Source: Geobacter sp. (lineage in GTDB: Bacteria > Desulfobacterota > Desulfuromonadia > Geobacterales > Geobacteraceae). Taken from it: a stretch of 64,000 nt of DNA. The stretch is taken from NCBI GenBank assembly GCA_003574885.1, contig PJFC01000005.1, positions 1 to 64,000 of the forward strand. The letters run 5' to 3'. The position numbers and the translations under genes are program-made. A model generated the notes under the pieces. The model was not told the DNA's origin, ran no database searches, and saw only the letters and a program-made list of their open reading frames with translations. Below, piece after piece: positions 1 through 64,000 of this stretch (the first letter of the stretch is position 1; each line of letters begins with the position of its first letter).

Positions 1-94
1 GTCTGAAGAGCTGGGACCTGTTGTAACGGAAGCGATATAACGCCTTATGTTGATGACCTTGTTTGATTTCTGAATGCTTTTCGGGAGCGTAACC

Positions 95-3000
95 ATGAAA
101 AGACGATTTGCATACACCCTGGGGGCCGTGGCGCTCGTTCTGCTGACGACGACCGCCGCTCTGGCCATAGACGCGCCGCACAATTATAATTGTACGGTCT
201 GCCATGTCGTGCACCGGACCCTGGGGCTCAATAACACCGTAAACATCTGCCTTGCCTGCCATGCGTCTCCTTCGGCTACCACGCACAACTTCAAGCCGCT
301 TGATCAGGCAAATCCCTTCGGGACGGTGTCGCTGGCCGGCTACCCCTCTTCAACGGGCCAGCAGACCTCGCACAACTGGAACGCCCCCGATACGCTCCCT
401 GCCGCCGGATCGACTCCGCCGACGACATTGACAATGAATACCCCGTCTTCCATAACTGGAACAGTGACCTGTGCCCGGTGTCACTCGATCCATGTGGGGT
501 ACGCCGAGTACACCGGGACAAACCCCAAGCGTTCCAAGCCGCTCCTCCGGATGAGGAACGACGAGGACCAGATGTGCATGGACTGCCACTCAAGCCGCAA
601 ACAGACGACGTCCGACAAGGGGACTCACCCCGTTAACTTCCTTTATGGCGACTCCAACCGTGGGCCGACGACCAAACCGAACAACTATTACAGCACCCCG
701 GTACCCAATCCTGCCAATCCGACCGCAGAGATGAAGCTCATCAACGGGAAGGTGCTCTGCTCCACCTGCCATGCTCCCCACTTTGCCGACTCCAATGCCA
801 GTACCTTCGACAACAATTCCAGCGCAGTCATGGGGCGTCTTTCCTCGTCGAAAGGACTCCTGCTGCGAGCCAATCTGAGGGGCAAAACGGTCACCGACAG
901 CAACATCTGCGTCAACTGCCACAAGTCGGCCGACAACCCGGCCAATCCCCTGGCCTCGATGCGTAACCACAACGGGTCGAAAAACCAGAACATCCAGTGT
1001 GCCGACTGCCACGGCGGCCACGTTGATTACGATCCCCTTGGTGACCCGAACGGACTGAAGAACGTCTACCTGATCAATCGCTATATGAACGTCTCCACCC
1101 AGTACGGGGCGGTGAGAAACGCCCGGGTGCTCTACCAGTACACCTCGGCGACCCTGAAAAATTTCAACAAGTCAACGGGAGGCGGGGTCTGCCTCGCCTG
1201 CCACCCGATACCAAATACTGTTGCGGACCATGCCTACGAAAATGCAGGCGACTGTCTCAAGTGCCACAGCCATTCCCAGGGGTTCTCGGCAAACTGTACC
1301 TCCTGCCACGGCTATCCCCCGGTCCAGAACGTCGCCAAGGGACCGAGCGGTTACGCGGTTGACGGACCCAGGGATTATTCGCTTTCCGGTGTATTCAAGA
1401 ACGAGGCCCTGACTCCCCATGGTGCCCATGCCGCCGGTGGCACCGGCTACAATTTTGGCTGCGTTGAATGTCACAAGGGGAACAGCCACAACAATGGCCA
1501 ATTCCAGCAGGTGTTCATCACCAAGACCGGCATCATCGCTGCCGGTGGCGGTGTGTCGAATCCGACCTACAACACGACATCTACCGGCACCTGTACCACG
1601 ACCTATTGCCACAGTAACGGCAATCCGGCGATTGTCGGCATTGCCTATCCCGGCACAGCTCCGAAATGGGATGGCGGGAAGGATGATATCATTGCGCTGG
1701 GCGGTACAGCTCGCTGCGGTTCCTGTCATGCGGCGGTCCCCGCCACCAATGCCCATACGAAACATGCCGCCGGTGGTGCGGGCAACAGATCCTACGGCTG
1801 CGCCCAGTGCCATGCCGCTACGGTGAGCAGCAATACGACCCTGCTGGATACCGCACGCCAGTCGGGCGGCACCCACGTCAACGTCGTCAAGGATGTTTTG
1901 TTCTCCGGGTCCGTCGGGAGCAGAACCTTGAGCGGTTCAAGCTGTTCCGCCATCTACTGCCACAGTAACGGCGGTGCCGCGAGCACGACCGGCGTGGCGG
2001 CTGTCTACGCCAACCCTGTCTGGACCTCGCCTGCAACCGGCCAATGTGAAAGCTGTCATGCTACTAATGCACTCGCCACCAATGGTCATGCCGCCCACCT
2101 CACGGCAGTCTACGGCCCGAACTTCAACAGCGCCGGCCAGCCAGCCAACTGCCAGAACTGCCACACCACCTATGCGGGTCTGAATTCCGCTCCCCACGTG
2201 AGCGGTGCAATTGATTATGCCGCCACCGCCTGTACCCCCTGCCATCCGACGGCAGGGACCTATGCCTGGAACACCGGCCGCGTCACCTGCCAGAGCTGCC
2301 ACTCTGGCGCGACCCTGTCAGTCATCGGCGGAGCGGCCGCTCCGTACAAGGACGAGGCACTCTTCACCTCCGGCGGGCATGGCCAGTACCCGGCGAGCAA
2401 CACGTGCCAGAACTGCCATGATGCCAACAAGGCACATATTTCATCGGTGGCGCTGGCCGATCCCAAGCGCCTCCTCGCGGCAAACGACAACAACCTCTGT
2501 ACGACCTGCCACAATGCGAACGCACCTGCGGAGAAGCAGGTGCCGACCCATGTCATTGCCAAGAATGTATCTGAAGAGTCGAATCCGACCATGGACTGCA
2601 AGCTCTGTCACGATGTCCACGGCACCACCTTCAGCAAGATGGTTCGGTCGAAGATCAAGTTTGGTGCGCTCTCCTCGACGACCATCAATTATGACGGTAG
2701 CAATTTCGTCCAGCTGACTCCTCCCTACAAAGGTCTTTGCCAGGTCTGTCATACCTTGACGACCCACTACCGGAACGGTGTCGACGAGACGAACCATCCG
2801 ACGACCAACTGTCTTGGCTGCCACGCCCACAAGGACACCTACGCATTCAAGCCGAAGGCGTGCGACCAGTGCCATGGCTATCCGCCGGTTCCGAACACGG
2901 AACTTGCCGGCATGCGCATCCAGGGTAATTACACCAGCGCCAAAGCAGAGGATTACAACTACGGCGGCGGCGTCCACGCCCGTGCCGGCCATATCAAGAA

Positions 3001-3283
3001 GACCGCCAGACCGTCCGAAGGATGGGCCAACTGCACGGTTTGCCACGGTAACGGCTCCATGGCACCCACCACCCACGTCATAAATGTGCCGGCTCCCTAC
3101 ACTCCGATCCAGCGGGATGTCACCGTCGACGTGGACGATGCCTACAAGTTCAACAACGGAACGCCTCTCGGCCGCGCCCAGTACAGCGGACCACTGAATG
3201 GCACGGGCACGACGGGTAATACGGCGGGCAGCTGCTCCAACGTGAGCTGTCACTTCAAGCCCACGCCGAATTGGGCTCCGTAG
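95..3283 (+). CDS. Secreted multiheme c-type cytochrome (about 27 hemes)
   Basis: A 1,062-residue exported protein, probably part of the periplasmic-to-extracellular electron path used for metal or electrode reduction. I chose the ATG at 95 because it has GGAG seven bases upstream and gives a clean Sec signal peptide (MKRRF, a hydrophobic core, then ALA before IDAPH). An in-frame ATG at 74 lacks both. By eye I count 24 CXXCH motifs plus three CX4CH motifs (CTTTYCH, CSAIYCH, CSNVSCH). Many His residues between motifs could be distal heme ligands. The middle (residues about 440-720) is built of repeats pairing CX4CH with a following CXXCH. No lipobox is visible. It is the first of three co-directional cytochrome genes. 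The cytochrome call is secure; the electron-transfer partner is unknown. Confidence 0.93.
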   Translation: MKRRFAYTLGAVALVLLTTTAALAIDAPHNYNCTVCHVVHRTLGLNNTVNICLACHASPSATTHNFKPLDQANPFGTVSLAGYPSSTGQQTSHNWNAPDTLPAAGSTPPTTLTMNTPSSITGTVTCARCHSIHVGYAEYTGTNPKRSKPLLRMRNDEDQMCMDCHSSRKQTTSDKGTHPVNFLYGDSNRGPTTKPNNYYSTPVPNPANPTAEMKLINGKVLCSTCHAPHFADSNASTFDNNSSAVMGRLSSSKGLLLRANLRGKTVTDSNICVNCHKSADNPANPLASMRNHNGSKNQNIQCADCHGGHVDYDPLGDPNGLKNVYLINRYMNVSTQYGAVRNARVLYQYTSATLKNFNKSTGGGVCLACHPIPNTVADHAYENAGDCLKCHSHSQGFSANCTSCHGYPPVQNVAKGPSGYAVDGPRDYSLSGVFKNEALTPHGAHAAGGTGYNFGCVECHKGNSHNNGQFQQVFITKTGIIAAGGGVSNPTYNTTSTGTCTTTYCHSNGNPAIVGIAYPGTAPKWDGGKDDIIALGGTARCGSCHAAVPATNAHTKHAAGGAGNRSYGCAQCHAATVSSNTTLLDTARQSGGTHVNVVKDVLFSGSVGSRTLSGSSCSAIYCHSNGGAASTTGVAAVYANPVWTSPATGQCESCHATNALATNGHAAHLTAVYGPNFNSAGQPANCQNCHTTYAGLNSAPHVSGAIDYAATACTPCHPTAGTYAWNTGRVTCQSCHSGATLSVIGGAAAPYKDEALFTSGGHGQYPASNTCQNCHDANKAHISSVALADPKRLLAANDNNLCTTCHNANAPAEKQVPTHVIAKNVSEESNPTMDCKLCHDVHGTTFSKMVRSKIKFGALSSTTINYDGSNFVQLTPPYKGLCQVCHTLTTHYRNGVDETNHPTTNCLGCHAHKDTYAFKPKACDQCHGYPPVPNTELAGMRIQGNYTSAKAEDYNYGGGVHARAGHIKKTARPSEGWANCTVCHGNGSMAPTTHVINVPAPYTPIQRDVTVDVDDAYKFNNGTPLGRAQYSGPLNGTGTTGNTAGSCSNVSCHFKPTPNWAP

Positions 3284-3300
3284 TCTGCTGACGTCTGAAT

Positions 3301-3323
3301 CGGGGGTGGCACTGCCACCCCCG
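3301..3323 (+). other. Intercistronic perfect hairpin
   Basis: A 10-bp perfect inverted repeat (CGGGGGTGGC, loop ACT) sits 17 bases after the first cytochrome gene. It has no following T-run on the + strand, so it may be an mRNA-stabilising or Rho-linked element and not a classical terminator. Confidence 0.5.
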
Positions 3324-3370
3324 CCTGAAAAAATAGAGAGTTAGGTTTGCTTATTTATAAGGAGTTGGCA

Positions 3371-6300
3371 ATGAAAAGACATCGTGTAGCTGGGAACAGT
3401 CTGATACCCGTGATTACTGTCTTGTTCTCGCTAATAGCGTTATGTTTTCAGACTGGCGCAGCGTATGCTGCACCGATAACGGACTGTGCCGGATGTCACG
3501 TCATGCCGCCGCTGGACGATACCTCGCGCAATATCACGACCGGCGGATTTCAGGGGAACCACCAGACCCACCAGCCTGCGGGTGCCGTGGCTGCTAACTG
3601 CGCAGTCTGCCACGGTGGCGGGGTGAGCGGCTACGTCAACGCCCACCGTGACCGCTTTATACGCCTTTCCTCCAGCATCAACGGTTCACCGGCTACCGGT
3701 ACCTACACAAGGGGAACGTCATTTGCCCAGTCCGCCACGCCGGCGTTGGGTACCTGCTCCAATGTCAACTGCCACTTCGAGAAAGTGACCCCCACCTGGG
3801 GAAGCGCCAGTTTCGCCTATACCGACAATGCCACCAATGATTGCGGCAAATGCCACCTTGCTGCCCCCGCTGACGGTAACCATCCCTACGGCACCCAGAA
3901 GCACGGTGTTTACTACGGAACGGACACCGGTTCCTGCGTAAAATGCCACTCTGACCATACCGCCGAGGCGAACAAATTTGCCCATGCCACCAGCGCCGGG
4001 AACCGGGGGCTGCAGGTACTCTTCACCGCTGCACCTAACGGCAGTGGAACTTACAGCGGCGACGTCAGTTATCCGAACTACCTGCCGAGCAAGAACCCCG
4101 CACGCAACGGCACCTGTACCAACCTGTACTGCCACAGCCCGGGAAACAAGGCCACAGGTCCCTATACTCCGCCACAACAGACTGCCACATGGGGGGCAAC
4201 CCTTCGTGCAGACTGCTCCGGATGTCACAAGGGAAGCGATGCAAGCTTCAATTATATGTCGTCCGGCAGTCATGCCGAACACGTTCATGCCTACAACAGA
4301 ATTGATTGCGTTAAATGTCACGAAGCCACTGTTAATTTTGGTATGACAATCAAGGATGTGTCCAAGCATGTAAGCAAAACAGTTGAAGTTGCGTTTAATA
4401 ACACGAGCACTGCAGTTAACGGAAAATACAATAATGCTTTTGCTCCTGTATCCAAAAACCCGGGAACCGCATATGGCCAGTGCGACAATGTCTATTGCCA
4501 TTCTAACGGTCAGAACAATGGCGGTACAGGGATAACCTACAGACAACCGACTTGGGGTAACGCATCAACCGGGGCTTGCGGAACATGTCATGACGTCCTT
4601 GGGGAATTTGGCCATGGGACGGTTCAAATTGCATCAGGAAGCCACACCAAGCACTTGGGATACGATTATACGACCAACGGCTACAATGGGACGAAATGCA
4701 CTCTCTGCCATAATGTTGGAGCTCTGCCGTTTGCCGGCGCCGGCTGTACCAATTCGTGCCACAACGCTACTAGCTCAAAACACGCCAACAACCAGATAGA
4801 TGTTCTCTTCCCCTCTAATTTTGTTGGTGCTTCGGCCTCTTACAACGGAACAACCAAGCCGGGTGACGGATACAGTTCTTGTGTCTCCATTTACTGCCAC
4901 AGCGACGGTCAGGGAACTCCCTCCTATGCTCCGGCGGTCACCTGGGGGACCGGATCCCTCAACTGTACCTCCTGTCACGGCAGTGCAACGGCCAATGGTC
5001 CGAGCGGCACTGCGCTGTCCGGCAAACATGCCGCCCATACGAATAATGCCGCTGTCCTGGGTACCAACAACAGCTTTGGCTGCGTCGATTGCCATCAGAA
5101 AACGGTAGCCGACAACACCACTCTCAATGCCACCACCGGCTACGTCGCCCACGTCAACAAATTCGTGGATTACACCGGCCTTCGGGCTGGCGGGCCGACC
5201 CGTTATAACAGCAGCACGAAGCAGTGCTCCAACTTCTACTGTCACTCCAACGGCAACGTCACGAGCCTTGTGTATGTCAATCCGGCTGTGTGGAGCTCCA
5301 CTACAACCTATGGCTGCAACGGCTGCCACGGCACAAGCAATACGACAACCGGTGCACCCGATTACGTGAGCGGTGGTGCCGGCTCCACTACTCCCAACAG
5401 CCACGACAAGCACGTCGCTGGTGCTGGTGTTACTGACACCACCGGATGTGCCACCTGCCACTACCGCACCGTTGACGCGGCAGTTGCCGGTAAGCTGCGT
5501 AACTACTCAACCCTCCATTTGAATAACAAAGAAGATGTTGCCTTTAAGGTAATCGCGGGCAAAACAGGCATCTATAATGCGGACACCACCTGTTCCGCTA
5601 CCTACTGCCATGGCATTGCCGCTTCTCCAAAGTGGGGACTCACCGTTGGCGTACCGTTGGCGTGCAATACCTGCCACAGTGCCAATGCAGCAGCTTCAGG
5701 TGCTGGTATCAACAACTGGTCTGCAACCACAGCCCATCGTCAGCACTGGGAAGATGCGACAGCCCTTCCCACGAGCTACACCATGACACCGGGGAACAGC
5801 GGTACCTCCACCACGTACCGGTTTGCCTGTTCTTCCTGCCACCGTCCCGGTTCTTCCTATGCCGTTCACGCAACGGGACCCGCAGATCCCAAGGGCGCCG
5901 GTCAGGTGTTCTTCGGTTTTACTTCCGCGACACGGAAGGGGAGCTACACCTACGTTACCACCCAGGGGACGACCGATAACGGCTTTAACTGGACCAACGG
6001 TACCTGCGTCTCCACCTATTGCCACAGTAACGGTAACGGTGGTAATCCGGTTAATCCGACATTCAACTGGGCGTCACCGAACGGCACTCTCAACTGCGGG
6101 GGCTGCCATAACAAGTCGGGCGACGCCACCTGGTCGGGGACCGCCTCTCATCTCAAGCATGTCACCGCTTACTCCGGCAGCAATACCATATCGTGTAATT
6201 CCTGCCACAGCCTGACGGCGGCGAGCAACACCGCACTGGTAGACAAGACGAAACACGTCAACAAGGTCAAGGATGTTGCATTCTCAGCGTGGGCCGGTGG

Positions 6301-8065
6301 TACCTGGTCAGGCTCTACGTGTTCCAACACGTACTGCCACAGTAATGGCACAAGTGCCGCCTCGCCGACCCATGCAGCCATCTCCTGGTCCGCGCCGCCG
6401 GTTGTCACCTGCGACAGCTGCCATGGCGGCACCGCAGCTAATCCGCCGGCATCTGCCCCGCATATCAAGCACGTGGGTACTGCAGCCGGTTATAAATTTG
6501 CCTGCGTCAAGTGCCATGCGCGGACGGTTAAGTCCACTGTGGACTCCACGACCTTTGCCACTATTTCCAGCGTACACATGCACCTGAACAAGGTGAAGGA
6601 TGTTGCGTTCGACAGCACCGTTAGTGGCAGCTGGGATGGCACCACCTGCACGAGCACTTACTGCCACAGCAAGGGTACCGGCGGCACGGGCCAGACTGGC
6701 GACACTCGTCCGGTAACCGCCGGCACCAACCCGACCTGGTCGGGAACGCTTAACTGTGGTTCCTGCCACGGCGGCGGTAATGCCAACGGCCAACCGGAGT
6801 ACGCCAACGGTTCGCTGAAGACCAACAGCCATGCTAAGCATCCGACGGATTGCTCCCGTTGTCACTATGCCACCACGACCAACGGGACCACGATAACCAC
6901 CGCGGCTAACCATGTTAACGGTCAGTACAACATACAGCCGAATCTGACTACCTCTATCGCCAGTTATACCTACGCTTCCACCGGCGGAACCTGTGCGGGG
7001 ATCGGCGTATCCGGTCTCACCGGCAGATGCCACTTTGCCGGCAACGCTAAGTGGGGTGATAACCTCACCTGCGCGGCCTGTCATGACGTCAATACTCTCT
7101 CCGGTGCCCACAAACGGCACATGGGTGGGCTCAACTTGGCGACTATACCCTTCTATGCCTACACCGCCAACCAGTCAGCGGGGTCCGACACCGACGGTGT
7201 AAGCTGGAAGGCCTACGCCTTCGGGTGCGGCAACTGTCACCCGATCGACAGGGGAGTGTATCACGCTGATGACACCGTCGAAGTGCAACTCGACGTCAGG
7301 ACCGGCGTTAGCAAACTCCGGAGCCTGAACGTCAATCCTTCTACTGACAAAGCACCTGGTACGGGTACGCTCAAGTGCTTGAACGTATACTGCCACAGTG
7401 ATGGCAAGGGGACCTTTGTGACGACGCCGGCCTGGAACACGACGATGACAGCCGCTACACGCTGCAGCATGTGTCACGCGAACTCGCCGACCAACGATTC
7501 CCATGCGGCCCATACGAACTACGCTTCCATCCATCAGGCTGACATCTATGCCGGTCCCGGCTACTCCGGCAAGATTGGGACAACCGCGACGACCACCGTG
7601 GCCTCCAGTCACGGCGATCCGGCCCAGTCGACTACCATCGGCTGTAATATCTGTCACGGTCTGACGGTCAATGTCGCACGGAACAAGTACAACGGCAGCT
7701 GTTCCGCCGTTGCCTGCCACGGCAATGTGACCGGCAACAATACGGACGCCCTGGGCGCCGCCCGGATCACTGGTCTCGACAAGCACGTGAACGGTGCGAA
7801 GGACATCTCCTTCGCCCCGGTCAACGTGATATCCAAGGCTCAGCTCCGGCCGACCAGCTACGACTCCACGATCTGGACGAGAACTGCCTTCAAAGGCGGC
7901 CCGAATGCTTCCGGCTCTTTCGACACTGCCAAGACCGCGCTCAGCAACACCATGTTCAGTGGCGGCAACTGCTCCAACATCTCCTGCCACAACGGCAAGG
8001 TGGTCAACTGGGCCAACGATTACGGCAAGGCCGTCAGCTGCACCATCTGCCACGATAGCCTGTAG
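3371..8065 (+). CDS. Giant secreted multiheme cytochrome (about 39 heme-type motifs)
   Basis: A 1,564-residue exported cytochrome. The ATG at 3371 follows AAGGAG at ideal spacing and starts a signal peptide ending near AYA-APITD. Manual count: 25 CXXCH, 12 CX4CH (such as CSNVNCH, CTNLYCH, CDNVYCH, CSAVACH, CSNISCH), one CX3CH (CTNSCH, 4745-4762) and one CX11CH (6992-7033). The protein is a chain of roughly 100-residue repeats. Each has a Thr/Gly-rich segment, a CX4CH followed by SNG or similar, a Trp, a CXXCH, then an H-x-x-H and another CXXCH. The motif density predicts a long heme wire. It is very rich in Thr, Asn, Gly and Ser, typical of extracellular cytochromes and a possible target for O-glycosylation by the cluster downstream. 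The function call is secure; which unusual motifs carry heme is unknown. Confidence 0.93.
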   Translation: MKRHRVAGNSLIPVITVLFSLIALCFQTGAAYAAPITDCAGCHVMPPLDDTSRNITTGGFQGNHQTHQPAGAVAANCAVCHGGGVSGYVNAHRDRFIRLSSSINGSPATGTYTRGTSFAQSATPALGTCSNVNCHFEKVTPTWGSASFAYTDNATNDCGKCHLAAPADGNHPYGTQKHGVYYGTDTGSCVKCHSDHTAEANKFAHATSAGNRGLQVLFTAAPNGSGTYSGDVSYPNYLPSKNPARNGTCTNLYCHSPGNKATGPYTPPQQTATWGATLRADCSGCHKGSDASFNYMSSGSHAEHVHAYNRIDCVKCHEATVNFGMTIKDVSKHVSKTVEVAFNNTSTAVNGKYNNAFAPVSKNPGTAYGQCDNVYCHSNGQNNGGTGITYRQPTWGNASTGACGTCHDVLGEFGHGTVQIASGSHTKHLGYDYTTNGYNGTKCTLCHNVGALPFAGAGCTNSCHNATSSKHANNQIDVLFPSNFVGASASYNGTTKPGDGYSSCVSIYCHSDGQGTPSYAPAVTWGTGSLNCTSCHGSATANGPSGTALSGKHAAHTNNAAVLGTNNSFGCVDCHQKTVADNTTLNATTGYVAHVNKFVDYTGLRAGGPTRYNSSTKQCSNFYCHSNGNVTSLVYVNPAVWSSTTTYGCNGCHGTSNTTTGAPDYVSGGAGSTTPNSHDKHVAGAGVTDTTGCATCHYRTVDAAVAGKLRNYSTLHLNNKEDVAFKVIAGKTGIYNADTTCSATYCHGIAASPKWGLTVGVPLACNTCHSANAAASGAGINNWSATTAHRQHWEDATALPTSYTMTPGNSGTSTTYRFACSSCHRPGSSYAVHATGPADPKGAGQVFFGFTSATRKGSYTYVTTQGTTDNGFNWTNGTCVSTYCHSNGNGGNPVNPTFNWASPNGTLNCGGCHNKSGDATWSGTASHLKHVTAYSGSNTISCNSCHSLTAASNTALVDKTKHVNKVKDVAFSAWAGGTWSGSTCSNTYCHSNGTSAASPTHAAISWSAPPVVTCDSCHGGTAANPPASAPHIKHVGTAAGYKFACVKCHARTVKSTVDSTTFATISSVHMHLNKVKDVAFDSTVSGSWDGTTCTSTYCHSKGTGGTGQTGDTRPVTAGTNPTWSGTLNCGSCHGGGNANGQPEYANGSLKTNSHAKHPTDCSRCHYATTTNGTTITTAANHVNGQYNIQPNLTTSIASYTYASTGGTCAGIGVSGLTGRCHFAGNAKWGDNLTCAACHDVNTLSGAHKRHMGGLNLATIPFYAYTANQSAGSDTDGVSWKAYAFGCGNCHPIDRGVYHADDTVEVQLDVRTGVSKLRSLNVNPSTDKAPGTGTLKCLNVYCHSDGKGTFVTTPAWNTTMTAATRCSMCHANSPTNDSHAAHTNYASIHQADIYAGPGYSGKIGTTATTTVASSHGDPAQSTTIGCNICHGLTVNVARNKYNGSCSAVACHGNVTGNNTDALGAARITGLDKHVNGAKDISFAPVNVISKAQLRPTSYDSTIWTRTAFKGGPNASGSFDTAKTALSNTMFSGGNCSNISCHNGKVVNWANDYGKAVSCTICHDSL

Positions 8066-8075
8066 TTAACGAAAC

Positions 8076-8112
8076 GCCTGCCGGTCCGTCTCGAAAAGGT
8101 GGACCGGCAGGC
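8076..8112 (+). other. Intercistronic hairpin with 12-bp perfect stem
   Basis: GCCTGCCGGTCC pairs with GGACCGGCAGGC across a 13-base loop, 10 bases after the 39-heme gene and 54 bases before the next cytochrome start. No T-run follows. It probably stabilises the upstream message or sets its 3' end. Confidence 0.5.
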
Positions 8113-8166
8113 ATACTGCATGACAAAGTTCCGCTTTCAACGATAAACATCTGAGGTGAGGTCACC

Positions 8167-11100
8167 ATGGGAAGAGTTATAGCTAAGAAAATCCGGGGAA
8201 TGAATCTGTGGGTCAAGGTCGGGTTGGTGACGACCCTCACCTTGCTTGTGAGCACGTTCATGTACCAGGGGTGGTATAAGCCGAATGTATCTGTTGCTGC
8301 TGTAACTGGTGCAACATTTCCAGGTACTGGCGCCAGCGTGACCGGTACGGGAACACAAGCTTGGACAACACCCGGCAATATAACAGCTGATGATACCGCT
8401 TATGCGACTGCGGGACTGGCCACCAGCGAGACTTCAAATTACGTCCAGGGTACGAATTACGGTTTTAGTATCCCGGCAGGGGCGACCATACTAGGTATTG
8501 AAGTTAGTGTCATGAGGATGAGTTCATCAAATGCTGGCGGAAACAGTATAAATGATACAGTAATCCAACTGATCAAGGGGGGTACGCGAACCGGTGATAA
8601 TAAAGCGGTTGTGACTGATTGGCCTATAACTATGACGGCCGCTAATTATGGTGGTACGGCTGATATGTGGGGTACAACCTGGACTCCTGCGGATATCAAC
8701 GCGTCTAACTTTGGCGTGGCGCTGGCTTGCGTAAATCAGAGTACCGGGGCTACCAGGACTGCGTCAGTCGATTATATCACCGTTACGGTTACCTATTGTG
8801 ACGACCTCACCCCCTCCACTATCAACATTCCTGCCAGCCAGACGGCAAACGGTAATCCCTACGATGCCAGCGGCCTGAAGACTGCTACAGGCAATGTTGG
8901 ATCATTTGAGTACAAGGCATCCAGGATACAGCCGGCCGGCACATTCACATACGACTTCAGCACCGGTGCGGGAACAGATAAGTGGGCATATCAAGAAAAC
9001 AATACACTGACGACTGTGCCTCCTGCAACAAGGACCACTGTGAATACAGCCTTGACAGCTGCCAATTATACGAGCATAGGAACTGACAATTCTACCAATT
9101 ACGTGAATACGGCTACGTTCAGCGATGCAAACGCCATACGGATGGACATAAATATAACCCAAGATCCGACCACAATTGACAGTATGGTCGTCACCTTTAA
9201 TGGCACTGGCGAGAATACACTCACCATAAGGCCATATATTTGGAATTACACTACAAGTGCATGGCAGCAGTTCCCCACAACCATGACCATAAATACGACG
9301 GATACAACCGCCACTTCCACATATAACCCGGCGGGTGACTTTACGGATTTTGTGAGCGGTGGGCAAATAACTATTCTCGTAACAGATACTACTACGGCTA
9401 ACCTTAACTGGAATGTGGATTACCTCAAGGTTGATGTGAATGTAGCACAATCAGAAATCGTTTGTACAAACTGGACCTCCAGCGCGTCAATCCCTGCAAC
9501 AACTGCCGGCGGTTCTCTCTGCGGCGATTACACTAATGGTGGTACGTATGTTCTCGACGTTCGCGGAACTGATCCGGACTGCGGTACCGTTGTTACAACC
9601 ACGCCGGCCAATTTCACCTGGAATTCCACCACGGCGCCTACCCTCACTTCACCCACCGCTACATCTATAGCCGACACTACCGCTACGCTCGGAGCTAACG
9701 TTACCTCAGACGGCGGCGCAGCAATCACAGCGCGTGGTACGGTCTGGGACACCGCTGCGGCACCTACGGTTAACCAGTTAGCCACGAGCGGAACCACCGG
9801 TGTCTTTACCCAAGCCCGGACAGGACTGCCTGCAGGAACAAAGGTATACTATCGTGGCTACGCAACCAACAGCGCGGGAACCAGCTATTCTCCCGACGGT
9901 AGCTTCTACACCGAACCGTCCACCCAGGCGTCCGGCCTTACGTTCACCGGCGTAGGCCCGACCGGCATGACCGTGAACTGGACCCGTGGCAGCGGCGATG
10001 GTGTCATCGTTCTGATGAAGGCCAGTTCGGCGGTAAACTCCAACCCTGTTGACGGAACCTATACGGGATACACTGCCAACACGGCCTTTGGCAGCGGCAC
10101 GCAACTCGGCACGGGCAATTATGTCGTCTATAAAGGCACAGGGACAAGCGTTGCCGTTACCGGCCTCTCTGCGGGCACCACCTATTATGTTGCCGTTTAT
10201 GAATATGCCGGCACAGTGAATACGGCCGGTGTCGACCAGGGGACCAACTATCTGCTTTCCCCTGTCACTGGCAGCCAGGTAGCCGTTGTACCGCCGCCAC
10301 CGACTGTCACCACGCCGATCACCCCCAACAGTGGCATGCAGGGCACCACCAACCTGAATGTATCGATCACGGGAACTAACTTCGTGAGCGGTTGCACCGC
10401 CAATTTCGGCGGCGGTGGTATAACCGTAAACTCGACCACCTGGAATTCGGCCACGTCGGTGACCGCAAACATCGACATCGCGGTAGGAGCGACTCTAGGA
10501 GCCCGTAACATCACCGTCACCAACCCGGACGCTCAGGCAGGCACCGGCACGGGGCTCTTTACCGTCAACGCCGGGACCTGTACAGCAAATGCCCCGACCG
10601 TGACCCTGAGCGCCGATGCGAGCGTGACAAAGGGGCAGCAGACGGCTTATGCCTTGTCTGTCACCAACAACGACAATGCCTTCTGCGGCAGCACCACCTT
10701 TACCATTGCCATTGGCTCTGAGACAGGTAACACGGCTAGCTTTGTCCTCCCCTCCGTGCTGGGGAGCACTTCCACCGGTGCGCTGGCTGCGGGAGCGACC
10801 TACAATACCACCCTGACGGTCAAGTCCCAGGCTGCTGCGACTGTTGGTCACACCTTGACCTCGCAGGTCAATGTGAGCGCCGCGGGTCATACCACCCAGT
10901 CCGACAGCGCCATAACCACCGTCGTTTCCTCCTGGACGCAGAATGCGCTGCTCCACAACAGCACCAACGCAACCAATCCCTCCAAGGGTACTCCCTACTG
11001 GAACGCCAACGGTGGCTGGGGACTCCCCGGCACCAAATACGGCGCCTTCGACTGCACCACCTGCCACATCCCGGGTTCCACTAACATCTCACGGATCAAG

Positions 11101-13365
11101 GTGACCCTCACGGCTCCGACGGAAACATTCCCCGGGAGTGCCGTGCTGTTCAAGTCCAAGACCACCGAGAACGATGCCGTCAACCCGAGCTTCGGGGTCT
11201 ATTCGGCGGCGATCACCAACTCCACTAAGATTTGCGAGGTCTGCCACTCACAGACCTGGTATCACAAGCAGAACATGGCCGCAGTAGTCAGCCACGAGAA
11301 TCAGGCGAAAGAAGTGGACTGCATCTCCTGTCATAAGCACAACCAAGGGTTCAAGGCCATCGGTGGCTGCACCATCTGTCATAAATTCGTTCAGCGTGGC
11401 GACAGGACTGCCGTCATGAGCCAGTTCAGCAGCGGGAACTCCCACCACCTCCAGGGAGGCACCGTTACTGATCAGCAGTGCTACCAGTGCCACTGGGAAG
11501 CGAACAGCGATGGTACCGTCAACGTCAAATACCATGGTGGTTCCCTCAAGACCGGCTCAACCGTGGACCTTGTCGTTTACCAGGCGGGTGCGCGTCCTAC
11601 GAGCGTGAGTGCTGCCACTTTTATATCCTACAGCGCCGCAGGTACCCGACATGACATGGACAAGCTGAACAACGTCTGCCTCGGCTGCCACAGTTCGGCC
11701 AGCGACACCGCAACACCCTTCGGCGACGGCAAGACACCCAAGCAGTATGCATGGGACGGCAGAAGCGTCGACGAACGCTACAGCCAGACGGGCACCACGC
11801 CCTGGGGTAAAATGAGCGGCAACAATACAACCCCCAAAGCCAGCGTGACGAAGGCGTTTTCCGCCCACGGCAATGCCGCCAGCAACCAGCAGGGCTTTGC
11901 CCACAACACCCTCGATGCAGCCACGGAGGCGTGGACGAACAGCACCGGTACGGGTAAGGTCCTCTGCTACGATTGCCATAACTCCCACGGTTCCAAGGTG
12001 GCCGGCGTAACCAGCAGCTACTCCAGCGCCACGGGCCGGAAGCATGGCGCTATTCTGAAGGACACGACGGCCGGCCAGGCAGGATATTCTGTCACCTACA
12101 AACCGGCAGCGGGCGGTTCAACCGCAGACAAAAACGTCTACAATCCGGGAGCGGGACTCTGCTTCGATTGTCACCAGACCGCCAGTGCGGGAACGACACC
12201 ATGGGGGTACGGCACCTACGGCGCCTCCAAGGCCATCCTCGGCTACTGGGATACCCCTTATTTCGGTGCGGCTGGTGGCACCTTCCCGTCTACCCAGCGC
12301 TACACCTATAAGGCGGGGACTGCCAATGCCAAGAACGCCAATGCTGGCGGTCACTTCGGTGCATCTACGACCCTCGACAATCCTCCCGACGCCGCCCACC
12401 AGATCGGTGGCCTCTGTACGCCCTGCCACGATCCCCACGGCGTCACCAAGAATACGACGCTGGTCAGCGACCAGAATTACGCGGTGCCGCTGTTGAAGGG
12501 GACCTGGGTCACTTCCTTCTACCAGGAGGACCGGGCACCTGAAGCCACCAATGAAAAGCGGGGTGGTGGCAGCAAGCAGGCAATCCTGTACGGTGGCAGT
12601 ACCCCGGCCTACCGTATCGACCAGAACACCCTGCAGGCCAACAAGGCCTCGGTAGCCCAGAACTCGACAGACACCAACCTTGCCTGGACATGGGGCACCA
12701 CCGGGACTTCGCTCAATACCCTGACCGACGCCCAGTTTGCCGGGCTCTGCACCAACTGTCACTCCAAGGCGAATCTCGCTCCCAAGGCGGGGCAGAATGT
12801 GGTGCCTGACGCCTGGAAATCGCCGTCGAGGATTCACGGCACCGTTGAAGGGTGGGCGACCACGAATGCCACTGAAGACAAGAACGCCAGCAATGCAGTC
12901 CATGCGTTTACCTGCTCCAAGTGCCACACGCCGCACAACTACCGTCTGCCGAGGCTGATGGTGACCAACTGTCTCGACTTCAACCATCGTGGGAAGGTTC
13001 CTTCCGGCGGGACCGTTGCCGCTACGAGAGGCAATAATACCACCAATCCTTCCACCAACAGCGGGAACATGATGTCCAGCGCCAACAGCACCGGTAGCGG
13101 TGCCGGACGTTTCCCCGGTGGCGGTGCACGGTACAATGGTACCAGGGGGATTGGTTCCAACAACAGCAGCGCCCATTACCCCGGCCCCTGGTTCTTCGGT
13201 ACGGTGTCGGATACCAATAGCACAACTCCGCCTACGATTCCGCCCACGGAGACATCACCGCTTTCGTACACGACGTATTGTCACGATACTTCCAAAGCCG
13301 GACGCAGCGGGGACACCCCCACCTATCCTGCCAGCCAGCGCTGGAACAGCAAAACTCCTTGGTAA
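8167..13365 (+). CDS. Multidomain extracellular 11-heme cytochrome, copy A
   Basis: A 1,732-residue protein. The ATG at 8167 follows a GAGGTGAGG ribosome site. The N-terminus, with KKIRGMNLWVKVGL before a hydrophobic stretch, is an unusual uncleaved-looking signal or anchor, shared with the gene at 42617. Residues about 40-440 are beta-rich domains without heme motifs, about 500-700 look fibronectin-III-like, and about 710-800 form an IPT/TIG domain (TPNSGMQGTTNLNVSITGTNF). A beta-sandwich with the HTTQSDS motif follows. Hemes lie in the last 770 residues: 11 CXXCH motifs (CTTCH, CEVCH, CISCH, CTICH, CYQCH, CLGCH, CYDCH, CFDCH, CTPCH, CTNCH, CSKCH). Residues about 1006-1448 are identical to the paralogue at 42617. 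The adhesive modules suggest a surface-displayed redox protein. A 20-residue peptide gene follows 88 bases downstream. Confidence 0.9.
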   Translation: MGRVIAKKIRGMNLWVKVGLVTTLTLLVSTFMYQGWYKPNVSVAAVTGATFPGTGASVTGTGTQAWTTPGNITADDTAYATAGLATSETSNYVQGTNYGFSIPAGATILGIEVSVMRMSSSNAGGNSINDTVIQLIKGGTRTGDNKAVVTDWPITMTAANYGGTADMWGTTWTPADINASNFGVALACVNQSTGATRTASVDYITVTVTYCDDLTPSTINIPASQTANGNPYDASGLKTATGNVGSFEYKASRIQPAGTFTYDFSTGAGTDKWAYQENNTLTTVPPATRTTVNTALTAANYTSIGTDNSTNYVNTATFSDANAIRMDINITQDPTTIDSMVVTFNGTGENTLTIRPYIWNYTTSAWQQFPTTMTINTTDTTATSTYNPAGDFTDFVSGGQITILVTDTTTANLNWNVDYLKVDVNVAQSEIVCTNWTSSASIPATTAGGSLCGDYTNGGTYVLDVRGTDPDCGTVVTTTPANFTWNSTTAPTLTSPTATSIADTTATLGANVTSDGGAAITARGTVWDTAAAPTVNQLATSGTTGVFTQARTGLPAGTKVYYRGYATNSAGTSYSPDGSFYTEPSTQASGLTFTGVGPTGMTVNWTRGSGDGVIVLMKASSAVNSNPVDGTYTGYTANTAFGSGTQLGTGNYVVYKGTGTSVAVTGLSAGTTYYVAVYEYAGTVNTAGVDQGTNYLLSPVTGSQVAVVPPPPTVTTPITPNSGMQGTTNLNVSITGTNFVSGCTANFGGGGITVNSTTWNSATSVTANIDIAVGATLGARNITVTNPDAQAGTGTGLFTVNAGTCTANAPTVTLSADASVTKGQQTAYALSVTNNDNAFCGSTTFTIAIGSETGNTASFVLPSVLGSTSTGALAAGATYNTTLTVKSQAAATVGHTLTSQVNVSAAGHTTQSDSAITTVVSSWTQNALLHNSTNATNPSKGTPYWNANGGWGLPGTKYGAFDCTTCHIPGSTNISRIKVTLTAPTETFPGSAVLFKSKTTENDAVNPSFGVYSAAITNSTKICEVCHSQTWYHKQNMAAVVSHENQAKEVDCISCHKHNQGFKAIGGCTICHKFVQRGDRTAVMSQFSSGNSHHLQGGTVTDQQCYQCHWEANSDGTVNVKYHGGSLKTGSTVDLVVYQAGARPTSVSAATFISYSAAGTRHDMDKLNNVCLGCHSSASDTATPFGDGKTPKQYAWDGRSVDERYSQTGTTPWGKMSGNNTTPKASVTKAFSAHGNAASNQQGFAHNTLDAATEAWTNSTGTGKVLCYDCHNSHGSKVAGVTSSYSSATGRKHGAILKDTTAGQAGYSVTYKPAAGGSTADKNVYNPGAGLCFDCHQTASAGTTPWGYGTYGASKAILGYWDTPYFGAAGGTFPSTQRYTYKAGTANAKNANAGGHFGASTTLDNPPDAAHQIGGLCTPCHDPHGVTKNTTLVSDQNYAVPLLKGTWVTSFYQEDRAPEATNEKRGGGSKQAILYGGSTPAYRIDQNTLQANKASVAQNSTDTNLAWTWGTTGTSLNTLTDAQFAGLCTNCHSKANLAPKAGQNVVPDAWKSPSRIHGTVEGWATTNATEDKNASNAVHAFTCSKCHTPHNYRLPRLMVTNCLDFNHRGKVPSGGTVAATRGNNTTNPSTNSGNMMSSANSTGSGAGRFPGGGARYNGTRGIGSNNSSAHYPGPWFFGTVSDTNSTTPPTIPPTETSPLSYTTYCHDTSKAGRSGDTPTYPASQRWNSKTPW
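11185..12512 (+). repeat. 1,328-bp apparently perfect direct repeat, copy A
   Basis: This stretch matches 45161-46488 at a constant offset of 33,976 bases. I saw no difference in the lines I compared, and the translations of both strands agree. Differences start at once outside it: GATGCCGTCAAC against GACGCTACCAAT on the left, and ACTTCCTTC against ACCTCGTTC on the right. It covers eight of the eleven heme motifs. The sharp edges inside a coding region are typical of gene conversion or very recent recombination. Confidence 0.9.
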
Positions 13366-13400
13366 CGGAGAGGTAAAAATAAGAATTGGCCAGCGCGCAA

Positions 13401-13453
13401 TTGTGGAGTCAGAACCTGCACGTAAATATTCAGTGCGGAAAGGAGATGAACCG
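13401..13453 (+). promoter_or_regulatory. Conserved leader before the VHPC peptide, copy A
   Basis: The bases just before the peptide start resemble those before the second copy (47361-47413). Both contain GTGGAGTCAGAACC, a short GCAC...GTGC stem with an A-rich loop, then GTGCGGAAAGGAGAT and AACCG before the ATG. Much of this block is ribosome site and spacer. The GTGGAGTCAGAACC part and the stem have no obvious translational role and may be a regulatory RNA structure, or simply a trace of duplication. Confidence 0.4.
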
Positions 13454-13516
13454 ATGAAAAAGCAAACCTATACGAAACCGAAGGTGGTCGGCTCAGCAAA
13501 CGTTCATCCTTGCTAA
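13454..13516 (+). CDS. 20-residue YxxP...VHPC peptide, candidate RiPP precursor (copy A)
   Basis: Encodes MKKQTYTKPKVVGSANVHPC behind AAAGGAGAT with eight bases of spacing, and is followed by a strong terminator. The copy at 47414 encodes the identical peptide although seven codons differ, all by silent third-position changes, which is strong evidence that it is translated and selected. A relative at 28764 keeps Y..P.(I/V)V.(A).(V)VHPC. The YTKPKV part resembles the YxxPxL leader motif bound by PqqD-like RRE domains in lasso-peptide systems. The single Cys is the last residue, next to His-Pro. I infer a ribosomal precursor modified by the PqqD/radical SAM/SPASM genes at 36108-38344. It could instead be a small structural or metal-binding companion of the cytochrome upstream. 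Confidence 0.7.
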   Translation: MKKQTYTKPKVVGSANVHPC

Positions 13517-13528
13517 GCCAAGATGTAT

Positions 13529-13566
13529 GGAGGTGAGGCAGTTGTATGTGCCTCACCTCCTTTTTT
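13529..13566 (+). terminator. Intrinsic terminator after peptide copy A
   Basis: A 12-bp perfect stem, GGAGGTGAGGCA with TGCCTCACCTCC, has an 8-base loop and is followed directly by TTTTTT. It starts 12 bases after the peptide stop codon and ends the cytochrome-peptide unit. Confidence 0.92.
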
Positions 13567-13740
13567 ACGACTTTTCACATTCTGATTCCTCCGCAGAACG
13601 CCATGCAAATCCTTCCTGAACCAATGACCTCTCTGACTTGCAGTGACAGCGATTGAAGTACTAACAGTTCGAACATTGTTGCCTTGTCGGGATACTATCG
13701 ATACTTCATGTTGACAGGCTGATGATGGGGTGGTGCGTAA

Positions 13741-15327
13741 GTGCCCAAGTTTAACAAACAACTGATAGTTACATTGTTGCTGGCTCTGTTCTTGACTCAG
13801 TCCTGCATAAGCCTTACCTCAAAATCCGCTACATTCGACGAAGTGCAGTATTTCGGCATCGGCAAATATATAATGCAGCACCAGAAATGGGATGTGATGG
13901 GGGCCATTCTCCATCCTCCGCTGACCTACTACCTGGGGAGTTTGCCACTTCTGTTCGCAAAGGAGGACCCGCAACTCTGGGAATATGGGGACGTCAAACG
14001 GGACCTGGATTTTCTCGGGGCACCGGACATATATCGAGGGCAGGAACTGCTCTCGCTCCCCGAAAACAAGGATGACCGCCTACTTATCTCGTCGAGGCTT
14101 CTAACCGCTCTAGTCAGCCTGCTGCTCGGTTATTATGTGTACCGTTTCAGCAGGGAACTGTTCGGTGAAGCCAGCGGCGTTCTCTCGCTGTTCTTTTTCT
14201 CCTTCTGCCCGAACATGCTGGCATTTTCCGGAATAAGCGTTCCGGACATGCCGCTGACAGTTTTCTCCTTTATTTCGATTTATTATCTGTGGTTAAGTCT
14301 GAAGCGCGATGCAAGGAAGTATACGATGCTGGCAGGCCTGTTTCTTGGGCTTGCCCTGCTTTGCAAGTTTACGGCACTCCTGCTCCTCCCCCTCGACGTG
14401 TGCATCTTTACCCTGTTCATGCTGAAGGAGAAGAGAAACGTTGCCGCAAAGGGGACAACGGTCCTCTGCATTGCGGTCCTGCTGCTGTTTGGCGGATACA
14501 GTTTCAATATGACCCCATTTGTCCAGGGGAACTTGTACCGGTTGAGCCAGGCCGAAACCGGACAGTCGACATTCCTGATGGGGCAGTATTCTGTCCATGG
14601 CTGGTGGTACTACTATCCGCTGGCGTTCCTGATGAAGACACCGATCTCCTTGCTGACAGTTTTCTCCCTGGCGCTGGCACTCCTCTGCAAAAGCTGGAAG
14701 GATAACTGGCAGGCCCTTCTCTTTCTGCTCGCTCCGGTAGTTGCCATCATGTTCTTCTTCTGCGCAGCTCCCTATTCCATTGCTCTCCGCTACATACTGC
14801 CGATCTATCCATTTATTTTCGTCATCGCCGGCAGTCTCGCCAGGCAAGGAAAGAGGATCAGATACTTCACCGGCCTTATGGCAGTCTGGTACGTGGGGGC
14901 ATCACTCTACGTGGCACCCCACTATCTTGCCTATTTCAACGAAGCGGTTGGCGGCCCCGGAAATGGTTATAAATATCTGGTGGACGGCAATCTGGACTGG
15001 GGGCAGGATTTGAAGGGACTGAAAAAGTTTATGGACAAGAACGGCATCAAGCGGATCAGTCTCAGCTATTTTGGAGCAGATTCGCCGCAACGCTATGGTA
15101 TCGAGTATGATTGGCTTCCCAGTCATTATCTTCTCAATCCTGCGAAGGAGAGACCCGTTCAGATTCATTCCGACCAGCTACTTGCAATCAGCGCGACGAA
15201 TCTTCAAGGTCTTTACCTGGACGATCGAAACCAGTTCAAGTGGCTGTTGCAGTCCCAGCCGATTGCCAAGATAGGTTACAGCATTTTTGTCTACGACTTG
15301 GGCGGACGTGGAAAATACACGAATTAG
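13741..15327 (+). CDS. GT39/PMT-type membrane glycosyltransferase
   Basis: A 528-residue polytopic membrane protein. A GTG start at 13741 gives an N-terminal hydrophobic segment; the ribosome site is weak and the exact start uncertain. The first loop carries TFDEVQYFGIGKYI, the acidic DE motif of GT-C transferases such as ArnT and protein O-mannosyltransferases, which use polyprenyl-phosphate sugars. About ten hydrophobic segments follow, and the C-terminal soluble part contains LVDGNLDWGQDLKGLKKF, common in bacterial GT39-like proteins. It opens the glycosylation-type cluster and is followed by a convergent epimerase gene. Likely role: transfer of a lipid-linked sugar to an extracytoplasmic acceptor; donor and acceptor are unknown. 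Confidence 0.75.
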   Translation: MPKFNKQLIVTLLLALFLTQSCISLTSKSATFDEVQYFGIGKYIMQHQKWDVMGAILHPPLTYYLGSLPLLFAKEDPQLWEYGDVKRDLDFLGAPDIYRGQELLSLPENKDDRLLISSRLLTALVSLLLGYYVYRFSRELFGEASGVLSLFFFSFCPNMLAFSGISVPDMPLTVFSFISIYYLWLSLKRDARKYTMLAGLFLGLALLCKFTALLLLPLDVCIFTLFMLKEKRNVAAKGTTVLCIAVLLLFGGYSFNMTPFVQGNLYRLSQAETGQSTFLMGQYSVHGWWYYYPLAFLMKTPISLLTVFSLALALLCKSWKDNWQALLFLLAPVVAIMFFFCAAPYSIALRYILPIYPFIFVIAGSLARQGKRIRYFTGLMAVWYVGASLYVAPHYLAYFNEAVGGPGNGYKYLVDGNLDWGQDLKGLKKFMDKNGIKRISLSYFGADSPQRYGIEYDWLPSHYLLNPAKERPVQIHSDQLLAISATNLQGLYLDDRNQFKWLLQSQPIAKIGYSIFVYDLGGRGKYTN

Positions 15328-15377
15328 GTATGCGGGGGGGTAACTTCTGCAAACAGGTTCGTCTGGAGAAATAGGTG

Positions 15378-16433
15378 CTAGCTGTGAAGTCGCAGTTGCC
15401 ACGAAAGAACCAGATCTTCGATGATCGACGACAGTGATCTGGTGATGTCCCATCGGGGGTAATGGGTCTTAATTCTGGTCAGGTTACTGTAATAGCAGAC
15501 GTGGTCGCCCGTACGATTCTGTTCAACATAACGGTAAAGCGATTTCTTACCGCTTATCGCTTCAACCAGGGTGAACGCTTCCAGGATGGAGCAGGAGTTG
15601 GCTTTTCCTCCGCCCAGATTATAAACTTCGCCGCTGCGAGGAAGTTGATAAAAAGCATAAATAAATCGTGCCACATCCTCGGAGTGGATGTTGTCCCGGA
15701 CCTGTTTCCCCTTGTAGCCGAAAACGACATATTCGCGCTGCTCAAGATTGCACTTGACCAGGTAACTGAGGAAGCCATGGAGTTCGACACCTGCGTGGTT
15801 CGGTCCGGTCAGGCACCCGCCCCTCAGGCAACAGGTGGGCATCCCGTAATAGCGACCGTATTCCTGTACGAGGATATCTGCCGCCACCTTTGAGGCTCCG
15901 AAAGGCGTGTGCAGTGACTGGTCAATTGAACAACTTTCGGAGATGCCATGGGCATAGGTCGGGTCGGCAAACTCCCAGCGCGTTTCCTGTTCCTTTAGCG
16001 TAATCTTGTTGGGGAGATCCCCGTAGACCTTGTTGGTGGACATGTGAATAAATGGCGCGTCGGGGCAGTGCTGACGGGCAGCTTCCAGCAGGTTCAGGGT
16101 GCCGACAGCGTTGGTGTCGAAATCGTCGAAGGGGATGTCCGCTGAGCGGTCATGGGACGGCTGTGCTGCGGCATGGATGATGGCGGAGGGGCGCAATTCT
16201 CTGACCAGCACCAGCATGTCCTGGCGATTCCGGATGTCTCTCTCGTGGTGACGGAAGTTCGGAAAGCTGGCAATCAGCTGTTGCTGGCACCAGCGGGTAT
16301 CTCCCGGTGGGCCAAAGAATACCGCCCGCTGGTTGTTCTCGATACCGTGAACGGCAAAACCCCGCTGGTGAAAAAAAGCAACTACGGCAGAGCCTATCAG
16401 TCCCGATGATCCGGTAACAAGAATTGATTTCAT
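15378..16433 (-). CDS. NAD-dependent epimerase/dehydratase, CDP-paratose 2-epimerase-like
   Basis: A 351-residue extended short-chain dehydrogenase. The N-terminal TGSSGLIGS matches the TGxxGxxG NAD-binding loop, and [11 protein letters not shown] and [12 protein letters not shown] are typical of nucleotide-sugar epimerases. The run [15 protein letters not shown] with [12 protein letters not shown] resembles CDP-tyvelose/paratose epimerase-like proteins. The position of the catalytic Tyr in YxxxK reads FGASK here, so the Tyr is replaced by Phe while Lys is kept. This is a real deviation from the classical active site. It probably makes a nucleotide sugar for the neighbouring transferases and is divergently transcribed from the GT2 gene. 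Exact substrate unknown. Confidence 0.8.
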
Positions 16434-16572
16434 GGGTTGTTGCTCGCTAGGATTCGAATGTGCGTCAAATTCCGGGATCGAACGTCTCGGAAACAGTTCA
16501 AGTACTATGGGTTATACCATTATTGCCGATAGATTGCCATACAGAGTCGAGTGACAAGGACCCAGGAGAGGC

Positions 16573-17799
16573 ATGCCGTCAAGACCGTCAAGAAATTTCC
16601 GCAACCTGCTGTTGTCAACCATTCCTCCGGGATCAGTAATACTCTATTTGGGGAATGACGGCATGGAAGTGCTATCAGCCCTGAAGCCGTCCTATGGTCT
16701 TATCCTGTATTATTCGACAGAGGCACCGACTGGGCTTGCAGACCCCCATCTCCACTTTTCAGGGGACACAATTGCCAGCGTACATACCGATGTTACCTTC
16801 GATTATGTCATTATGGACGACATCCTACCCTATATCGACGACGTGTATCTGACATTCCGTAGGGTTCGAGAGCTTTGTCACGATGACAGCAGGCTGATAA
16901 TGTCCGAGGTCAAGAGTCTGACCTTGCTGCGCCGACTGACGACTATCTTTGTCAGGCCAGGAAAAAAAGTAAAAAACTGGATTCCCGGACCTTTGATGGA
17001 AACCCTTCTCTATCTGTCGGACTTTTCTCCAAGACCAGGGGTTGATTCCTGCATTATTGCCGATGCCCTGGAGGTGAAGAAGAAACGGGAATACAGCTAT
17101 TCCATTATGATCCCCTGCTATAACGAAGAGGGGAACATTGCCCGTTGCATCGACAGGATTCCCGACCTGCAACGGGACTACGAAATCATCGTGGTCAATG
17201 ATGGTTCTCATGACCAGACTGCTCAGGTCGTCAAGGAGTTGATGAAGACCAACAAGAGGCTGCAACTGATTGACTACAAGGAAAACCGCGGGAAAGGCTA
17301 TGCAACCCGGCGTGGCTTGAGCGCTGCGACAAAGGATGTCCTCATGATCCTTGATGCCGATATGACCGTGCAACCCGAGGACCTGCCATTGTTCATGCAC
17401 CCGTTTGAATCGCGGCACGCGGAATTTGTCAACGGTACGCGCATGGTGTATCCATTGGATGACAAGGCTATGGGTCCCGTTCACATGTTCGGCAACAAGG
17501 TCTTTTCACTCATTTTTTCCTATCTGCTCAACCAGAAGGTCACAGATACCCTATGTGGCACTAAGTGTATGTTCCGCAGGGACTTTCAGCGGATAACCAT
17601 GAAAGATGGTGCCTGGCCTGATTTTGACCTGCTGTTTGGTGCCTCGCTCCTGAACCTGAAGATCGTAGAAGTCCCGATCTGTTATCAGCCCCGCGTTTCT
17701 GGTGAGTCGAAAATGAAAACGGTCAAGCACGGTTTCATGTTGCTGAAAGCAGCCTTCCGAGGCTTTTTGAAGCTGAAACTGCATCTCCGCATGGGATAA
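16573..17799 (+). CDS. Polyprenyl-phosphate mannosyltransferase-like GT2 with methyltransferase-like N-terminus
   Basis: 408 residues, ATG at 16573 after AGGAG. Residues about 1-165 look like a degenerate class I methyltransferase fold (ILYLGNDGMEVLSALKP, then FDYVIMDDILPYIDD), but no intact SAM-binding motif is obvious. Residues about 175-400 are a clear GT2 domain: IMIPCYNEEGNI, IIVVNDGSHDQT, the nucleotide-sugar-binding LDADM (a DxD-like motif) and DTLCGTKCMFRR. The pattern is that of dolichyl/undecaprenyl-phosphate mannose or glucose synthases, which would load the lipid carrier used by the GT-C proteins around it. No C-terminal membrane domain is present. The GT2 call is firm; the sugar is inferred. 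Confidence 0.82.
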   Translation: MPSRPSRNFRNLLLSTIPPGSVILYLGNDGMEVLSALKPSYGLILYYSTEAPTGLADPHLHFSGDTIASVHTDVTFDYVIMDDILPYIDDVYLTFRRVRELCHDDSRLIMSEVKSLTLLRRLTTIFVRPGKKVKNWIPGPLMETLLYLSDFSPRPGVDSCIIADALEVKKKREYSYSIMIPCYNEEGNIARCIDRIPDLQRDYEIIVVNDGSHDQTAQVVKELMKTNKRLQLIDYKENRGKGYATRRGLSAATKDVLMILDADMTVQPEDLPLFMHPFESRHAEFVNGTRMVYPLDDKAMGPVHMFGNKVFSLIFSYLLNQKVTDTLCGTKCMFRRDFQRITMKDGAWPDFDLLFGASLLNLKIVEVPICYQPRVSGESKMKTVKHGFMLLKAAFRGFLKLKLHLRMG

Positions 17800-17819
17800 T
17801 TGCACGCTATTTTTGTACC

Positions 17820-19385
17820 ATGGGCGAGCCCGCTCGTGGTACTGTCGCTTCTATGGCTCTTCCTGATCATCTGTCGGTTAACAGTATGTCGAATACAGTG
17901 AATGAAATGCAGTCTGCGGATATTCAGTCGGGTAACCGATTGACCACGCCGGCATGGATTCTCCTTTTTCTTGCCGTGGTAAGTGTCCTTCAGTGGTATA
18001 TCCCCCAACCTGTGGATGACGATACAGCCTATCATTTTGCCGTCGGGCAATTGATCGGAAAATATGGCATTCTCCACAGTTTCCCCTGGACCCCTTTCAG
18101 CTGGCAGTTCGATAATTACGCCGACAAAGAATTCCTTTTTCATCTGCTCTTCGTCCCCCTTGGCGGACTAGGGTTCGTCACGGCGTCGCGGGTTGTGGGT
18201 GTCGTTGCTGGAACATTGATACTGTCCACCCTCTACCTTGTTCTGCGGTCGGAAAAAGTCGTGATGGCGGGGGTATGGGCACTGATTCCCCTGGGGGCAA
18301 GCGCTTTTGTCTACCGTTTTGCCATGGTCAGACCCCATCTGCTGTCCATTGCCCTGGCGCTGATTCTACTGTGGGCGTGCGCCCGGGGGCGGATGTACAT
18401 CCTTGCGTGTGTTGCGGTTATCTACCCGCTGGCCTATGTGGCATTCTGGCAGATACCGCTTATACTCCTAGTCGCCACGGAATCGTCGCGGTACCTCGCC
18501 GACGAACGGCTGCGCTGGAAACCCGCCGTCACGCTTCTGGCGGGGATCGTTGTCGGTGTGCTCCTCCATCCCAATACCACCAATCTCCTCGGGATAAACT
18601 GGATCCACATGACCGATATCCTGTTCCGCAATGCCTGGGGGGGGAAGGTCGAGTTCAATTTAGGCACCGAATTCGATCCCTTTCCGATGAGTGGCTGGTG
18701 TTACTATCTGCTGGTTGTCCTGTTCATGGCCATGACGGCGCTGGTGCTTTCCTGGCGGGATCGGCGGCAGAATTCTTTCCCGCTTGCCTGTGCCATTGCT
18801 ACGGTGTTTTTCGGCGTCCTTACCCTGAAGAGTGGCCGGTTTCTGGAATATTTCGTCCCCTGTACGGTTCTCAGCCTGGCTGTAGCAACCCGGCCCATGG
18901 GAACGAAACTGATTGCCCCCGTGCTCCTCGGCGTCTCGCTGCTCTATACACTGTTACTGGGAACATATCCCTATACCGTCCTAGGGGCACTGGACGCTAA
19001 AGCTGTCTATCTGGAGCCCGCCACTGCGGAATTTTTCGCGCAGCAGATCCCGGTCGGATCGCAGGTATTCACCACCAATTGGGACTATACGGGCAACCTG
19101 ATGGTGACGCTGCCGGAAAGACGGTTCCTGGTGGCGGCGGATCCAACTCTTCTCTACAAAAAAGACCCGCAACTTTATGCCCTTTGGCATCGCCTGCCCG
19201 AGTCCGCCCCTCCCGATACGGCGGAGTTGATCCGCAGGCGGTTCAATAGCAGATTCGTCATCAGTCGAAACGACCCGAAATTCTGGCCATTTTTCGATGC
19301 ACTCACCACCGATTCCCGTGTAAAATGTCTGTTGGCCGATAAAAACTGGGTGCTTTTCGGCTTGGGGGACCCTTCTGAACAATAG
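17820..19385 (+). CDS. Polytopic membrane protein, GT-C-like, paralogue 1
   Basis: About 521 residues from the ATG at 17820, or about 499 from the ATG at 17886; no convincing ribosome site separates them. The first loop after the initial membrane segment has QPVDDDTAYHF, an acidic cluster placed as in GT-C glycosyltransferases. Then come WQFDNYADKEFLFHLLFVPLGG and roughly ten hydrophobic segments, with a soluble C-terminal tail of about 150 residues. It is clearly paralogous to the next gene. I do not recognise a named family. From context (a DPM-like GT2 just upstream) a lipid-linked-sugar transferase is plausible but unproven. Confidence 0.65.
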   Translation: MGEPARGTVASMALPDHLSVNSMSNTVNEMQSADIQSGNRLTTPAWILLFLAVVSVLQWYIPQPVDDDTAYHFAVGQLIGKYGILHSFPWTPFSWQFDNYADKEFLFHLLFVPLGGLGFVTASRVVGVVAGTLILSTLYLVLRSEKVVMAGVWALIPLGASAFVYRFAMVRPHLLSIALALILLWACARGRMYILACVAVIYPLAYVAFWQIPLILLVATESSRYLADERLRWKPAVTLLAGIVVGVLLHPNTTNLLGINWIHMTDILFRNAWGGKVEFNLGTEFDPFPMSGWCYYLLVVLFMAMTALVLSWRDRRQNSFPLACAIATVFFGVLTLKSGRFLEYFVPCTVLSLAVATRPMGTKLIAPVLLGVSLLYTLLLGTYPYTVLGALDAKAVYLEPATAEFFAQQIPVGSQVFTTNWDYTGNLMVTLPERRFLVAADPTLLYKKDPQLYALWHRLPESAPPDTAELIRRRFNSRFVISRNDPKFWPFFDALTTDSRVKCLLADKNWVLFGLGDPSEQ

Positions 19386-19491
19386 TAGATAAATGTCTCA
19401 TTCAGGCGGCATACATGATGGTGGTCATAATGACGAGAAGCTTTTTTTCTGCCCTGAAAAAGGTTATGTCTAAGGCATGTACAAGGATCCA

Positions 19492-20988
19492 ATGTCCGCA
19501 AAGCTGATTATACCCTCCTGTTGCGGCAGCAGGTGGACCACTCTGGGCTGGATAATCTTCTTCATCCTGCTGGTAAGCGTTCTCCAGTGGTATATCCCCT
19601 ATCCTCTGGACGATGACACTGCCTATCACTTCTCCGTAGGCCAACTAATGGCCAGAGACGGAATTCTCCACAGCTTCCCCTGGACCCGCTTCAGTTGGCA
19701 GTTTGACCATTATGCCGACAAGGAGTTCCTGTTTCACCTGCTTTTCGTGCCGCTGGGCGGCCTCGGCTTCGTCAACGCGTCGCGGGTTGTCGGCGTAATC
19801 GGGGGAGCCCTTGTGCTGACCACGCTCTATCTTGTCCTGCGAGACGAGCGGGTGAGGTATGCGGGCATCTGGGCGCTGCTTCCCCTTGGTGCAAGCGTGT
19901 TCGCCTACCGCTTTGCGCAGGTCAGGCCCCAACTGCTGTCGATCGCTCTTGCGCTGATCGTGCTCTGGGCGTATTCCCGAAACAGGTTGCGGATCCTGGC
20001 GGTCGCCGCATTCCTCTACCCCTTGACCTATGTTGCGTTCTGGCAGATTCCGCTGATCCTCGTTGTTGCTGTTGAAGTTGCACGCGTCTTTACCCGTGAA
20101 CGGTTCTGCTGGAAACCGGCGGCGACCCTGGTGGCCGGAATCATTGCCGGCGTTGCCCTTCACCCCAATGCATCCAACCTGTTGGCCATCAACTGGATCC
20201 ACATGGCCGATATCCTGCTGCGCAACGCCTGGGGGGCGAAGGTGGAGTTCAACATGGGGGAAGAATTCGATCCCTTTCCGTTGATCACCTGGGCACAGTA
20301 CCTGGCCGTAACGGTTCTGATGGCGGGCACCGCACTGTTGCTTGCCTGGCGTGAGCGTACAAAGGATTCGTTTCCCCTTGCGTGTGCGCTGGCCATGCTG
20401 ATTTTCTGGCTGCTGACCATGAGAACTATCCGCTTCCTGGAATATTTCGTTCCCCTTTCCTCCTTGGCACTGGCGGTAGCTACCCGCTCCCTAGCACTAA
20501 GATTTCTTGCGCCGTCACTTCTGGGGATTTCACTGTTCTATACTCTGACAACAGGGACAATCCCCTACCGGAATCTTGCTTCCTATGATCTTAAAAACTG
20601 GTACATGGAGCCGGATGTGGCAAGGATTTTCGCCCGGGAAATTCCTGTCGGGGCGAAGGTGTTCACGACTGGCTGGGAGTATACGGGGAGTCTGCTGCTG
20701 AATCTGCCGGACCGGTATTACATGGTCGCTCTCGACCCGACCCTTCTCTACAAGCGAGACCCGCTCCTCTATGACGTGTGGTACCGTACCCTGCTCGATG
20801 CCCCGGCCGATTCGGCGCAGATTGTCCGCACCCGCTTCGACAGCCGGTTCGTGGTTGCCCAGGATTACCAGCCACTCTGGCCGTTCTTTTCTGCCCTTCA
20901 GTCAGACCCGACGGTCAGGCTCCTCTTTGCCAATGGAAAGTGGCTGCTCTTCGATCTGGGTGAGCAGCGTCCGGTAACGGGGAGCTAA
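19492..20988 (+). CDS. Polytopic membrane protein, GT-C-like, paralogue 2
   Basis: 498 residues from the ATG at 19492, which has AAGGA four bases upstream; an in-frame ATG at 19477 is the alternative. It matches the previous gene along its length: YPLDDDTAYHFSVGQ, WQFDHYADKEFLFH, AFWQIPLILVV, WIHMADILLRNAWGAKVEFN. The pair arose by tandem duplication and has diverged well beyond recent copying. Conserved acidic residues in the first extracytoplasmic loop and the conserved WxxxDILxRNAWGxKVEFN segment are the best candidates for an active site. No enzymatic assignment is possible from sequence alone. Confidence 0.65.
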   Translation: MSAKLIIPSCCGSRWTTLGWIIFFILLVSVLQWYIPYPLDDDTAYHFSVGQLMARDGILHSFPWTRFSWQFDHYADKEFLFHLLFVPLGGLGFVNASRVVGVIGGALVLTTLYLVLRDERVRYAGIWALLPLGASVFAYRFAQVRPQLLSIALALIVLWAYSRNRLRILAVAAFLYPLTYVAFWQIPLILVVAVEVARVFTRERFCWKPAATLVAGIIAGVALHPNASNLLAINWIHMADILLRNAWGAKVEFNMGEEFDPFPLITWAQYLAVTVLMAGTALLLAWRERTKDSFPLACALAMLIFWLLTMRTIRFLEYFVPLSSLALAVATRSLALRFLAPSLLGISLFYTLTTGTIPYRNLASYDLKNWYMEPDVARIFAREIPVGAKVFTTGWEYTGSLLLNLPDRYYMVALDPTLLYKRDPLLYDVWYRTLLDAPADSAQIVRTRFDSRFVVAQDYQPLWPFFSALQSDPTVRLLFANGKWLLFDLGEQRPVTGS

Positions 20989-21267
20989 GGATGAGGAGCG
21001 GAATCTCTGCTTATCTGGTTCATACTCGTGAGCACGTTTGTGGGGCTCAGTTTGATGAACCGACTGGATGTGGGGGTCCGCTACCCGTTGCCGGCGTAGC
21101 CATTATTGTGCTATCTTTAAGTCACTGTTTTGCGGACTGCTTCGACCGTAAGTGCTGATGGACGGTGCTACTGACGGTGCTAACCCCCTTGGTTTGCTTG
21201 GAGCCACAGAGAGCAGGGTGGCAATTCAATCATGATTTTTCGCATCAGGTAAAGGGAAGGGGATTCG

Positions 21268-22893
21268 GTGGAGATTGGCAGGAAAACCGTAATTTCAAGC
21301 GCTGTTGCGGCGGGATTGATCACTCTGCTGGTTTACCTCCGGGCGCTCACCTGCGGGTTCGTCAACTTTGATGATCCCTTCTATGTTGTGCAAAATTTCG
21401 ATATACGGCATCTCGACGGGAGCCTTTTCGCTAAGGCGTTCACCACGCCTTTCGTTGAATTATGGATGCCGCTTACCTGGATTTCCCTTGCCATTGACTA
21501 TCATTTCTGGGGCTTGAATCCGGCGGGGTACCACCTGACGAATATCCTTCTCCATGCCGTCAATACGGGGCTGGTGGTACTCATCACCGACAGGCTCTGC
21601 AGGGAAAGGTTCGTTGCGTCCGGCGGTCCCCGGTACCTATATCCCGGTATGTTGCTCCTGGCGGGGCTTCTGTTCGGCATTCACCCGCTGCGGGTAGAGT
21701 CGGTAGCCTGGGTTGCGGAGAGAAAGGATGTCCTGAACGGGGTGTTTTCCCTTGGCTCGATCCTCTGTTACTTGCGGTACGTGCAACTGAGAGAAGCGGA
21801 GAGCAGAGATGCTGCTGTCTGTTCATACGCGTTATCCCTGGTTTTTCTGTTGATGTCTTTGATGGCCAAACCGGTGAGCGTAGTCATACCTGCGATGCTT
21901 CTGGTGGCAGACTGGTACCCTCTGGGACGGTTGCGTCAGGGGAGATTCATGGCGGTGCTGCTGGAGAAGATCCCTTTTTTCGCTCTCTCGGCAGCATCTT
22001 CACTCCTGACCGTTTACTTCGCACGGCAGATACATATCATGGTACCGCAGAGCGACCTTTCCATTGTGCAGAGGTTCGTGCTGTCGGGTAATGCTGTTTT
22101 TGAATATTGCAGGATGCTGCTGTATCCGGTGGGACTCCTTCCTCTCTATCTGATACAGAAACCCATTCCTCTTGCGTTCGCAGTTGCAACAGCCCTGGTT
22201 GTCATCTTCACCTGCATCTGTCTGTATTTCGCGAGAAAGGCACCATGTCTCACGGCTACCTGGCTCTGTTTCCTCATTCCTCTGTTGCCCGTGCTGGCTT
22301 TTTTCCAAAATGGTGTTCAGGCTTTTGCCGCCCGCTATACCTATCTCCCGTCAGTGGTGCTCTGCGTTACGTCTGCTGCCATGATTGCCGAGGCTTACCG
22401 GTCGGTGGTGAAAGCCGGTCGTGAATATATGCGGTTTGTTATTACCGGATTTATGTTGATTCTTCTTTTGTGTTATGCGGGGATGACGGAACATCTCATC
22501 GGTTCGTGGAAAAACACTGAGACCCTCTGGACAAGGGTCATCAACATCAAACCGATCGGGAGAGCATTTTACTTCCGGGCAGAATATTACCTGGAGACCG
22601 GGAAGTATCAGGCTGCGGCTGAGGATCTGCTGATATCGATCCGCATTGCGGAGCGTGCGGGTAACCCGGAGGCGTTCAACCTCTATGCGCTTCGGGGAGA
22701 TGCACTGCGCAAAGCGGGGCGTCATGAGGAGTCGGTGCGGGATTTTACGGCTGCTATCGAGAGGTATCCGGAACTTAACTATTTCTATCACCGGGGACTT
22801 GCGCTGAAGGCAATGGGCAAAGGGAACGAGGCTGAAGAGGACTTCAGGCGAGCTGGCACGGCGACCGGTCCCCTCGAGTGGGTCAATTTGTAG
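21268..22893 (+). CDS. TMTC-like membrane protein with C-terminal TPRs, paralogue 1
   Basis: 541 residues from a GTG preceded by a purine-rich AAGGGAAGGGG. The N-terminal membrane half has the signature of bacterial TMTC-like proteins: FVNFDDPFYVVQN in the first loop, LTWISLAIDYHFWGLNPAGYH, then HPLRVESVAWVAERKDVLNG. Eukaryotic TMTC proteins are O-mannosyltransferases with TPR tails. Here about 120 C-terminal residues form two or three TPR-like helices (YFRAEYYLETGKYQAAAEDL, LRGDALRKAGRHEESVRDF). It is the first of three tandem paralogues. Likely membrane glycosyltransferase of the GT-C fold; acceptor unknown. Confidence 0.75.
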   Translation: MEIGRKTVISSAVAAGLITLLVYLRALTCGFVNFDDPFYVVQNFDIRHLDGSLFAKAFTTPFVELWMPLTWISLAIDYHFWGLNPAGYHLTNILLHAVNTGLVVLITDRLCRERFVASGGPRYLYPGMLLLAGLLFGIHPLRVESVAWVAERKDVLNGVFSLGSILCYLRYVQLREAESRDAAVCSYALSLVFLLMSLMAKPVSVVIPAMLLVADWYPLGRLRQGRFMAVLLEKIPFFALSAASSLLTVYFARQIHIMVPQSDLSIVQRFVLSGNAVFEYCRMLLYPVGLLPLYLIQKPIPLAFAVATALVVIFTCICLYFARKAPCLTATWLCFLIPLLPVLAFFQNGVQAFAARYTYLPSVVLCVTSAAMIAEAYRSVVKAGREYMRFVITGFMLILLLCYAGMTEHLIGSWKNTETLWTRVINIKPIGRAFYFRAEYYLETGKYQAAAEDLLISIRIAERAGNPEAFNLYALRGDALRKAGRHEESVRDFTAAIERYPELNYFYHRGLALKAMGKGNEAEEDFRRAGTATGPLEWVNL

Positions 22894-22997
22894 TGTATAT
22901 ACCAATCGTCCGGCGAAAAGCGGTGCAGAGTGCCAGATGTTTTGATGTACTGTGCTTATACGGCACATCGTGCAAAACCTGACATGGTGGAGATGCG

Positions 22998-24644
22998 GTG
23001 AGAGTTTACAGAAAGACCACGGCCATGTTGGCGCTTATAGCGGGGCTGATCTGCCTGCTAGTCTATTTGCGGGCGCTCTCCTGCGGGTTTGTTAACCTCG
23101 ACGACCCGGACTACGTGCTGAACAATCCGCTGATCCGGCAACTGGATGGTGAGTTGTTTCGTGCGGCATTCACCCAGGCACATGTGGGGTGGTGGATGCC
23201 GCTGACCTGGATTTCCCTTGCGGTGGACTATCACTTCTGGGGGCTGAATCCGGTCGGCTACCACCTGACCAATATTCTGCTGCATACCGTCAATACCGGA
23301 CTGGTCGTTCTCATTGCCGACCGCCTCTACCGGCATGCACTGCCGGAGTCGCTCCGGAAGGGGAATCACCGCCTTCTCTATCCGGCGACCCTGCTGCTGG
23401 CCGGCCTCCTCTTCGGACTGCACCCGTTACGGGTAGAGTCGGTGACGTGGGTGACGGAGCGCAAGGATGTTCTGAACGGCCTGTTTTCGCTGGGGGCCGT
23501 CGTCTGCTACCTGCGCTATGCTGAACGGGCACGGGAGAGCAAGGGAGCGGGCAGGCTGTACGTTGCCTCCCTGGGGTTCTTTATCTGTTCGTTGATGGCC
23601 AAGTCGGTAAGTGTTGTGCTTCCGGTGATGCTGCTGGTGCTGGACTGGTACCCCCTGGGGCGCTGGCGGCAGGGGGTACCAGTCCGGCAATTGCTGGGTG
23701 AAAAACTTCCCTTTCTGGTCCTGTCGCTGTTGATGTCGGCGGCAACCATGTATTTCACGGCACAGACCCAGTACCTCGTTTCCTACGACATCTTCCCGTT
23801 CTCGCAGCGGTTGGTCGTTTCTGGTACGGCGATTGTCGAGTACTGTCGTCTGCTACTGGTACCGGTAGGGATCATTCCGCTGTTCATGATTCCCGATCCG
23901 ATACCGTTTGACTATACCGTCAAGGCGATTGTTGCTGGCGTCATTTGCATCGGCATCTATCTCGGCCGAAAACATGTCTGGCTGCCGGCAACCTGGCTGA
24001 CCTTCATCTTCCCTCTGCTGCCCGTGTTGGCGTTCTTTCAGAATGGCGATCAGGCCTATGCTGCCCGCTTTACCTATCTTCCGTCGCTGGGGCCGAGTAT
24101 TGCCGCTGCCGGTCTGCTGGCTGTCGGATACGGGAGGTTGGCGCGATTGTCCCGCTGGGGTGGTGGGCTGTTGGTCACTGCGATCATGGTGCTGCTCATG
24201 TGGTATGCCGGCATGACGCTCCGGCTCATTGCCGTCTGGGACAATCCGGGAACACTCTGGTCGAGGGTGATCGCTGTTGAGCCGGGGGCCCAGGCCTACA
24301 AGGAACGGGGCGTCTACCATTACAATACTGGCAACCATGCCGCAGCGGTGGACGATTTCACGCAGGCGATCAGTCTCGTAACGAGCGTCTGGCGACCGTA
24401 CGTCTACAATCTTTACGCGTATCGTGGCGAGGCATTGTGGGCGGCGGGACGTTATAGCGAGGCGATACAGGACCTTACTGCGGCAATCGACCTCAATCCG
24501 CGACCGTCGTATTACCACTATCGCGGACTTTCCTTGCAGGCGTTGGGCCGGGGACAGGATGCCGCCGAAGATTTCCGTCGCGCCGGGCCGGCTCCGGGGT
24601 CGATCGACTGGTACTGGGATGCACGTAAAGACAACAAAAAATAG
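22998..24644 (+). CDS. TMTC-like membrane protein with C-terminal TPRs, paralogue 2
   Basis: 548 residues from GTG 22998, with GGTGGAGA upstream. It keeps every landmark of its neighbours: FVNLDDPDYVLNN, AHVGWWMPLTWISLAVDYHF, HPLRVESVTWVTERKDVLNG, and a tail with TPR-like units (ERGVYHYNTGNHAAAVDDF, YRGEALWAAGRYSEAIQDL). Its 3' end overlaps the likely start of the third paralogue by 26 bases, so the two are probably translationally coupled. Retention of three copies suggests distinct acceptors or sugars, though dosage is also possible. Confidence 0.75.
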   Translation: MRVYRKTTAMLALIAGLICLLVYLRALSCGFVNLDDPDYVLNNPLIRQLDGELFRAAFTQAHVGWWMPLTWISLAVDYHFWGLNPVGYHLTNILLHTVNTGLVVLIADRLYRHALPESLRKGNHRLLYPATLLLAGLLFGLHPLRVESVTWVTERKDVLNGLFSLGAVVCYLRYAERARESKGAGRLYVASLGFFICSLMAKSVSVVLPVMLLVLDWYPLGRWRQGVPVRQLLGEKLPFLVLSLLMSAATMYFTAQTQYLVSYDIFPFSQRLVVSGTAIVEYCRLLLVPVGIIPLFMIPDPIPFDYTVKAIVAGVICIGIYLGRKHVWLPATWLTFIFPLLPVLAFFQNGDQAYAARFTYLPSLGPSIAAAGLLAVGYGRLARLSRWGGGLLVTAIMVLLMWYAGMTLRLIAVWDNPGTLWSRVIAVEPGAQAYKERGVYHYNTGNHAAAVDDFTQAISLVTSVWRPYVYNLYAYRGEALWAAGRYSEAIQDLTAAIDLNPRPSYYHYRGLSLQALGRGQDAAEDFRRAGPAPGSIDWYWDARKDNKK

Positions 24645-26241
24645 CACGGCGCATGTGGCGCTGGTTGCCGGCTTGATTTGCCTGCTGGTCTATCTTCGGG
24701 CACTCGGGTGCGGCTTCGTCAATTGGGACGATCAGGACTATATCCTTAACAATGCAGCCATCAGGAGCCTCGACGCAAACCTGGTTACCTGGGCGTTCAC
24801 TAACCATGTCGTTGGTTGGTGGATGCCGCTGACCTGGCTGTCGTTTGCGCTTGACTACCATTTCTGGGGGCTTAATCCGCTTGGGTACCACCTGACGAAC
24901 ATCGTCCTCCATGCAGTCAACACGGGACTGGTGGTTCTTATCGCAGCTCGCATCGGCAATTATACTGTTCCGGAGTCCGTTCCGGATTGCTCACGCTGGT
25001 TGACTACGGGTTCGTTGCTTCTGGGAGGGCTACTGTTTGGCATCCATCCGCTGCGGGTAGAATCGGTAGTCTGGGCGACGGAGCGCAAGGATGTTCTCAA
25101 CGGCCTCTTTTTTCTCGGGGCCATCCTCGCCTATCTGCGTTATGTGCGGAAACATGATACGGGGTCGCCGGGAGCGATGCGCGATTACCTCTTTGCAGTT
25201 GCCCTGTTCTGCTGTTCCCTGATGGCCAAGCAGGTAAGCGTCGTCATGCCCGTTATGCTGCTGGTTATGGATTGGTATCCGCTCGGGCGGTTGAGGCGCG
25301 TAGGGCTTCGAGCGGTACTTCTGGATAAGATTCCGTTCTTTGCTTTTTCTGTAGCCATGACGGTTTTTACGCTCACGATCGCCGTGCAGGACAACGTCCT
25401 GGCAAATCTGTCATTCGGACAGAGACTCGTCATCTCCGGCAATGCTGTCTTCGAGTATATGCGGCTCCTGCTGTATCCGGTTGGAATCATCCCGGTCTAC
25501 ATTATCCCCCAGCCCATTCCGGTGGCCTATACCGCGAAAACGGTTGTTGTCATGCTTGTCTGCGTCGGGATTGTTGCCAGCTGGAAGAGGGCGTGGCTCC
25601 CGTCACTCTGGCTCTGTTTTCTGCTGCCATTAGTGCCGGTGCTTGCCTTCACCCAGAACGGGATTCAAGCCTTTGCGGCCCGATTTACCTATCTTCCGTC
25701 CGTGGCCCCGGCCATAGCGGCTGCACTGGTGCTCATTGTCTTCTGTCGGAAACTTGTTGGTGAGGTGGGTAGAGGGAAGCAGTTATTCGTCATGGGTCTG
25801 CTGGCGATGGTGCTGATGATTTACGGAGTGACGACGCAGCGTCTCATCGGGGTATGGCACAACTCGGGAACGTTCTGGACCCGGGTGATCGAGTATCAGC
25901 CCTTTGACAGGGCATTTTTTTATCGGGGCCTGTTTTATGTGGATGAGGGGAACTATCAGGCTGCAGTGACCGACTATACAACGAGCCTGGCATTGGCTCT
26001 GTCAGATGGTTTTCCCGAGGCGTTCAATATCTATGCGTTTCGTGGAGAGGCGTTTGCCAAGGCCGGACAATATACGGATGCCGTGGCTGATTTCACGAAT
26101 GCCATTGAACGTTCTCCACAGCCGCTCTATTTTTATCACCGTGGACTGGCGTTACAGGCACAGGGGAGGATGGCGGACGCTGCAGCTGATTTCCGGCGTG
26201 CCGGTCAGGCTCAGGGCCAGATGCGTTGGTTCCCGCAATAG
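24619..26241 (+). CDS. TMTC-like membrane protein with C-terminal TPRs, paralogue 3
   Basis: I place the start at ATG 24619, giving 540 residues that line up with the 541- and 548-residue paralogues. A longer open frame back to 24424 only adds an Arg-rich sequence that is a shadow of the upstream gene. Landmarks are FVNWDDQDYILNN, NHVVGWWMPLTWLSFALDYH, HPLRVESVVWATERKDVLNG, and TPR-like YRGLFYVDEGNYQAAVTDY and FRGEAFAKAGQYTDAVADF. It closes the glycosylation-type cluster, followed by about 200 bases without a gene. Confidence 0.75.
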   Translation: MHVKTTKNSTAHVALVAGLICLLVYLRALGCGFVNWDDQDYILNNAAIRSLDANLVTWAFTNHVVGWWMPLTWLSFALDYHFWGLNPLGYHLTNIVLHAVNTGLVVLIAARIGNYTVPESVPDCSRWLTTGSLLLGGLLFGIHPLRVESVVWATERKDVLNGLFFLGAILAYLRYVRKHDTGSPGAMRDYLFAVALFCCSLMAKQVSVVMPVMLLVMDWYPLGRLRRVGLRAVLLDKIPFFAFSVAMTVFTLTIAVQDNVLANLSFGQRLVISGNAVFEYMRLLLYPVGIIPVYIIPQPIPVAYTAKTVVVMLVCVGIVASWKRAWLPSLWLCFLLPLVPVLAFTQNGIQAFAARFTYLPSVAPAIAAALVLIVFCRKLVGEVGRGKQLFVMGLLAMVLMIYGVTTQRLIGVWHNSGTFWTRVIEYQPFDRAFFYRGLFYVDEGNYQAAVTDYTTSLALALSDGFPEAFNIYAFRGEAFAKAGQYTDAVADFTNAIERSPQPLYFYHRGLALQAQGRMADAAADFRRAGQAQGQMRWFPQ

Positions 26242-26438
26242 GAGAGTTGGATCATTGAACGCTCTCCTTGTCTAAACATTTAATATCTAAGGGGAGAATG
26301 ATTAAGGGGGGACACATCTGTCGTCATACTGGCCGTATTTTCAAGTACAACTTGTTGCGGTTTCGTCAATTTGAACGGTTTCAGATTGTCGGAACAGCAA
26401 TCGATTTCAACTATAGTGGGAGGATTGGGAGGATATAA

Positions 26439-27449
26439 ATGAAAAACCTTATATTTTTTACGGCAATGGTTATGGTAGCAATCAGCATTACAGCATATGC
26501 GAAGGATGTGACTACCAGCGTTGAGGATATGAAGGCCGATCTTGGCGGGCCGACACAGCAAAAGAAAAACAACGGCAAGGTCCTCAAATGCGTGCATAGA
26601 GGGACGAAGCAAGTGACCATATCTTTCGACGGCGAGTCAACTGCCTATAAAGCGATGTATCTCAACTGTCGGGAAAATGGGACGGTGCGGGACGGCATTT
26701 TTGAAATCATAAAGAAAGGGGATGCCGTGGTGGCAAATACTGCCAAACGTTCCGTGAATGGTGAACTGTTTGATGCGGTGCTTGCTAACGAGATTGGGAA
26801 GGTTAAAACACTTCTCAAAAAGAAGGCGGATGTCAATTATTCGGAGAGCATAAGCAAGGCCAAAGGTGGTGCCATAGATGAATGGACGCCGCTCATGTCT
26901 GCCGTCATGAACGAAAATATCGAGATGGTTAAGCTGCTTGTCGGAGCCGGAGCCTGGGTGAACTACATGAACAGCGAAGTAGTCAATGCCCTGTGGTTGG
27001 CGGCTAACAAGGGGAATCTCGCCATTGTAAAATACCTGGTAAAGAACGGGGCGTATATCGATAACCAAGGGGTTGATGACATGACACCTCTTATGATAGT
27101 TGCAATCAACGGGAATCATGCAATCACTGAATTTTTGGTCAAATCAAAGGCACGTTTGAATTTGAAGCACAAGGATGGGGACAGTGCGTTGATGTTTGCC
27201 GTATCACGCGGACGCACGGATATTGCGGAATTTCTTATAGATTCGGGAGCGGATGTAAACATTCAAAACAAGTATGGCATTACTGCTTTGATAATTGCCT
27301 CTGTGGAGGGAAATTCTGGAATTGTGGAAAAGCTGGTAAACAGCAAGGCCGATCAGACCTTGAAAACCGATTTTGGAAAAACGGCGTTGGAAATCGCAAC
27401 CGCCAAGGGTCATACAAAGATAGTTGAACTGCTTACGCAGCACCGGTAG
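26439..27449 (+). CDS. Exported ankyrin-repeat protein
   Basis: 336 residues from ATG 26439 after GGGAGGAT. A signal peptide (MKNLIFFTAMVMVAISITAYA) is followed by about 80 residues without repeats. From residue about 105 there are roughly six ankyrin repeats with the usual helix-loop wording (TPLMSAVMNENIEMVKLLVGAG, then NALWLAANKGNLAIVKYLVKNG, TPLMIVAINGNHAITEFLV, and so on). Periplasmic ankyrin proteins usually bind protein partners; the partner is unknown. It is transcribed with the downstream genes' strand but separated from them by more than 400 bases. Confidence 0.85.
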   Translation: MKNLIFFTAMVMVAISITAYAKDVTTSVEDMKADLGGPTQQKKNNGKVLKCVHRGTKQVTISFDGESTAYKAMYLNCRENGTVRDGIFEIIKKGDAVVANTAKRSVNGELFDAVLANEIGKVKTLLKKKADVNYSESISKAKGGAIDEWTPLMSAVMNENIEMVKLLVGAGAWVNYMNSEVVNALWLAANKGNLAIVKYLVKNGAYIDNQGVDDMTPLMIVAINGNHAITEFLVKSKARLNLKHKDGDSALMFAVSRGRTDIAEFLIDSGADVNIQNKYGITALIIASVEGNSGIVEKLVNSKADQTLKTDFGKTALEIATAKGHTKIVELLTQHR

Positions 27450-27877
27450 CAGGTGTAACTCACTCTTTATTCGCAGCATCTCATGCTGCTGCTCTAATCG
27501 AACCGCTGATGGGTTCGAAGACATGTGCAGCCTCCTCCTTGCGTATCAGAAGGCCCATCCCGAATTCCGGGAGACCGGCGAAGTGATGCTTGCGGAGTGG
27601 GAGAACGGACTACAGAGTGTCGCGTGACCCCTCATTTTCGCTCTATCGTGGTCTGATGCATTGTTTTCATTGTCGAACCCTCTTTTTACAGCACATTATC
27701 CCGTGCTCTCCAATAATCAGACATTCCGCGCGATTAATATCAGTTCCATCGCTTTTCATATCTGTTGGAAAAACCGTAGCTGCCGAAAATAATCGCTTGG
27801 CCGAGCGCTCTCTGTAGTATAGTTGACAATCAAAGGCCGTTGTCTGAATTACTCGGTGGAGGGAGAGGAGGAACACA
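27450..27877. other. 428-base intergenic stretch, no convincing gene
   Basis: The only item that looks even slightly coding is a 34-codon frame at 27523-27627 (ending AEWENGLQSVA), without a good ribosome site; it may be a gene remnant. A small GCAGCAT/ATGCTGC hairpin lies near 27475. The last 30 bases hold the ribosome site (GGAGGGAGAGGAGG) of the next gene. Confidence 0.4.
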
Positions 27878-28669
27878 ATGGGAAAAATTGGGTGTTTTCT
27901 GGTTGCCGCTGTGCTCTTTTGTACGGCGACCACGGTTTTTGCCGAAGATGTCAGGACAGGAACAATCACCGGCAAGATGATGATCAAGAATGGTGGCCCG
28001 ATGGCAAACGGTGTCGTCTTCTTCTTCAATGAGGCTTCCGGGCCTCCACCGTCACCCGAAAAGTATTGGCGGGTGCCGGATGAGATTGTTGGTACCGATG
28101 GTGAGGGGAATTTCAAAGCGGTACTGCTGGAAGGAAAGTACTATCTGGGGGCAAGCAAGCGAAAATCGGGGCAGGAGGTTGGCCCTCCTCACGAAGGGGA
28201 TTACTTCCTCCCGGCGATGGAAGAAAAGGGTGTTCCCAAGACATACCGTGTGGAAAAAAGCAAGGCGACTGATATCGGTACCATAGCGGAAGCGGTTCCT
28301 TTTTCCCGGGCAACCATCAAGACCAAAAATGGTACTACCGCCATCGAAGGGACCATTACCGATGCTGACGAAAAACCTCTGGAAAGGGCCATGGTGTTTG
28401 CGTTCCTGACCCCTGCCATGGTGGGGAAACCTCTCTTCGTCTCCGAGCGGACGGGAAAGGACGGGAAATACCTTCTCCGGGTCAATCAAGGCGGGAATTA
28501 TTATCTCAAGATCAGGGAAGTGTATGGTGGCGGTGCACCGAAAGTAGGGGAGATTATGGGAGGGTACGGACAGGACAAGCCTGTCCCGGTGACCATAACA
28601 ACGGGGACCACCGTAAAGGGAATAGATATAAAAGGGGTACGCTTTCTCGGGCGCGGACCCAATAAGTAA
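27878..28669 (+). CDS. Exported protein with carboxypeptidase-regulatory-like domains
   Basis: 263 residues with a clear signal peptide (MGKIGCFLVAAVLF... ending VFA-EDV) and a strong purine-rich ribosome site. Two beta-sandwich units of the carboxypeptidase-regulatory type can be seen: residues about 28-105 (GTITGKMMIKNGGPMANGVV, then GNFKAVLLEGKYYLGA) and about 145-230 (IEGTITDADEKPLERAMVF, then GKYLLRVNQGGNYYLK). Such domains are non-catalytic and often mediate surface assembly. It lies just before the peptide gene at 28764 and resembles the protein at 31400, so the two may act together. Function unknown. Confidence 0.75.
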   Translation: MGKIGCFLVAAVLFCTATTVFAEDVRTGTITGKMMIKNGGPMANGVVFFFNEASGPPPSPEKYWRVPDEIVGTDGEGNFKAVLLEGKYYLGASKRKSGQEVGPPHEGDYFLPAMEEKGVPKTYRVEKSKATDIGTIAEAVPFSRATIKTKNGTTAIEGTITDADEKPLERAMVFAFLTPAMVGKPLFVSERTGKDGKYLLRVNQGGNYYLKIREVYGGGAPKVGEIMGGYGQDKPVPVTITTGTTVKGIDIKGVRFLGRGPNK

Positions 28670-28697
28670 TTTATACTCCATTCAAATCTTTCTGTAT

Positions 28698-28726
28698 TTA
28701 CCTTTGGCGTTCAGACATTGTATACT
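28698..28726 (+). promoter_or_regulatory. Candidate sigma-70 promoter for the VHPC peptide/GeoRSP unit
   Basis: TTTACC and TATACT are separated by exactly 17 bases, 38 bases before the peptide start codon. The -10 matches five of six consensus bases; the -35 is weak. Placement right after the upstream gene fits a new transcription unit starting with the peptide. Confidence 0.4.
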
Positions 28727-28763
28727 GGCATCGATAACGATGAAGAGGAGGTACTCCCAAGCG

Positions 28764-28826
28764 ATGAAAAGAAAAAAGTATGTCAGCCCAAGAATTGTGG
28801 CGAATGCCGTGGTACATCCCTGCTGA
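28764..28826 (+). CDS. 20-residue YxxP...VHPC peptide, candidate RiPP precursor (divergent form)
   Basis: Encodes MKRKKYVSPRIVANAVVHPC. A strong AGGAGGT lies 12 bases upstream, rather far, but no better start exists. Aligned without gaps to the peptides at 13454 and 47414 it keeps M-K at positions 1-2, Tyr6, Pro9, Val12, Ala15, and Val17-His18-Pro19-Cys20, while its DNA is quite different. Length and the C-terminal VHPC are exactly conserved. It is followed 20 bases later by a terminator, then by a co-directional gene series that contains the PqqD-like, radical SAM and SPASM genes. I read it as the cognate precursor of that maturation system. Translation and modification are inferred. Confidence 0.7.
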   Translation: MKRKKYVSPRIVANAVVHPC

Positions 28827-28846
28827 TGCCGTTGTGACCTTTGGAG

Positions 28847-28884
28847 AGAGGCACTGGACCCGTTTCCGGTGCCTCTTTTATTAT
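28847..28884 (+). terminator. Terminator/attenuator after the divergent peptide gene
   Basis: AGAGGCACTGGA pairs with TCCGGTGCCTCT (one G-U pair), followed by TTTATTATTA. It separates the peptide from the beta-helix gene that starts 20 bases later. Partial read-through would give much peptide mRNA and little enzyme mRNA, a common precursor-to-enzyme arrangement. Confidence 0.85.
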
Positions 28885-28904
28885 TATCAGGTACTCTGCG
28901 AACA

Positions 28905-31403
28905 ATGAAAAAACTCGTGAATAATCTTTCAGCTGCATGGTTACGCAATGCAATGATGCTTGCGTTTTTTATTGTCGCTTCCCCGTGTGGTGTGCATGCC
29001 GGCGTTATTACGACGGACACCGTCTGGCAGGGTGAGGTCAGGGTCACCGAGGATGTGCTGGTGCCGGAAGGGATTACTCTTACCCTCAGGCCGGGAACCA
29101 CTGTCAAGGTGGTTGCGGCGGAAAGTACGAAGACCGACCCCGAATATGTGTCCCCCTTGACGGAGATAACGGTCCGGGGAGTGCTCAGGGCTCAGGGGAC
29201 GTCAAATTCCCCCGTGGAATTTTCCGGAGAGGAGAAGAGGGCGGGAAGCTGGGCAGGAATAGTGGTCGACCAAGGCACTGCTGTCCTGGAGGGGTGCAGG
29301 ATAGAGCATGCAGAGACGGCGGTTCACGTATTTGATGGTAATCTCCGGCTGAAAGACTCAATCATCAGGGAAAACCGCTACGGTGTGGTGGCCCAGGGGG
29401 AAAAGGGCAAAATTGCGGTTGAAAATTCCCGCATTGCCGACAATGACTACGGCCTTTTTTCCCTTCAGGGTGCGCACATCGTAACCGCGGCTTCTGTCGT
29501 CAAGATAAACAGGAAAAAGGACGTCTACTCCGCCTCCGGCAAGGGGCACCGGTCGGAAGCATCCCCTGTCGCTGCTGGCGATATCCCCGTTGGCAGAAGG
29601 TATAAAGATGAAGCACTGCGAGGTGACACCGTCTGGCAGGGGAGGGTTGAAGTTGGCGGTATCGTCCGGGTGCCGGAGGGGAGCAGGCTGATTGTCCTGC
29701 CGGGAACGATCGTCGAATTCTCAAAAAAGGATACCAATGGTGATGGTATCGGTGAAAACGGCCTCCAGATCCAGGGGCGTCTCATTGCCAAGGGGACCCG
29801 GGAGCATCCCATCATTTTCCGGTCTGCCGAAAATGGGAAAAAAATGGGGGACTGGGACGCTATTAATATCATGAATAGTGACAGTGCCCAGAACCTCATC
29901 GAGTATTGTCGGATAGAGCACGCGTATCGAGGACTCCATTTTCATTTTTCCTCAGTAGTGGTGCAGAATTCGGTACTGACGAACAACTATCGTGGTGTCC
30001 AGTTCCAGGAGTCGTCGGTCGAAATGAAGGGGAATCATCTCTACGCCAATAAAAGCGGCGTTCAGGGGAGAGACTCGGATATAACCTTCTTCGATAATGT
30101 TATCGCTGACAACTATGTGGGCGCCAATTTCTTCCGTACCAATATCACCGCCCGTGGCAACAGGATTGTGGGGAATCTGAAGGAAGGGATGAGGATCCGG
30201 GAAGGGGTGTCGTCACTTCAGGAAAACCTTTTCGACGGCAACCGGCACGGTCTCATGGTGGCGGACACCTATTACGGCGATTACAGCCGTAATAGCGTCA
30301 CCAACAATCTGGAAACCGGGCTCTCCCTCAAAAATGTGGACAATGTTGAGATCCTGGGGAATGTTATTGCTGCAAACGGTATCAATGGTTTGAATGTCCA
30401 GGATACCCGGGCAATCATCAAGGGGAACCAGATAGCCGACAATGGCGAACGGGGGATGGGGATCATCTCCTTTGACGGGGTGATCACGGAGAATAATTTC
30501 ATCGCCAACGGCCTGTACGCCATAGACCTGGATGGTATGAAGGATATTTCCGCGCCCTCTAACTGGTGGGGGGGGGGTGACGTTGACACGGCTATCTTTG
30601 ACAGGAAGGATGATCCTTCACGAGGCCGTGTCGCGTATGAAAAAGCGAGCGATGGCCCATTCTCTTTTCCCTGGCCCTTGCGATCCGTTTCGACGGATAC
30701 GACGTGGCGTGGCGTCGTTACCGTGAAAAACACCGTGACCGTTCTTCCCGGAGCTGTTCTGACGGTTGTGCCGGGGACAAGGGTAGCCTTTTCTCCGGGG
30801 ACCGGCCTTGCCATTAAAGGCAGAATAATTGCAAGGGGAAGGGGTGACCGGAAGATCGTTTTCACGTCGGAGCAGGGTACTGATGCATCCGCATGGGATG
30901 AGATACTGCTTGAATACGCCACCGGCAGCGAAATAGCCCACGCTGTTTTTGAATATGCAACATGGGGTATCCATTGCCATTTCACCAATCTTTCCATCAC
31001 GGACTGTCATTTCAAGAAAAATTACGGGGGTATGCGGTTCAGAAGCGGCCCCGTCCAGATTGCCCGTTCGGTATTCGAGGATAATGTAATCGGCATCAGG
31101 GCGTACATCGGAAATGCCGTTATTCGGGAGAACAGAATAACAAAAAACGAAACGGGTATTTTTGTCCGCGAAAAAGGGGGAGGGCTGACCATCACGCGGA
31201 ATAACATCTTTGACAACAGCAACTACAACATCCGCGTTGGGGATTTCAATAACGAAGATATCGACGCCAAGGAAAACTGGTGGGGAACCGTTAACCCTCT
31301 TCAGACCATATTTGACGGGAGGAGTGAGCCTGGCATAGGGAATGTCCTGTTCGAGCCATCCCTCAGGGAGCCGGTAAAGCCGGGGGGTAACGAACTGCTA
31401 TGA
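28905..31403 (+). CDS. Exported right-handed beta-helix (NosD-like) protein
   Basis: 832 residues from ATG 28905, which begins the signal peptide (MKKLVNNLS..., cleavage near VHA-GVI); an upstream in-frame ATG at 28869 lies in the terminator. The body is three similar blocks, each opening with a TTDTVWQGEVRV-like beta strand and a VPGTTV/LPGTIV turn. Each continues into many short N-rich rungs (GNRIVGNLKEGM, NNLETGLSLKNVDNVEILGN) typical of parallel beta-helices in the NosD/carbohydrate-binding group. SNWWGGGDVDTAIFDRKDDP and ENWWGTVNPLQTIFDGRSEP close blocks two and three. A short homologue lies at 35115. Probably a periplasmic or surface scaffold; catalysis is not evident. Confidence 0.82.
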   Translation: MKKLVNNLSAAWLRNAMMLAFFIVASPCGVHAGVITTDTVWQGEVRVTEDVLVPEGITLTLRPGTTVKVVAAESTKTDPEYVSPLTEITVRGVLRAQGTSNSPVEFSGEEKRAGSWAGIVVDQGTAVLEGCRIEHAETAVHVFDGNLRLKDSIIRENRYGVVAQGEKGKIAVENSRIADNDYGLFSLQGAHIVTAASVVKINRKKDVYSASGKGHRSEASPVAAGDIPVGRRYKDEALRGDTVWQGRVEVGGIVRVPEGSRLIVLPGTIVEFSKKDTNGDGIGENGLQIQGRLIAKGTREHPIIFRSAENGKKMGDWDAINIMNSDSAQNLIEYCRIEHAYRGLHFHFSSVVVQNSVLTNNYRGVQFQESSVEMKGNHLYANKSGVQGRDSDITFFDNVIADNYVGANFFRTNITARGNRIVGNLKEGMRIREGVSSLQENLFDGNRHGLMVADTYYGDYSRNSVTNNLETGLSLKNVDNVEILGNVIAANGINGLNVQDTRAIIKGNQIADNGERGMGIISFDGVITENNFIANGLYAIDLDGMKDISAPSNWWGGGDVDTAIFDRKDDPSRGRVAYEKASDGPFSFPWPLRSVSTDTTWRGVVTVKNTVTVLPGAVLTVVPGTRVAFSPGTGLAIKGRIIARGRGDRKIVFTSEQGTDASAWDEILLEYATGSEIAHAVFEYATWGIHCHFTNLSITDCHFKKNYGGMRFRSGPVQIARSVFEDNVIGIRAYIGNAVIRENRITKNETGIFVREKGGGLTITRNNIFDNSNYNIRVGDFNNEDIDAKENWWGTVNPLQTIFDGRSEPGIGNVLFEPSLREPVKPGGNELL

Positions 31404-32104
31404 AGCGAATGTTTCTGTACCTTGCACTGTCGATGGCAGTATGTGTCCTGGCCTTGTCTCTCAATGGCTTTGCCGCTGAAACCTCCCGTCTGAAGGGAAC
31501 GGTTCTCGATAGCGAAGGGAGACCCGCCGAGGGGGCCAAACTGTTTATTTACGGCAGCTCGAATGTGAAACGGCAGGCCGACTTCATATCGCCGATGTCC
31601 GGCAGCGACGGGCGCATGCTGATTACCTTGCCGGCAGGAAGATACTGGGCAGTGGCAAGGTTGAAAAAAGATGGTAATTACGGGCCGCTCATGCCGGGGG
31701 ACAAGCATTCGGGAGAACCGGTCGAGATAGACATGGAAGCCGGCAGGGATACCGAGGCCAGTTTTGTGGTCGCCGATATCCGCGAGGTCGGCCAGAAGAA
31801 GCGAGCTGATACTGCAAATTCGGTGAGATTGTGGGGTCGGGTCGTTGACGCCCAGGGGAATCCCGTTGCCAACGCCTATGTCTTTGCCAACAGGGAAAAG
31901 GATGTTGACTACGTTCCTGACTATCTCTCGCCATGGACCGACGAGACGGGCAATTACTCCCTTTCCATTCCTGCAACGGGAAGATACTTCGTCGGAAGTG
32001 TCCGGCAATTCCCTCTTCCTTCGAAAATCACCCTGACCAGGGAGGTTGTTCCCGTGCCGGGGAAATCGGATATTGCCTTGGATCTTCAATTAATAGTATA
32101 TTGA
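31400..32104 (+). CDS. Exported carboxypeptidase-regulatory-like protein
   Basis: 234 residues. Its ATG overlaps the stop codon of the beta-helix gene (ATGA), so the two are translationally coupled. A signal peptide (MKRMFLYLALSMAVCVLALS... FAA-ETS) leads into two regulatory-like beta-sandwiches: LKGTVLDSEGRPAEGAKLFIYG with DGRMLITLPAGRYWAVA, and LWGRVVDAQGNPVANAYVFAN with TGNYSLSIPATGRYFVGS. It resembles the protein at 27878. No catalytic residues are seen; likely an adhesion or assembly partner of the beta-helix protein. Confidence 0.75.
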   Translation: MKRMFLYLALSMAVCVLALSLNGFAAETSRLKGTVLDSEGRPAEGAKLFIYGSSNVKRQADFISPMSGSDGRMLITLPAGRYWAVARLKKDGNYGPLMPGDKHSGEPVEIDMEAGRDTEASFVVADIREVGQKKRADTANSVRLWGRVVDAQGNPVANAYVFANREKDVDYVPDYLSPWTDETGNYSLSIPATGRYFVGSVRQFPLPSKITLTREVVPVPGKSDIALDLQLIVY

Positions 32105-32167
32105 CAGGGTAGATTTATGCTCAAGAATGAGCGTTTCACTGGTCGCAAATCCATATGGGAGTGAAAA

Positions 32168-32716
32168 ATGAAACAGGTTATTTCATGGTGTCTCGTCGTA
32201 TTGATCCTCGCTGTTGCAACTATCTCCTCTGCCTGTGTCGGCAAGACAATCCATCTCGGGGTTACCAATGCCGCCAGTGAGCGTTTGCTGGCAGAGATGG
32301 CGTCGCTTCTGATTTCCGAGCGGACCGGTTCTTCTGTCAAGATTGATGTCTACAAGGACTCGAAAGAACTGTACAACGCCCTCAGGCAGGGGAGCGTGAA
32401 CGTTATTTTCGAAAACACCGGTCGTGCGGCGGAGATTGTCGGGAAGCCCAAGGATTCAACATACGACCAGATCAAGAGCGAGTACAAAACAAAACTGAAC
32501 CTCACGTGGCTTGAACAGATCGGCGGCTCCCTGAAGTTTGCGCCGGTCCTGACGGCGGATACACTCGCCAACTACCCGGCCCTCCCCAAACTGTTGAACA
32601 AACTTTCCGGGGCGTTGGTAAACGACACCTATGCAAAGCTGCTCAAGTCTGCGGAGTCGAGTGAAAAGTCGAAAAAGACGGCAAAAGAATTCCTGAAGGG
32701 AAAGAAGCTGATATAA
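32168..32716 (+). CDS. OpuAC-like (glycine-betaine-type) substrate-binding domain protein
   Basis: 182 residues with a signal peptide ending near SSAC-VGK; the Cys could be a lipidation site but the lipobox is imperfect. The mature part begins KTIHLGVTNAASERLLAEMAS and continues ISERTGSSVKIDVYKDSKELYNALRQGSVNVIFENTG, like the first lobe of osmoprotectant-binding ABC proteins (OpuAC/ProX). At this length only about half of a usual binding protein is present, and no ABC ATPase or permease is nearby. A role outside transport, for instance ligand sensing or assembly, is likely. Confidence 0.6.
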   Translation: MKQVISWCLVVLILAVATISSACVGKTIHLGVTNAASERLLAEMASLLISERTGSSVKIDVYKDSKELYNALRQGSVNVIFENTGRAAEIVGKPKDSTYDQIKSEYKTKLNLTWLEQIGGSLKFAPVLTADTLANYPALPKLLNKLSGALVNDTYAKLLKSAESSEKSKKTAKEFLKGKKLI

Positions 32717-32720
32717 CGGG

Positions 32721-33647
32721 ATGGCGATACCCGAGGGAATGAAGAAGAAAATATCCTGGCTGGCATCAACCGAATGTGCGGTTGTACTGTTCCTGGCGAT
32801 TGCCATTTTGGCCATCCCAGGGACTTTTACCGAAAGCAGGGCCATCTATTCAAGTCCTCTGTTCATGTCGCTTCTGGGCTGTTTCGGGCTGAACCTGGTG
32901 CTCTGCACCGTGAAGCGGCTCAAAACCCTATCCAAACCTGTTCTGATCATGCATTGCGGTGTTATCCTCACGTTGGCGGGATGTATTGCCACCTCCTTCG
33001 GCTATGTGGCGACCGTCAATGTCTACGAAGGGAGTATGGTTGACCAGGTCTACCGGTGGGACAAAAAGCAAGACGTCCCTCTCGGGGCGGAACTGGTGGT
33101 GAAAAAGGTCAACCGGGAGTATTATCCCATACCGGTAAAGGTCGGTGTTTTGCGGGGGGATGCGAAGGATGGTCTTTTTGTCCTGAAAACGGGGGGAAGC
33201 TTCGACCTGAAAAACTACCGGGTCAAGGTCGAGGCCCTGGAATTCCCGGCGGAAAACCTGAAGCTTTCCGTATTTGATCAGGGCCGGTTGATGGGAACCT
33301 GTGATACTGCGGGGGCCTCAACCCTACCCCCAGGGTTTCCCTATGGATTCAAGCTGGTGGCCTACCAGAATCCTTCATTGAAGAGGCTCTGGGTTGACCT
33401 GGCCCTTGCCCGCGATTCGGAAAAGCCGGTCGAGGGGACTTCCGAGGTCAACAGCCCGTTTCAGTGGAACGGCCTCTATTTTTACAACACGCGGATTGAC
33501 CGGGATGCTGCCGGTGCAGTGTATGCCGGTATTCAGATCGTGCGGGATCCGGGAAGACCCTATGTCTTTGCCGGTTTTGCCATCATGGGCCTTGGGGCGG
33601 TATTGTCCTTCATAAGGCGCTTTTACGGGAAGGTTCTATGGAAATGA
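32721..33647 (+). CDS. ResB-like cytochrome c biogenesis protein
   Basis: 308 residues, starting four bases after the previous stop. Two N-terminal membrane segments (VVLFLAIAILAIPGTF, and LFMSLLGCFGLNLVLCTVKRLK), a third near residue 85 and a C-terminal one flank a periplasmic beta-rich domain (VNVYEGSMVDQVYRW... VNSPFQWNGLYFYNTRIDRD). This matches ResB of the system II (ResBC/CcsBA) cytochrome c maturation pathway, which delivers heme to apocytochromes outside the membrane. No ResC/CcsA gene adjoins it. In this series it suggests a heme- or thiol-handling step tied to the peptide system or to the multiheme proteins. Confidence 0.75.
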   Translation: MAIPEGMKKKISWLASTECAVVLFLAIAILAIPGTFTESRAIYSSPLFMSLLGCFGLNLVLCTVKRLKTLSKPVLIMHCGVILTLAGCIATSFGYVATVNVYEGSMVDQVYRWDKKQDVPLGAELVVKKVNREYYPIPVKVGVLRGDAKDGLFVLKTGGSFDLKNYRVKVEALEFPAENLKLSVFDQGRLMGTCDTAGASTLPPGFPYGFKLVAYQNPSLKRLWVDLALARDSEKPVEGTSEVNSPFQWNGLYFYNTRIDRDAAGAVYAGIQIVRDPGRPYVFAGFAIMGLGAVLSFIRRFYGKVLWK

Positions 33648-34561
33648 CGAGTTCGGGGATGTTCGGCATCTATATCGCCGCCTTTTTTCTGGGTGCCGCA
33701 CACTCGCTTGAGCCGGGGCATGGGAAAACGGTGGTGGCCGCCTATCTGGTCGGTTCACGGGGAAGAAATATCGACGCCATCATTCTTGGCCTTGTCGTTA
33801 CGTTTACCCATTCCTTCAGTATCATCCTCCTGGGGCTTCTTGCGAAATTTTCCGCCCGCTACCTGACTGAACAGGAGGTTCATGCCTATCTCGGGATCGT
33901 TGCAAGCCTCATTATCCTGGGTATCGGCCTCTGGATGCTGCGGCAGCGGTGGGTCTGCATGAGAGACCCTGCCCGTGCCCATGACCATTTTCACCTTTTC
34001 GGCCACAGCCACAGCCACCATGGCGACAACCATAACCAGAACCACGACCATGGCCATGATCATGACCACCCCCATGACCATCCACACACCCATGATGACT
34101 CGGACCATGACCACGACCACCATGGGCACGGAAACGATCATGGCCACGACCATAGCCATGGGGGGCACGACCATGGAGATGCACACGCTCATTCCCACAA
34201 TCACCATGGACACGGTCACCATCACCCTGCCGGCGACAAACCGCTCGGTCCGTTCGGACTGATCATGCTGGGAATATCCGGCGGAATTATCCCTTGCCCG
34301 GCAGCCTTGGCAATTCTGCTCGCATCGGTATCCGTCGGACAGGTTGCAAAAGGTCTTGTCATGGTCCTTGTCTTCAGTCTCGGTCTTGCCGCCTCTCTCG
34401 TCGCCATTGGGCTTGCGGTGGTCAACGGCGTTAAAGCGACGAAGCGCTTTCTGGATACGGAGCGTTATGCTCCCAAGATCGCCTTTGCGAGCGCCCTCAT
34501 CGTTACGCTCATCGGTATCGTCACCATGTATACGTCGATCAGCCATTTCAGGCAGCTATGA
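33638..34561 (+). CDS. NicO/RcnA-like nickel-cobalt transporter with a very His-rich loop
   Basis: 307 residues, overlapping the ResB-like gene by 10 bases. The first membrane segments carry FLGAAHSLEPGHGKTVVAAYLVGS, the HxLxPGHGKT signature of the NicO/RcnA family, which moves Ni(II) or Co(II). Residues about 110-200 form a loop made largely of His, Asp, Gly and Asn (34000-34230), far longer than in many relatives, likely a metal-buffering domain. The C-terminal half has GISGGIIPCPAALAILLASVSVGQ and LAASLVAIGLAVV. Metal identity and direction of transport are not visible. It suggests that a divalent metal is needed by, or must be cleared from, the compartment where this system works. Confidence 0.82.
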   Translation: MEMTSSGMFGIYIAAFFLGAAHSLEPGHGKTVVAAYLVGSRGRNIDAIILGLVVTFTHSFSIILLGLLAKFSARYLTEQEVHAYLGIVASLIILGIGLWMLRQRWVCMRDPARAHDHFHLFGHSHSHHGDNHNQNHDHGHDHDHPHDHPHTHDDSDHDHDHHGHGNDHGHDHSHGGHDHGDAHAHSHNHHGHGHHHPAGDKPLGPFGLIMLGISGGIIPCPAALAILLASVSVGQVAKGLVMVLVFSLGLAASLVAIGLAVVNGVKATKRFLDTERYAPKIAFASALIVTLIGIVTMYTSISHFRQL

Positions 34562-35112
34562 AATATTTTATCTCTCTTTGCATACTCGCTCTTCTCGTTG
34601 TTCCGCACGCAGTTTATGCCCATCCTGAGACCGGCCTGCTCCCTGACGCCATTGCTGAAACCGAATACAAGATCGTGCTGGAGATTAACCCCAAGGATAT
34701 CACGACCAGGACCAAGCTCGGAATGGTCCTGTACCGGAAGAACAAGCTGAAAGAGGCGGAACAGCAGGTTTCCGAGGTGCTGAAGTCGGCTCCGAACGAT
34801 TTCGATGCCCATGATGTAATGGGACTCATCAGGCTGAAGGAGAATAAACCGGCCGAGGCCATTGCCTGGTTAAAGAAAGCAATCGCCCTGAAAAACGAGG
34901 ATACCATGGTGCATCACAGCCTTGGCCTTGCGTTCGAGCAGGCTGGACAGTACCGGGAGGCCGAGGCGTCCTATCGTCGGGGGCTGGAGGTCAATGACCG
35001 GCTGCTCAGGAAGGGGACGAACCGGGAGAAAGAGAAGGAGCGTCGGAATACGCTTCTCTCTGCATTACAGGGTGTCCAGACCAGGCTGAAAACATCACGA
35101 GGGGGGATTTGA
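34558..35112 (+). CDS. Exported TPR protein
   Basis: 184 residues with an ATGA overlap to the transporter gene. Signal peptide MKYFISLCILALLVVPHAVYA, then about four tetratricopeptide units (TRTKLGMVLYRKNKLKEAEQQV, then FDAHDVMGLIRLKENKPAEAIAW, MVHHSLGLAFEQAGQYREAEAS). A basic tail follows. TPR proteins are protein-protein adaptors; here it lies between the metal transporter and the second beta-helix protein. Partner unknown. Confidence 0.8.
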   Translation: MKYFISLCILALLVVPHAVYAHPETGLLPDAIAETEYKIVLEINPKDITTRTKLGMVLYRKNKLKEAEQQVSEVLKSAPNDFDAHDVMGLIRLKENKPAEAIAWLKKAIALKNEDTMVHHSLGLAFEQAGQYREAEASYRRGLEVNDRLLRKGTNREKEKERRNTLLSALQGVQTRLKTSRGGI

Positions 35113-35114
35113 TC

Positions 35115-36098
35115 ATGCACGCAACCGTGCGGCAGATGCTGCTTGCCGTTGTTACCGTAGCGCTCATTACGTTGTCCGGCGAGTGTCGGGCAGCAACAGT
35201 TGAAACTGGCAAGGTGACACTCACGAAGGACACCACCTGGGAGGGTGACATCGTGATCACCGGTGATGTCCATGTTCCCGAGGGGGTCACCCTGTTCATC
35301 ACGCCCGGCACGACGGTAAGGTTCAGAAAGATAGCTCCTGACGGTGACCGTAATCTTTTCGGGGTCGAATCCCCCTATTATCCCCAAGCAGAGATTATCG
35401 TAACCGGACGGCTCGTTGCAAAGGGGACGACCGAGAGACCGATCCTCTTCACATCGGCTGAAGTGAATCACGAGCCTGCCGACTGGGGGTCCCTCAATTT
35501 TCTGGGGAGTAAAGGGAATGTGGTTGAACACTGCCGGATTGAATATGCCTATAACGGGGTCCACTCCCACGGCGGACAGGTTCTTGTCAAAGATTCTACC
35601 TTTGTGAAAAATGCCGTGGCCATCAGTGTCAAGAAGGAAGACGCGGCGGTCGGGACCCCCGGCTTCGGCATCCCGGCCGACATCACGGTCACCGGCAACC
35701 TCATCGAGGACAACAAGGGTGGCATAAACGTCCGCATCTCAAAGGCGAAAATCACCAGCAATACTATCCGCGGCAACAAGTTCTTCGGCATCTGGATTAA
35801 GGGAAAGTGCGATGGGGAGATCAGCCGCAACGAAATTACCGCCAACCAGAAGGGGATTTTCTTCTACAAGGCCGGTGGGATGATCATCAAGGATAACAAT
35901 ATCTTCGGTAACATTGACTACAACCTTGCCATCGCCGACGAACAGGGGAAGGATATCCCGGCTGCCGGCAACTGGTTTGGCATGACAGACCGGTCGAAGA
36001 TCGAGGAGTTGATCTTCGACGGCAAGGCAGACCCTTCTCTTGCCCGGATCATTGTTGCGCCGTTCCTGACGGAGCGTGTCGGGGATGCGGGGAGGTAG
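35115..36098 (+). CDS. Exported right-handed beta-helix (NosD-like) protein, short form
   Basis: 327 residues from ATG 35115, which has GGGGGG upstream; the TTG at 35109 is less likely. Signal peptide to about ECRA-ATV. The layout repeats one block of the protein at 28905: TLTKDTTWEGDIVITGDVHV, FITPGTTVRFRK, WGSLNFLGSKGNVVEHCRIEYA, then N/G-rich rungs ending AAGNWFGMTDRSKIEELIFDGKADP. It sits nine bases before the PqqD-like gene, so it belongs to the GeoRSP unit. Perhaps it presents or exports the modified peptide, which is speculation. Confidence 0.8.
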   Translation: MHATVRQMLLAVVTVALITLSGECRAATVETGKVTLTKDTTWEGDIVITGDVHVPEGVTLFITPGTTVRFRKIAPDGDRNLFGVESPYYPQAEIIVTGRLVAKGTTERPILFTSAEVNHEPADWGSLNFLGSKGNVVEHCRIEYAYNGVHSHGGQVLVKDSTFVKNAVAISVKKEDAAVGTPGFGIPADITVTGNLIEDNKGGINVRISKAKITSNTIRGNKFFGIWIKGKCDGEISRNEITANQKGIFFYKAGGMIIKDNNIFGNIDYNLAIADEQGKDIPAAGNWFGMTDRSKIEELIFDGKADPSLARIIVAPFLTERVGDAGR

Positions 36099-36107
36099 GA
36101 GTTACCC

Positions 36108-36422
36108 ATGTCCACCATACACCGCAACCCCAATGTCATGTGGCGCGAGGAAGATGATGCCCTTGCCGAAGCGGGCGACGCCCTTGCCCGCGGCGAGGAT
36201 GCCGGCGAGATCGGCACCGCAGTGCTCTTTTCCGGCGGCACCATGCTGTCGGTCAACTACCTCGGCATGGAAATCTGGAAACTGTGCGACAACCGGACCG
36301 TTGACGGGATCGTGGCCGCACTGCTGGAGCAGTTCGAGGTGGAAGAAGACGTGCTTCGTGCCGATGTTCGTGCATTTCTCGACGAACTGGCCGTGAAAGG
36401 TTTCATCGTCTATGCAGAATGA
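36108..36422 (+). CDS. PqqD-like peptide chaperone of the GeoRSP system
   Basis: 104 residues with the compact winged-helix PqqD layout: N-terminal PNVMWREEDDALAEAG, then AVLFSGGTMLSVNYLGMEIWKLCDNRT (the beta-strand and helix pattern seen as 'LNxxGxxIWxL' in PqqD), VDGIVAALLEQFEVEEDVLRADV, and LAVKGFIVY. PqqD-like RRE domains bind precursor leaders and hand them to a radical SAM partner. It overlaps the radical SAM gene by 11 bases. I recognise this order as the three-gene GeoRSP system of Geobacter. The natural ligand is not known to me; the YxxP...VHPC peptides are the best local candidates. Confidence 0.88.
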   Translation: MSTIHRNPNVMWREEDDALAEAGDALARGEDAGEIGTAVLFSGGTMLSVNYLGMEIWKLCDNRTVDGIVAALLEQFEVEEDVLRADVRAFLDELAVKGFIVYAE

Positions 36423-37434
36423 TACCATGCCCCAGCTGCAGGCACCCCTTACCATCAACTGGGCCATCAACAACAGCTGCAATTTTGCCTGCAACCACTG
36501 CTACAGCCGCGAGGATACCCACGAGGAACTGCCGCAGGACGTGCTCTACGCATGCCTGGAAAAGGTTGCCAAGGCAGGGGTGTTTTCCGTCAACTTCGGT
36601 GGCGGCGAGCCGTTGCTCCACCCCCAGCTTCTGGAGATCGCGGCATTCGCCAGCGGCCTGGGCTTGCGCGTCTCCATGAACAGCAACGGCTGGCTGCTTG
36701 ACCGCGAGAAGGCAGCTGCTCTCAAGGAAGCCGGATTCACCAAGGTCGGGATCAGCATCGACAGTCACATCGCCGATGTCCATGATACCTTCCGCGGAGT
36801 TTCCGGAAGCCATGCCCGTGCCCTTGCCGCACTCGGTCATCTCCAGTCGGTCGGCATCGCCACTTCCATTTCCACGGTCATCTGCCGCATCAACAGCACG
36901 ACCATCGATGAACTTGTGGCGATGGCCCTCAGGCACGGTGCGGGGCAGCTCAATTTCCACAACTTCAAGTGCTCCGGTCTCGGCATGGCCAACAAGGACG
37001 ATCTGGACCTGACCCCCGAAGAGTGGAAAGAGTTCTACCGTCACGCCCTCGTTGCGAAAAGGAAAGTGAAGGAGCTCGACATCTCCCTCGACGACCCGAT
37101 CATCGCGCTGCTTGGCGAACGGGGTGCGGGAAGTCTCGTCAAGGGGAGCGTCTGCGGTAAGCTTTCGCTCAACATCAAGGCCAACGGCGACATGACCCCC
37201 TGCGGCTTTATCCCGATCGTCATCGGCAATATCGTCAGGGATGACCTCCGGCAGGTCTGGAAGGAGTCGGCGGTTCTGGAGAAGATGCGCAACAAACAGC
37301 CGACCGGTAAATGCAGCGGCTGCAGCAAATATGAAGACTGTCTGGGGGGATGTACCGCCCGGGCACTGGCCCTGACCGGCGACATGAACAGCCCCGACCC
37401 GCACTGCTGGGGTGACGACGAACCGTCCCGGTGA
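36412..37434 (+). CDS. GeoRSP radical SAM/SPASM peptide-modifying enzyme
   Basis: 340 residues. Near the N-terminus NNSCNFACNHCYSRED carries the CxxxCxxC site for the SAM-binding [4Fe-4S] cluster, followed by VNFGGGEPLLHP (the GGE motif) and ISIDSH strands of the TIM barrel. The C-terminal third is a SPASM domain: SVCGK, the CGF of DMTPCGFIPIVIGNI, then CSGCSKYEDCLGGCTAR and a final HCW, able to hold two auxiliary clusters. Enzymes of this build form thioether or C-C links in ribosomal peptides. It is flanked by its PqqD-like chaperone and a SPASM-only partner. The enzyme class is certain; the reaction and substrate are inferred. Confidence 0.93.
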   Translation: MQNDTMPQLQAPLTINWAINNSCNFACNHCYSREDTHEELPQDVLYACLEKVAKAGVFSVNFGGGEPLLHPQLLEIAAFASGLGLRVSMNSNGWLLDREKAAALKEAGFTKVGISIDSHIADVHDTFRGVSGSHARALAALGHLQSVGIATSISTVICRINSTTIDELVAMALRHGAGQLNFHNFKCSGLGMANKDDLDLTPEEWKEFYRHALVAKRKVKELDISLDDPIIALLGERGAGSLVKGSVCGKLSLNIKANGDMTPCGFIPIVIGNIVRDDLRQVWKESAVLEKMRNKQPTGKCSGCSKYEDCLGGCTARALALTGDMNSPDPHCWGDDEPSR

Positions 37435-37480
37435 CCCCCTGCGGTCTGCCCGCAGCGGTTCATGGCCGAGGAACATCTGC

Positions 37481-38344
37481 ATGGAACTGGCAACACCGAT
37501 CACCGTCTACTGGGACCTGGCCTCCGACGCCCCCACCAGCGATTACCTCCTGCGGATAGCTGCCGACATCGCCGCCTGCCGTCCGCTCATGCTCCAGCTG
37601 TATGATCCGTCACCCCGTACCGGTGAAGGGCTGCATGCAGTTCTGGAGAAGTTAAGAGGGATGCCGGCCGCCGTTTCGCTCACGATAACTCCCGTCTCGT
37701 TTTCGCTCCTCGACGGGAATGCTGTCGAGGGGCTTGGCGTCAAGGAAATCCTCCTGGCTGTCGCATCTCTCGATGAACTGGGGCGCCTGACAGCTCAGCC
37801 TTCCCTCGGTGTTTCATGGTCGGTGACCCGTGACAATTGGCGGCTGCTTCCGGAAGTCGTCTCGACCTGTCGTGCGCATGGATTCAACCGGTTGGTGCTG
37901 CCGATGCAGCGCCTCTACAGCGGCGAGGCACCGTTCTTCCTGTCGCGGGACGAGCAGGGGGGACTGGAGAGAGACCTTGCGGCTTCCGGTGGCACAGAGG
38001 GCGTCAACATAACCATCCACGATCCCTTCCTCTGGCGCCCCTTCAACCCGGGGGTGCCGTTCCCCCAAGGAGGATGCCAGGCGGCCAATACCATGATCGC
38101 CATCTCGCCGGATGGTGGAGTCTACCCCTGTCCGACCCTGCCGGTACGTCTTGGCACTATCGGTGCAATCTCGTTGAAGGAGATCATCGCTTCATCGGAA
38201 AAAAGGGAGTTCAGGCGCAGGCTCCTGCATGATCCCGAAGGATGCCGGGGTTGCCGGGAACTGGCTGAATGCCGCGGGGGATGCCGGGGGAGGGCATACG
38301 TCATGCTTGGGACCCTCGACGGCATGGATGAAGCGTGCAGATGA
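37481..38344 (+). CDS. GeoRSP SPASM-domain protein lacking the radical SAM motif
   Basis: 287 residues from ATG 37481, with GAGG upstream; a longer frame to 37412 overlaps the enzyme gene. The N-terminal two thirds has the barrel-like pattern of a radical SAM protein but no CxxxCxxC, so it cannot cleave SAM itself. The C-terminal part is an intact SPASM: GGCQAANTMIAISPDGGVYPCPTLPV, then GCRGCRELAECRGGCRGRA and a terminal AC. The pairing of an active enzyme with a cluster-carrying, SAM-less sister is the hallmark of GeoRSP. Possible roles are electron relay or substrate positioning. Confidence 0.88.
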   Translation: MELATPITVYWDLASDAPTSDYLLRIAADIAACRPLMLQLYDPSPRTGEGLHAVLEKLRGMPAAVSLTITPVSFSLLDGNAVEGLGVKEILLAVASLDELGRLTAQPSLGVSWSVTRDNWRLLPEVVSTCRAHGFNRLVLPMQRLYSGEAPFFLSRDEQGGLERDLAASGGTEGVNITIHDPFLWRPFNPGVPFPQGGCQAANTMIAISPDGGVYPCPTLPVRLGTIGAISLKEIIASSEKREFRRRLLHDPEGCRGCRELAECRGGCRGRAYVMLGTLDGMDEACR

Positions 38345-38378
38345 CTACCACATTAATGCATCACTACAGGAACCCATC

Positions 38379-39284
38379 ATGCGGATATACCGAATAATCG
38401 GACTTTTTATCGTCCTGGTCGTGCTCTTGGCCGTCGCCGGCTGCAAGACCGAAGGAAACCGTCCGGTCGTCAAGATCGGCTACATGCTCTGCAACAGCGA
38501 GCAGGAGACAACAGAGCGCTTTCTCCCCCTAACCCGCTACCTGTCTGACAAGGTGGGGGTCGATTTCGTGATGGTACCGGTAGATACCCTCGACTTCGAA
38601 AAGCGCTTCAAGGCAGGCGAGTTCGCCTTTACCCACACAAACTCGCTCCTCTACATTGTCCTCCATGAAAACGAGGGAGTACAGATCGTCGCCTCCGAAA
38701 AACGGGGCAAGTTCGGCGCCCGTACCGCCGGGGCGATCATCGCCCGGAAGGGGAGCGGCATTGAAAAGCTGGCCGACATCCGGGGGAAACGGCTGGCGTT
38801 CGGCCCGATGCTTGCTCCGACCGGATATCTGGCCGAGTATGACCTGATGCTCGCGGCGGGGATCAACCCGGAGAATGACCTGGCGTTCTACTCGATCCCG
38901 CCCGGTTCCTATAAACATGAAAAGCTGATTTACGGCGTCCTCTATGGCCAGTACGACGTGGCCGCGGCGCCGGTCCTCGATTTGGAGACCATGACACGGG
39001 AGGGGAAGATAGCTCCTGACGATTTCGTCGTCCTTGCCCAGAGCAAGCCCATACCCTACTGTACCTTCGCCGCGGCAAAGGGGACCGATCCTGCGTTGGT
39101 GAAGAAGGTGAAGGATGCTCTCCTGGCCCTGAAGCCGACGGACGTCGCCGAGGTTGACGGCGAACGGTTGAAGGTAATGAAGGCGGCCTGGATTGACGGT
39201 TATGAGGAGCTTCCCGACAGCGACTATGATCCGATCCGGGAGATGGCGAAGCGGGTGAACATGCCGCCGTACCAGAAATATTAG
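38379..39284 (+). CDS. PhnD-like substrate-binding lipoprotein
   Basis: 301 residues from ATG 38379, with AGGA upstream; the open frame back to 38229 is a shadow of the SPASM gene. The signal peptide ends in VLLAVAGC-KT, a good lipobox, so it is a lipoprotein. The body (KIGYMLCNSEQETTERFLPL, then FAFTHTNSLLYIVL, LADIRGKRLAFGPMLAPTGYL, DVAAAPVLDLE) fits the PhnD/SsuA/transferrin-like binding-protein family. No ABC transporter genes adjoin it, so it may bind a ligand for sensing or for the neighbouring membrane proteins. Ligand unknown. Confidence 0.8.
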   Translation: MRIYRIIGLFIVLVVLLAVAGCKTEGNRPVVKIGYMLCNSEQETTERFLPLTRYLSDKVGVDFVMVPVDTLDFEKRFKAGEFAFTHTNSLLYIVLHENEGVQIVASEKRGKFGARTAGAIIARKGSGIEKLADIRGKRLAFGPMLAPTGYLAEYDLMLAAGINPENDLAFYSIPPGSYKHEKLIYGVLYGQYDVAAAPVLDLETMTREGKIAPDDFVVLAQSKPIPYCTFAAAKGTDPALVKKVKDALLALKPTDVAEVDGERLKVMKAAWIDGYEELPDSDYDPIREMAKRVNMPPYQKY

Positions 39285-39294
39285 CCTGAATCTA

Positions 39295-39443
39295 TGAGGG
39301 GTGAGCGCCCCGTTGCGCTCAGAGTCCCCTCATGTCGCCGCTGTACGGCTCATTGAGCACCGGCCGATCGGCCGGCTTTGCTCAATTTCGTCTACAGCGG
39401 CTGACACTCGGGCACATTCGCTCCACGGGACACTCACCCCTCA
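39295..39443. repeat. 149-bp imperfect palindrome (REP/MITE-like)
   Basis: The whole interval folds on itself. Ends TGAGGGGTGAG and CTCACCCCTCA are exact inverted repeats, CCGCTGTA and TACAGCGG pair further in, ATTGAGCA pairs with TGCTCAAT, and the centre CCGGCCGATCGGCCGG (39360-39375) is a perfect 16-bp palindrome. It is not coding and fills the gap between the PhnD-like and TPR genes. It is probably a mobile palindromic element or an mRNA-folding element; other copies were not seen in this window. Confidence 0.75.
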
Positions 39444-39464
39444 CAGACTAACTACTGAGATGCT

Positions 39465-40007
39465 ATGTTCAAAGACACCTTTGACAAATTATGCTGGGCA
39501 TGTCTGGCGCTCGTCCTTATCGCCCTTGTCGTTCTCCTCGTCATGAAAGCCGGTACGGGAGAAGGGAAAGCAGCCACTGGTCTCGACAAGGCAGTGGAGC
39601 GGGAGATGGCCTACCACGCACGTGTCGAGTTCATTGCCAAACTCTACGGTCCGGTTGACGCGTTGCGCAAGGAGGGGAAGAACCAGGAAGCCCTTCTGAA
39701 ACTGGATGAACTTGTCCGCAAGTACCCCGGCGAGGCCCACGGTTATATCCTTCAGGGGGAAATCCTGCGGGATATGGGGGCACTGGACGAGGCGGTGGCC
39801 TCCTACGTCGCCGGGATCAAGCTGAATGGCGATTACCTTGACGACAAGAGTCCCCTGTCGCGACGGGCCGACATCCAGCGGCTTGTTGATGAGGGACTGA
39901 AAAACATCGGAGCACGGGCCGCGGCCAACCCGGGGAACCGGACCATTGCTGCTTCGTTACAGAAGGTCAACTATCTCAGGAGCCGTTTGGCGGGAGGGTG
40001 CGAGTAG
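39465..40007 (+). CDS. Membrane-anchored TPR protein
   Basis: 180 residues. One N-terminal membrane helix (LCWACLALVLIALVVLLVM) anchors a soluble domain with two or three TPR-like units (VDALRKEGKNQEALLKLDELVRK, then GYILQGEILRDMGALDEAVASY). It ends directly at the start of the YedE-type gene (adjacent bases), so the two are surely co-transcribed. Likely an adaptor in the membrane. Confidence 0.75.
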   Translation: MFKDTFDKLCWACLALVLIALVVLLVMKAGTGEGKAATGLDKAVEREMAYHARVEFIAKLYGPVDALRKEGKNQEALLKLDELVRKYPGEAHGYILQGEILRDMGALDEAVASYVAGIKLNGDYLDDKSPLSRRADIQRLVDEGLKNIGARAAANPGNRTIAASLQKVNYLRSRLAGGCE

Positions 40008-41069
40008 ATGGTGCGCGACCGGCATTTCTGGATGGTTGTGGCAGCGGGGCTCCTCCTCGGGGGATTCGGCGTGCTGCTGGCGGTGTGGGGGAACCCGGAG
40101 AATTCCGGGATCTGTGTTTCCTGCTTCATCGAAAACAGTGCAGGAGCCCTTGGTTTTCAGGATAATTCCCGTATGCAGTACCTGCGCCCGGAACTGATCG
40201 GCTTCGTTCTCGGATCGCTGGCAAGCGCTGTCATCTTCCGGGAGTTTCGCTCCCGTGGCGGAAGTGCGCCGCTACCGCGGCTTGTTGCCGGGATTTTACT
40301 CATGATCGGCTGCGCTGTGTTCATCGGCTGCCCCATCAAGCTGTTCCTGCGTCTGACTGCCGGTGACCTGACTGCTCTGGCAGGAGTTGCAGGGTTGGTG
40401 GCCGGTGTGTGGATTGGGGTAAGGGGGCTTGCCAATGGGGTGGAGCCTGGTCCCGCCGATCGTGGCAGAAGAGGGGAAGGTTTTCTCATACCTGCCACCT
40501 TTCTCTTTTTGCTGGTACTTCTTTTTGCCCGTCCCGGGTTTCTCGTCTTTTCGGCGCGGGGAAGCGCCGCCCAGCATGCACCCCTGCTCATATCGCTTGC
40601 CGCCGGCCTGTTGCTCGGCTTTATTGCGCAGCGAAGCCGTTTCTGCATCACCGGCAGCGTCCGCGACATCATGTTGATCGGATTCAGGTCCTACATGCTC
40701 TGGGGATTCATGGCTTTCCTCGTGGCGGCCGCCGGATTGAGTCTTGTGAGCGGCACATTCAACCCGGGGTTCTACGGCCAACCCGGCGCCCATTTGGAAC
40801 ACGTATGGAGCTTCCTCGGGATGGCCCTGGTGGGGTGGGTTTCCGTGCTTATCGGCGGGTGCCCCTTCCGGCAGTTGATCAAGGCAGGTGAGGGAGACGC
40901 GGATGCCGGCCTCGTGGTGGTCGGTATGTTCATCGGCGGGGCACTCGTGCAATCCTGGGGCATTGCGGCGACTGCTGCCGGTGTTTCCCTCTATGGCAAG
41001 GCGGCAATTCTCGTGGGGTTTGCCGTTGTCGCCGCTGGATGCCTCCTGTTCCGCGAACGGAGTGTGTGA
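40008..41069 (+). CDS. YedE-type (YeeE/YedE) selenium/sulfur transporter
   Basis: 353 residues, about ten membrane segments. GICVSCFIENSAGALGF near the N-terminus, IGCPIKLFLRL, QRSRFCITGSVRDIML and LIGGCPFRQLIKAGEGDADAG are the conserved cysteine motifs of the YedE/YeeE family, members of which import thiosulfate or are proposed selenium carriers. It is the last gene of the series. In this position it could supply sulfur or selenium to the maturation system, but selenium-metabolism genes are absent from the window, so this is only a possibility. Confidence 0.82.
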   Translation: MVRDRHFWMVVAAGLLLGGFGVLLAVWGNPENSGICVSCFIENSAGALGFQDNSRMQYLRPELIGFVLGSLASAVIFREFRSRGGSAPLPRLVAGILLMIGCAVFIGCPIKLFLRLTAGDLTALAGVAGLVAGVWIGVRGLANGVEPGPADRGRRGEGFLIPATFLFLLVLLFARPGFLVFSARGSAAQHAPLLISLAAGLLLGFIAQRSRFCITGSVRDIMLIGFRSYMLWGFMAFLVAAAGLSLVSGTFNPGFYGQPGAHLEHVWSFLGMALVGWVSVLIGGCPFRQLIKAGEGDADAGLVVVGMFIGGALVQSWGIAATAAGVSLYGKAAILVGFAVVAAGCLLFRERSV

Positions 41070-41593
41070 AATCGCCTAAAAATTTGTTAGTTGGTTCTTT
41101 CCCAATGGTTTCTCCCGACATGTGCTCTGATCTGGGAGCCTCCTCTTAATCCATTTTTTTTATCTTCAGCGAACAGCGTATTTGTTTTGCCACGTCAACG
41201 TCTTCCAACGAGTAGATACGATTTCTCTTTTTTGCGTAATGCCTACGCATAATAACGGTTTAAAAATATTAATAATGTGGGTGGGCATGCGAAAGTGTTC
41301 ACAAAACTGCTGTATTCCAGTGAAATTGTTGCTGCGAATGGTATTTGTGTGTGTAGTTGCACATGAAAATTACCCGGGAAATAAGCAATAACACAATATA
41401 AATATTGGATAGCTTGTTTAATTTGTAAATTGTAATATTTCTGAATACGGTTAGAGTTTTGGCACCTCCTGCCAGTAAGAGTGCTTGGGGTAATGTAATG
41501 ACTTCCGAATGGCACTAAAAATGCTTTGCTTGGCCGGGTCAGAATGTTTTTTGGGAAAAGTTGCAGTAAGTTCATGGATTACGCGAGACGGTC
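41070..41593. other. 524-base AT-rich intergenic stretch, no gene seen
   Basis: Clearly richer in A and T than its surroundings. Short open frames (such as 41182-41391) have no ribosome site and odd composition. I looked for riboswitch cores, sigma-54 sites and further VHPC-type peptides and found none. It separates the GeoRSP unit from the small genes before the second cytochrome. Confidence 0.5.
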
Positions 41594-41965
41594 ATGATGA
41601 AGAAACTGTTGCAAGCACCATTTATATGTTTTTTTATCATTCTCTATCTGGCCGTGGGTGTGCTGGGTACGGAGGGCGACTACTTCGCGCCCTTCGCAGA
41701 TCCTGGCACGTCCGCACACACCTGTAGGCATGTCAACCTTGTTCAAAACGATGCCGATATTGACGATGTACACTCCCACGGGGGGATTTCCGGTAATTCC
41801 CATAAACCGGACGCTAAAAAGATTTCTTTCGCTGTTGGCGCCCTTCCCCATCCGTTCTCCCTCCGTGCACCCTCTTTTGTAACATCGGTAGTTACCCCGC
41901 AACATCTCGCCTATCTATCTGACCCGCGAATAAACCTCCTTGCCTCACGTGCACCCCCAGCCTGA
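41594..41965 (+). CDS. Small exported hypothetical protein
   Basis: 123 residues with an N-terminal hydrophobic signal (MMKKLLQAPFICFFIILYLA, cleavage near VLG). The rest is Pro/His-containing with no repeats, including HTCRHVNLVQND and DDVHSHGG. No family recognised. The ribosome site is weak (GAGACGG). It could be a small periplasmic metal-related protein, but this is a guess. Confidence 0.5.
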   Translation: MMKKLLQAPFICFFIILYLAVGVLGTEGDYFAPFADPGTSAHTCRHVNLVQNDADIDDVHSHGGISGNSHKPDAKKISFAVGALPHPFSLRAPSFVTSVVTPQHLAYLSDPRINLLASRAPPA

Positions 41966-42198
41966 TTCCCTCGTAGTCTCCCACTTTAAAGCAATTCAGT
42001 AACACCGTCCGTCATATGCTGTGTCGCGGTGTCTGGCAGTTCAGGCTCATGTCTCCTTCGCTGGAAGAGAACCTGTAACCGATGATTTTTTCAGTACGCA
42101 TTTACCGTTGGTAACGTAAGACAACTGCCGGTGATTATGCGGGGAGGACCACCTCGCAGCCTTCTGCGCGGCATGAAAATGAACAGGGAAAAATAAAA

Positions 42199-42480
42199 AT
42201 GGCAATGAATCAGCATTCGGCGTTCGTCATGAAAGACCAGAATACTTCGATTATCGAAGATACCTACCTTCTTGCGGCACTGTTGACTTTCGATCCCAGC
42301 ATCAAGTATTTCCCTAAGCGGGACAGCACCGGCCGGGTTTCCTTCGAAGTCTATGGGAAGATAGCTGACCAGATGCGGCGACTCTACGATGGAGAGTCTG
42401 CACCGGTCAGCAGCTATATAAGTAATCTGAAGGCGCTGAGGTCGGCAATTTTTGCGCTGAAGAGCACATTCAAAAAATAG
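42199..42480 (+). CDS. Small cytoplasmic protein, DUF5659-like
   Basis: 93 residues, start after CAGGGAAAAA. The pattern EDTYLLAALLTFDP, a short beta pair (GRVSFEVYGKIADQM), then YDGESAPVSSYISNLKALRSAIF reminds me of the DUF5659 family, whose function is unknown. No signal peptide. It is followed by a strong hairpin and then the second 11-heme cytochrome gene. Confidence 0.6.
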   Translation: MAMNQHSAFVMKDQNTSIIEDTYLLAALLTFDPSIKYFPKRDSTGRVSFEVYGKIADQMRRLYDGESAPVSSYISNLKALRSAIFALKSTFKK

Positions 42481-42490
42481 GCAGCGGTCT

Positions 42491-42517
42491 CCCTGCCCGT
42501 CGTGCGGACGGGCAGGG
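42491..42517 (+). terminator. Hairpin after the DUF5659-like gene
   Basis: CCCTGCCCGTC pairs perfectly with GACGGGCAGGG around a 5-base loop, 10 bases after the stop codon. A short T-poor tail follows, so termination may need Rho. Confidence 0.55.
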
Positions 42518-42616
42518 GAAGCTGTGTTAAAACATGGATACTAACCTGCTCCGGACGAACTGGCTGTCAGCCTCACATAAATGAAAACATTTCATGACAA
42601 TAGGGAAGGACCTGAT

Positions 42617-45600
42617 ATGGGAAAAGCTATGGCGAAGAAAATTAGGGGGATGAATCTGTGGGTTAAGGTGGGGCTGATTGTAATGTCGACCTTGCTGGCA
42701 ACCATAGTTATGTACCAGGAAAAACCGGTAAAGGCTGCGTCGGGAGACGTCATCCTGCTCTGGGACACCGCCAACGGTGCTGTACCCGCGGGATGGACCA
42801 GCATCTCCAGCGTAGCCGGGGATGCGTTTTACGGGGTCTTTCCCCGTGCCGCTGCATCCTATGGTGCAGCAACGGCAGGATCGGATACCCATACACATAC
42901 GTTGACTTACAGTTCCGTTACTAACGGAGCGGCAGGCCAATATGCAGCGGGGACTGGCATTACAGCGGCATCTACAACACACACACACACTTGGGCGGCC
43001 CCAACTATGACGACCGTTGACCATAAGCCGCCCTTTAAAAACCTCCTATTCATCAAGGCAAGCAATCCGACCACCATTCCCGCCAATGTCATCGCGATCT
43101 TTGACACCGCCTCACTACCCAGCGGTTGGACGCACTACACGGCACTTGACAATAATTATCTGCGCGGCTATTCCGACAACGCTACGGGGGGCGCCGCAAC
43201 ACACAATCATGGTACTACCGTAGCAGTCACGTCAGGGGCGTCTTCCGGTACCACTAACGCCAACCCCGGAGGTTCCACTGGCGTCGCGTCTCACACTCAC
43301 ACCATCGCTGTGGCGTCTAACGCATTCACCGCGGATAATAATGCCCCCCCCTATGTCAACGTCGTATTTGCCTACAATAGTTCCGGCGGAGCAACAACAA
43401 TTCCCATTGGTCTCATCGCCATGTTCGATGCTGCCCCAACGGGAGGGTGGACCGTCATTTCAAACGCAGTGCCGTACACCAACAACCTCTTGGTCGGTAG
43501 CACCACTCCGGGTGGAACCGGTGGCACTGCAACATTCAACCATGGCGGCAGCAAGGTATTTACCTCAGGCGCGCCATCTGCGACAATCAGCAACAGTACA
43601 ACAGGGACGGCAGGAACAGCATCACGCACACACACCCATCAGGTCACTTATACGATCTCTTCCGTGAGTTCCTATCCGCTCTATCGCGACGTAATTCTCG
43701 CGAAGCGCACGGTCACGCCGCCGACCCTATCGACGCCGCTCAATCCCACCGGCGGGATTCAGGGTGCCACCCTGAACGTCGTCATCACTGGCACCAACTT
43801 TCAGGGCGGTGCAACGGCGAGCTTCAGCGGCAGCGGCATCACGGTCAATTCCACGACGTTCAACAGTTCGGCCCAGCTGACCGTGAACATAAGCATCGAC
43901 CCGGCCGCGACTACCGGTGCGGGCGACGTGACGGTCACCAACCCGGATGGGGGGAGTGCCACCAGTACTGGCGCCTTCACGGTCAACGCGGCGCCAGCTC
44001 CGACGGTGACTTCAACATCACCTAACAGCATGACACAAGGTGCAGGGCCGACCACGGTGACCATAACCGGCACGAATTTCTTGAACGGTGCCACGGTGGC
44101 AGTCAGTGGTACGGGCATAACTCTGGGGGCGGTAACCTATGTTAACGCCACCACCTTGACCGTGCCGGTAACAATCGCAGCAGGAGCTACAACAGGGGCG
44201 CGCAACGTGACAGTTACCCTCCCCGGCGGCCAAACCGGGACCGGCACAGGGGTCTTCACGGTAAATGCCCCTGCTCCGCCAACGGTTACGTCTACATCGC
44301 CTAACACCATGTCCCAGGGAACAGGCCCAACGACTGTCACCATCACCGGCACCAATTTTACCGGAGCCATGGCGGTCAGCTTCAATGACGCCAACATAAC
44401 GCTTGGCGCCTTCACCGTCGTCAATGCAACGACGATTACGATTCCGATTGCCGTTGCTCCTGCAACAACGACCGGCGCCAAAAATGTGTCCGTAACGACT
44501 CCTGGCGGCACCGCTACCGGCACGGGGGTCTTCACCGTCACGGCTGGTACCTGCACGGCGAATGCGCCGACCGTGACCTTAAGCTCCAACGCGAATGTTC
44601 AGCCCGGACAGCAGGCGGTCTATACGCTATCCGTCACGAACAACGACAGTGCGTTCTGTGGCAGCACCACCTTCACTATCGCTATTGGCACGGAAACGGG
44701 GAACACGACAAGCTTCGTTCTTCCGTCCGTGCTGGGGAGCGCTACCACCGGTGTACTTGCTCCGGGAGCTACCTATAACACCACTCTCACGGTAAAAGCC
44801 CAGGCATCAGCTGTTGGCGGCAACAACCTCACGTCGGCTGTCAACGTGAGTGGCTCGGGGCATACCACCCAATCCGACAGTGTGACGACCTTCGTTGCGA
44901 CGGCCTGGGCCAACAATCCACTCCTCCACAACAGCACCAACGCGACCAACAGTTCCAAGAGCACTTCCTACTGGAACGCCAACGGTGGCTGGGGACTCCC
45001 CGGCACCAAGTACGGGGCATTTGACTGTACCACCTGCCATATAACTGGTTCCACCAATATCTCCCGGATCAAGGTGAGCGTTACTCCGCCTGATGCGACC
45101 ACCTTCCCCGGCAGCGCCGTGCTGTTCAAGTCCAAGACCACCGAGAACGACGCTACCAATCCGAGCTTCGGGGTCTATTCGGCGGCGATCACCAACTCCA
45201 CTAAGATTTGCGAGGTCTGCCACTCACAGACCTGGTATCACAAGCAGAACATGGCCGCAGTAGTCAGCCACGAGAATCAGGCGAAAGAAGTGGACTGCAT
45301 CTCCTGTCATAAGCACAACCAAGGGTTCAAGGCCATCGGTGGCTGCACCATCTGTCATAAATTCGTTCAGCGTGGCGACAGGACTGCCGTCATGAGCCAG
45401 TTCAGCAGCGGGAACTCCCACCACCTCCAGGGAGGCACCGTTACTGATCAGCAGTGCTACCAGTGCCACTGGGAAGCGAACAGCGATGGTACCGTCAACG
45501 TCAAATACCATGGTGGTTCCCTCAAGACCGGCTCAACCGTGGACCTTGTCGTTTACCAGGCGGGTGCGCGTCCTACGAGCGTGAGTGCTGCCACTTTTAT

Positions 45601-47314
45601 ATCCTACAGCGCCGCAGGTACCCGACATGACATGGACAAGCTGAACAACGTCTGCCTCGGCTGCCACAGTTCGGCCAGCGACACCGCAACACCCTTCGGC
45701 GACGGCAAGACACCCAAGCAGTATGCATGGGACGGCAGAAGCGTCGACGAACGCTACAGCCAGACGGGCACCACGCCCTGGGGTAAAATGAGCGGCAACA
45801 ATACAACCCCCAAAGCCAGCGTGACGAAGGCGTTTTCCGCCCACGGCAATGCCGCCAGCAACCAGCAGGGCTTTGCCCACAACACCCTCGATGCAGCCAC
45901 GGAGGCGTGGACGAACAGCACCGGTACGGGTAAGGTCCTCTGCTACGATTGCCATAACTCCCACGGTTCCAAGGTGGCCGGCGTAACCAGCAGCTACTCC
46001 AGCGCCACGGGCCGGAAGCATGGCGCTATTCTGAAGGACACGACGGCCGGCCAGGCAGGATATTCTGTCACCTACAAACCGGCAGCGGGCGGTTCAACCG
46101 CAGACAAAAACGTCTACAATCCGGGAGCGGGACTCTGCTTCGATTGTCACCAGACCGCCAGTGCGGGAACGACACCATGGGGGTACGGCACCTACGGCGC
46201 CTCCAAGGCCATCCTCGGCTACTGGGATACCCCTTATTTCGGTGCGGCTGGTGGCACCTTCCCGTCTACCCAGCGCTACACCTATAAGGCGGGGACTGCC
46301 AATGCCAAGAACGCCAATGCTGGCGGTCACTTCGGTGCATCTACGACCCTCGACAATCCTCCCGACGCCGCCCACCAGATCGGTGGCCTCTGTACGCCCT
46401 GCCACGATCCCCACGGCGTCACCAAGAATACGACGCTGGTCAGCGACCAGAATTACGCGGTGCCGCTGTTGAAGGGGACCTGGGTCACCTCGTTCTACCA
46501 GGAGGATCGGACTCCCTCAACTACCAACGAGAAGCGGGGTGGCGGCAGCAAACAGGCAATTATGCCCGGTGGCAGTATTCCGGCGTACCACATCGACCAG
46601 AACACGCTGCAGGCCAACAAGGCCTCGGTAGCCCAGAACTCGACGGACACCAACCTTGCCTGGACGTGGGGAACCAACGGGACTTCGCTCAATACCCTGA
46701 CCGACGCCCAGTTTGCCGGGCTATGCACCAACTGTCACTCCAAGGCGAATCTCGCTCCCAAGGCGGGGCAGAATGTGGTGCCTGACGCCTGGAAATCGCG
46801 GTCGAGGATTCACGGCACGGTCGAAGGGTGGGCGACCACGAATGCTACTAATGACAAGAACGCCAGCAACGCAGTTCATGCGTACACCTGCTCCAAGTGC
46901 CACACGCCGCATAACTACCGTCTGCCGCGACTTATGGTGACCAACTGTCTCAACTTCACGCATCGCGGAAAGGTTGTTTCAGGCGGGAGCGTCGCTCCAA
47001 CCCCGGTGAATGGGGCTACTACGGCCGGCAATCAGATGTCTACCATTTATTCTACCGGCAATGGAGCCGGTCGTTTCCCCGGTGGCGGTGCACGATACAA
47101 TGGGACTAGGTCAATCAGTTCTAGCAGCAGTAGCGCCCATTATCCCGGCCCCTGGTTCTTTGGTACGGTGTCGGATACTAATAGTCAAACTCCTCCCTCT
47201 GATGCGTCGCCTCTTTCCTACACAACGTATTGTCATGATGCTACCACCGCCGGGCGCACCGGCGGGGCAACCTATCCGAACAGCCAGCTATGGAACAGTA
47301 AAACTCCATGGTAA
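42617..47314 (+). CDS. Multidomain extracellular 11-heme cytochrome, copy B
   Basis: 1,565 residues from ATG 42617, after AAGGA; it aligns with the start of copy A (AKKIRGMNLWVKVGL). The N-terminal part differs from copy A. Three repeats of about 100 residues each contain ILLWD/AIFD/AMFD, then PxGW, and end in His-rich HTHT, HNHG or THTH, similar to tail-collar-type domains. Three IPT/TIG domains follow (residues about 370-640), then the same beta-sandwich and 11 CXXCH hemes (residues about 800-1440). The stretch 45161-46488 is identical in DNA to copy A. A VHPC peptide gene follows 99 bases downstream. Surface-exposed electron-transfer protein; the collar-like repeats suggest binding or trimerisation. 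Confidence 0.9.
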   Translation: MGKAMAKKIRGMNLWVKVGLIVMSTLLATIVMYQEKPVKAASGDVILLWDTANGAVPAGWTSISSVAGDAFYGVFPRAAASYGAATAGSDTHTHTLTYSSVTNGAAGQYAAGTGITAASTTHTHTWAAPTMTTVDHKPPFKNLLFIKASNPTTIPANVIAIFDTASLPSGWTHYTALDNNYLRGYSDNATGGAATHNHGTTVAVTSGASSGTTNANPGGSTGVASHTHTIAVASNAFTADNNAPPYVNVVFAYNSSGGATTIPIGLIAMFDAAPTGGWTVISNAVPYTNNLLVGSTTPGGTGGTATFNHGGSKVFTSGAPSATISNSTTGTAGTASRTHTHQVTYTISSVSSYPLYRDVILAKRTVTPPTLSTPLNPTGGIQGATLNVVITGTNFQGGATASFSGSGITVNSTTFNSSAQLTVNISIDPAATTGAGDVTVTNPDGGSATSTGAFTVNAAPAPTVTSTSPNSMTQGAGPTTVTITGTNFLNGATVAVSGTGITLGAVTYVNATTLTVPVTIAAGATTGARNVTVTLPGGQTGTGTGVFTVNAPAPPTVTSTSPNTMSQGTGPTTVTITGTNFTGAMAVSFNDANITLGAFTVVNATTITIPIAVAPATTTGAKNVSVTTPGGTATGTGVFTVTAGTCTANAPTVTLSSNANVQPGQQAVYTLSVTNNDSAFCGSTTFTIAIGTETGNTTSFVLPSVLGSATTGVLAPGATYNTTLTVKAQASAVGGNNLTSAVNVSGSGHTTQSDSVTTFVATAWANNPLLHNSTNATNSSKSTSYWNANGGWGLPGTKYGAFDCTTCHITGSTNISRIKVSVTPPDATTFPGSAVLFKSKTTENDATNPSFGVYSAAITNSTKICEVCHSQTWYHKQNMAAVVSHENQAKEVDCISCHKHNQGFKAIGGCTICHKFVQRGDRTAVMSQFSSGNSHHLQGGTVTDQQCYQCHWEANSDGTVNVKYHGGSLKTGSTVDLVVYQAGARPTSVSAATFISYSAAGTRHDMDKLNNVCLGCHSSASDTATPFGDGKTPKQYAWDGRSVDERYSQTGTTPWGKMSGNNTTPKASVTKAFSAHGNAASNQQGFAHNTLDAATEAWTNSTGTGKVLCYDCHNSHGSKVAGVTSSYSSATGRKHGAILKDTTAGQAGYSVTYKPAAGGSTADKNVYNPGAGLCFDCHQTASAGTTPWGYGTYGASKAILGYWDTPYFGAAGGTFPSTQRYTYKAGTANAKNANAGGHFGASTTLDNPPDAAHQIGGLCTPCHDPHGVTKNTTLVSDQNYAVPLLKGTWVTSFYQEDRTPSTTNEKRGGGSKQAIMPGGSIPAYHIDQNTLQANKASVAQNSTDTNLAWTWGTNGTSLNTLTDAQFAGLCTNCHSKANLAPKAGQNVVPDAWKSRSRIHGTVEGWATTNATNDKNASNAVHAYTCSKCHTPHNYRLPRLMVTNCLNFTHRGKVVSGGSVAPTPVNGATTAGNQMSTIYSTGNGAGRFPGGGARYNGTRSISSSSSSAHYPGPWFFGTVSDTNSQTPPSDASPLSYTTYCHDATTAGRTGGATYPNSQLWNSKTPW
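45161..46488 (+). repeat. 1,328-bp apparently perfect direct repeat, copy B
   Basis: Partner of 11185-12512, same orientation, offset 33,976 bases. Recombination between the two would delete about 34 kb holding the glycosylation-type cluster and the whole GeoRSP unit, leaving one hybrid cytochrome gene. Confidence 0.9.
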
Positions 47315-47360
47315 TGGTAATGGGTGTTGCCAGGTTGGAGTTAGATTTGGATATTGCGAT

Positions 47361-47413
47361 CGTGGAGTCAGAACCGTGCACGAAAACCTAACGTGCGGAA
47401 AGGAGATAAACCG
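47361..47413 (+). promoter_or_regulatory. Conserved leader before the VHPC peptide, copy B
   Basis: Matches 13401-13453: GTGGAGTCAGAACC, a stem in which GCACG pairs with CGTGC across AAAACCTAA, then GTGCGGAAAGGAGAT and AACCG. The loop sequence differs from copy A while the pairing is kept, which hints at a selected RNA structure. Confidence 0.4.
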
Positions 47414-47476
47414 ATGAAAAAGCAAACCTACACGAAACCGAAGGTGGTTGGTTCAGCGAATGTGCATCCCTGCTAA
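47414..47476 (+). CDS. 20-residue YxxP...VHPC peptide, candidate RiPP precursor (copy B)
   Basis: Encodes the same peptide as 13454. The DNA differs at Tyr6, Val12, Gly13, Ala15, Asn16, Val17 and Pro19 codons, all silent. Since the peptide DNA has diverged while the protein has not, it was not copied together with the perfect 1.3-kb repeat and is under purifying selection. Strong AAAGGAGAT ribosome site; terminator 22 bases after the stop. The position directly behind an extracellular cytochrome in both copies suggests that the product works with, or is presented by, that cytochrome. Confidence 0.7.
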   Translation: MKKQTYTKPKVVGSANVHPC

Positions 47477-47498
47477 ATAAGGTGCGCCATGTTGTGTC

Positions 47499-47530
47499 AG
47501 AGGTGGAGCCTAATTGGTTCCACCTCTTGT
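47499..47530 (+). terminator. Intrinsic terminator after peptide copy B
   Basis: AGAGGTGGA pairs with TCCACCTCT around a partly paired loop, followed by TGTTATT. Same position as the terminators behind the other two peptide genes. Confidence 0.75.
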
Positions 47531-47572
47531 TATTCCTGGCTATCTCGGAATGTTCGCTTTATTTGGAAATCT

Positions 47573-47613
47573 GATGAAAAAGGCCAGGGGAATCCCCCCG
47601 GCCTTTTTTCATC
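47573..47613. terminator. Bidirectional terminator
   Basis: GATGAAAAAGGCC and GGCCTTTTTTCATC form a stem over a G/C-rich middle, with A-runs on one side and T-runs on the other. It serves the convergent peptide (+) and DUF362 (-) genes. Confidence 0.85.
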
Positions 47614-47628
47614 ATTGGCAGCTTTCAG

Positions 47629-48735
47629 CTAAATTCTCACTAGCTCATACTTCCGCGTTCCCAGCCCGATCTTTTCCCCATGCTCCAGCTGGATCTCCCA
47701 GTCGATATCCGGGTGGACGCCGCGGAACTTGTCTCCTCCTGGCTCCAGGCCGCTGGTGAGGGCCGTATCCGGGTTGCCTCGTGCGGCATTCACTAAATCG
47801 GCACAGGCCTGGTCGAGAGCGACCGGGTCGATTGAGGCGCAGATGCCGATGTCGTTGACGATGGGGGCATCTGCGTGGCCGTAACAGTCGCAGGCGGGGG
47901 ATACCTGGGTAATGAAGTTGATGAACAGGGACTTGTGCTCTTTTCCCCGGACAGCTCCCAGGGCGAATTCGCTCATCTTCTTCATGACCAGGGGAGCGGC
48001 CTCGTTCCACTGGATGTTGATAGCCTTGACCTGGCAGGTGGTGATGCAGCGGCCGCAGCCGGTGCACTTGTCAGCGTCGATCCGGGCTTTCCCTTCGATG
48101 ATAGTTATGGCGTCGTGGACGCAGGCTTTGAGGCAGAGGGCGCAACCGGTGCAGAACTTTTCCGCCACCTTGGGGGCGACGTTGGAGTGCTGGGTCAGCT
48201 TCCCCTGCCGGCTGGCGCATCCCATGCCGAGGTTTTTCAGCGCGCCGCCAAACCCGGTCAGTTCATGGCACTTGAAGTGGGAGACCGCCACGAGGGCGTC
48301 CGCTTCCACGATCTCAGCTCCGATTTCTACGCTCTGAAGCAGTTCGCCGGGAATGGAGACCTTGACTGCAGTGTGGCCGCGCAGTCCGTCGCTCATGATG
48401 AGGGGGGCACCGACCACCGCGTAGGCAAAGCCGTTCTCGATGGCGCAGGCGAGGGCCGAAACAGCCTCTTTCCGTTCCCCCGGATAGAGGGTGGATGAGT
48501 CGGTCAGGAAAGGGCTGGCACCGCAGTTTTTGAGCTCCTCCACCACCCGTCGGACGAAGATGGGACGGATGAAGGTATGGTTGCCACGCTCGCCGAAATG
48601 GACCTTTACGGCGACCAGGTCGCCGGGGACGACCCGTCCCTTGATGCCGCACTCCTGCATGAGCCGGCCGATCTTGCCGAACAGGTTTTCCTTGTGGCCG
48701 GCACGCATATCGGCGAAATAGACGTTGCTTGACAT
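47629..48735 (-). CDS. DUF362 protein with two [4Fe-4S] ferredoxin motifs
   Basis: 368 residues from the ATG at 48735, which has GGAGGAG upstream on the minus strand. The N-terminal 180 residues (VYFADMRAGHKENLFGKIGRL, VKVHFGERGNHTFIRP) are DUF362. Then CTGCALCLKACVHDAI and CTGCGRCITTCQVKAI bind two [4Fe-4S] clusters. The C-terminal part holds a conserved DCYGHADAPI and DPVALDQACADLV. Such proteins are cytoplasmic iron-sulfur proteins of uncertain role, common in anaerobes. No link to neighbours is evident. Confidence 0.85.
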   Translation of the reverse strand: MSSNVYFADMRAGHKENLFGKIGRLMQECGIKGRVVPGDLVAVKVHFGERGNHTFIRPIFVRRVVEELKNCGASPFLTDSSTLYPGERKEAVSALACAIENGFAYAVVGAPLIMSDGLRGHTAVKVSIPGELLQSVEIGAEIVEADALVAVSHFKCHELTGFGGALKNLGMGCASRQGKLTQHSNVAPKVAEKFCTGCALCLKACVHDAITIIEGKARIDADKCTGCGRCITTCQVKAINIQWNEAAPLVMKKMSEFALGAVRGKEHKSLFINFITQVSPACDCYGHADAPIVNDIGICASIDPVALDQACADLVNAARGNPDTALTSGLEPGGDKFRGVHPDIDWEIQLEHGEKIGLGTRKYELVRI

Positions 48736-48924
48736 GGGTACTCCTCCTTGAAAGCCTGGGTATGGGACCAGGGTCCGCGACCTTCTTTCATCGAACGCTA
48801 CCACATACCGGCGCCGTTTTCAACGGGGGAGAGGTGAGAGAGGAAGAAACTTTATTTGCGGTGAACGGAAAATGTGGTATCTATTTAATTAAGAATGAAG
48901 AACGCCGATACTACGGGAGCATCT

Positions 48925-49662
48925 ATGGCTGCAACGGCGAAGGGACGGGAACTCTGGATATTGGGGCTGGGGGGGCGGCCGGAACGGGGAGAAATCGTGG
49001 GGAGCTATCTGGCGGCTGCCGGCTATGGTTCCCGTATCGCGGAGTTTAATGAGTTGGCGGAGGGGCGGCCACTCGGGGTGGTGCTCGACCTGTCCTCCCA
49101 TTCTACTGATGGCTGGGGAATCCTTCTGTCAATGAAGAGCGATCCCGAGACCCGCGATATTCCTGTTCTTCCGGTGTTCCTCAGCGAAAAGGGGCGGGTC
49201 GGCGGAGTCTTCCCGGTATCGGGCTTCTTCACGCTGCCGCTGGAGGCTGACTATCTGGCGGAGCGGCTTGCGGTGCTGGGGCTCACCGAAGACGTGGAGG
49301 ATTATGACCTGCAGGCGCTCATCATATCACGCAAGGGCGAAGAGAAGGTTGCCAAGGCGATGGAGTCCCTCGGCTTTGAAGTTGTCAACGCCTACACCGG
49401 CAAGGAGGGGATGGCCCTCGCCACCACCGGCCGCCAGTACCTGATTTTCAGCACGCTCATGCTCCCTGACATGTCGGCCTTCGAGCTTCTCGACCGCTAC
49501 AGCCTCTATCCCCAAACGCGCAACATCCCCTTCTTCGTCCTCGTGAAGGACGGCATGAAGCTGGGGGAACGGGGCGCCATGAGCCGCCAGATCGAACATC
49601 TCGTCCGTAAGAAGGAACTTTCCCAGGAGGAGTTTCTCTCCTACCTGCGCCGGCGTGCCTGA
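48925..49662 (+). CDS. Protein with two degenerate response-regulator receiver domains
   Basis: 245 residues from ATG 48925 (GGGAG six bases upstream); ATG 48895 is an alternative. Residues about 8-115 resemble a receiver domain with a possible phospho-acceptor Asp (GVVLDLSSHSTDGWGILL) but without the usual acidic pair. Residues about 130-235 form a second receiver-like fold in which Ser sits where Asp is expected (LIFSTLMLPDMSAFELL). No output domain. Likely a phosphorylation-independent adaptor. The adjacent convergent gene is a GAF/sigma-54 activator, a possible partner. Confidence 0.65.
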   Translation: MAATAKGRELWILGLGGRPERGEIVGSYLAAAGYGSRIAEFNELAEGRPLGVVLDLSSHSTDGWGILLSMKSDPETRDIPVLPVFLSEKGRVGGVFPVSGFFTLPLEADYLAERLAVLGLTEDVEDYDLQALIISRKGEEKVAKAMESLGFEVVNAYTGKEGMALATTGRQYLIFSTLMLPDMSAFELLDRYSLYPQTRNIPFFVLVKDGMKLGERGAMSRQIEHLVRKKELSQEEFLSYLRRRA

Positions 49663-49732
49663 ATCCGGGACCGGGGATCATTGATCGGTAGAAGATATCT
49701 TGCTTTTCTGATCCCCAACCCAGGTTGCTGCC

Positions 49733-52543
49733 TTAGATTTTCACCGTCTTGTAGAGAAAATTCTTGAATTTGAAGAACCGTTTTCGCTCTTCCTCATCCC
49801 CGTTCACGTCGCCGCTGATTGCCTTGAGATGGCGGGCGATCTGGGGCATCCCCTTGCCGGCCCTTCCCCTGCTCTGTTCGATGACGAGCCGTACCACGTC
49901 CCGTGAAATCATGTTGCGCGAATAGGGTTCGTAGACCGCTGTCCAGAAATCCTTTCCCTTGTCGATGTCAGCCAGAATTTCTCCTGCCACCTGCTCATTG
50001 AGGGTTGCTGCCGCCAGGGGGAGCGTCTCCCGTATCCCGTCCCGGATGGCCCGGCGGATATCGTCTCCCGTCACCACCATTCCCTTGCGGAAGAAGAGCG
50101 CCCGCAGGAGGATGCTCCGCAGTTCCCGGATATTCCCTTCATAACTGTGGCCGACGAGCACCTGTTTCGCTTCGTCAGACAGGGAGGGTGGCTCGTCACG
50201 GGCATCGTCCTTCCCGCGGTAGGTGCGGTAAAGCTTGCCGAGGAAGTGGACTGCCAGGTCCGGGATGTCTTCGCGCCGTTCGTTGAGGGAAGGGACCTGC
50301 ATGGACAGCTCGGAAAGGCGGTGGTAGAGGTCTTCCCGGAAATTCCCCTTCGCGATCTCCTCCCGCAGGTTCCTGTTGGTAGCGGCGACCAGAAGGACCC
50401 TGCTGTAGCGCTCCAGGTTGTCCCCCAGGCGGACGAAGCCGCCATTGTCCAGGAAACGGAGCAGCTGCACCTGGGTTTTCGGGTCGGCGTCGCCGATTTC
50501 ATCAAGGAAGACGACTCCTCCGCCCGCTTCTTCCAGGATTCCCTTCCGGTCGCTGTAGGCGCCGGTGAAGGCACCCTTCTTGTGGCCGAACAGTTCCGAA
50601 TAGGTCAGTTCGCCGCTGTATGCCGCGATGTTGGTCTTTTTCACCGGGAGTTCGCCGGTCGGATTGATCTCGGACCGGTACATCTCGTTAAGTTTGTTAT
50701 AGAGGTTGTTGAAGAAAAACTCCTTGCCGGCGCCGGTCTGGCCGAGGACGAGTATGGATGGAAGGCCGATGGTCGCTTCCTGGAGAACGTTCTTGCTCCA
50801 GAGGGTGATCCGGTTGAAGAGCGGCACCGACACCGTGTTTATGAAGTCGACGATCTCTTGGGCCTTGCGGCTGTTGCCGATGATGTTGCCGAGCCGGTAG
50901 GAGGAGACGTGAGGGTCCTTGTAGGCAACGTCTGACTGGAGCCGTGTTACCTCGTCCTGGAGCCGCTCAATCCTCTGAAGGTCGGAGATGTGGCGGCTGG
51001 TCAGCCGTTCGATGATCTGGAGTATCCGCTTGTGCTCTTCGGTGAAGTAGGCCGGTTTCAGGGAGTTGAGGCAAACGACGGCGATCACCTCGTCGTCGCT
51101 TACCACCGGCACGGCGATTTCACTTTTGATGAGATCGTGCATGGAGCGGTGGAACCCTCCACGCTGCTGCTCTTCCTCAACGTGGGCAATGATCTTCGGC
51201 TGTTTTGCCCACGCCACGTAACCGGTCAAGCTCCGTTCGGCAGGCGCCAGATCGGGGCCGCCGATCCTGAAGGGGGGGATGTTTTTCTTCAGCCATTCCT
51301 TGCTTTTCGCGCCGACGATCGTACCGGTTTCATCCTCAACAACAAGCCATTTCCCCCCCTCACGCTCTGCGACGATCGCGATGCTGCCGGTGTCGGCGCC
51401 GATGAGTTCGGTTGCCTTGGAAAGGACCTTTGTCAGGAAAGGATGAAGTTCCTCGTTTCGTTCCCGGAGCAGTTCGGTGATTTCGGCGAGTACCTGTATC
51501 TCCAGGTGTTCACCGCCGATTTCGGTGATGACCCGCTCCACCATCTCCGCATGGGTCTGGAGAAGACCCATTTCGAAGTCGGAGAAGCGGTACTGTTCGT
51601 GGGTGAAGTAGTTGACGAGGCAAATGACCTTGCGGGTCTCCGGTTCGTAGCGAGGGACGACGTAGAGTGATCGTAGCGCCATTTGTTCGGTGAGAGCCCG
51701 CTTCTGCAAGGTGTGCTGGGTAAGGTCGGGGATGTAGAGGGGTCGCAGGAGGCGGTTGTCGGCAATGACCGCATCGTCCCCAAGGTAGGTGGCCATGAGG
51801 GATTTCCCCCGCTGGAGGTCGATTGCCCCCTGGGCGTCGTACTGAGCCTTCAGTTCCGGATCGTCCGAGTGACTTGCGAGGATTGCCAGGGCCCGGCTCC
51901 CTTCCGGACCGCTCACCGGTACAAGCACAGCTGCAAGTGAAAGACGGTCGATCAGCTGTACCGCCGAACGGACCATGAAGCCGGCAGCTTCACGTTTCTT
52001 GTATTCTTCAACCCGTCGGGCCAGGAGGAGCTGCTGGTGGTATTTACGCGCATGGTCGAGCCGGTCGGCTGCGGCCGAGACGAACTCTCCGAGCAGCGCC
52101 TTGCCGCGGGCCTGGATGACCTCGCCGGTTCGGTCGCTGTCGATGCAGACCACCCCGATGGATTTCCCCTGGCTGATGACGGGGAGGAGATAGGAGGCGG
52201 CGATGCCGAAACGCTCAGCCCAGTCCCTGTCCAGGGTCAGCCCGTGGCGGTGGGTGTCGCGAAACTCAGCCGGGTATTGGGAGACGAACACGCTTGAGAC
52301 CATGGCGTCGCTTGAGATGATGGGAAAGGTCTCCCCGCGGATTTCCGTTGACTGTGGCCCGGTAGCGTAAACGCAGGAGAGGGCGCCGCGGGTCAGGTCC
52401 TCAAGGTAGACCCGGAGCTGATCACGGCCCGTCACCAGTCTGGCTCCTTCCGCCACGGCGTGGAGCATCTCATCAAGATTCTCCTTGCCGAAGACGGCAA
52501 TCTTTTCCCTCAACTTGGCAAGGCGTGCCTGCACAGATTCCAT
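49733..52543 (-). CDS. GAF-domain sigma-54-dependent transcriptional activator
   Basis: 936 residues. Two or three N-terminal GAF domains (residues about 15-170, 190-340 and 350-510) should sense small ligands. A short linker leads to the AAA+ domain (about 580-810): Walker A LGQTGAGKE, the sigma-54-contacting GAFTGA in HKKGAFTGAYSD, Walker B GGVVFLDEIGD, and arginine-finger region NRNLREEIAKGNFREDLYHRL. The C-terminus has a helix-turn-helix-like segment (GKGMPQIARHLKAISGD) that is not a classical Fis domain. The upstream region (on the minus strand) contains a heptamer repeat array, so expression could be phase-variable. Targets unknown. Confidence 0.88.
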   Translation of the reverse strand: MESVQARLAKLREKIAVFGKENLDEMLHAVAEGARLVTGRDQLRVYLEDLTRGALSCVYATGPQSTEIRGETFPIISSDAMVSSVFVSQYPAEFRDTHRHGLTLDRDWAERFGIAASYLLPVISQGKSIGVVCIDSDRTGEVIQARGKALLGEFVSAAADRLDHARKYHQQLLLARRVEEYKKREAAGFMVRSAVQLIDRLSLAAVLVPVSGPEGSRALAILASHSDDPELKAQYDAQGAIDLQRGKSLMATYLGDDAVIADNRLLRPLYIPDLTQHTLQKRALTEQMALRSLYVVPRYEPETRKVICLVNYFTHEQYRFSDFEMGLLQTHAEMVERVITEIGGEHLEIQVLAEITELLRERNEELHPFLTKVLSKATELIGADTGSIAIVAEREGGKWLVVEDETGTIVGAKSKEWLKKNIPPFRIGGPDLAPAERSLTGYVAWAKQPKIIAHVEEEQQRGGFHRSMHDLIKSEIAVPVVSDDEVIAVVCLNSLKPAYFTEEHKRILQIIERLTSRHISDLQRIERLQDEVTRLQSDVAYKDPHVSSYRLGNIIGNSRKAQEIVDFINTVSVPLFNRITLWSKNVLQEATIGLPSILVLGQTGAGKEFFFNNLYNKLNEMYRSEINPTGELPVKKTNIAAYSGELTYSELFGHKKGAFTGAYSDRKGILEEAGGGVVFLDEIGDADPKTQVQLLRFLDNGGFVRLGDNLERYSRVLLVAATNRNLREEIAKGNFREDLYHRLSELSMQVPSLNERREDIPDLAVHFLGKLYRTYRGKDDARDEPPSLSDEAKQVLVGHSYEGNIRELRSILLRALFFRKGMVVTGDDIRRAIRDGIRETLPLAAATLNEQVAGEILADIDKGKDFWTAVYEPYSRNMISRDVVRLVIEQSRGRAGKGMPQIARHLKAISGDVNGDEEERKRFFKFKNFLYKTVKI

Positions 52544-52623
52544 AGATACCTCTGTTATGTTAACTGAGTAGTATTTTTACACACTGAGATACTTTAGGGG
52601 AAACAGAGGGGGATGTCAAGGGG

Positions 52624-52721
52624 GCTAGAGGCTAGAGGCTAGAGGCTAGAGGCTAGAGGCTAGAGGTGAAAGGTGAAAGGTGAAAGGTGAAAGGTGAAAG
52701 GTGAAAGGTGAAAGGTGAAAG
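52624..52721. repeat. Two fused heptanucleotide arrays (6x GCTAGAG, 8x GTGAAAG)
   Basis: Fourteen perfect 7-base units in a row: six GCTAGAG (52624-52665) then eight GTGAAAG (52666-52721). They lie 80-180 bases upstream of the sigma-54 activator start (minus strand) and 10 bases from the 3' end of the gene upstream. Slippage would change promoter spacing or the upstream 3' region without touching either reading frame. Confidence 0.95.
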
Positions 52722-52730
52722 GTGCGCGTC

Positions 52731-54575
52731 CTAATTGAGCCCCTTCCTGATCTGGTAGAGTTCTTCCATGTTGAGGCCGTTCAGTTCGTAGTACTCCCGT
52801 TCAAGTTCCTCCACGTAGAAGCGGTCGAGCCCTGAGTTTTCCAGGAAGTCCTCACGCAAGGCGATGTCCCTGGTATCGATGATGGTGGGGAGGAGGTTGT
52901 GGATGTAGATGGCTTCTTTCTTGATGGCGAGGATGGTTTCGCGGAAGAGCCCCTCCGGCAGTTCCCGGTCAATGAGCTTCTTGTGCCGCAGTTCGTCGCT
53001 GACTTCGCGCTTCAGGGCATCCTGGTCGGCCTTGGTGGCGTACTTGGAGTAGAAGTTGCGTATCCGTTCACGCACATGCTCCAGAAGGACGAGGAATATC
53101 CTCTCTTCGGCATCGATGGCGAGCAGTTGCTGGAGGAGATCGGGGATGGTCAAGCGTTTCTCTTCGATAAGGCTGAGGCCGCGAGTCAGGATGGTGACTT
53201 TTTTCCGTCCGTAGTTGCCCAGGTACTTGTTTTCGAGAATGCCGGTGATGAAGAGTGTCTCGAAGAGCTTCGGTTTGAGTGCGTCGAACTCGGTTTTGTT
53301 GCCGAGGAGGCTGCGCAGCATCTCTTCCGAGCTTCTGACGTTCTCCATGAATGCCAGCTGGCTTATGATGGAGGAAGCAGCATCGTACCGGTCGAAGTAG
53401 GTGATGATGTAGGAAAAGCCTTCCAGCAGGGAGATGTCGGCGCCATCACGGATCTTTTCGTCACAGGCCTTGCTGGCATCCAGGAGGAGTTCTTCGAAAG
53501 TGTGGTCGCGGTTTTCTGCCGCCAGCTTCTTGGCAAAGAGGAGTTTGAGCATGTCCTCCCGGTCGATGGTGCTTTCAATCTGCCGTTCGGAGAGGAAAAG
53601 CCCTTCGAGAATCTGCCTGGTCTCGGAAATATAGTCGTTTTCCTCCAGATCCACCAGCTTCTTGTCTTTTTTCAGCATCTCATCCAGGGTGTAGAAGAGG
53701 GCCCCGGGAATCTTGTTTCTGACTGAGAGGGTTTTCAGCCTGGTCAGACGGGCATTCTCCAGCTTGTTGATCTCACCCTTGCGGTTGCATTCGATGAGGA
53801 TGTTCTTGTATTCGTCGACGATTCGCCTGTTGTCCGGGTGCTTGTACATGACGTCGATGCGTATCCGCTCCTGCTGGTAGCGGTCTATGCCGTATCGGCT
53901 GGCGATTTCCGAGAGGCGGGAGAACTCTTCGTCGGAGATCTTCTTGTTGCGAAAGTAGAGGAATTTGAAAACGTCGCAGTATTCCTGGTGATTCTTGTTG
54001 ATCAGCTTGAAGAGGTAGAGTTGTGCAGCCGGGTCGTCGAGAAGGGCGAATATCTCGCCGATGAGGGCGTTGTCATCCTGCTCGCCCACAGAGGTGGAGC
54101 GCTTGATCGCCTTCCCGAGGAGTCTCAGTATCTGCTCCTGCTGCTGCTGGGGGGTCCCGGCGATGTTTCTGGAATGAAGGAAGAAAAAGTAGTTGAATAC
54201 GGCATTCCCCTCGAAGAATATCTTGTCATAGGAGAGGAAGCCGCTGGTAGAATCGCTGAACATGAGGTTGCCGGCATCTTTGCCATAGCGACCGCCGTAG
54301 AGGACAAGCCGGTTTATGACGTCACCCTTGGCCAGGTCGGCGATGGGCTGATCGACGCCGAACATGTACTCGCAGAAAGTACCGCCGTTTCCATGGTGGC
54401 TGATGCCGGTTTTGCCGATGGTGAATTCGTTGCCGGTCGAGAAGAAGCGGAGGTCGTCATCGCTTGACTGGTCAAAATTGAAAAAAAAGCGCTTGTGGGC
54501 GTCGACGCCGGCAGCAATGGCGTAATATTCGATATGCTGGTCTGGTTGCCCGTGCAGGCGGATGTCAGTGTGCAT
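52731..54575 (-). CDS. TIGR04442-like protein of unknown function
   Basis: 614 residues from ATG 54575 (GTG 54581 possible). Soluble, highly charged and mostly helical after residue about 170. The N-terminal part (IEYYAIAAGVDAHKRFFFNFD, FFEGNAVFNYFFFLHSRNIAG) is beta-rich. I recall a deltaproteobacterial family of this length and start (TIGR04442), without known function. No catalytic motif visible. It lies between an MBL hydrolase and the GAF/sigma-54 activator on the same strand. Confidence 0.6.
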   Translation of the reverse strand: MHTDIRLHGQPDQHIEYYAIAAGVDAHKRFFFNFDQSSDDDLRFFSTGNEFTIGKTGISHHGNGGTFCEYMFGVDQPIADLAKGDVINRLVLYGGRYGKDAGNLMFSDSTSGFLSYDKIFFEGNAVFNYFFFLHSRNIAGTPQQQQEQILRLLGKAIKRSTSVGEQDDNALIGEIFALLDDPAAQLYLFKLINKNHQEYCDVFKFLYFRNKKISDEEFSRLSEIASRYGIDRYQQERIRIDVMYKHPDNRRIVDEYKNILIECNRKGEINKLENARLTRLKTLSVRNKIPGALFYTLDEMLKKDKKLVDLEENDYISETRQILEGLFLSERQIESTIDREDMLKLLFAKKLAAENRDHTFEELLLDASKACDEKIRDGADISLLEGFSYIITYFDRYDAASSIISQLAFMENVRSSEEMLRSLLGNKTEFDALKPKLFETLFITGILENKYLGNYGRKKVTILTRGLSLIEEKRLTIPDLLQQLLAIDAEERIFLVLLEHVRERIRNFYSKYATKADQDALKREVSDELRHKKLIDRELPEGLFRETILAIKKEAIYIHNLLPTIIDTRDIALREDFLENSGLDRFYVEELEREYYELNGLNMEELYQIRKGLN

Positions 54576-54653
54576 CAGCACCGTCCATTGTCAGGTTCTG
54601 GCCGTATAAAGGTCCGCTGCTCCCGGAGAAGAATGAAGCACGGCGGACGAAGG

Positions 54654-55406
54654 TCATTCCAGCGTCATGCCGTCGTAGGCAAATTCGACCCCGGCCGGCA
54701 GCTTCGACCCGTCACGATAGGGGACTTCGTGGGTCAGATGGGTTAAAATGGCTCGTTCCGGCTTGAGCAGTGCAACCACGTCCAGCGCCCCCGCAATGTT
54801 GAAGTGGTTGTCGTGGGGGGTATAGCGCAGGGCGTCGATGATCAGAATCCTCAGCCCGGCGAGAAGATTCAGGGAACCGGCCGGGATCCGGCTGCAGTCG
54901 GTTAGGTACGCCATGTCGCCGAACCGGTAGCCGGTAGTGGGCATTTCCCCGTGAAGGAGCGGAACCGGGACAATGGTTGTGCCGAAAAGTGTGAACGGTC
55001 CCGTAACGACATGGGGGTCAAGGAGTGGTGCGTACCCTGCCGATGACTGCCCCTGGAAAATGTACCCAAAGTTCCGTGAGATTACCGACATGGTTTCCTC
55101 ACTGCCGTAACAGGGAACGATCCGCCTGTGGATGAAGTGGAAGCCGCGCAGGTCGTCGATTCCGTGGATATGGTCGGCATGGGAATGGGTAAACAACACC
55201 GCGTCGATACGCGGGAGGTCCTCACGAATGGCCTGTTTCCTCAGGTCGGTGGAAGTGTCCACCAGGATGTAGCGTCCGTCGATCTCGACGACGATTGAGG
55301 CACGCGTCCTCTTGTCCCGCGGGTCGCCGGAGAGACAGACCGGGCAACGGCAACCGACCATCGGTACACCGGTTGACGTTCCGCTGCCGAGAACGGTTAT
55401 TTTCAT
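54654..55406 (-). CDS. MBL-fold metallohydrolase (PhnP-like)
   Basis: 250 residues. VLGSGTSTGVPMVGCRCPVC opens the protein as in PhnP-type phosphodiesterases, including the Cys-rich zinc loop. The metal-binding FTHSHADHIHGIDD gives HxHxDH, followed by LLHGEMPT, YLTDCSRIP and THLTHE. Expected to cleave a phosphodiester, possibly a cyclic nucleotide or small RNA-like substrate; the true substrate is unknown. Confidence 0.85.
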   Translation of the reverse strand: MKITVLGSGTSTGVPMVGCRCPVCLSGDPRDKRTRASIVVEIDGRYILVDTSTDLRKQAIREDLPRIDAVLFTHSHADHIHGIDDLRGFHFIHRRIVPCYGSEETMSVISRNFGYIFQGQSSAGYAPLLDPHVVTGPFTLFGTTIVPVPLLHGEMPTTGYRFGDMAYLTDCSRIPAGSLNLLAGLRILIIDALRYTPHDNHFNIAGALDVVALLKPERAILTHLTHEVPYRDGSKLPAGVEFAYDGMTLE

Positions 55407-55506
55407 GATCGGTTACTCCGCTTCGGATGCTACTACATAGCATGATTGCCCCCTCCAGGCAAGGAGTTTGTCCTGTTTCCCGATGTTTACGGGGGAGGTC
55501 CACCGC

Positions 55507-58446
55507 TCATTCCGTGGAGAAGTTCCGGGTCAGATGCAGCCTGATGGCATCCTCGAACTCTGCCTCACGGTCCCCCTTGTAGACCATGGAGGAGCCGATC
55601 TCGGCGGCGAGAATGGCGGACAGGTATTTGGGGGGGAGTTTGGCAAGGCGCCGCCGGTATCGGGGTTCCTCGCGCAGCATGCGCGGCAGGTGGCTGAGAA
55701 TGACGCGACGGTACAGCGGTTGTCGGCAGAGCTCCGGCCTTTCCTGGAAGAACCGGAAGAGATGGGTGTAATTGCCGTTGATCTCGGTACTCAGGGAGTT
55801 GGAGATATCGGTGAAGAGGAGTGCCGGCTGTTCTCGATGTCGCTTCAGAATCAGCCTCGCCTCGTCGCGCGCCCGTTTTTCCAGAATTTCGAGGACATCG
55901 TGGACGTACCGCTCCTTTTCCGCCATGAACTCATCCTCTGAGAGGAGCAGATTGGCGATGATCTCGTAGGAGGAGGAGATGACCCCGCACTTGTTGGCCG
56001 ATGCGTCGCGCATGACGATTATGTCTCTCTTCTGGAGTTCAACCCTGGCTGCAGGGGTGATGAAGGAGTTTGCCCCCTCCACGATGGCCCGTGCCGAGGG
56101 GGTGCCGTCCGGAAGGATGAACCGTTCCCAGTTCCCTTCGTCGATGCTTTCGGGGCGGCCGCCGGCGGGAATGAAGATATCCGACGGGACGGTAAAGGGG
56201 AGTTCGCCGTACTCCCGGGAGAATTCGTCGATGGATATCCATTCCTCGTGGAGGCCCGTAATGTCACGGGTTACCTTCCGGTAGAGTTCGCGTAGACCTT
56301 CCTTTCTGCTGCCGGTCCGGAAAAGCATGATTCCGCCGGGATTGAGCGCCGCCGGGTCGAAGGCATCCAGGTCCCGGGAGAGGAGTATGCGTCTGAGCTC
56401 TCCATGGTCGGCTCCCTGGGGGTCGGCAACGGCTGCAGTCCCGTCCAGAATGAGGGCGATTTTCATCTTCGGGCAGCGCTCCAGCATGATGCGCATGGCG
56501 TTTCCCGCCACGTCGCCGTTGGGACCGCCGGTGAACTTGACGGAGAAAGGATCCCTGCGGATGTCTATTCCCAGTTCACCCATGGTTATTTCGGCAAAGG
56601 TCACCACGCCGGTGGAGGTGACGCCGTACTCCTTGTGGTTGATCCCAACCCGCTTGCTCGACATGATGCCGATGCCGAGCATATAGCCGCGAAGACGGGA
56701 AAGACGGGCGATCGCTTCGATCATGCCGTCATGCATGTTTTCGTCGGGGCCGAGTTCGATCGGTTCGTCTTCCCGGTAGTAGTCGACCACGGCAGGGTTT
56801 CGCGCCACGCCGTTATCGGTTATGAAGATGTCGAGGAACGCGTTGGTGATTCCGTACTGGAGCTTGTAGAGGCGCCAGATCTCCAGTTCCCGTTCCCTCG
56901 CCCGCATCAGGTCGGAGGCGTCCAGAAGCATCACCAGCTTGGAGCCGCCTTCGTAAATGTCCTTGTTTTTGAAATGCTGGGTATGGGCCAGAACGAAGTT
57001 TTCCCGGAAGAGGGTGGCTGCGTTGGTGGTAAAGTCGTCCGGTGACCGGGCTATGACAGTCCGCCACCCTCCCCGTGCTATGTCCGAAAAGCCGATGTGG
57101 TAGCCGAAACCGTAACGGCTGAAGAAGAAGGTTACCCTGAACGGCGTTGCAGGCGGCAGGTCGGAGGTGAAGTCGGTGCCCAGGTCGGCCAGGTAGGCGG
57201 GGTCGAGGCGGAAGGCGAGTGCCTGCTTTTCCGGGACAAAGAAGTTGGTCTTGAGGATGTGCGTGATGAAAGTGAGGCCGCAGCGGAAGATAGTGCGTCG
57301 CACCTCGTCCAGGTGGCGGTGGCCGGTGTTGTACCCTTCGATTTCCTGCGCCGTTTCGGCGAGGACCTTTGGGTAAAGGGGGTCACGGTCGGTGAGCGCC
57401 GGGTCGAACCTGACCCGAAAGAGCCTGATGAGCTGGAGCCCCATTTCCGGATGGCTGTGGAACGCCCCCTGTACGTCGTCGAGCCCGAAGCGGTCGGGCT
57501 GGTTGTGGGCCAGGTTGGAATGGCAGAAGGAGATGAAGGCGTTGACAAGGGAGGCATCTTCTCCGGACATGAGACCGTTGACGACGAACTCCCGATAGCT
57601 GTAGGAACGGGTTGCAAGAATCTGGGTGGTGGCGAGTTCCTGCCGAAGCCTGGCGTAGAGATTGGACTCGCAGTCCAGGGGGACACCCCCCTGGCAGCGG
57701 ACATAGAAGGTGCCGAGAAAGTAGGGGTGAACGCCGTTGGATATGGTCAGGCAGTAGGCGCGGTTTACCCCCAGTTCCAGGCGCTTGAATACCTCCATTA
57801 TCTGGATGAGAAAATCCTTCTGGGGAGGGTTTCCCACGGCGAAGTGGACACGGGATTCATTCCCCGCAGCGATCGGCTCCACATCCAGGAAAAGTCCTCC
57901 CCCCTGGTTCCCTTTCTGGTAAAGGTTCAGGACCTGAGCGATGCGGACCGATGGTGCAACCCGGACATACCGTTCATGGTTCAGCCAGATTATCCTGAGC
58001 AGCCGGTCGAAATCAGCCATATCGAAGTCGGGATAGTTGCGACGCAGTTCCCCGCGTATTTTCGCCCTGACGGTTGCCGGGACGGCCGGGCCAATTCCCT
58101 CATTAATCTCTTCGTTGCTTTTCCGGTCGAATTCGAACCGCTGTATCTCAAGGGATTCGGGGATGCCCGGCAACGGCCCTTCCGAATGTACAAACATGGC
58201 AAAGGAGATCTCCCTCTCATGGATCTCCCGGAGGGTAAGGGTCTCGTAGAGCGAGCCCGGATAGTTCCGGACGGCGAGTATGTGGGTCTTGTCCCGGTCG
58301 GCCAGGATCAGCCGGCGGTTTCCCCTGAGACTCCCCAGTTCCCGTTCCAGGATGCCGAGCGCTTCCGGTTCATCCTTCATGGTGATGAAGAAGTAGGGGG
58401 TCATCTGTTCCCGGAGCCAGCGGCGGTTTTCCGATTTTACGCTCAT
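55507..58446 (-). CDS. Large NAD-dependent glutamate dehydrogenase
   Basis: 979 residues, start after GGAG. Shorter than the 1,600-residue type but of the same class: a long N-terminal regulatory region (about 1-430), then the catalytic core with YEGGSKLVMLLD, RDPFSVKFTGGPNGDVAGNAMRI (substrate and NAD sites) and a Rossmann part ALILDGTAAVADPQGAD. ANSFITPAARVELQ is conserved in glutamate dehydrogenases. It interconverts glutamate and 2-oxoglutarate. It starts 14 bases after metX, so it likely shares its message and the SAM riboswitch. Confidence 0.85.
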   Translation of the reverse strand: MSVKSENRRWLREQMTPYFFITMKDEPEALGILERELGSLRGNRRLILADRDKTHILAVRNYPGSLYETLTLREIHEREISFAMFVHSEGPLPGIPESLEIQRFEFDRKSNEEINEGIGPAVPATVRAKIRGELRRNYPDFDMADFDRLLRIIWLNHERYVRVAPSVRIAQVLNLYQKGNQGGGLFLDVEPIAAGNESRVHFAVGNPPQKDFLIQIMEVFKRLELGVNRAYCLTISNGVHPYFLGTFYVRCQGGVPLDCESNLYARLRQELATTQILATRSYSYREFVVNGLMSGEDASLVNAFISFCHSNLAHNQPDRFGLDDVQGAFHSHPEMGLQLIRLFRVRFDPALTDRDPLYPKVLAETAQEIEGYNTGHRHLDEVRRTIFRCGLTFITHILKTNFFVPEKQALAFRLDPAYLADLGTDFTSDLPPATPFRVTFFFSRYGFGYHIGFSDIARGGWRTVIARSPDDFTTNAATLFRENFVLAHTQHFKNKDIYEGGSKLVMLLDASDLMRARERELEIWRLYKLQYGITNAFLDIFITDNGVARNPAVVDYYREDEPIELGPDENMHDGMIEAIARLSRLRGYMLGIGIMSSKRVGINHKEYGVTSTGVVTFAEITMGELGIDIRRDPFSVKFTGGPNGDVAGNAMRIMLERCPKMKIALILDGTAAVADPQGADHGELRRILLSRDLDAFDPAALNPGGIMLFRTGSRKEGLRELYRKVTRDITGLHEEWISIDEFSREYGELPFTVPSDIFIPAGGRPESIDEGNWERFILPDGTPSARAIVEGANSFITPAARVELQKRDIIVMRDASANKCGVISSSYEIIANLLLSEDEFMAEKERYVHDVLEILEKRARDEARLILKRHREQPALLFTDISNSLSTEINGNYTHLFRFFQERPELCRQPLYRRVILSHLPRMLREEPRYRRRLAKLPPKYLSAILAAEIGSSMVYKGDREAEFEDAIRLHLTRNFSTE

Positions 58447-58460
58447 GATGACATGCTCCG

Positions 58461-59567
58461 TTACTCTCCCTCCACAGTCTCCAGAAAGGTTTTGACCATG
58501 GGGGCGAATGTTTCATGCTCGAGGAGGAAGGCGTCGTGGCCGTAGGAGGAGGGGATAAGGTGGTATTCAACCGGTTTGCCGATCTTCTGGAGGACGCTCA
58601 CCATCTCTTCGGTCTGGTAGGGTGGATAGAGCCAGTCGGAGGTGAAGGCGAAAAACTGGAGGGGTGCCTGAACCTGGGAAAAAGCTTCCTCCAGGGATTC
58701 GTACCCCGAGGAGACATCGTAGAGATCCAGGGCCTTGGCCAGGTAAAGGAAGGAATTTGCGTCGAAGCGGTCGACGAAGTTGTAGCCGTTATACGAAAGA
58801 TAACGCTCCACCTCGAACTGGCCGAAAAAGTCGAACAGGCCGTCCCTGGCGGAGAAACGGCGATCGAACTTGGCGGTCATGGATTCGTCGGAGAGAAAGG
58901 TGATGTGGCCAATCCCCCGTGCCAGGGCCAGCCCGTCCTTGGGGTTCTTGCGGTATTCCCCTTTTTTCCAGGTCGGGTCGTTGAAGATAGCCCAGCGGGC
59001 CACAGCGTTCAGGGAGATGGCTTGGGCCGACGGGCGCGGCGTCGCGGCAAGCACAACTGCGGAGGCGATGCGCTCCGGCAGCTGGGTAGCCCATTCCAGT
59101 GCCTGCATCCCTCCCATGCTGCCGCCGAGGACGGTAAGAAGTCGGTCGATTCCCAGGTGATCGATGAGGAACTCCTGGGCACGCACCATGTCGCGCACGG
59201 TGATGACCGGGAAGGAGAGGTTGTAGCGCTTGCCCGTGCGGGGGTTTATGGAGGCGGGGCCGGTTGACCCGAAGCATGAGCCGATGACGTTCGCACAGAT
59301 GACGAAATACCGGTCCGTATCAAGGAGACGGCCGGGACCGACGATGGCGTCCCACCATCCCGGTTTCGGATCGTCTTCGGATGATTTGCCAGCCAGGTGG
59401 GCGTTGCCGGTCCAGGCGTGGGTCACCAGGATGGCGTTTGAACGCGCCGCGTTGAGGGTCCCGTAGGTCTCGTAGACGAGAGTTATTGGTGACAGGATGC
59501 GGCCGCTCTCAAGCCGGAGCCCCGTGTCGATGGTCAGTGATTGTTCTTGTACGATGCCGACGGACAT
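58461..59567 (-). CDS. metX: Homoserine O-acetyltransferase
   Basis: 368 residues from ATG 59567, the usual family length; the longer frame runs back into the riboswitch terminator and is not real. An alpha/beta hydrolase with the nucleophile elbow [14 protein letters not shown], the catalytic Asp in FTSDWLYPP and His in [29 protein letters not shown] is typical of MetX. It acetylates homoserine with acetyl-CoA in methionine synthesis. Regulated by the SAM riboswitch just upstream. Confidence 0.93.
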
Positions 59568-59663
59568 TGGATTCTCACTCTTCAGTGCGGAAGCCTGTAG
59601 CAGGGTAGCGCGGAAGGAAGTCTTTACTTCCAGCCTTCCGAGCTTCCGCTCTTCAGCACAAGA

Positions 59664-59699
59664 AAGCCCCTTCTCACGAGTGATGATGAGAAGGGGCTT
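59664..59699 (-). terminator. Riboswitch expression-platform terminator
   Basis: AGCCCCTTCTCA and TGAGAAGGGGCT form a 12-bp stem; on the minus strand it is followed by TTTCTTG. It lies between the SAM aptamer and metX, as expected for SAM-dependent premature termination. Confidence 0.88.
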
Positions 59700-59726
59700 C
59701 AGATGTGCGACCATCGTCCAAGCGCC

Positions 59727-59942
59727 TCTCTCATCTTTGCCTTGCGGCAGGATTTAGCACCTGACGTTCTCCGCTTCGCCGTCGGTTCAGTGTCTGCGGG
59801 CCTCGTCGGAAACTCCCTGCCGTATCCATTGGTACGCTCGTCGTTTCCCCTCTGCCGCCTTGACCTCGAACCGAATGCAAACCAGAGCAACCGGTTGCTG
59901 TGGCTTCGCAGGGCCTGTCCCTCCACCACTCTCGATAAGAAA
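59727..59942 (-). ncRNA. SAM-I (S-box) riboswitch before metX
   Basis: On the minus strand the leader reads CTTATCGAGAGTGGTGGAGG, then GGACAGGCCCTGCGAAGCC and CAGCAACC, and ends with AGGTGCTAAATCCTGC and a G/A-rich 3' side of P1. These are the conserved S-box elements (kink-turn AGAG/GGTGGAGG, GGCCC, AACC, and the GGTGC-AAxTCC block). An intrinsic terminator follows. High SAM should stop transcription of metX and probably of the adjoining glutamate dehydrogenase gene. The aptamer is longer than usual because of an extended P3/P4 region. Confidence 0.88.
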
Positions 59943-60028
59943 GCTAGCTATTCAATTTTCATGAAAAAGAATACGAGAGGGGTCCGGTTTTGTCAACAAA
60001 TTGTTGCCCCTATGCCCCTCCTGTTCCG

Positions 60029-61942
60029 CTAAAACTGCTCGCCGGTCCACATCTCCTCGCTGAACCGGATGACCTTGTTTCGTCCCGTCTCCTTAGCTTT
60101 GTAAAGCGCGACGTCAGCGTATTTGATGGCCTGCCAGAAGAGCTGGGTGTCGATGGGAAATTCGCTGACGCCGAGGCTGATGGTCTTTTTGAGCACCCCG
60201 TCCTGGACCTTGAACTTGGCATTCTGCACGCTTTCCCGTATCTTTTCAGCCACCTTCATGGTTTCATCTTTGTTGGTGTCAAGAAGGACCACGAGGAATT
60301 CCTCACCGCCGAATCGAATGACCAGGTCGGATGTCCTGACGCTGCTCCTGATGAGGTCGGAAGTCTCCTTGAGCACGGCATCGCCCGCATTGTGGCCATA
60401 CACGTCGTTCACCTGTTTGAAATAGTCCAGGTCGCACATGATGAGGCCAATATTCTTGCCGCGTCGCATGACCCCGGCGACCATGTTCTCGGTGCACTCC
60501 TGCAGGAATCTTCTGTTGTACAGGCCGGTCAGCGAATCCTTGAGAGCGGAATCCCTCAGGGTGTCCATGAGCCTCTTGGCTTCGATCACCGAGAGAGACT
60601 CTTTGACGTATTGCCTCGCCTTGAACACTTTCCGGTCGATGTCATGCTGGTCCTGGTAACGCGGGTCGGCCTTGTCGAACACGAGCTGCACCACTCCGCC
60701 GGTCCCTCCGCCGATGATCATCGGGATGCAGTAGTGTTCCTTCCCCTGCTCAATCTGGAACTGCTTGCAGATGTGGGGATAGACCATAGATGAGATGGCG
60801 TGGCTGGTCTTCTTCGCCTTGCACAGTTCGCTGCTGTCCAGGATGTCAGGGCTGCAGAACGATTCATTATCCGAGAGGACCAGGGGGAAAACCGGGCTCA
60901 TCTTGTTCTGGTTGGTCGGAATCTCGTAGATGAGGAATTCATCGATGCCGACATGTTCCCGCAGTACATTCCCCAGGCGGGAGTATACGTCTTCCAGAGT
61001 GTCGTCTTCTTCGATGACCTTTTTGAAGGTCGTCATGCCGTGGATCGATTCCATGAGGCCGTTGAATTCAGCGGAGAGGATACCGATTTCATCCTTGGAG
61101 TGGATTGCGATTTTCTTGGACAGATCGACGTCTCCTGTCCCCAGGGCGTGAATCTGCTCAATGATGGATTTCACCGGATTGGCGATGGATCTTGATATCC
61201 AGATGGTGAAAATGCCAAGGAGAACCATGGCGATGACCAGGACAACAACAACGATGGTAGTGGTATACGTGACAGTGGAGTTTATTGTTCCGGCGTTTTC
61301 CGTATAGAGGTGGGAGGTGTTGGCTGAATAGTTGTTGGACAGAGCCAGTGCCTCGTCGAGGGTTTGTTGGTAGTCCTTCAGCTTCACATTGCCCCTGTTG
61401 CTGTCCCGCAGGTTCTCCATTTTCTGGTCGGTGAATGCCTGAAATTTCTTGACGAGAATTCCCTGGAGCGTTGTCATCTCACGGACGTATTTCTCACCGG
61501 CCAGGTCTCCTCTGACGGGCGAGGTAGTAAATGTTTCGATCAGTTTGCCGTTTTCCCGCGAGTAATCATTCACTCTCCCCCCTGTTTGCAGAGCTGAGAG
61601 AAATGCACTGATATCTTCAAGGCGGGCCTTGGACGTCTCGATTCTGCGCAGGGCACTCCTGATATCGGGCGTTCTGGAAAGTTCAAGGGCGTCAAGGTTC
61701 AGACTCTGGATGTTTCGGGCAATCTTCTGAGCCAGCCTGTCCTGGGGAATAAGGTCCCTGACGATGTTGTCGGTTTTCTGGTTAACGGTGAAGAGAGCGG
61801 CCATGGTGACAACGAAGAGCATCACGAACCAGAAAAGGACACCGACGGAAAAGAGGCGGAATTTCTTCTTGATGGGGAGGTCGACAAAGGTTATGAAATT
61901 TATGAACCGACGGGACATGTCTTTGACGTTGTTTTCAGGCAT
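60029..61942 (-). CDS. Membrane-bound diguanylate cyclase (GGDEF) with HAMP and GAF-like domains
   Basis: 637 residues from the ATG at 61942; the longer frame to 62032 lacks support. Membrane segment 1 (SVGVLFWFVMLFVVTMAALF), a helical periplasmic sensor of about 190 residues, membrane segment 2 (VVVVLVIAMVLLGIFTIWI), a HAMP linker (SRSIANPVKSII), a GAF-like region, then GGDEF at about residues 470-630. The active site RFGGEEF is intact and RTSD five residues before it matches the inhibitory I-site RxxD. It should make cyclic di-GMP with feedback control. Signal unknown. Confidence 0.9.
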   Translation of the reverse strand: MPENNVKDMSRRFINFITFVDLPIKKKFRLFSVGVLFWFVMLFVVTMAALFTVNQKTDNIVRDLIPQDRLAQKIARNIQSLNLDALELSRTPDIRSALRRIETSKARLEDISAFLSALQTGGRVNDYSRENGKLIETFTTSPVRGDLAGEKYVREMTTLQGILVKKFQAFTDQKMENLRDSNRGNVKLKDYQQTLDEALALSNNYSANTSHLYTENAGTINSTVTYTTTIVVVVLVIAMVLLGIFTIWISRSIANPVKSIIEQIHALGTGDVDLSKKIAIHSKDEIGILSAEFNGLMESIHGMTTFKKVIEEDDTLEDVYSRLGNVLREHVGIDEFLIYEIPTNQNKMSPVFPLVLSDNESFCSPDILDSSELCKAKKTSHAISSMVYPHICKQFQIEQGKEHYCIPMIIGGGTGGVVQLVFDKADPRYQDQHDIDRKVFKARQYVKESLSVIEAKRLMDTLRDSALKDSLTGLYNRRFLQECTENMVAGVMRRGKNIGLIMCDLDYFKQVNDVYGHNAGDAVLKETSDLIRSSVRTSDLVIRFGGEEFLVVLLDTNKDETMKVAEKIRESVQNAKFKVQDGVLKKTISLGVSEFPIDTQLFWQAIKYADVALYKAKETGRNKVIRFSEEMWTGEQF

Positions 61943-62098
61943 GCAGGTGGATTCTCCCTCGCGCATTGAATGTCGGTTGGAAAACCCGGCAATTATTCCA
62001 GATAAACTACCATTAATCAATATATTTTGCATGTTTGAGTCGAAGCAGGTGAGAGGGGTATAATTGCTAAGAGGGGGGTGTGGTGAGGATATGCAGGG

Positions 62099-62135
62099 AT
62101 AATCAGGGAGGCCGCTTGCAGGCCTCCCTGATTAT
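62099..62135 (-). terminator. Hairpin after rpoH
   Basis: A 15-bp perfect stem, ATAATCAGGGAGGCC with its complement, 25 bases past the rpoH stop codon. No clear T-run on the minus strand, but the stem strength makes a 3'-end function likely. Confidence 0.7.
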
Positions 62136-62160
62136 GGCAGGGCGGATGTCAGCAGGTGTG

Positions 62161-63003
62161 TTACCCGGCGAGGAGCGGAGTGAGAGCGGCCTTCATCTTT
62201 CTCAGGGCACCCTCTTCGATCTGGCGCACCCGCTCGCGGGAGATGGCGAAGTGGTCGGCGATCTCCTGGAGAGTGAGGGGGGCATCGGCGGTGACACGGT
62301 GTTCGATGATGTAACGCTCCTTCTCATTGAGCGAGGTAAGGGCGGAGGCTATTCCGTGTTGCAGCAGCCTGTTCTCCTGGAGCTCGGCCAACTGCTCTTC
62401 CTGGTTCTGACGATCATCGGCCAGGCTGTCCAGAAGGGTGAGCCCGTCGCCACCGGCGATTTCCGCATCGAGGGAGTGTTCGCCGCGCATTCGCTGTTCC
62501 ATCTCTACGACGTCTGACTCCCGCACATCCAGGGAGAGGGCGGTTGCTTCGCTGTCGTCGTGGCCGGTCATCTGTCTGATGGCGGTTTTGGCCTGGTTCA
62601 GCTTGAAAAAGAGCTTCTTCTGCGCCTGGGTGGTACCGATTTTAAGCAGGCTCCAGCCGGAGATGATGTGGTTCTGGATATAGGCCCGGATCCACCAGAC
62701 AGCATAGGAGATGAGGCGGAATCCTTTGTAGGGATTGAACTTGCGCACGGCCATCATGAGACCCACATTACCTTCCTGAATCAGGTCGAGCATTCTCATG
62801 CCGTAGTCCCGGTATTCAGCGGCGATCTTCACCACGAAGCGAAGGTTAGCGGTAATCAGACGGTGTGCCGCTTCAAGATCCTTGTCTTCGTAGAATTTTA
62901 CGGCGAGTAGTTGTTCCTCCTCCGGGGAGAGCAGAGGGAATTTCTTTATTTCGGACAGATAGAGATTGAGGCTGTCGGCAACGACAGGCATGGTCATTGT
63001 CAT
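62161..63003 (-). CDS. rpoH: Heat-shock sigma factor sigma-32
   Basis: 280 residues from ATG 63003, after AAGGAG. Region 2 (LITANLRFVVKIAAEYRDYG, LDLIQEGNVGLMMAVRKFNPYKGFRLISYAVWWIRAYIQ) and region 4 (LTLQEIADHFAISRERVRQIEEGALRKM) are complete. QKKLFFKLNQAK is the RpoH box that separates this family from other sigma-70 proteins. It directs heat-shock genes. A perfect CIRCE operator lies in its upstream region, so HrcA probably represses it. Confidence 0.93.
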   Translation of the reverse strand: MTMTMPVVADSLNLYLSEIKKFPLLSPEEEQLLAVKFYEDKDLEAAHRLITANLRFVVKIAAEYRDYGMRMLDLIQEGNVGLMMAVRKFNPYKGFRLISYAVWWIRAYIQNHIISGWSLLKIGTTQAQKKLFFKLNQAKTAIRQMTGHDDSEATALSLDVRESDVVEMEQRMRGEHSLDAEIAGGDGLTLLDSLADDRQNQEEQLAELQENRLLQHGIASALTSLNEKERYIIEHRVTADAPLTLQEIADHFAISRERVRQIEEGALRKMKAALTPLLAG

Positions 63004-63054
63004 GGCGTGTTTTCTCCTTCGTCAGTAAGTGCGCGATTTCCGGTCACAGCTTTG

Positions 63055-63081
63055 TTAGCACTCTCGGTTGGGGAGTGCTAA
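63055..63081 (-). promoter_or_regulatory. CIRCE operator (HrcA site) upstream of rpoH
   Basis: TTAGCACTC, nine bases, GAGTGCTAA: an exact match to the CIRCE consensus, centred about 65 bases before the rpoH start codon. HrcA binding here would link the repressor and sigma-32 arms of the heat-shock response. Confidence 0.95.
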
Positions 63082-63122
63082 GTGCAAATATAACAACCGT
63101 TGGAGAAAAAATCAAGGCGGGA

Positions 63123-63578
63123 TTATTTCTGCTGGAAAATCATGATGGTCATGTCGGGGCGTTTGGGTGTATAGCCGAACGAGATGCGGGTTTCCGTGTC
63201 TTCCCAGGTGTAGGTGACCACATGGGGCGATGGTGCCCGTTCGTAGGCCCCGTCGCCGAACATCTTCCGGTATGTGGCGAGTATTCTGGTTGTGCCGCGC
63301 CGCTTGACGTAGTCGGGGTTGAACTTGATAGATACGCTGACCAGTTTGTCATCCTTGAACCTGAAGGTACGGATGAAAGTTTCCTGATTGGGATTAAACT
63401 GGCGGTACACGTAATCGTTATGGAGTCTCCCCAGGTTCCCGTCGGGGTAGTCTGCCATGACTTTGCGCAGGTCGGTTCCCCAGGGGGTTTCCCTGTATCC
63501 GTCGGGTATCCTGTCTGCGTAGGCGGCCAGGGCTATCAGGCAGAGAATTGTGCTAATCAGGGCTGTCAGCCTCTTCAT
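63123..63578 (-). CDS. Small exported protein of unknown function
   Basis: 151 residues with a signal peptide (MKRLTALISTILCLIALAAYA-DRI). The mature part begins IPDGYRETPWGTDLRKVMADYPD, a wording seen in many deltaproteobacterial periplasmic proteins of about this size, and is otherwise beta-rich. No cysteines in the mature part and no known family. Stand-alone gene downstream of the rpoH promoter region on the same strand. Confidence 0.7.
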   Translation of the reverse strand: MKRLTALISTILCLIALAAYADRIPDGYRETPWGTDLRKVMADYPDGNLGRLHNDYVYRQFNPNQETFIRTFRFKDDKLVSVSIKFNPDYVKRRGTTRILATYRKMFGDGAYERAPSPHVVTYTWEDTETRISFGYTPKRPDMTIMIFQQK

Positions 63579-63744
63579 TCAGGCTCCATTTAATGAGTGA
63601 TGATGCTCGTTCTACAATACAGGAAAATCCCTTCCGGTGTCAATGCCGGTAGAGGAAAACCCTTGCCCGTTAAGGGCTTTGTATGGTAAATCACTAAAGG
63701 TACAAAAATCCGACGCTGAGCGCCGCAACCGGAGGTTTTCGCAG

Positions 63745-64000
63745 ATGGACATCAAAATTTTACCCCTTTCCGATGACAGGAAAAAGCCCAAATGTTCCGA
63801 CGAATCAAAGCTCGGCTTTGGCCGGCTATTTACCGACCGGATGCTGCTTGTCGAATGGAAGGAGGGTGAGGGGTGGATCAACGGCCGGATCGAACCCTAT
63901 GGCCCCTTTTCCCTTGATCCGGCGTGTTCCGTTTTTCATTACTCCCAGGAGATTTTTGAGGGGCTCAAAGCCTACAAGTGGGCAGACGGCACGATAACCC
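63745..64000 (+). CDS. ilvE: Branched-chain amino acid aminotransferase, 5' part
   Basis: The first 85 codons of a gene cut by the window edge; ATG 63745 follows GGAGG. LGFGRLFTDRMLLVEW, GWINGRIEPYGPFSLDPACSVFHYSQEIFEGLKAYK is typical of the longer (about 355-residue) class IV branched-chain aminotransferases. The pyridoxal-phosphate Lys lies beyond the window. Transfers the amino group to branched-chain keto acids. Confidence 0.88.
   Translation, partial: MDIKILPLSDDRKKPKCSDESKLGFGRLFTDRMLLVEWKEGEGWINGRIEPYGPFSLDPACSVFHYSQEIFEGLKAYKWADGTIT

Follow-up and report, generated by a model that had tools for sequence, protein, structure and literature searches.

The window analysed here, a stretch of 64,000 nucleotides from Geobacter sp., contains three very small genes whose peptides end in Val-His-Pro-Cys (VHPC peptides); features lie on the forward (+) strand unless stated otherwise. 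Gene 1 (13454..13516) and gene 3 (47414..47476) encode the identical peptide MKKQTYTKPKVVGSANVHPC, and gene 2 (28764..28826), the window copy nearest to the GeoRSP gene cluster, encodes MKRKKYVSPRIVANAVVHPC. Each gene has 20 sense codons and a stop. A fourth copy, MKKAKYVAPKVVGSATVHPC, lies on a different contig of the same genome. Read from the sequence, a ribosome site of the AGGAG type stands ahead of each window gene: AAGGAG at 13440..13445, AGGAGG at 28746..28751 and AAGGAG at 47400..47405, respectively. Terminator-like hairpins follow the genes at 13529..13560, 28844..28879 (in front of a NosD-like gene) and 47499..47527, and shuffled regions average only 0.2-0.3 such hairpins. The initial annotation had described three 20-codon genes, each with a ribosome site and a terminator, which share Tyr6, Pro9, Val12, Ala15 and the C-terminal VHPC. 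Both statements held: all coordinates were confirmed, and the shared residues are common to all three window peptides. No match to the two window peptide sequences was found among the NCBIfam and Pfam peptide models.

Peptide genes 1 and 3 are each preceded by a gene for a large multiheme cytochrome with 11 CxxCH motifs, of 1732 residues (8167..13365) and 1577 residues (42581..47314), respectively. Alignment and profile search showed that both cytochromes carry a C-terminal tail, at 13123..13362 in the former, where it ends in CHDTSKAGRSGDTPTYPASQRWNSKTPW, and at 47072..47311 in the latter. Between the first cytochrome region and peptide gene 2, the stretch 13741-27449 holds glycosyltransferase, epimerase, TPR and ankyrin-repeat genes. 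Upstream of peptide gene 2 lies a gene for a 263-residue CarboxypepD_reg protein (27878..28669), the N-terminus of which is signal-like by appearance. It had been claimed that the peptide gene at 28764 heads the co-directional GeoRSP gene series. This needs correction, as the gene does not simply head the series: it is preceded by the 263-residue gene (27878-28669), and between it and the next gene stands the terminator-like hairpin.

The three defining GeoRSP genes of the window are adjacent to each other, and their products all score above the NCBIfam cut-offs. They encode a PqqD-like RRE, which is the predicted peptide binder (36108..36422; TIGR04302, E 1.7e-48, 163 bits vs a cut-off of 100), a radical SAM/SPASM enzyme (36412..37434; TIGR04303, E 1.9e-187, 622 vs 400 bits) and a SPASM-only protein (37412..38344; TIGR04304, E 2e-106, 355 vs 300 bits). 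After its own model, the enzyme comes closest to the NCBIfam models of AhbD, NirJ2 and the mycofactocin enzyme, and its best match in the PDB is PqqE (E 1.3e-19). A scan of named genomes with strict seed patterns gave 60 GeoRSP loci in Geobacter and its relatives, other Deltaproteobacteria and Nitrospirota, among them Geobacter sp. AOG1 and Geomobilimonas luticola; one of the 60 is labelled only Bacterium BMS3Bbin08. Conservation across 60 related loci was counted by tblastn at E 1e-4. Some loci are truncated at contig ends, and the counts include cross-matches between related domains. The PqqD-like protein was matched in 58 loci and the SPASM-only protein in 59, of which at least two (L144 and L164) are cross-matches that fall inside the radical SAM gene.

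Between peptide gene 2 and the RRE gene lie genes for a NosD-like beta-helix protein (28869..31403; matched in 46/60 loci; by eye, its true start is perhaps the ATG at 28905), a CarboxypepD_reg protein (31400..32104; 47/60), a protein with an OpuAC-like substrate-binding domain (32168..32716; 48/60), a ResB-like protein (32721..33647; 47/60), a NicO/DsbD_2-like protein (33638..34561; only 8/60), a TPR protein (34558..35112; 9/60) and a second NosD-like protein (35109..36098). Behind the SPASM-only gene follow those for a phosphonate-type substrate-binding protein (38229..39284), a TPR-like protein (39465..40007) and a YedE-family transporter (40008..41069; TIGR04112), each matched in 40/60 loci. 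We read these accessory genes, by inference only, as an export and periplasmic handling apparatus. The transporter genes vary between genomes: an ArsP_1 permease takes the place of the NicO-like transporter (window 33638-34561) in L126 (7336-9237 of that locus) and L148, and L256 has a NicO match together with an MFS protein (L256:8246-9547). In at least L126, a small cupin protein (L126:9296-9616) is encoded directly before the PqqD-like gene. The retention of the YedE-family transporter with GeoRSP in 40/60 loci is a hint of sulfur or selenium supply for the product.

To assess the peptide frames, 126 distinct nucleotide versions of the gene were collected from the loci of relatives. Because frames were collected with a pattern containing Tyr, Pro and His-Pro-Cys-stop, these columns are fixed by construction. 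Residues that the pattern did not demand are conserved nevertheless, namely a Val (108/126), a Gly (118/126) and the Val before His (119/126). The first, second and third codon positions have mean entropies of 0.61, 0.57 and 1.58 bits, and because the variation concentrates at third positions, the frames are judged to be more than chance. The peptides are 18-21 residues long, 88 of the 126 versions having 20 residues and 35 having 19, and genomes carry from one to about 15 scattered copies. The genomic contexts were first counted as 132; five loci had been entered twice in opposite orientation, which leaves 127. In this recount a ribosome site was found ahead of 125 of the 127 peptide genes, and a terminator-like hairpin behind 74, vs 16 of 127 control stretches taken 300 bases further on. 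The third-position variation and the ribosome sites show at the level of sequence that the peptides are the products of small genes under protein-level selection; translation was not measured. A conserved regulatory RNA at the peptides was also considered and rejected, as an Rfam search of the window gave only a SAM riboswitch (RF00162, 61 bits) on the minus strand at 59728-59941.

In two phyla, the set of genomes that has the peptide nearly coincides with the set that has GeoRSP. Within the window's own family (48 genomes), the window peptide was found in 12 genomes and TIGR04303 in 12, with 11 shared. At the level of the order, 141 genomes were sampled, of which 35 have TIGR04303 over its cut-off. 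A peptide profile built from 24 family peptides matched 38 of the 141 at E below 1e-6. Two weak matches in genomes without GeoRSP (G108, E 0.043; G110, E 0.0059) were excluded and would raise the count to 40. Both peptide and GeoRSP are present in 33 genomes, GeoRSP only in two, the peptide only in five and neither in 101 (Fisher p 1.7e-24). The peptide is thus found in 33/35 GeoRSP genomes vs 5/106 without GeoRSP, or seven if the two weak matches are counted. When the sample was reduced to its 29 genera, the corresponding numbers were 13, 0, 1 and 15 (p 2.1e-7). The same profile, which includes no Nitrospirota sequence, was applied to 385 Nitrospirota genomes, 26 of which have GeoRSP (25 over the cut-off and one as a fragment at a contig end). 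Here, 25 genomes have both, one has GeoRSP only, four have the peptide only and 355 have neither (p 4.9e-34), which places the peptide in 25/26 GeoRSP genomes vs 4/359 others. Among Nitrospirota genomes reached via a GeoRSP locus, the peptide was found in 29/31, and the merged Nitrospirota sets comprise 39 distinct GeoRSP genomes, 37 of them with the peptide. The genome-level Fisher values assume independent genomes and overstate the evidence, and no lineage-matched control family was included. Safer guides to the association are the value by genus and its recurrence in a second phylum. The initial annotation had offered its proposal for refutation should the peptide be absent from most GeoRSP genomes or common in genomes lacking GeoRSP; this was examined, and neither is the case (33/35 and 25/26 vs 5/106 and 4/359).

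The exceptional genomes fall on both sides. In the order, G029 and G090 have GeoRSP only. Even a relaxed threshold brought up no convincing peptide in these two or in the Nitrospirota genomes G158 and G161. A diverged peptide was sought in the same four genomes with a wider profile at E up to 10, and as small YxxP-type frames in L091, L092, L153 and other GeoRSP loci; only weak partial matches were obtained, and the candidates were rejected. The peptide-only genomes of the order are G004, G061, G064 and G100, which are 66-81% complete, and G103, which is 97% complete, carries the peptide behind a NifU-like gene and lacks any gene recognised by the radical SAM or SPASM models of GeoRSP. A search of nine peptide-only genomes for GeoRSP remnants found a SPASM gene in G530 and a weak one in G192, and no remnant at E 1e-20 in the other seven; the peptide-bearing Nitrospirota genomes G232 and G253 match neither the radical SAM nor the SPASM model. 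In G530, which was counted as peptide-only, the SPASM gene (E 8e-84) lies 0.7 kb behind the peptide with a shortened NosD frame in between, an arrangement that we attribute to a deletion or an assembly fault. Viral contigs gave 43 loci for GeoRSP, all of them partial matches at 24-34% identity, and plasmids gave no GeoRSP match at E 1e-60.

Where the peptide genes lie relative to GeoRSP is a second line of evidence. In 12/35 order genomes, at most 15 kb separate a peptide from the radical SAM gene, where 0.68 would be expected from copy number and genome size, and 11 of these 12 peptides are upstream of that gene on the same strand. In 10 other genomes of the order, a family member precedes GeoRSP by 5.7-10.9 kb on the same strand, and a peptide also stands upstream of GeoRSP in the Nitrospirota loci L131, L257 and L275. 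The last of these repeats the order of the window for a homologue of the 27878 gene (46% identity), the peptide, NosD (51%), CarboxypepD_reg, OpuAC-like and ResB-like genes; in L275 the phosphonate-type, TPR and YedE genes then stand ahead of the PqqD-like, radical SAM and SPASM genes. In L256 the peptide lies 78 bp behind the radical SAM gene, and no separate SPASM gene was seen there. G119 has a variant ending in VYPC (L277:8027), whose gene follows that of a tail-bearing cytochrome and precedes the GeoRSP radical SAM gene by 9.6 kb. No peptide was found less than 15 kb from GeoRSP in the remaining 23/35 order genomes, many of whose assemblies are fragmented. With this reservation, the order genomes show that the peptide genes are mostly not near the GeoRSP cluster, a point which had been missed before.

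The PqqD-like protein supplies a third line of evidence. Its single-chain model is confident (pLDDT 95.9), and its nearest solved relatives by sequence are TbiB1, PbaB1 and LppB. Leader complexes of TbiB1 and TfuB1 are the top structural neighbours of the model (Z 12.1, 11.9 and 11.3), followed by a methyltransferase domain (Z 10.1) and PqqD (Z 9.7). The RREs of lasso and LPP systems bind leaders of the form [Y/W]xxPx[L/V/I/F/A] (PMC13381572), and the VHPC peptides carry Tyr-x-x-Pro-[KR]-[VI]. LppB makes these contacts through three residues: D70 forms a bond to the Tyr, N33 maintains the kink at the Pro, and F74 packs against that Pro (PMC13381572). A HMMER alignment places D86, N50 and F90 of the window RRE on D70, N33 and F74, respectively; the LppB numbering was set on the chain with an offset of 18, and the named residues in that stretch agree. 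N50, D86 and F90 are invariant in 56/56 homologues, the alignment covering 56 of the 58 loci having a match. Many PQQ and lasso RREs likewise keep the N and D (PMC13381572), and PqqD is itself named among the RREs with W/Y/LxxP-type motifs (PMC12710340). Since these residues and motifs also occur there, the window RRE fits YxxP binding without proving it. The earlier suggestion that the PqqD-like RRE recognises YxxP is thus supported by the nearest solved relatives and the invariant contact residues, without binding data. In LppB, the pairing of leader and RRE reaches about nine residues past the Tyr. By analogy, about the last five residues (x-Val-His-Pro-Cys) of the VHPC peptides would stay free for the enzyme.

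The peptide genes tend to follow genes of a certain kind. According to our own frame caller, the nearest upstream gene is on the peptide's strand in 110/125 contexts and the nearest downstream gene in 95/126. The upstream pairing can be called a tendency only, because the downstream gene is also mostly co-directional. By crude C-terminal patterns and without an assessment of signal peptides, 73/108 upstream genes fall into four exported-looking classes and 35/108 into none; the latter include NifU-like, sigma-54 activator and B12-type radical SAM genes. Pfam annotation covered 86 of the 100 available C-terminal pieces of upstream genes and gave Paired_CXXCH in 24, CarboxypepD_reg in 21 and fn3 in 13, families that may overlap. 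Partner-specific core sequences were looked for and rejected: the last eight residues do not separate the partner classes, and GSAVVHPC is found with all four named classes. Two Nitrospirota genomes, G149 and G150 (L267, L269-L271), have 14 and 15-16 peptide copies, many with an extra Cys (VCVHPC) and many interleaved with genes for proteins of ~270-650 residues; the one interleaved neighbour that was scanned is a CarboxypepD_reg protein.

The cytochrome tail can be described more closely. An alignment of 24 of 31 tails gave the consensus GxGRFPxGGG ... PGxWFFGT ... CHxxxTAGGTxYPxxQxWNxKTPW, with an invariant CH, W-N and final W. By profile search, the tail is present in 27/141 order genomes, all of which bear the peptide (27/27); 24 also have GeoRSP, and the other three are 66-81% complete. 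The profile did not match in the other 11 of the order's 38 genomes with the peptide. Strong tail matches have a peptide 51-112 bp behind them in 27/35 cases and lack one in 8/35, and weak matches have one in 3/12. The profile was built from tails already adjoining a peptide, which biases the 27/35 adjacency. The DNA behind the eight strong tails without a peptide was read, and no peptide was found there. A tail protein therefore need not carry its own peptide gene.

Taken together, the co-occurrence in two phyla, the linkage and the fit of the motif to the RRE make it likely that the GeoRSP radical SAM system has the VHPC peptides as its precursors; binding and modification are inferred. The initial annotation's central claim, that these peptides are the missing GeoRSP precursors, is supported and not demonstrated, and its further claim that the Cys (or His-Pro-Cys) is the modified or metal-binding end was not shown. 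It named no published GeoRSP substrate, and none was found in the open-access literature searched, which covers few subscription papers. In the mechanism we propose, K..KYxxP[KR][VI]VG would be the leader, whose Tyr6, Pro9 and Val/Ile11 would occupy the PqqD-like RRE's cleft in the manner known from lasso-type RREs. This RRE would then expose the last few residues, approximately VHPC, to the radical SAM/SPASM enzyme, which the SPASM-only partner may assist. The later steps are weaker inferences: the modified end may become a small redox-active or metal/thiol cofactor, as happens with PqqA and MftA, which would be exported by a transporter of the cluster, handled by the substrate-binding and beta-helix proteins and used by extracytoplasmic client proteins. 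With several precursor genes, often behind client genes, the supply of precursor would rise along with each client. That the product is a cofactor for extracellular proteins is a proposal only, backed by nothing more than the co-occurrence with clients, and its chemistry is not established.

Several observations count against this explanation. A shared dependence on the client proteins could give the same co-occurrence. There are exceptional genomes, 23/35 GeoRSP genomes of the order have no peptide within 15 kb, and 8/35 strong and 9/12 weak tails have no peptide behind them. Moreover, 35/108 upstream genes belong to no exported-looking class, and the N and D of the cleft, being common in PQQ and lasso RREs too, are no unique proof.

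The alternative that survives best, though we consider it unlikely, accepts the peptide as the GeoRSP substrate and takes the final product to be the whole modified peptide, exported as a signal, metallophore or antimicrobial-like compound, instead of a cofactor. In its favour are the fixed C-terminal Cys of the copies (demanded by the collecting pattern, with one VYPC variant), the 14 and 15-16 copies in G149 and G150, many of them with the extra Cys of VCVHPC, and clusters that hold NicO, ArsP_1 or MFS transporters together with NosD-type beta-helix proteins. However, antimicrobial cores usually diversify, and the conserved end of the VHPC peptides does not. Those cluster genes that were scanned include no immunity gene or peptidase-exporter, and a gene for an exported-looking protein often precedes the peptide gene. 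A second alternative regards the peptides as accessory peptides of the clients (cytochromes, fn3 and CarboxypepD_reg proteins) and lets GeoRSP modify the clients themselves, for instance at the tails. The same-strand upstream gene in 110/125 contexts, the restriction of the tail to peptide-bearing genomes (27/27) and the invariant CH and W-N...W of the tails speak for it. It is nevertheless very unlikely, as the clients are of several unrelated C-terminal types and the peptide is one family with a YxxP that fits the RRE; the peptide also adjoins GeoRSP genes in some genomes, and the tail was not found in 11/38 peptide genomes of the order. A third alternative, in which the frames encode regulatory leader peptides or are open merely by chance within a conserved RNA, is suggested by their shortness and the adjacent terminator-like hairpin, but it is all but ruled out by the variation at third codon positions (0.61, 0.57 and 1.58 bits), the position of the hairpin behind the frame and the absence of any Rfam family there at the gathering threshold.

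The preferred reading, that the VHPC peptides are GeoRSP precursors, can be extended into a bolder one, which we regard as no more than possible. GeoRSP would make a new peptide-derived cofactor from the VHPC end of a leader-sized precursor, export it and either install it on surface proteins, the giant extracellular multiheme cytochromes among them, or supply these proteins with it; the clients would be those with a precursor gene behind their own gene and, in the case of the cytochromes, with the dedicated tail GRFPxGGG...CHxxxTAGG...WNxKTPW. If this were true, an unrecognised component of extracellular electron transfer would exist in Geobacter relatives and Nitrospirota. Even the preferred reading proposes a concrete substrate, open to testing, for a radical SAM maturation system that has been an orphan, and should the cytochrome link hold, extracellular electron transfer would be connected with a peptide-derived product. 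The preferred reading also suggests that the precursors of radical SAM enzymes may lie far from these enzymes, in multiple copies behind client genes, where gene-cluster mining would not search.

Three known systems invite comparison. The lasso/LPP systems (TbiB1, PbaB1, LppB and TfuB1) resemble GeoRSP in the YxxPx[V/I] motif, the RRE fold and the contact residues. GeoRSP differs from them by its radical SAM enzyme and by a whole precursor that is about the size of a leader. Lasso systems have an asparagine-synthetase-like lasso cyclase and a B2 protease in the cluster. Neither was matched among the scanned cluster genes (27878-41069), not all of which were run against both libraries, and the scanned genes do not meet this criterion of a lasso peptide system. 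In the mycofactocin system (MftA/MftB/MftC), the peptide is invariably within the same gene cluster (PMC3023750), whereas the VHPC peptide is mostly elsewhere and its neighbours are exported-looking proteins, not nicotinoproteins. The PQQ system (PqqA/PqqD/PqqE) shares with GeoRSP a discrete PqqD-type RRE and a radical SAM/SPASM enzyme, and PqqA is a very short precursor, as the VHPC peptides are. Unlike PQQ, GeoRSP has an enzyme of another family (TIGR04303), an extra SPASM-only protein and several scattered precursor genes, and where PqqA has Glu and Tyr, the VHPC peptides have a Cys end. The GeoRSP system itself (TIGR04302, TIGR04303 and TIGR04304) is already known from NCBIfam. What is proposed as new is its substrate peptide and, beyond the initial annotation, that the upstream genes are often exported-looking and that a shared cytochrome tail occurs only in peptide-bearing genomes.
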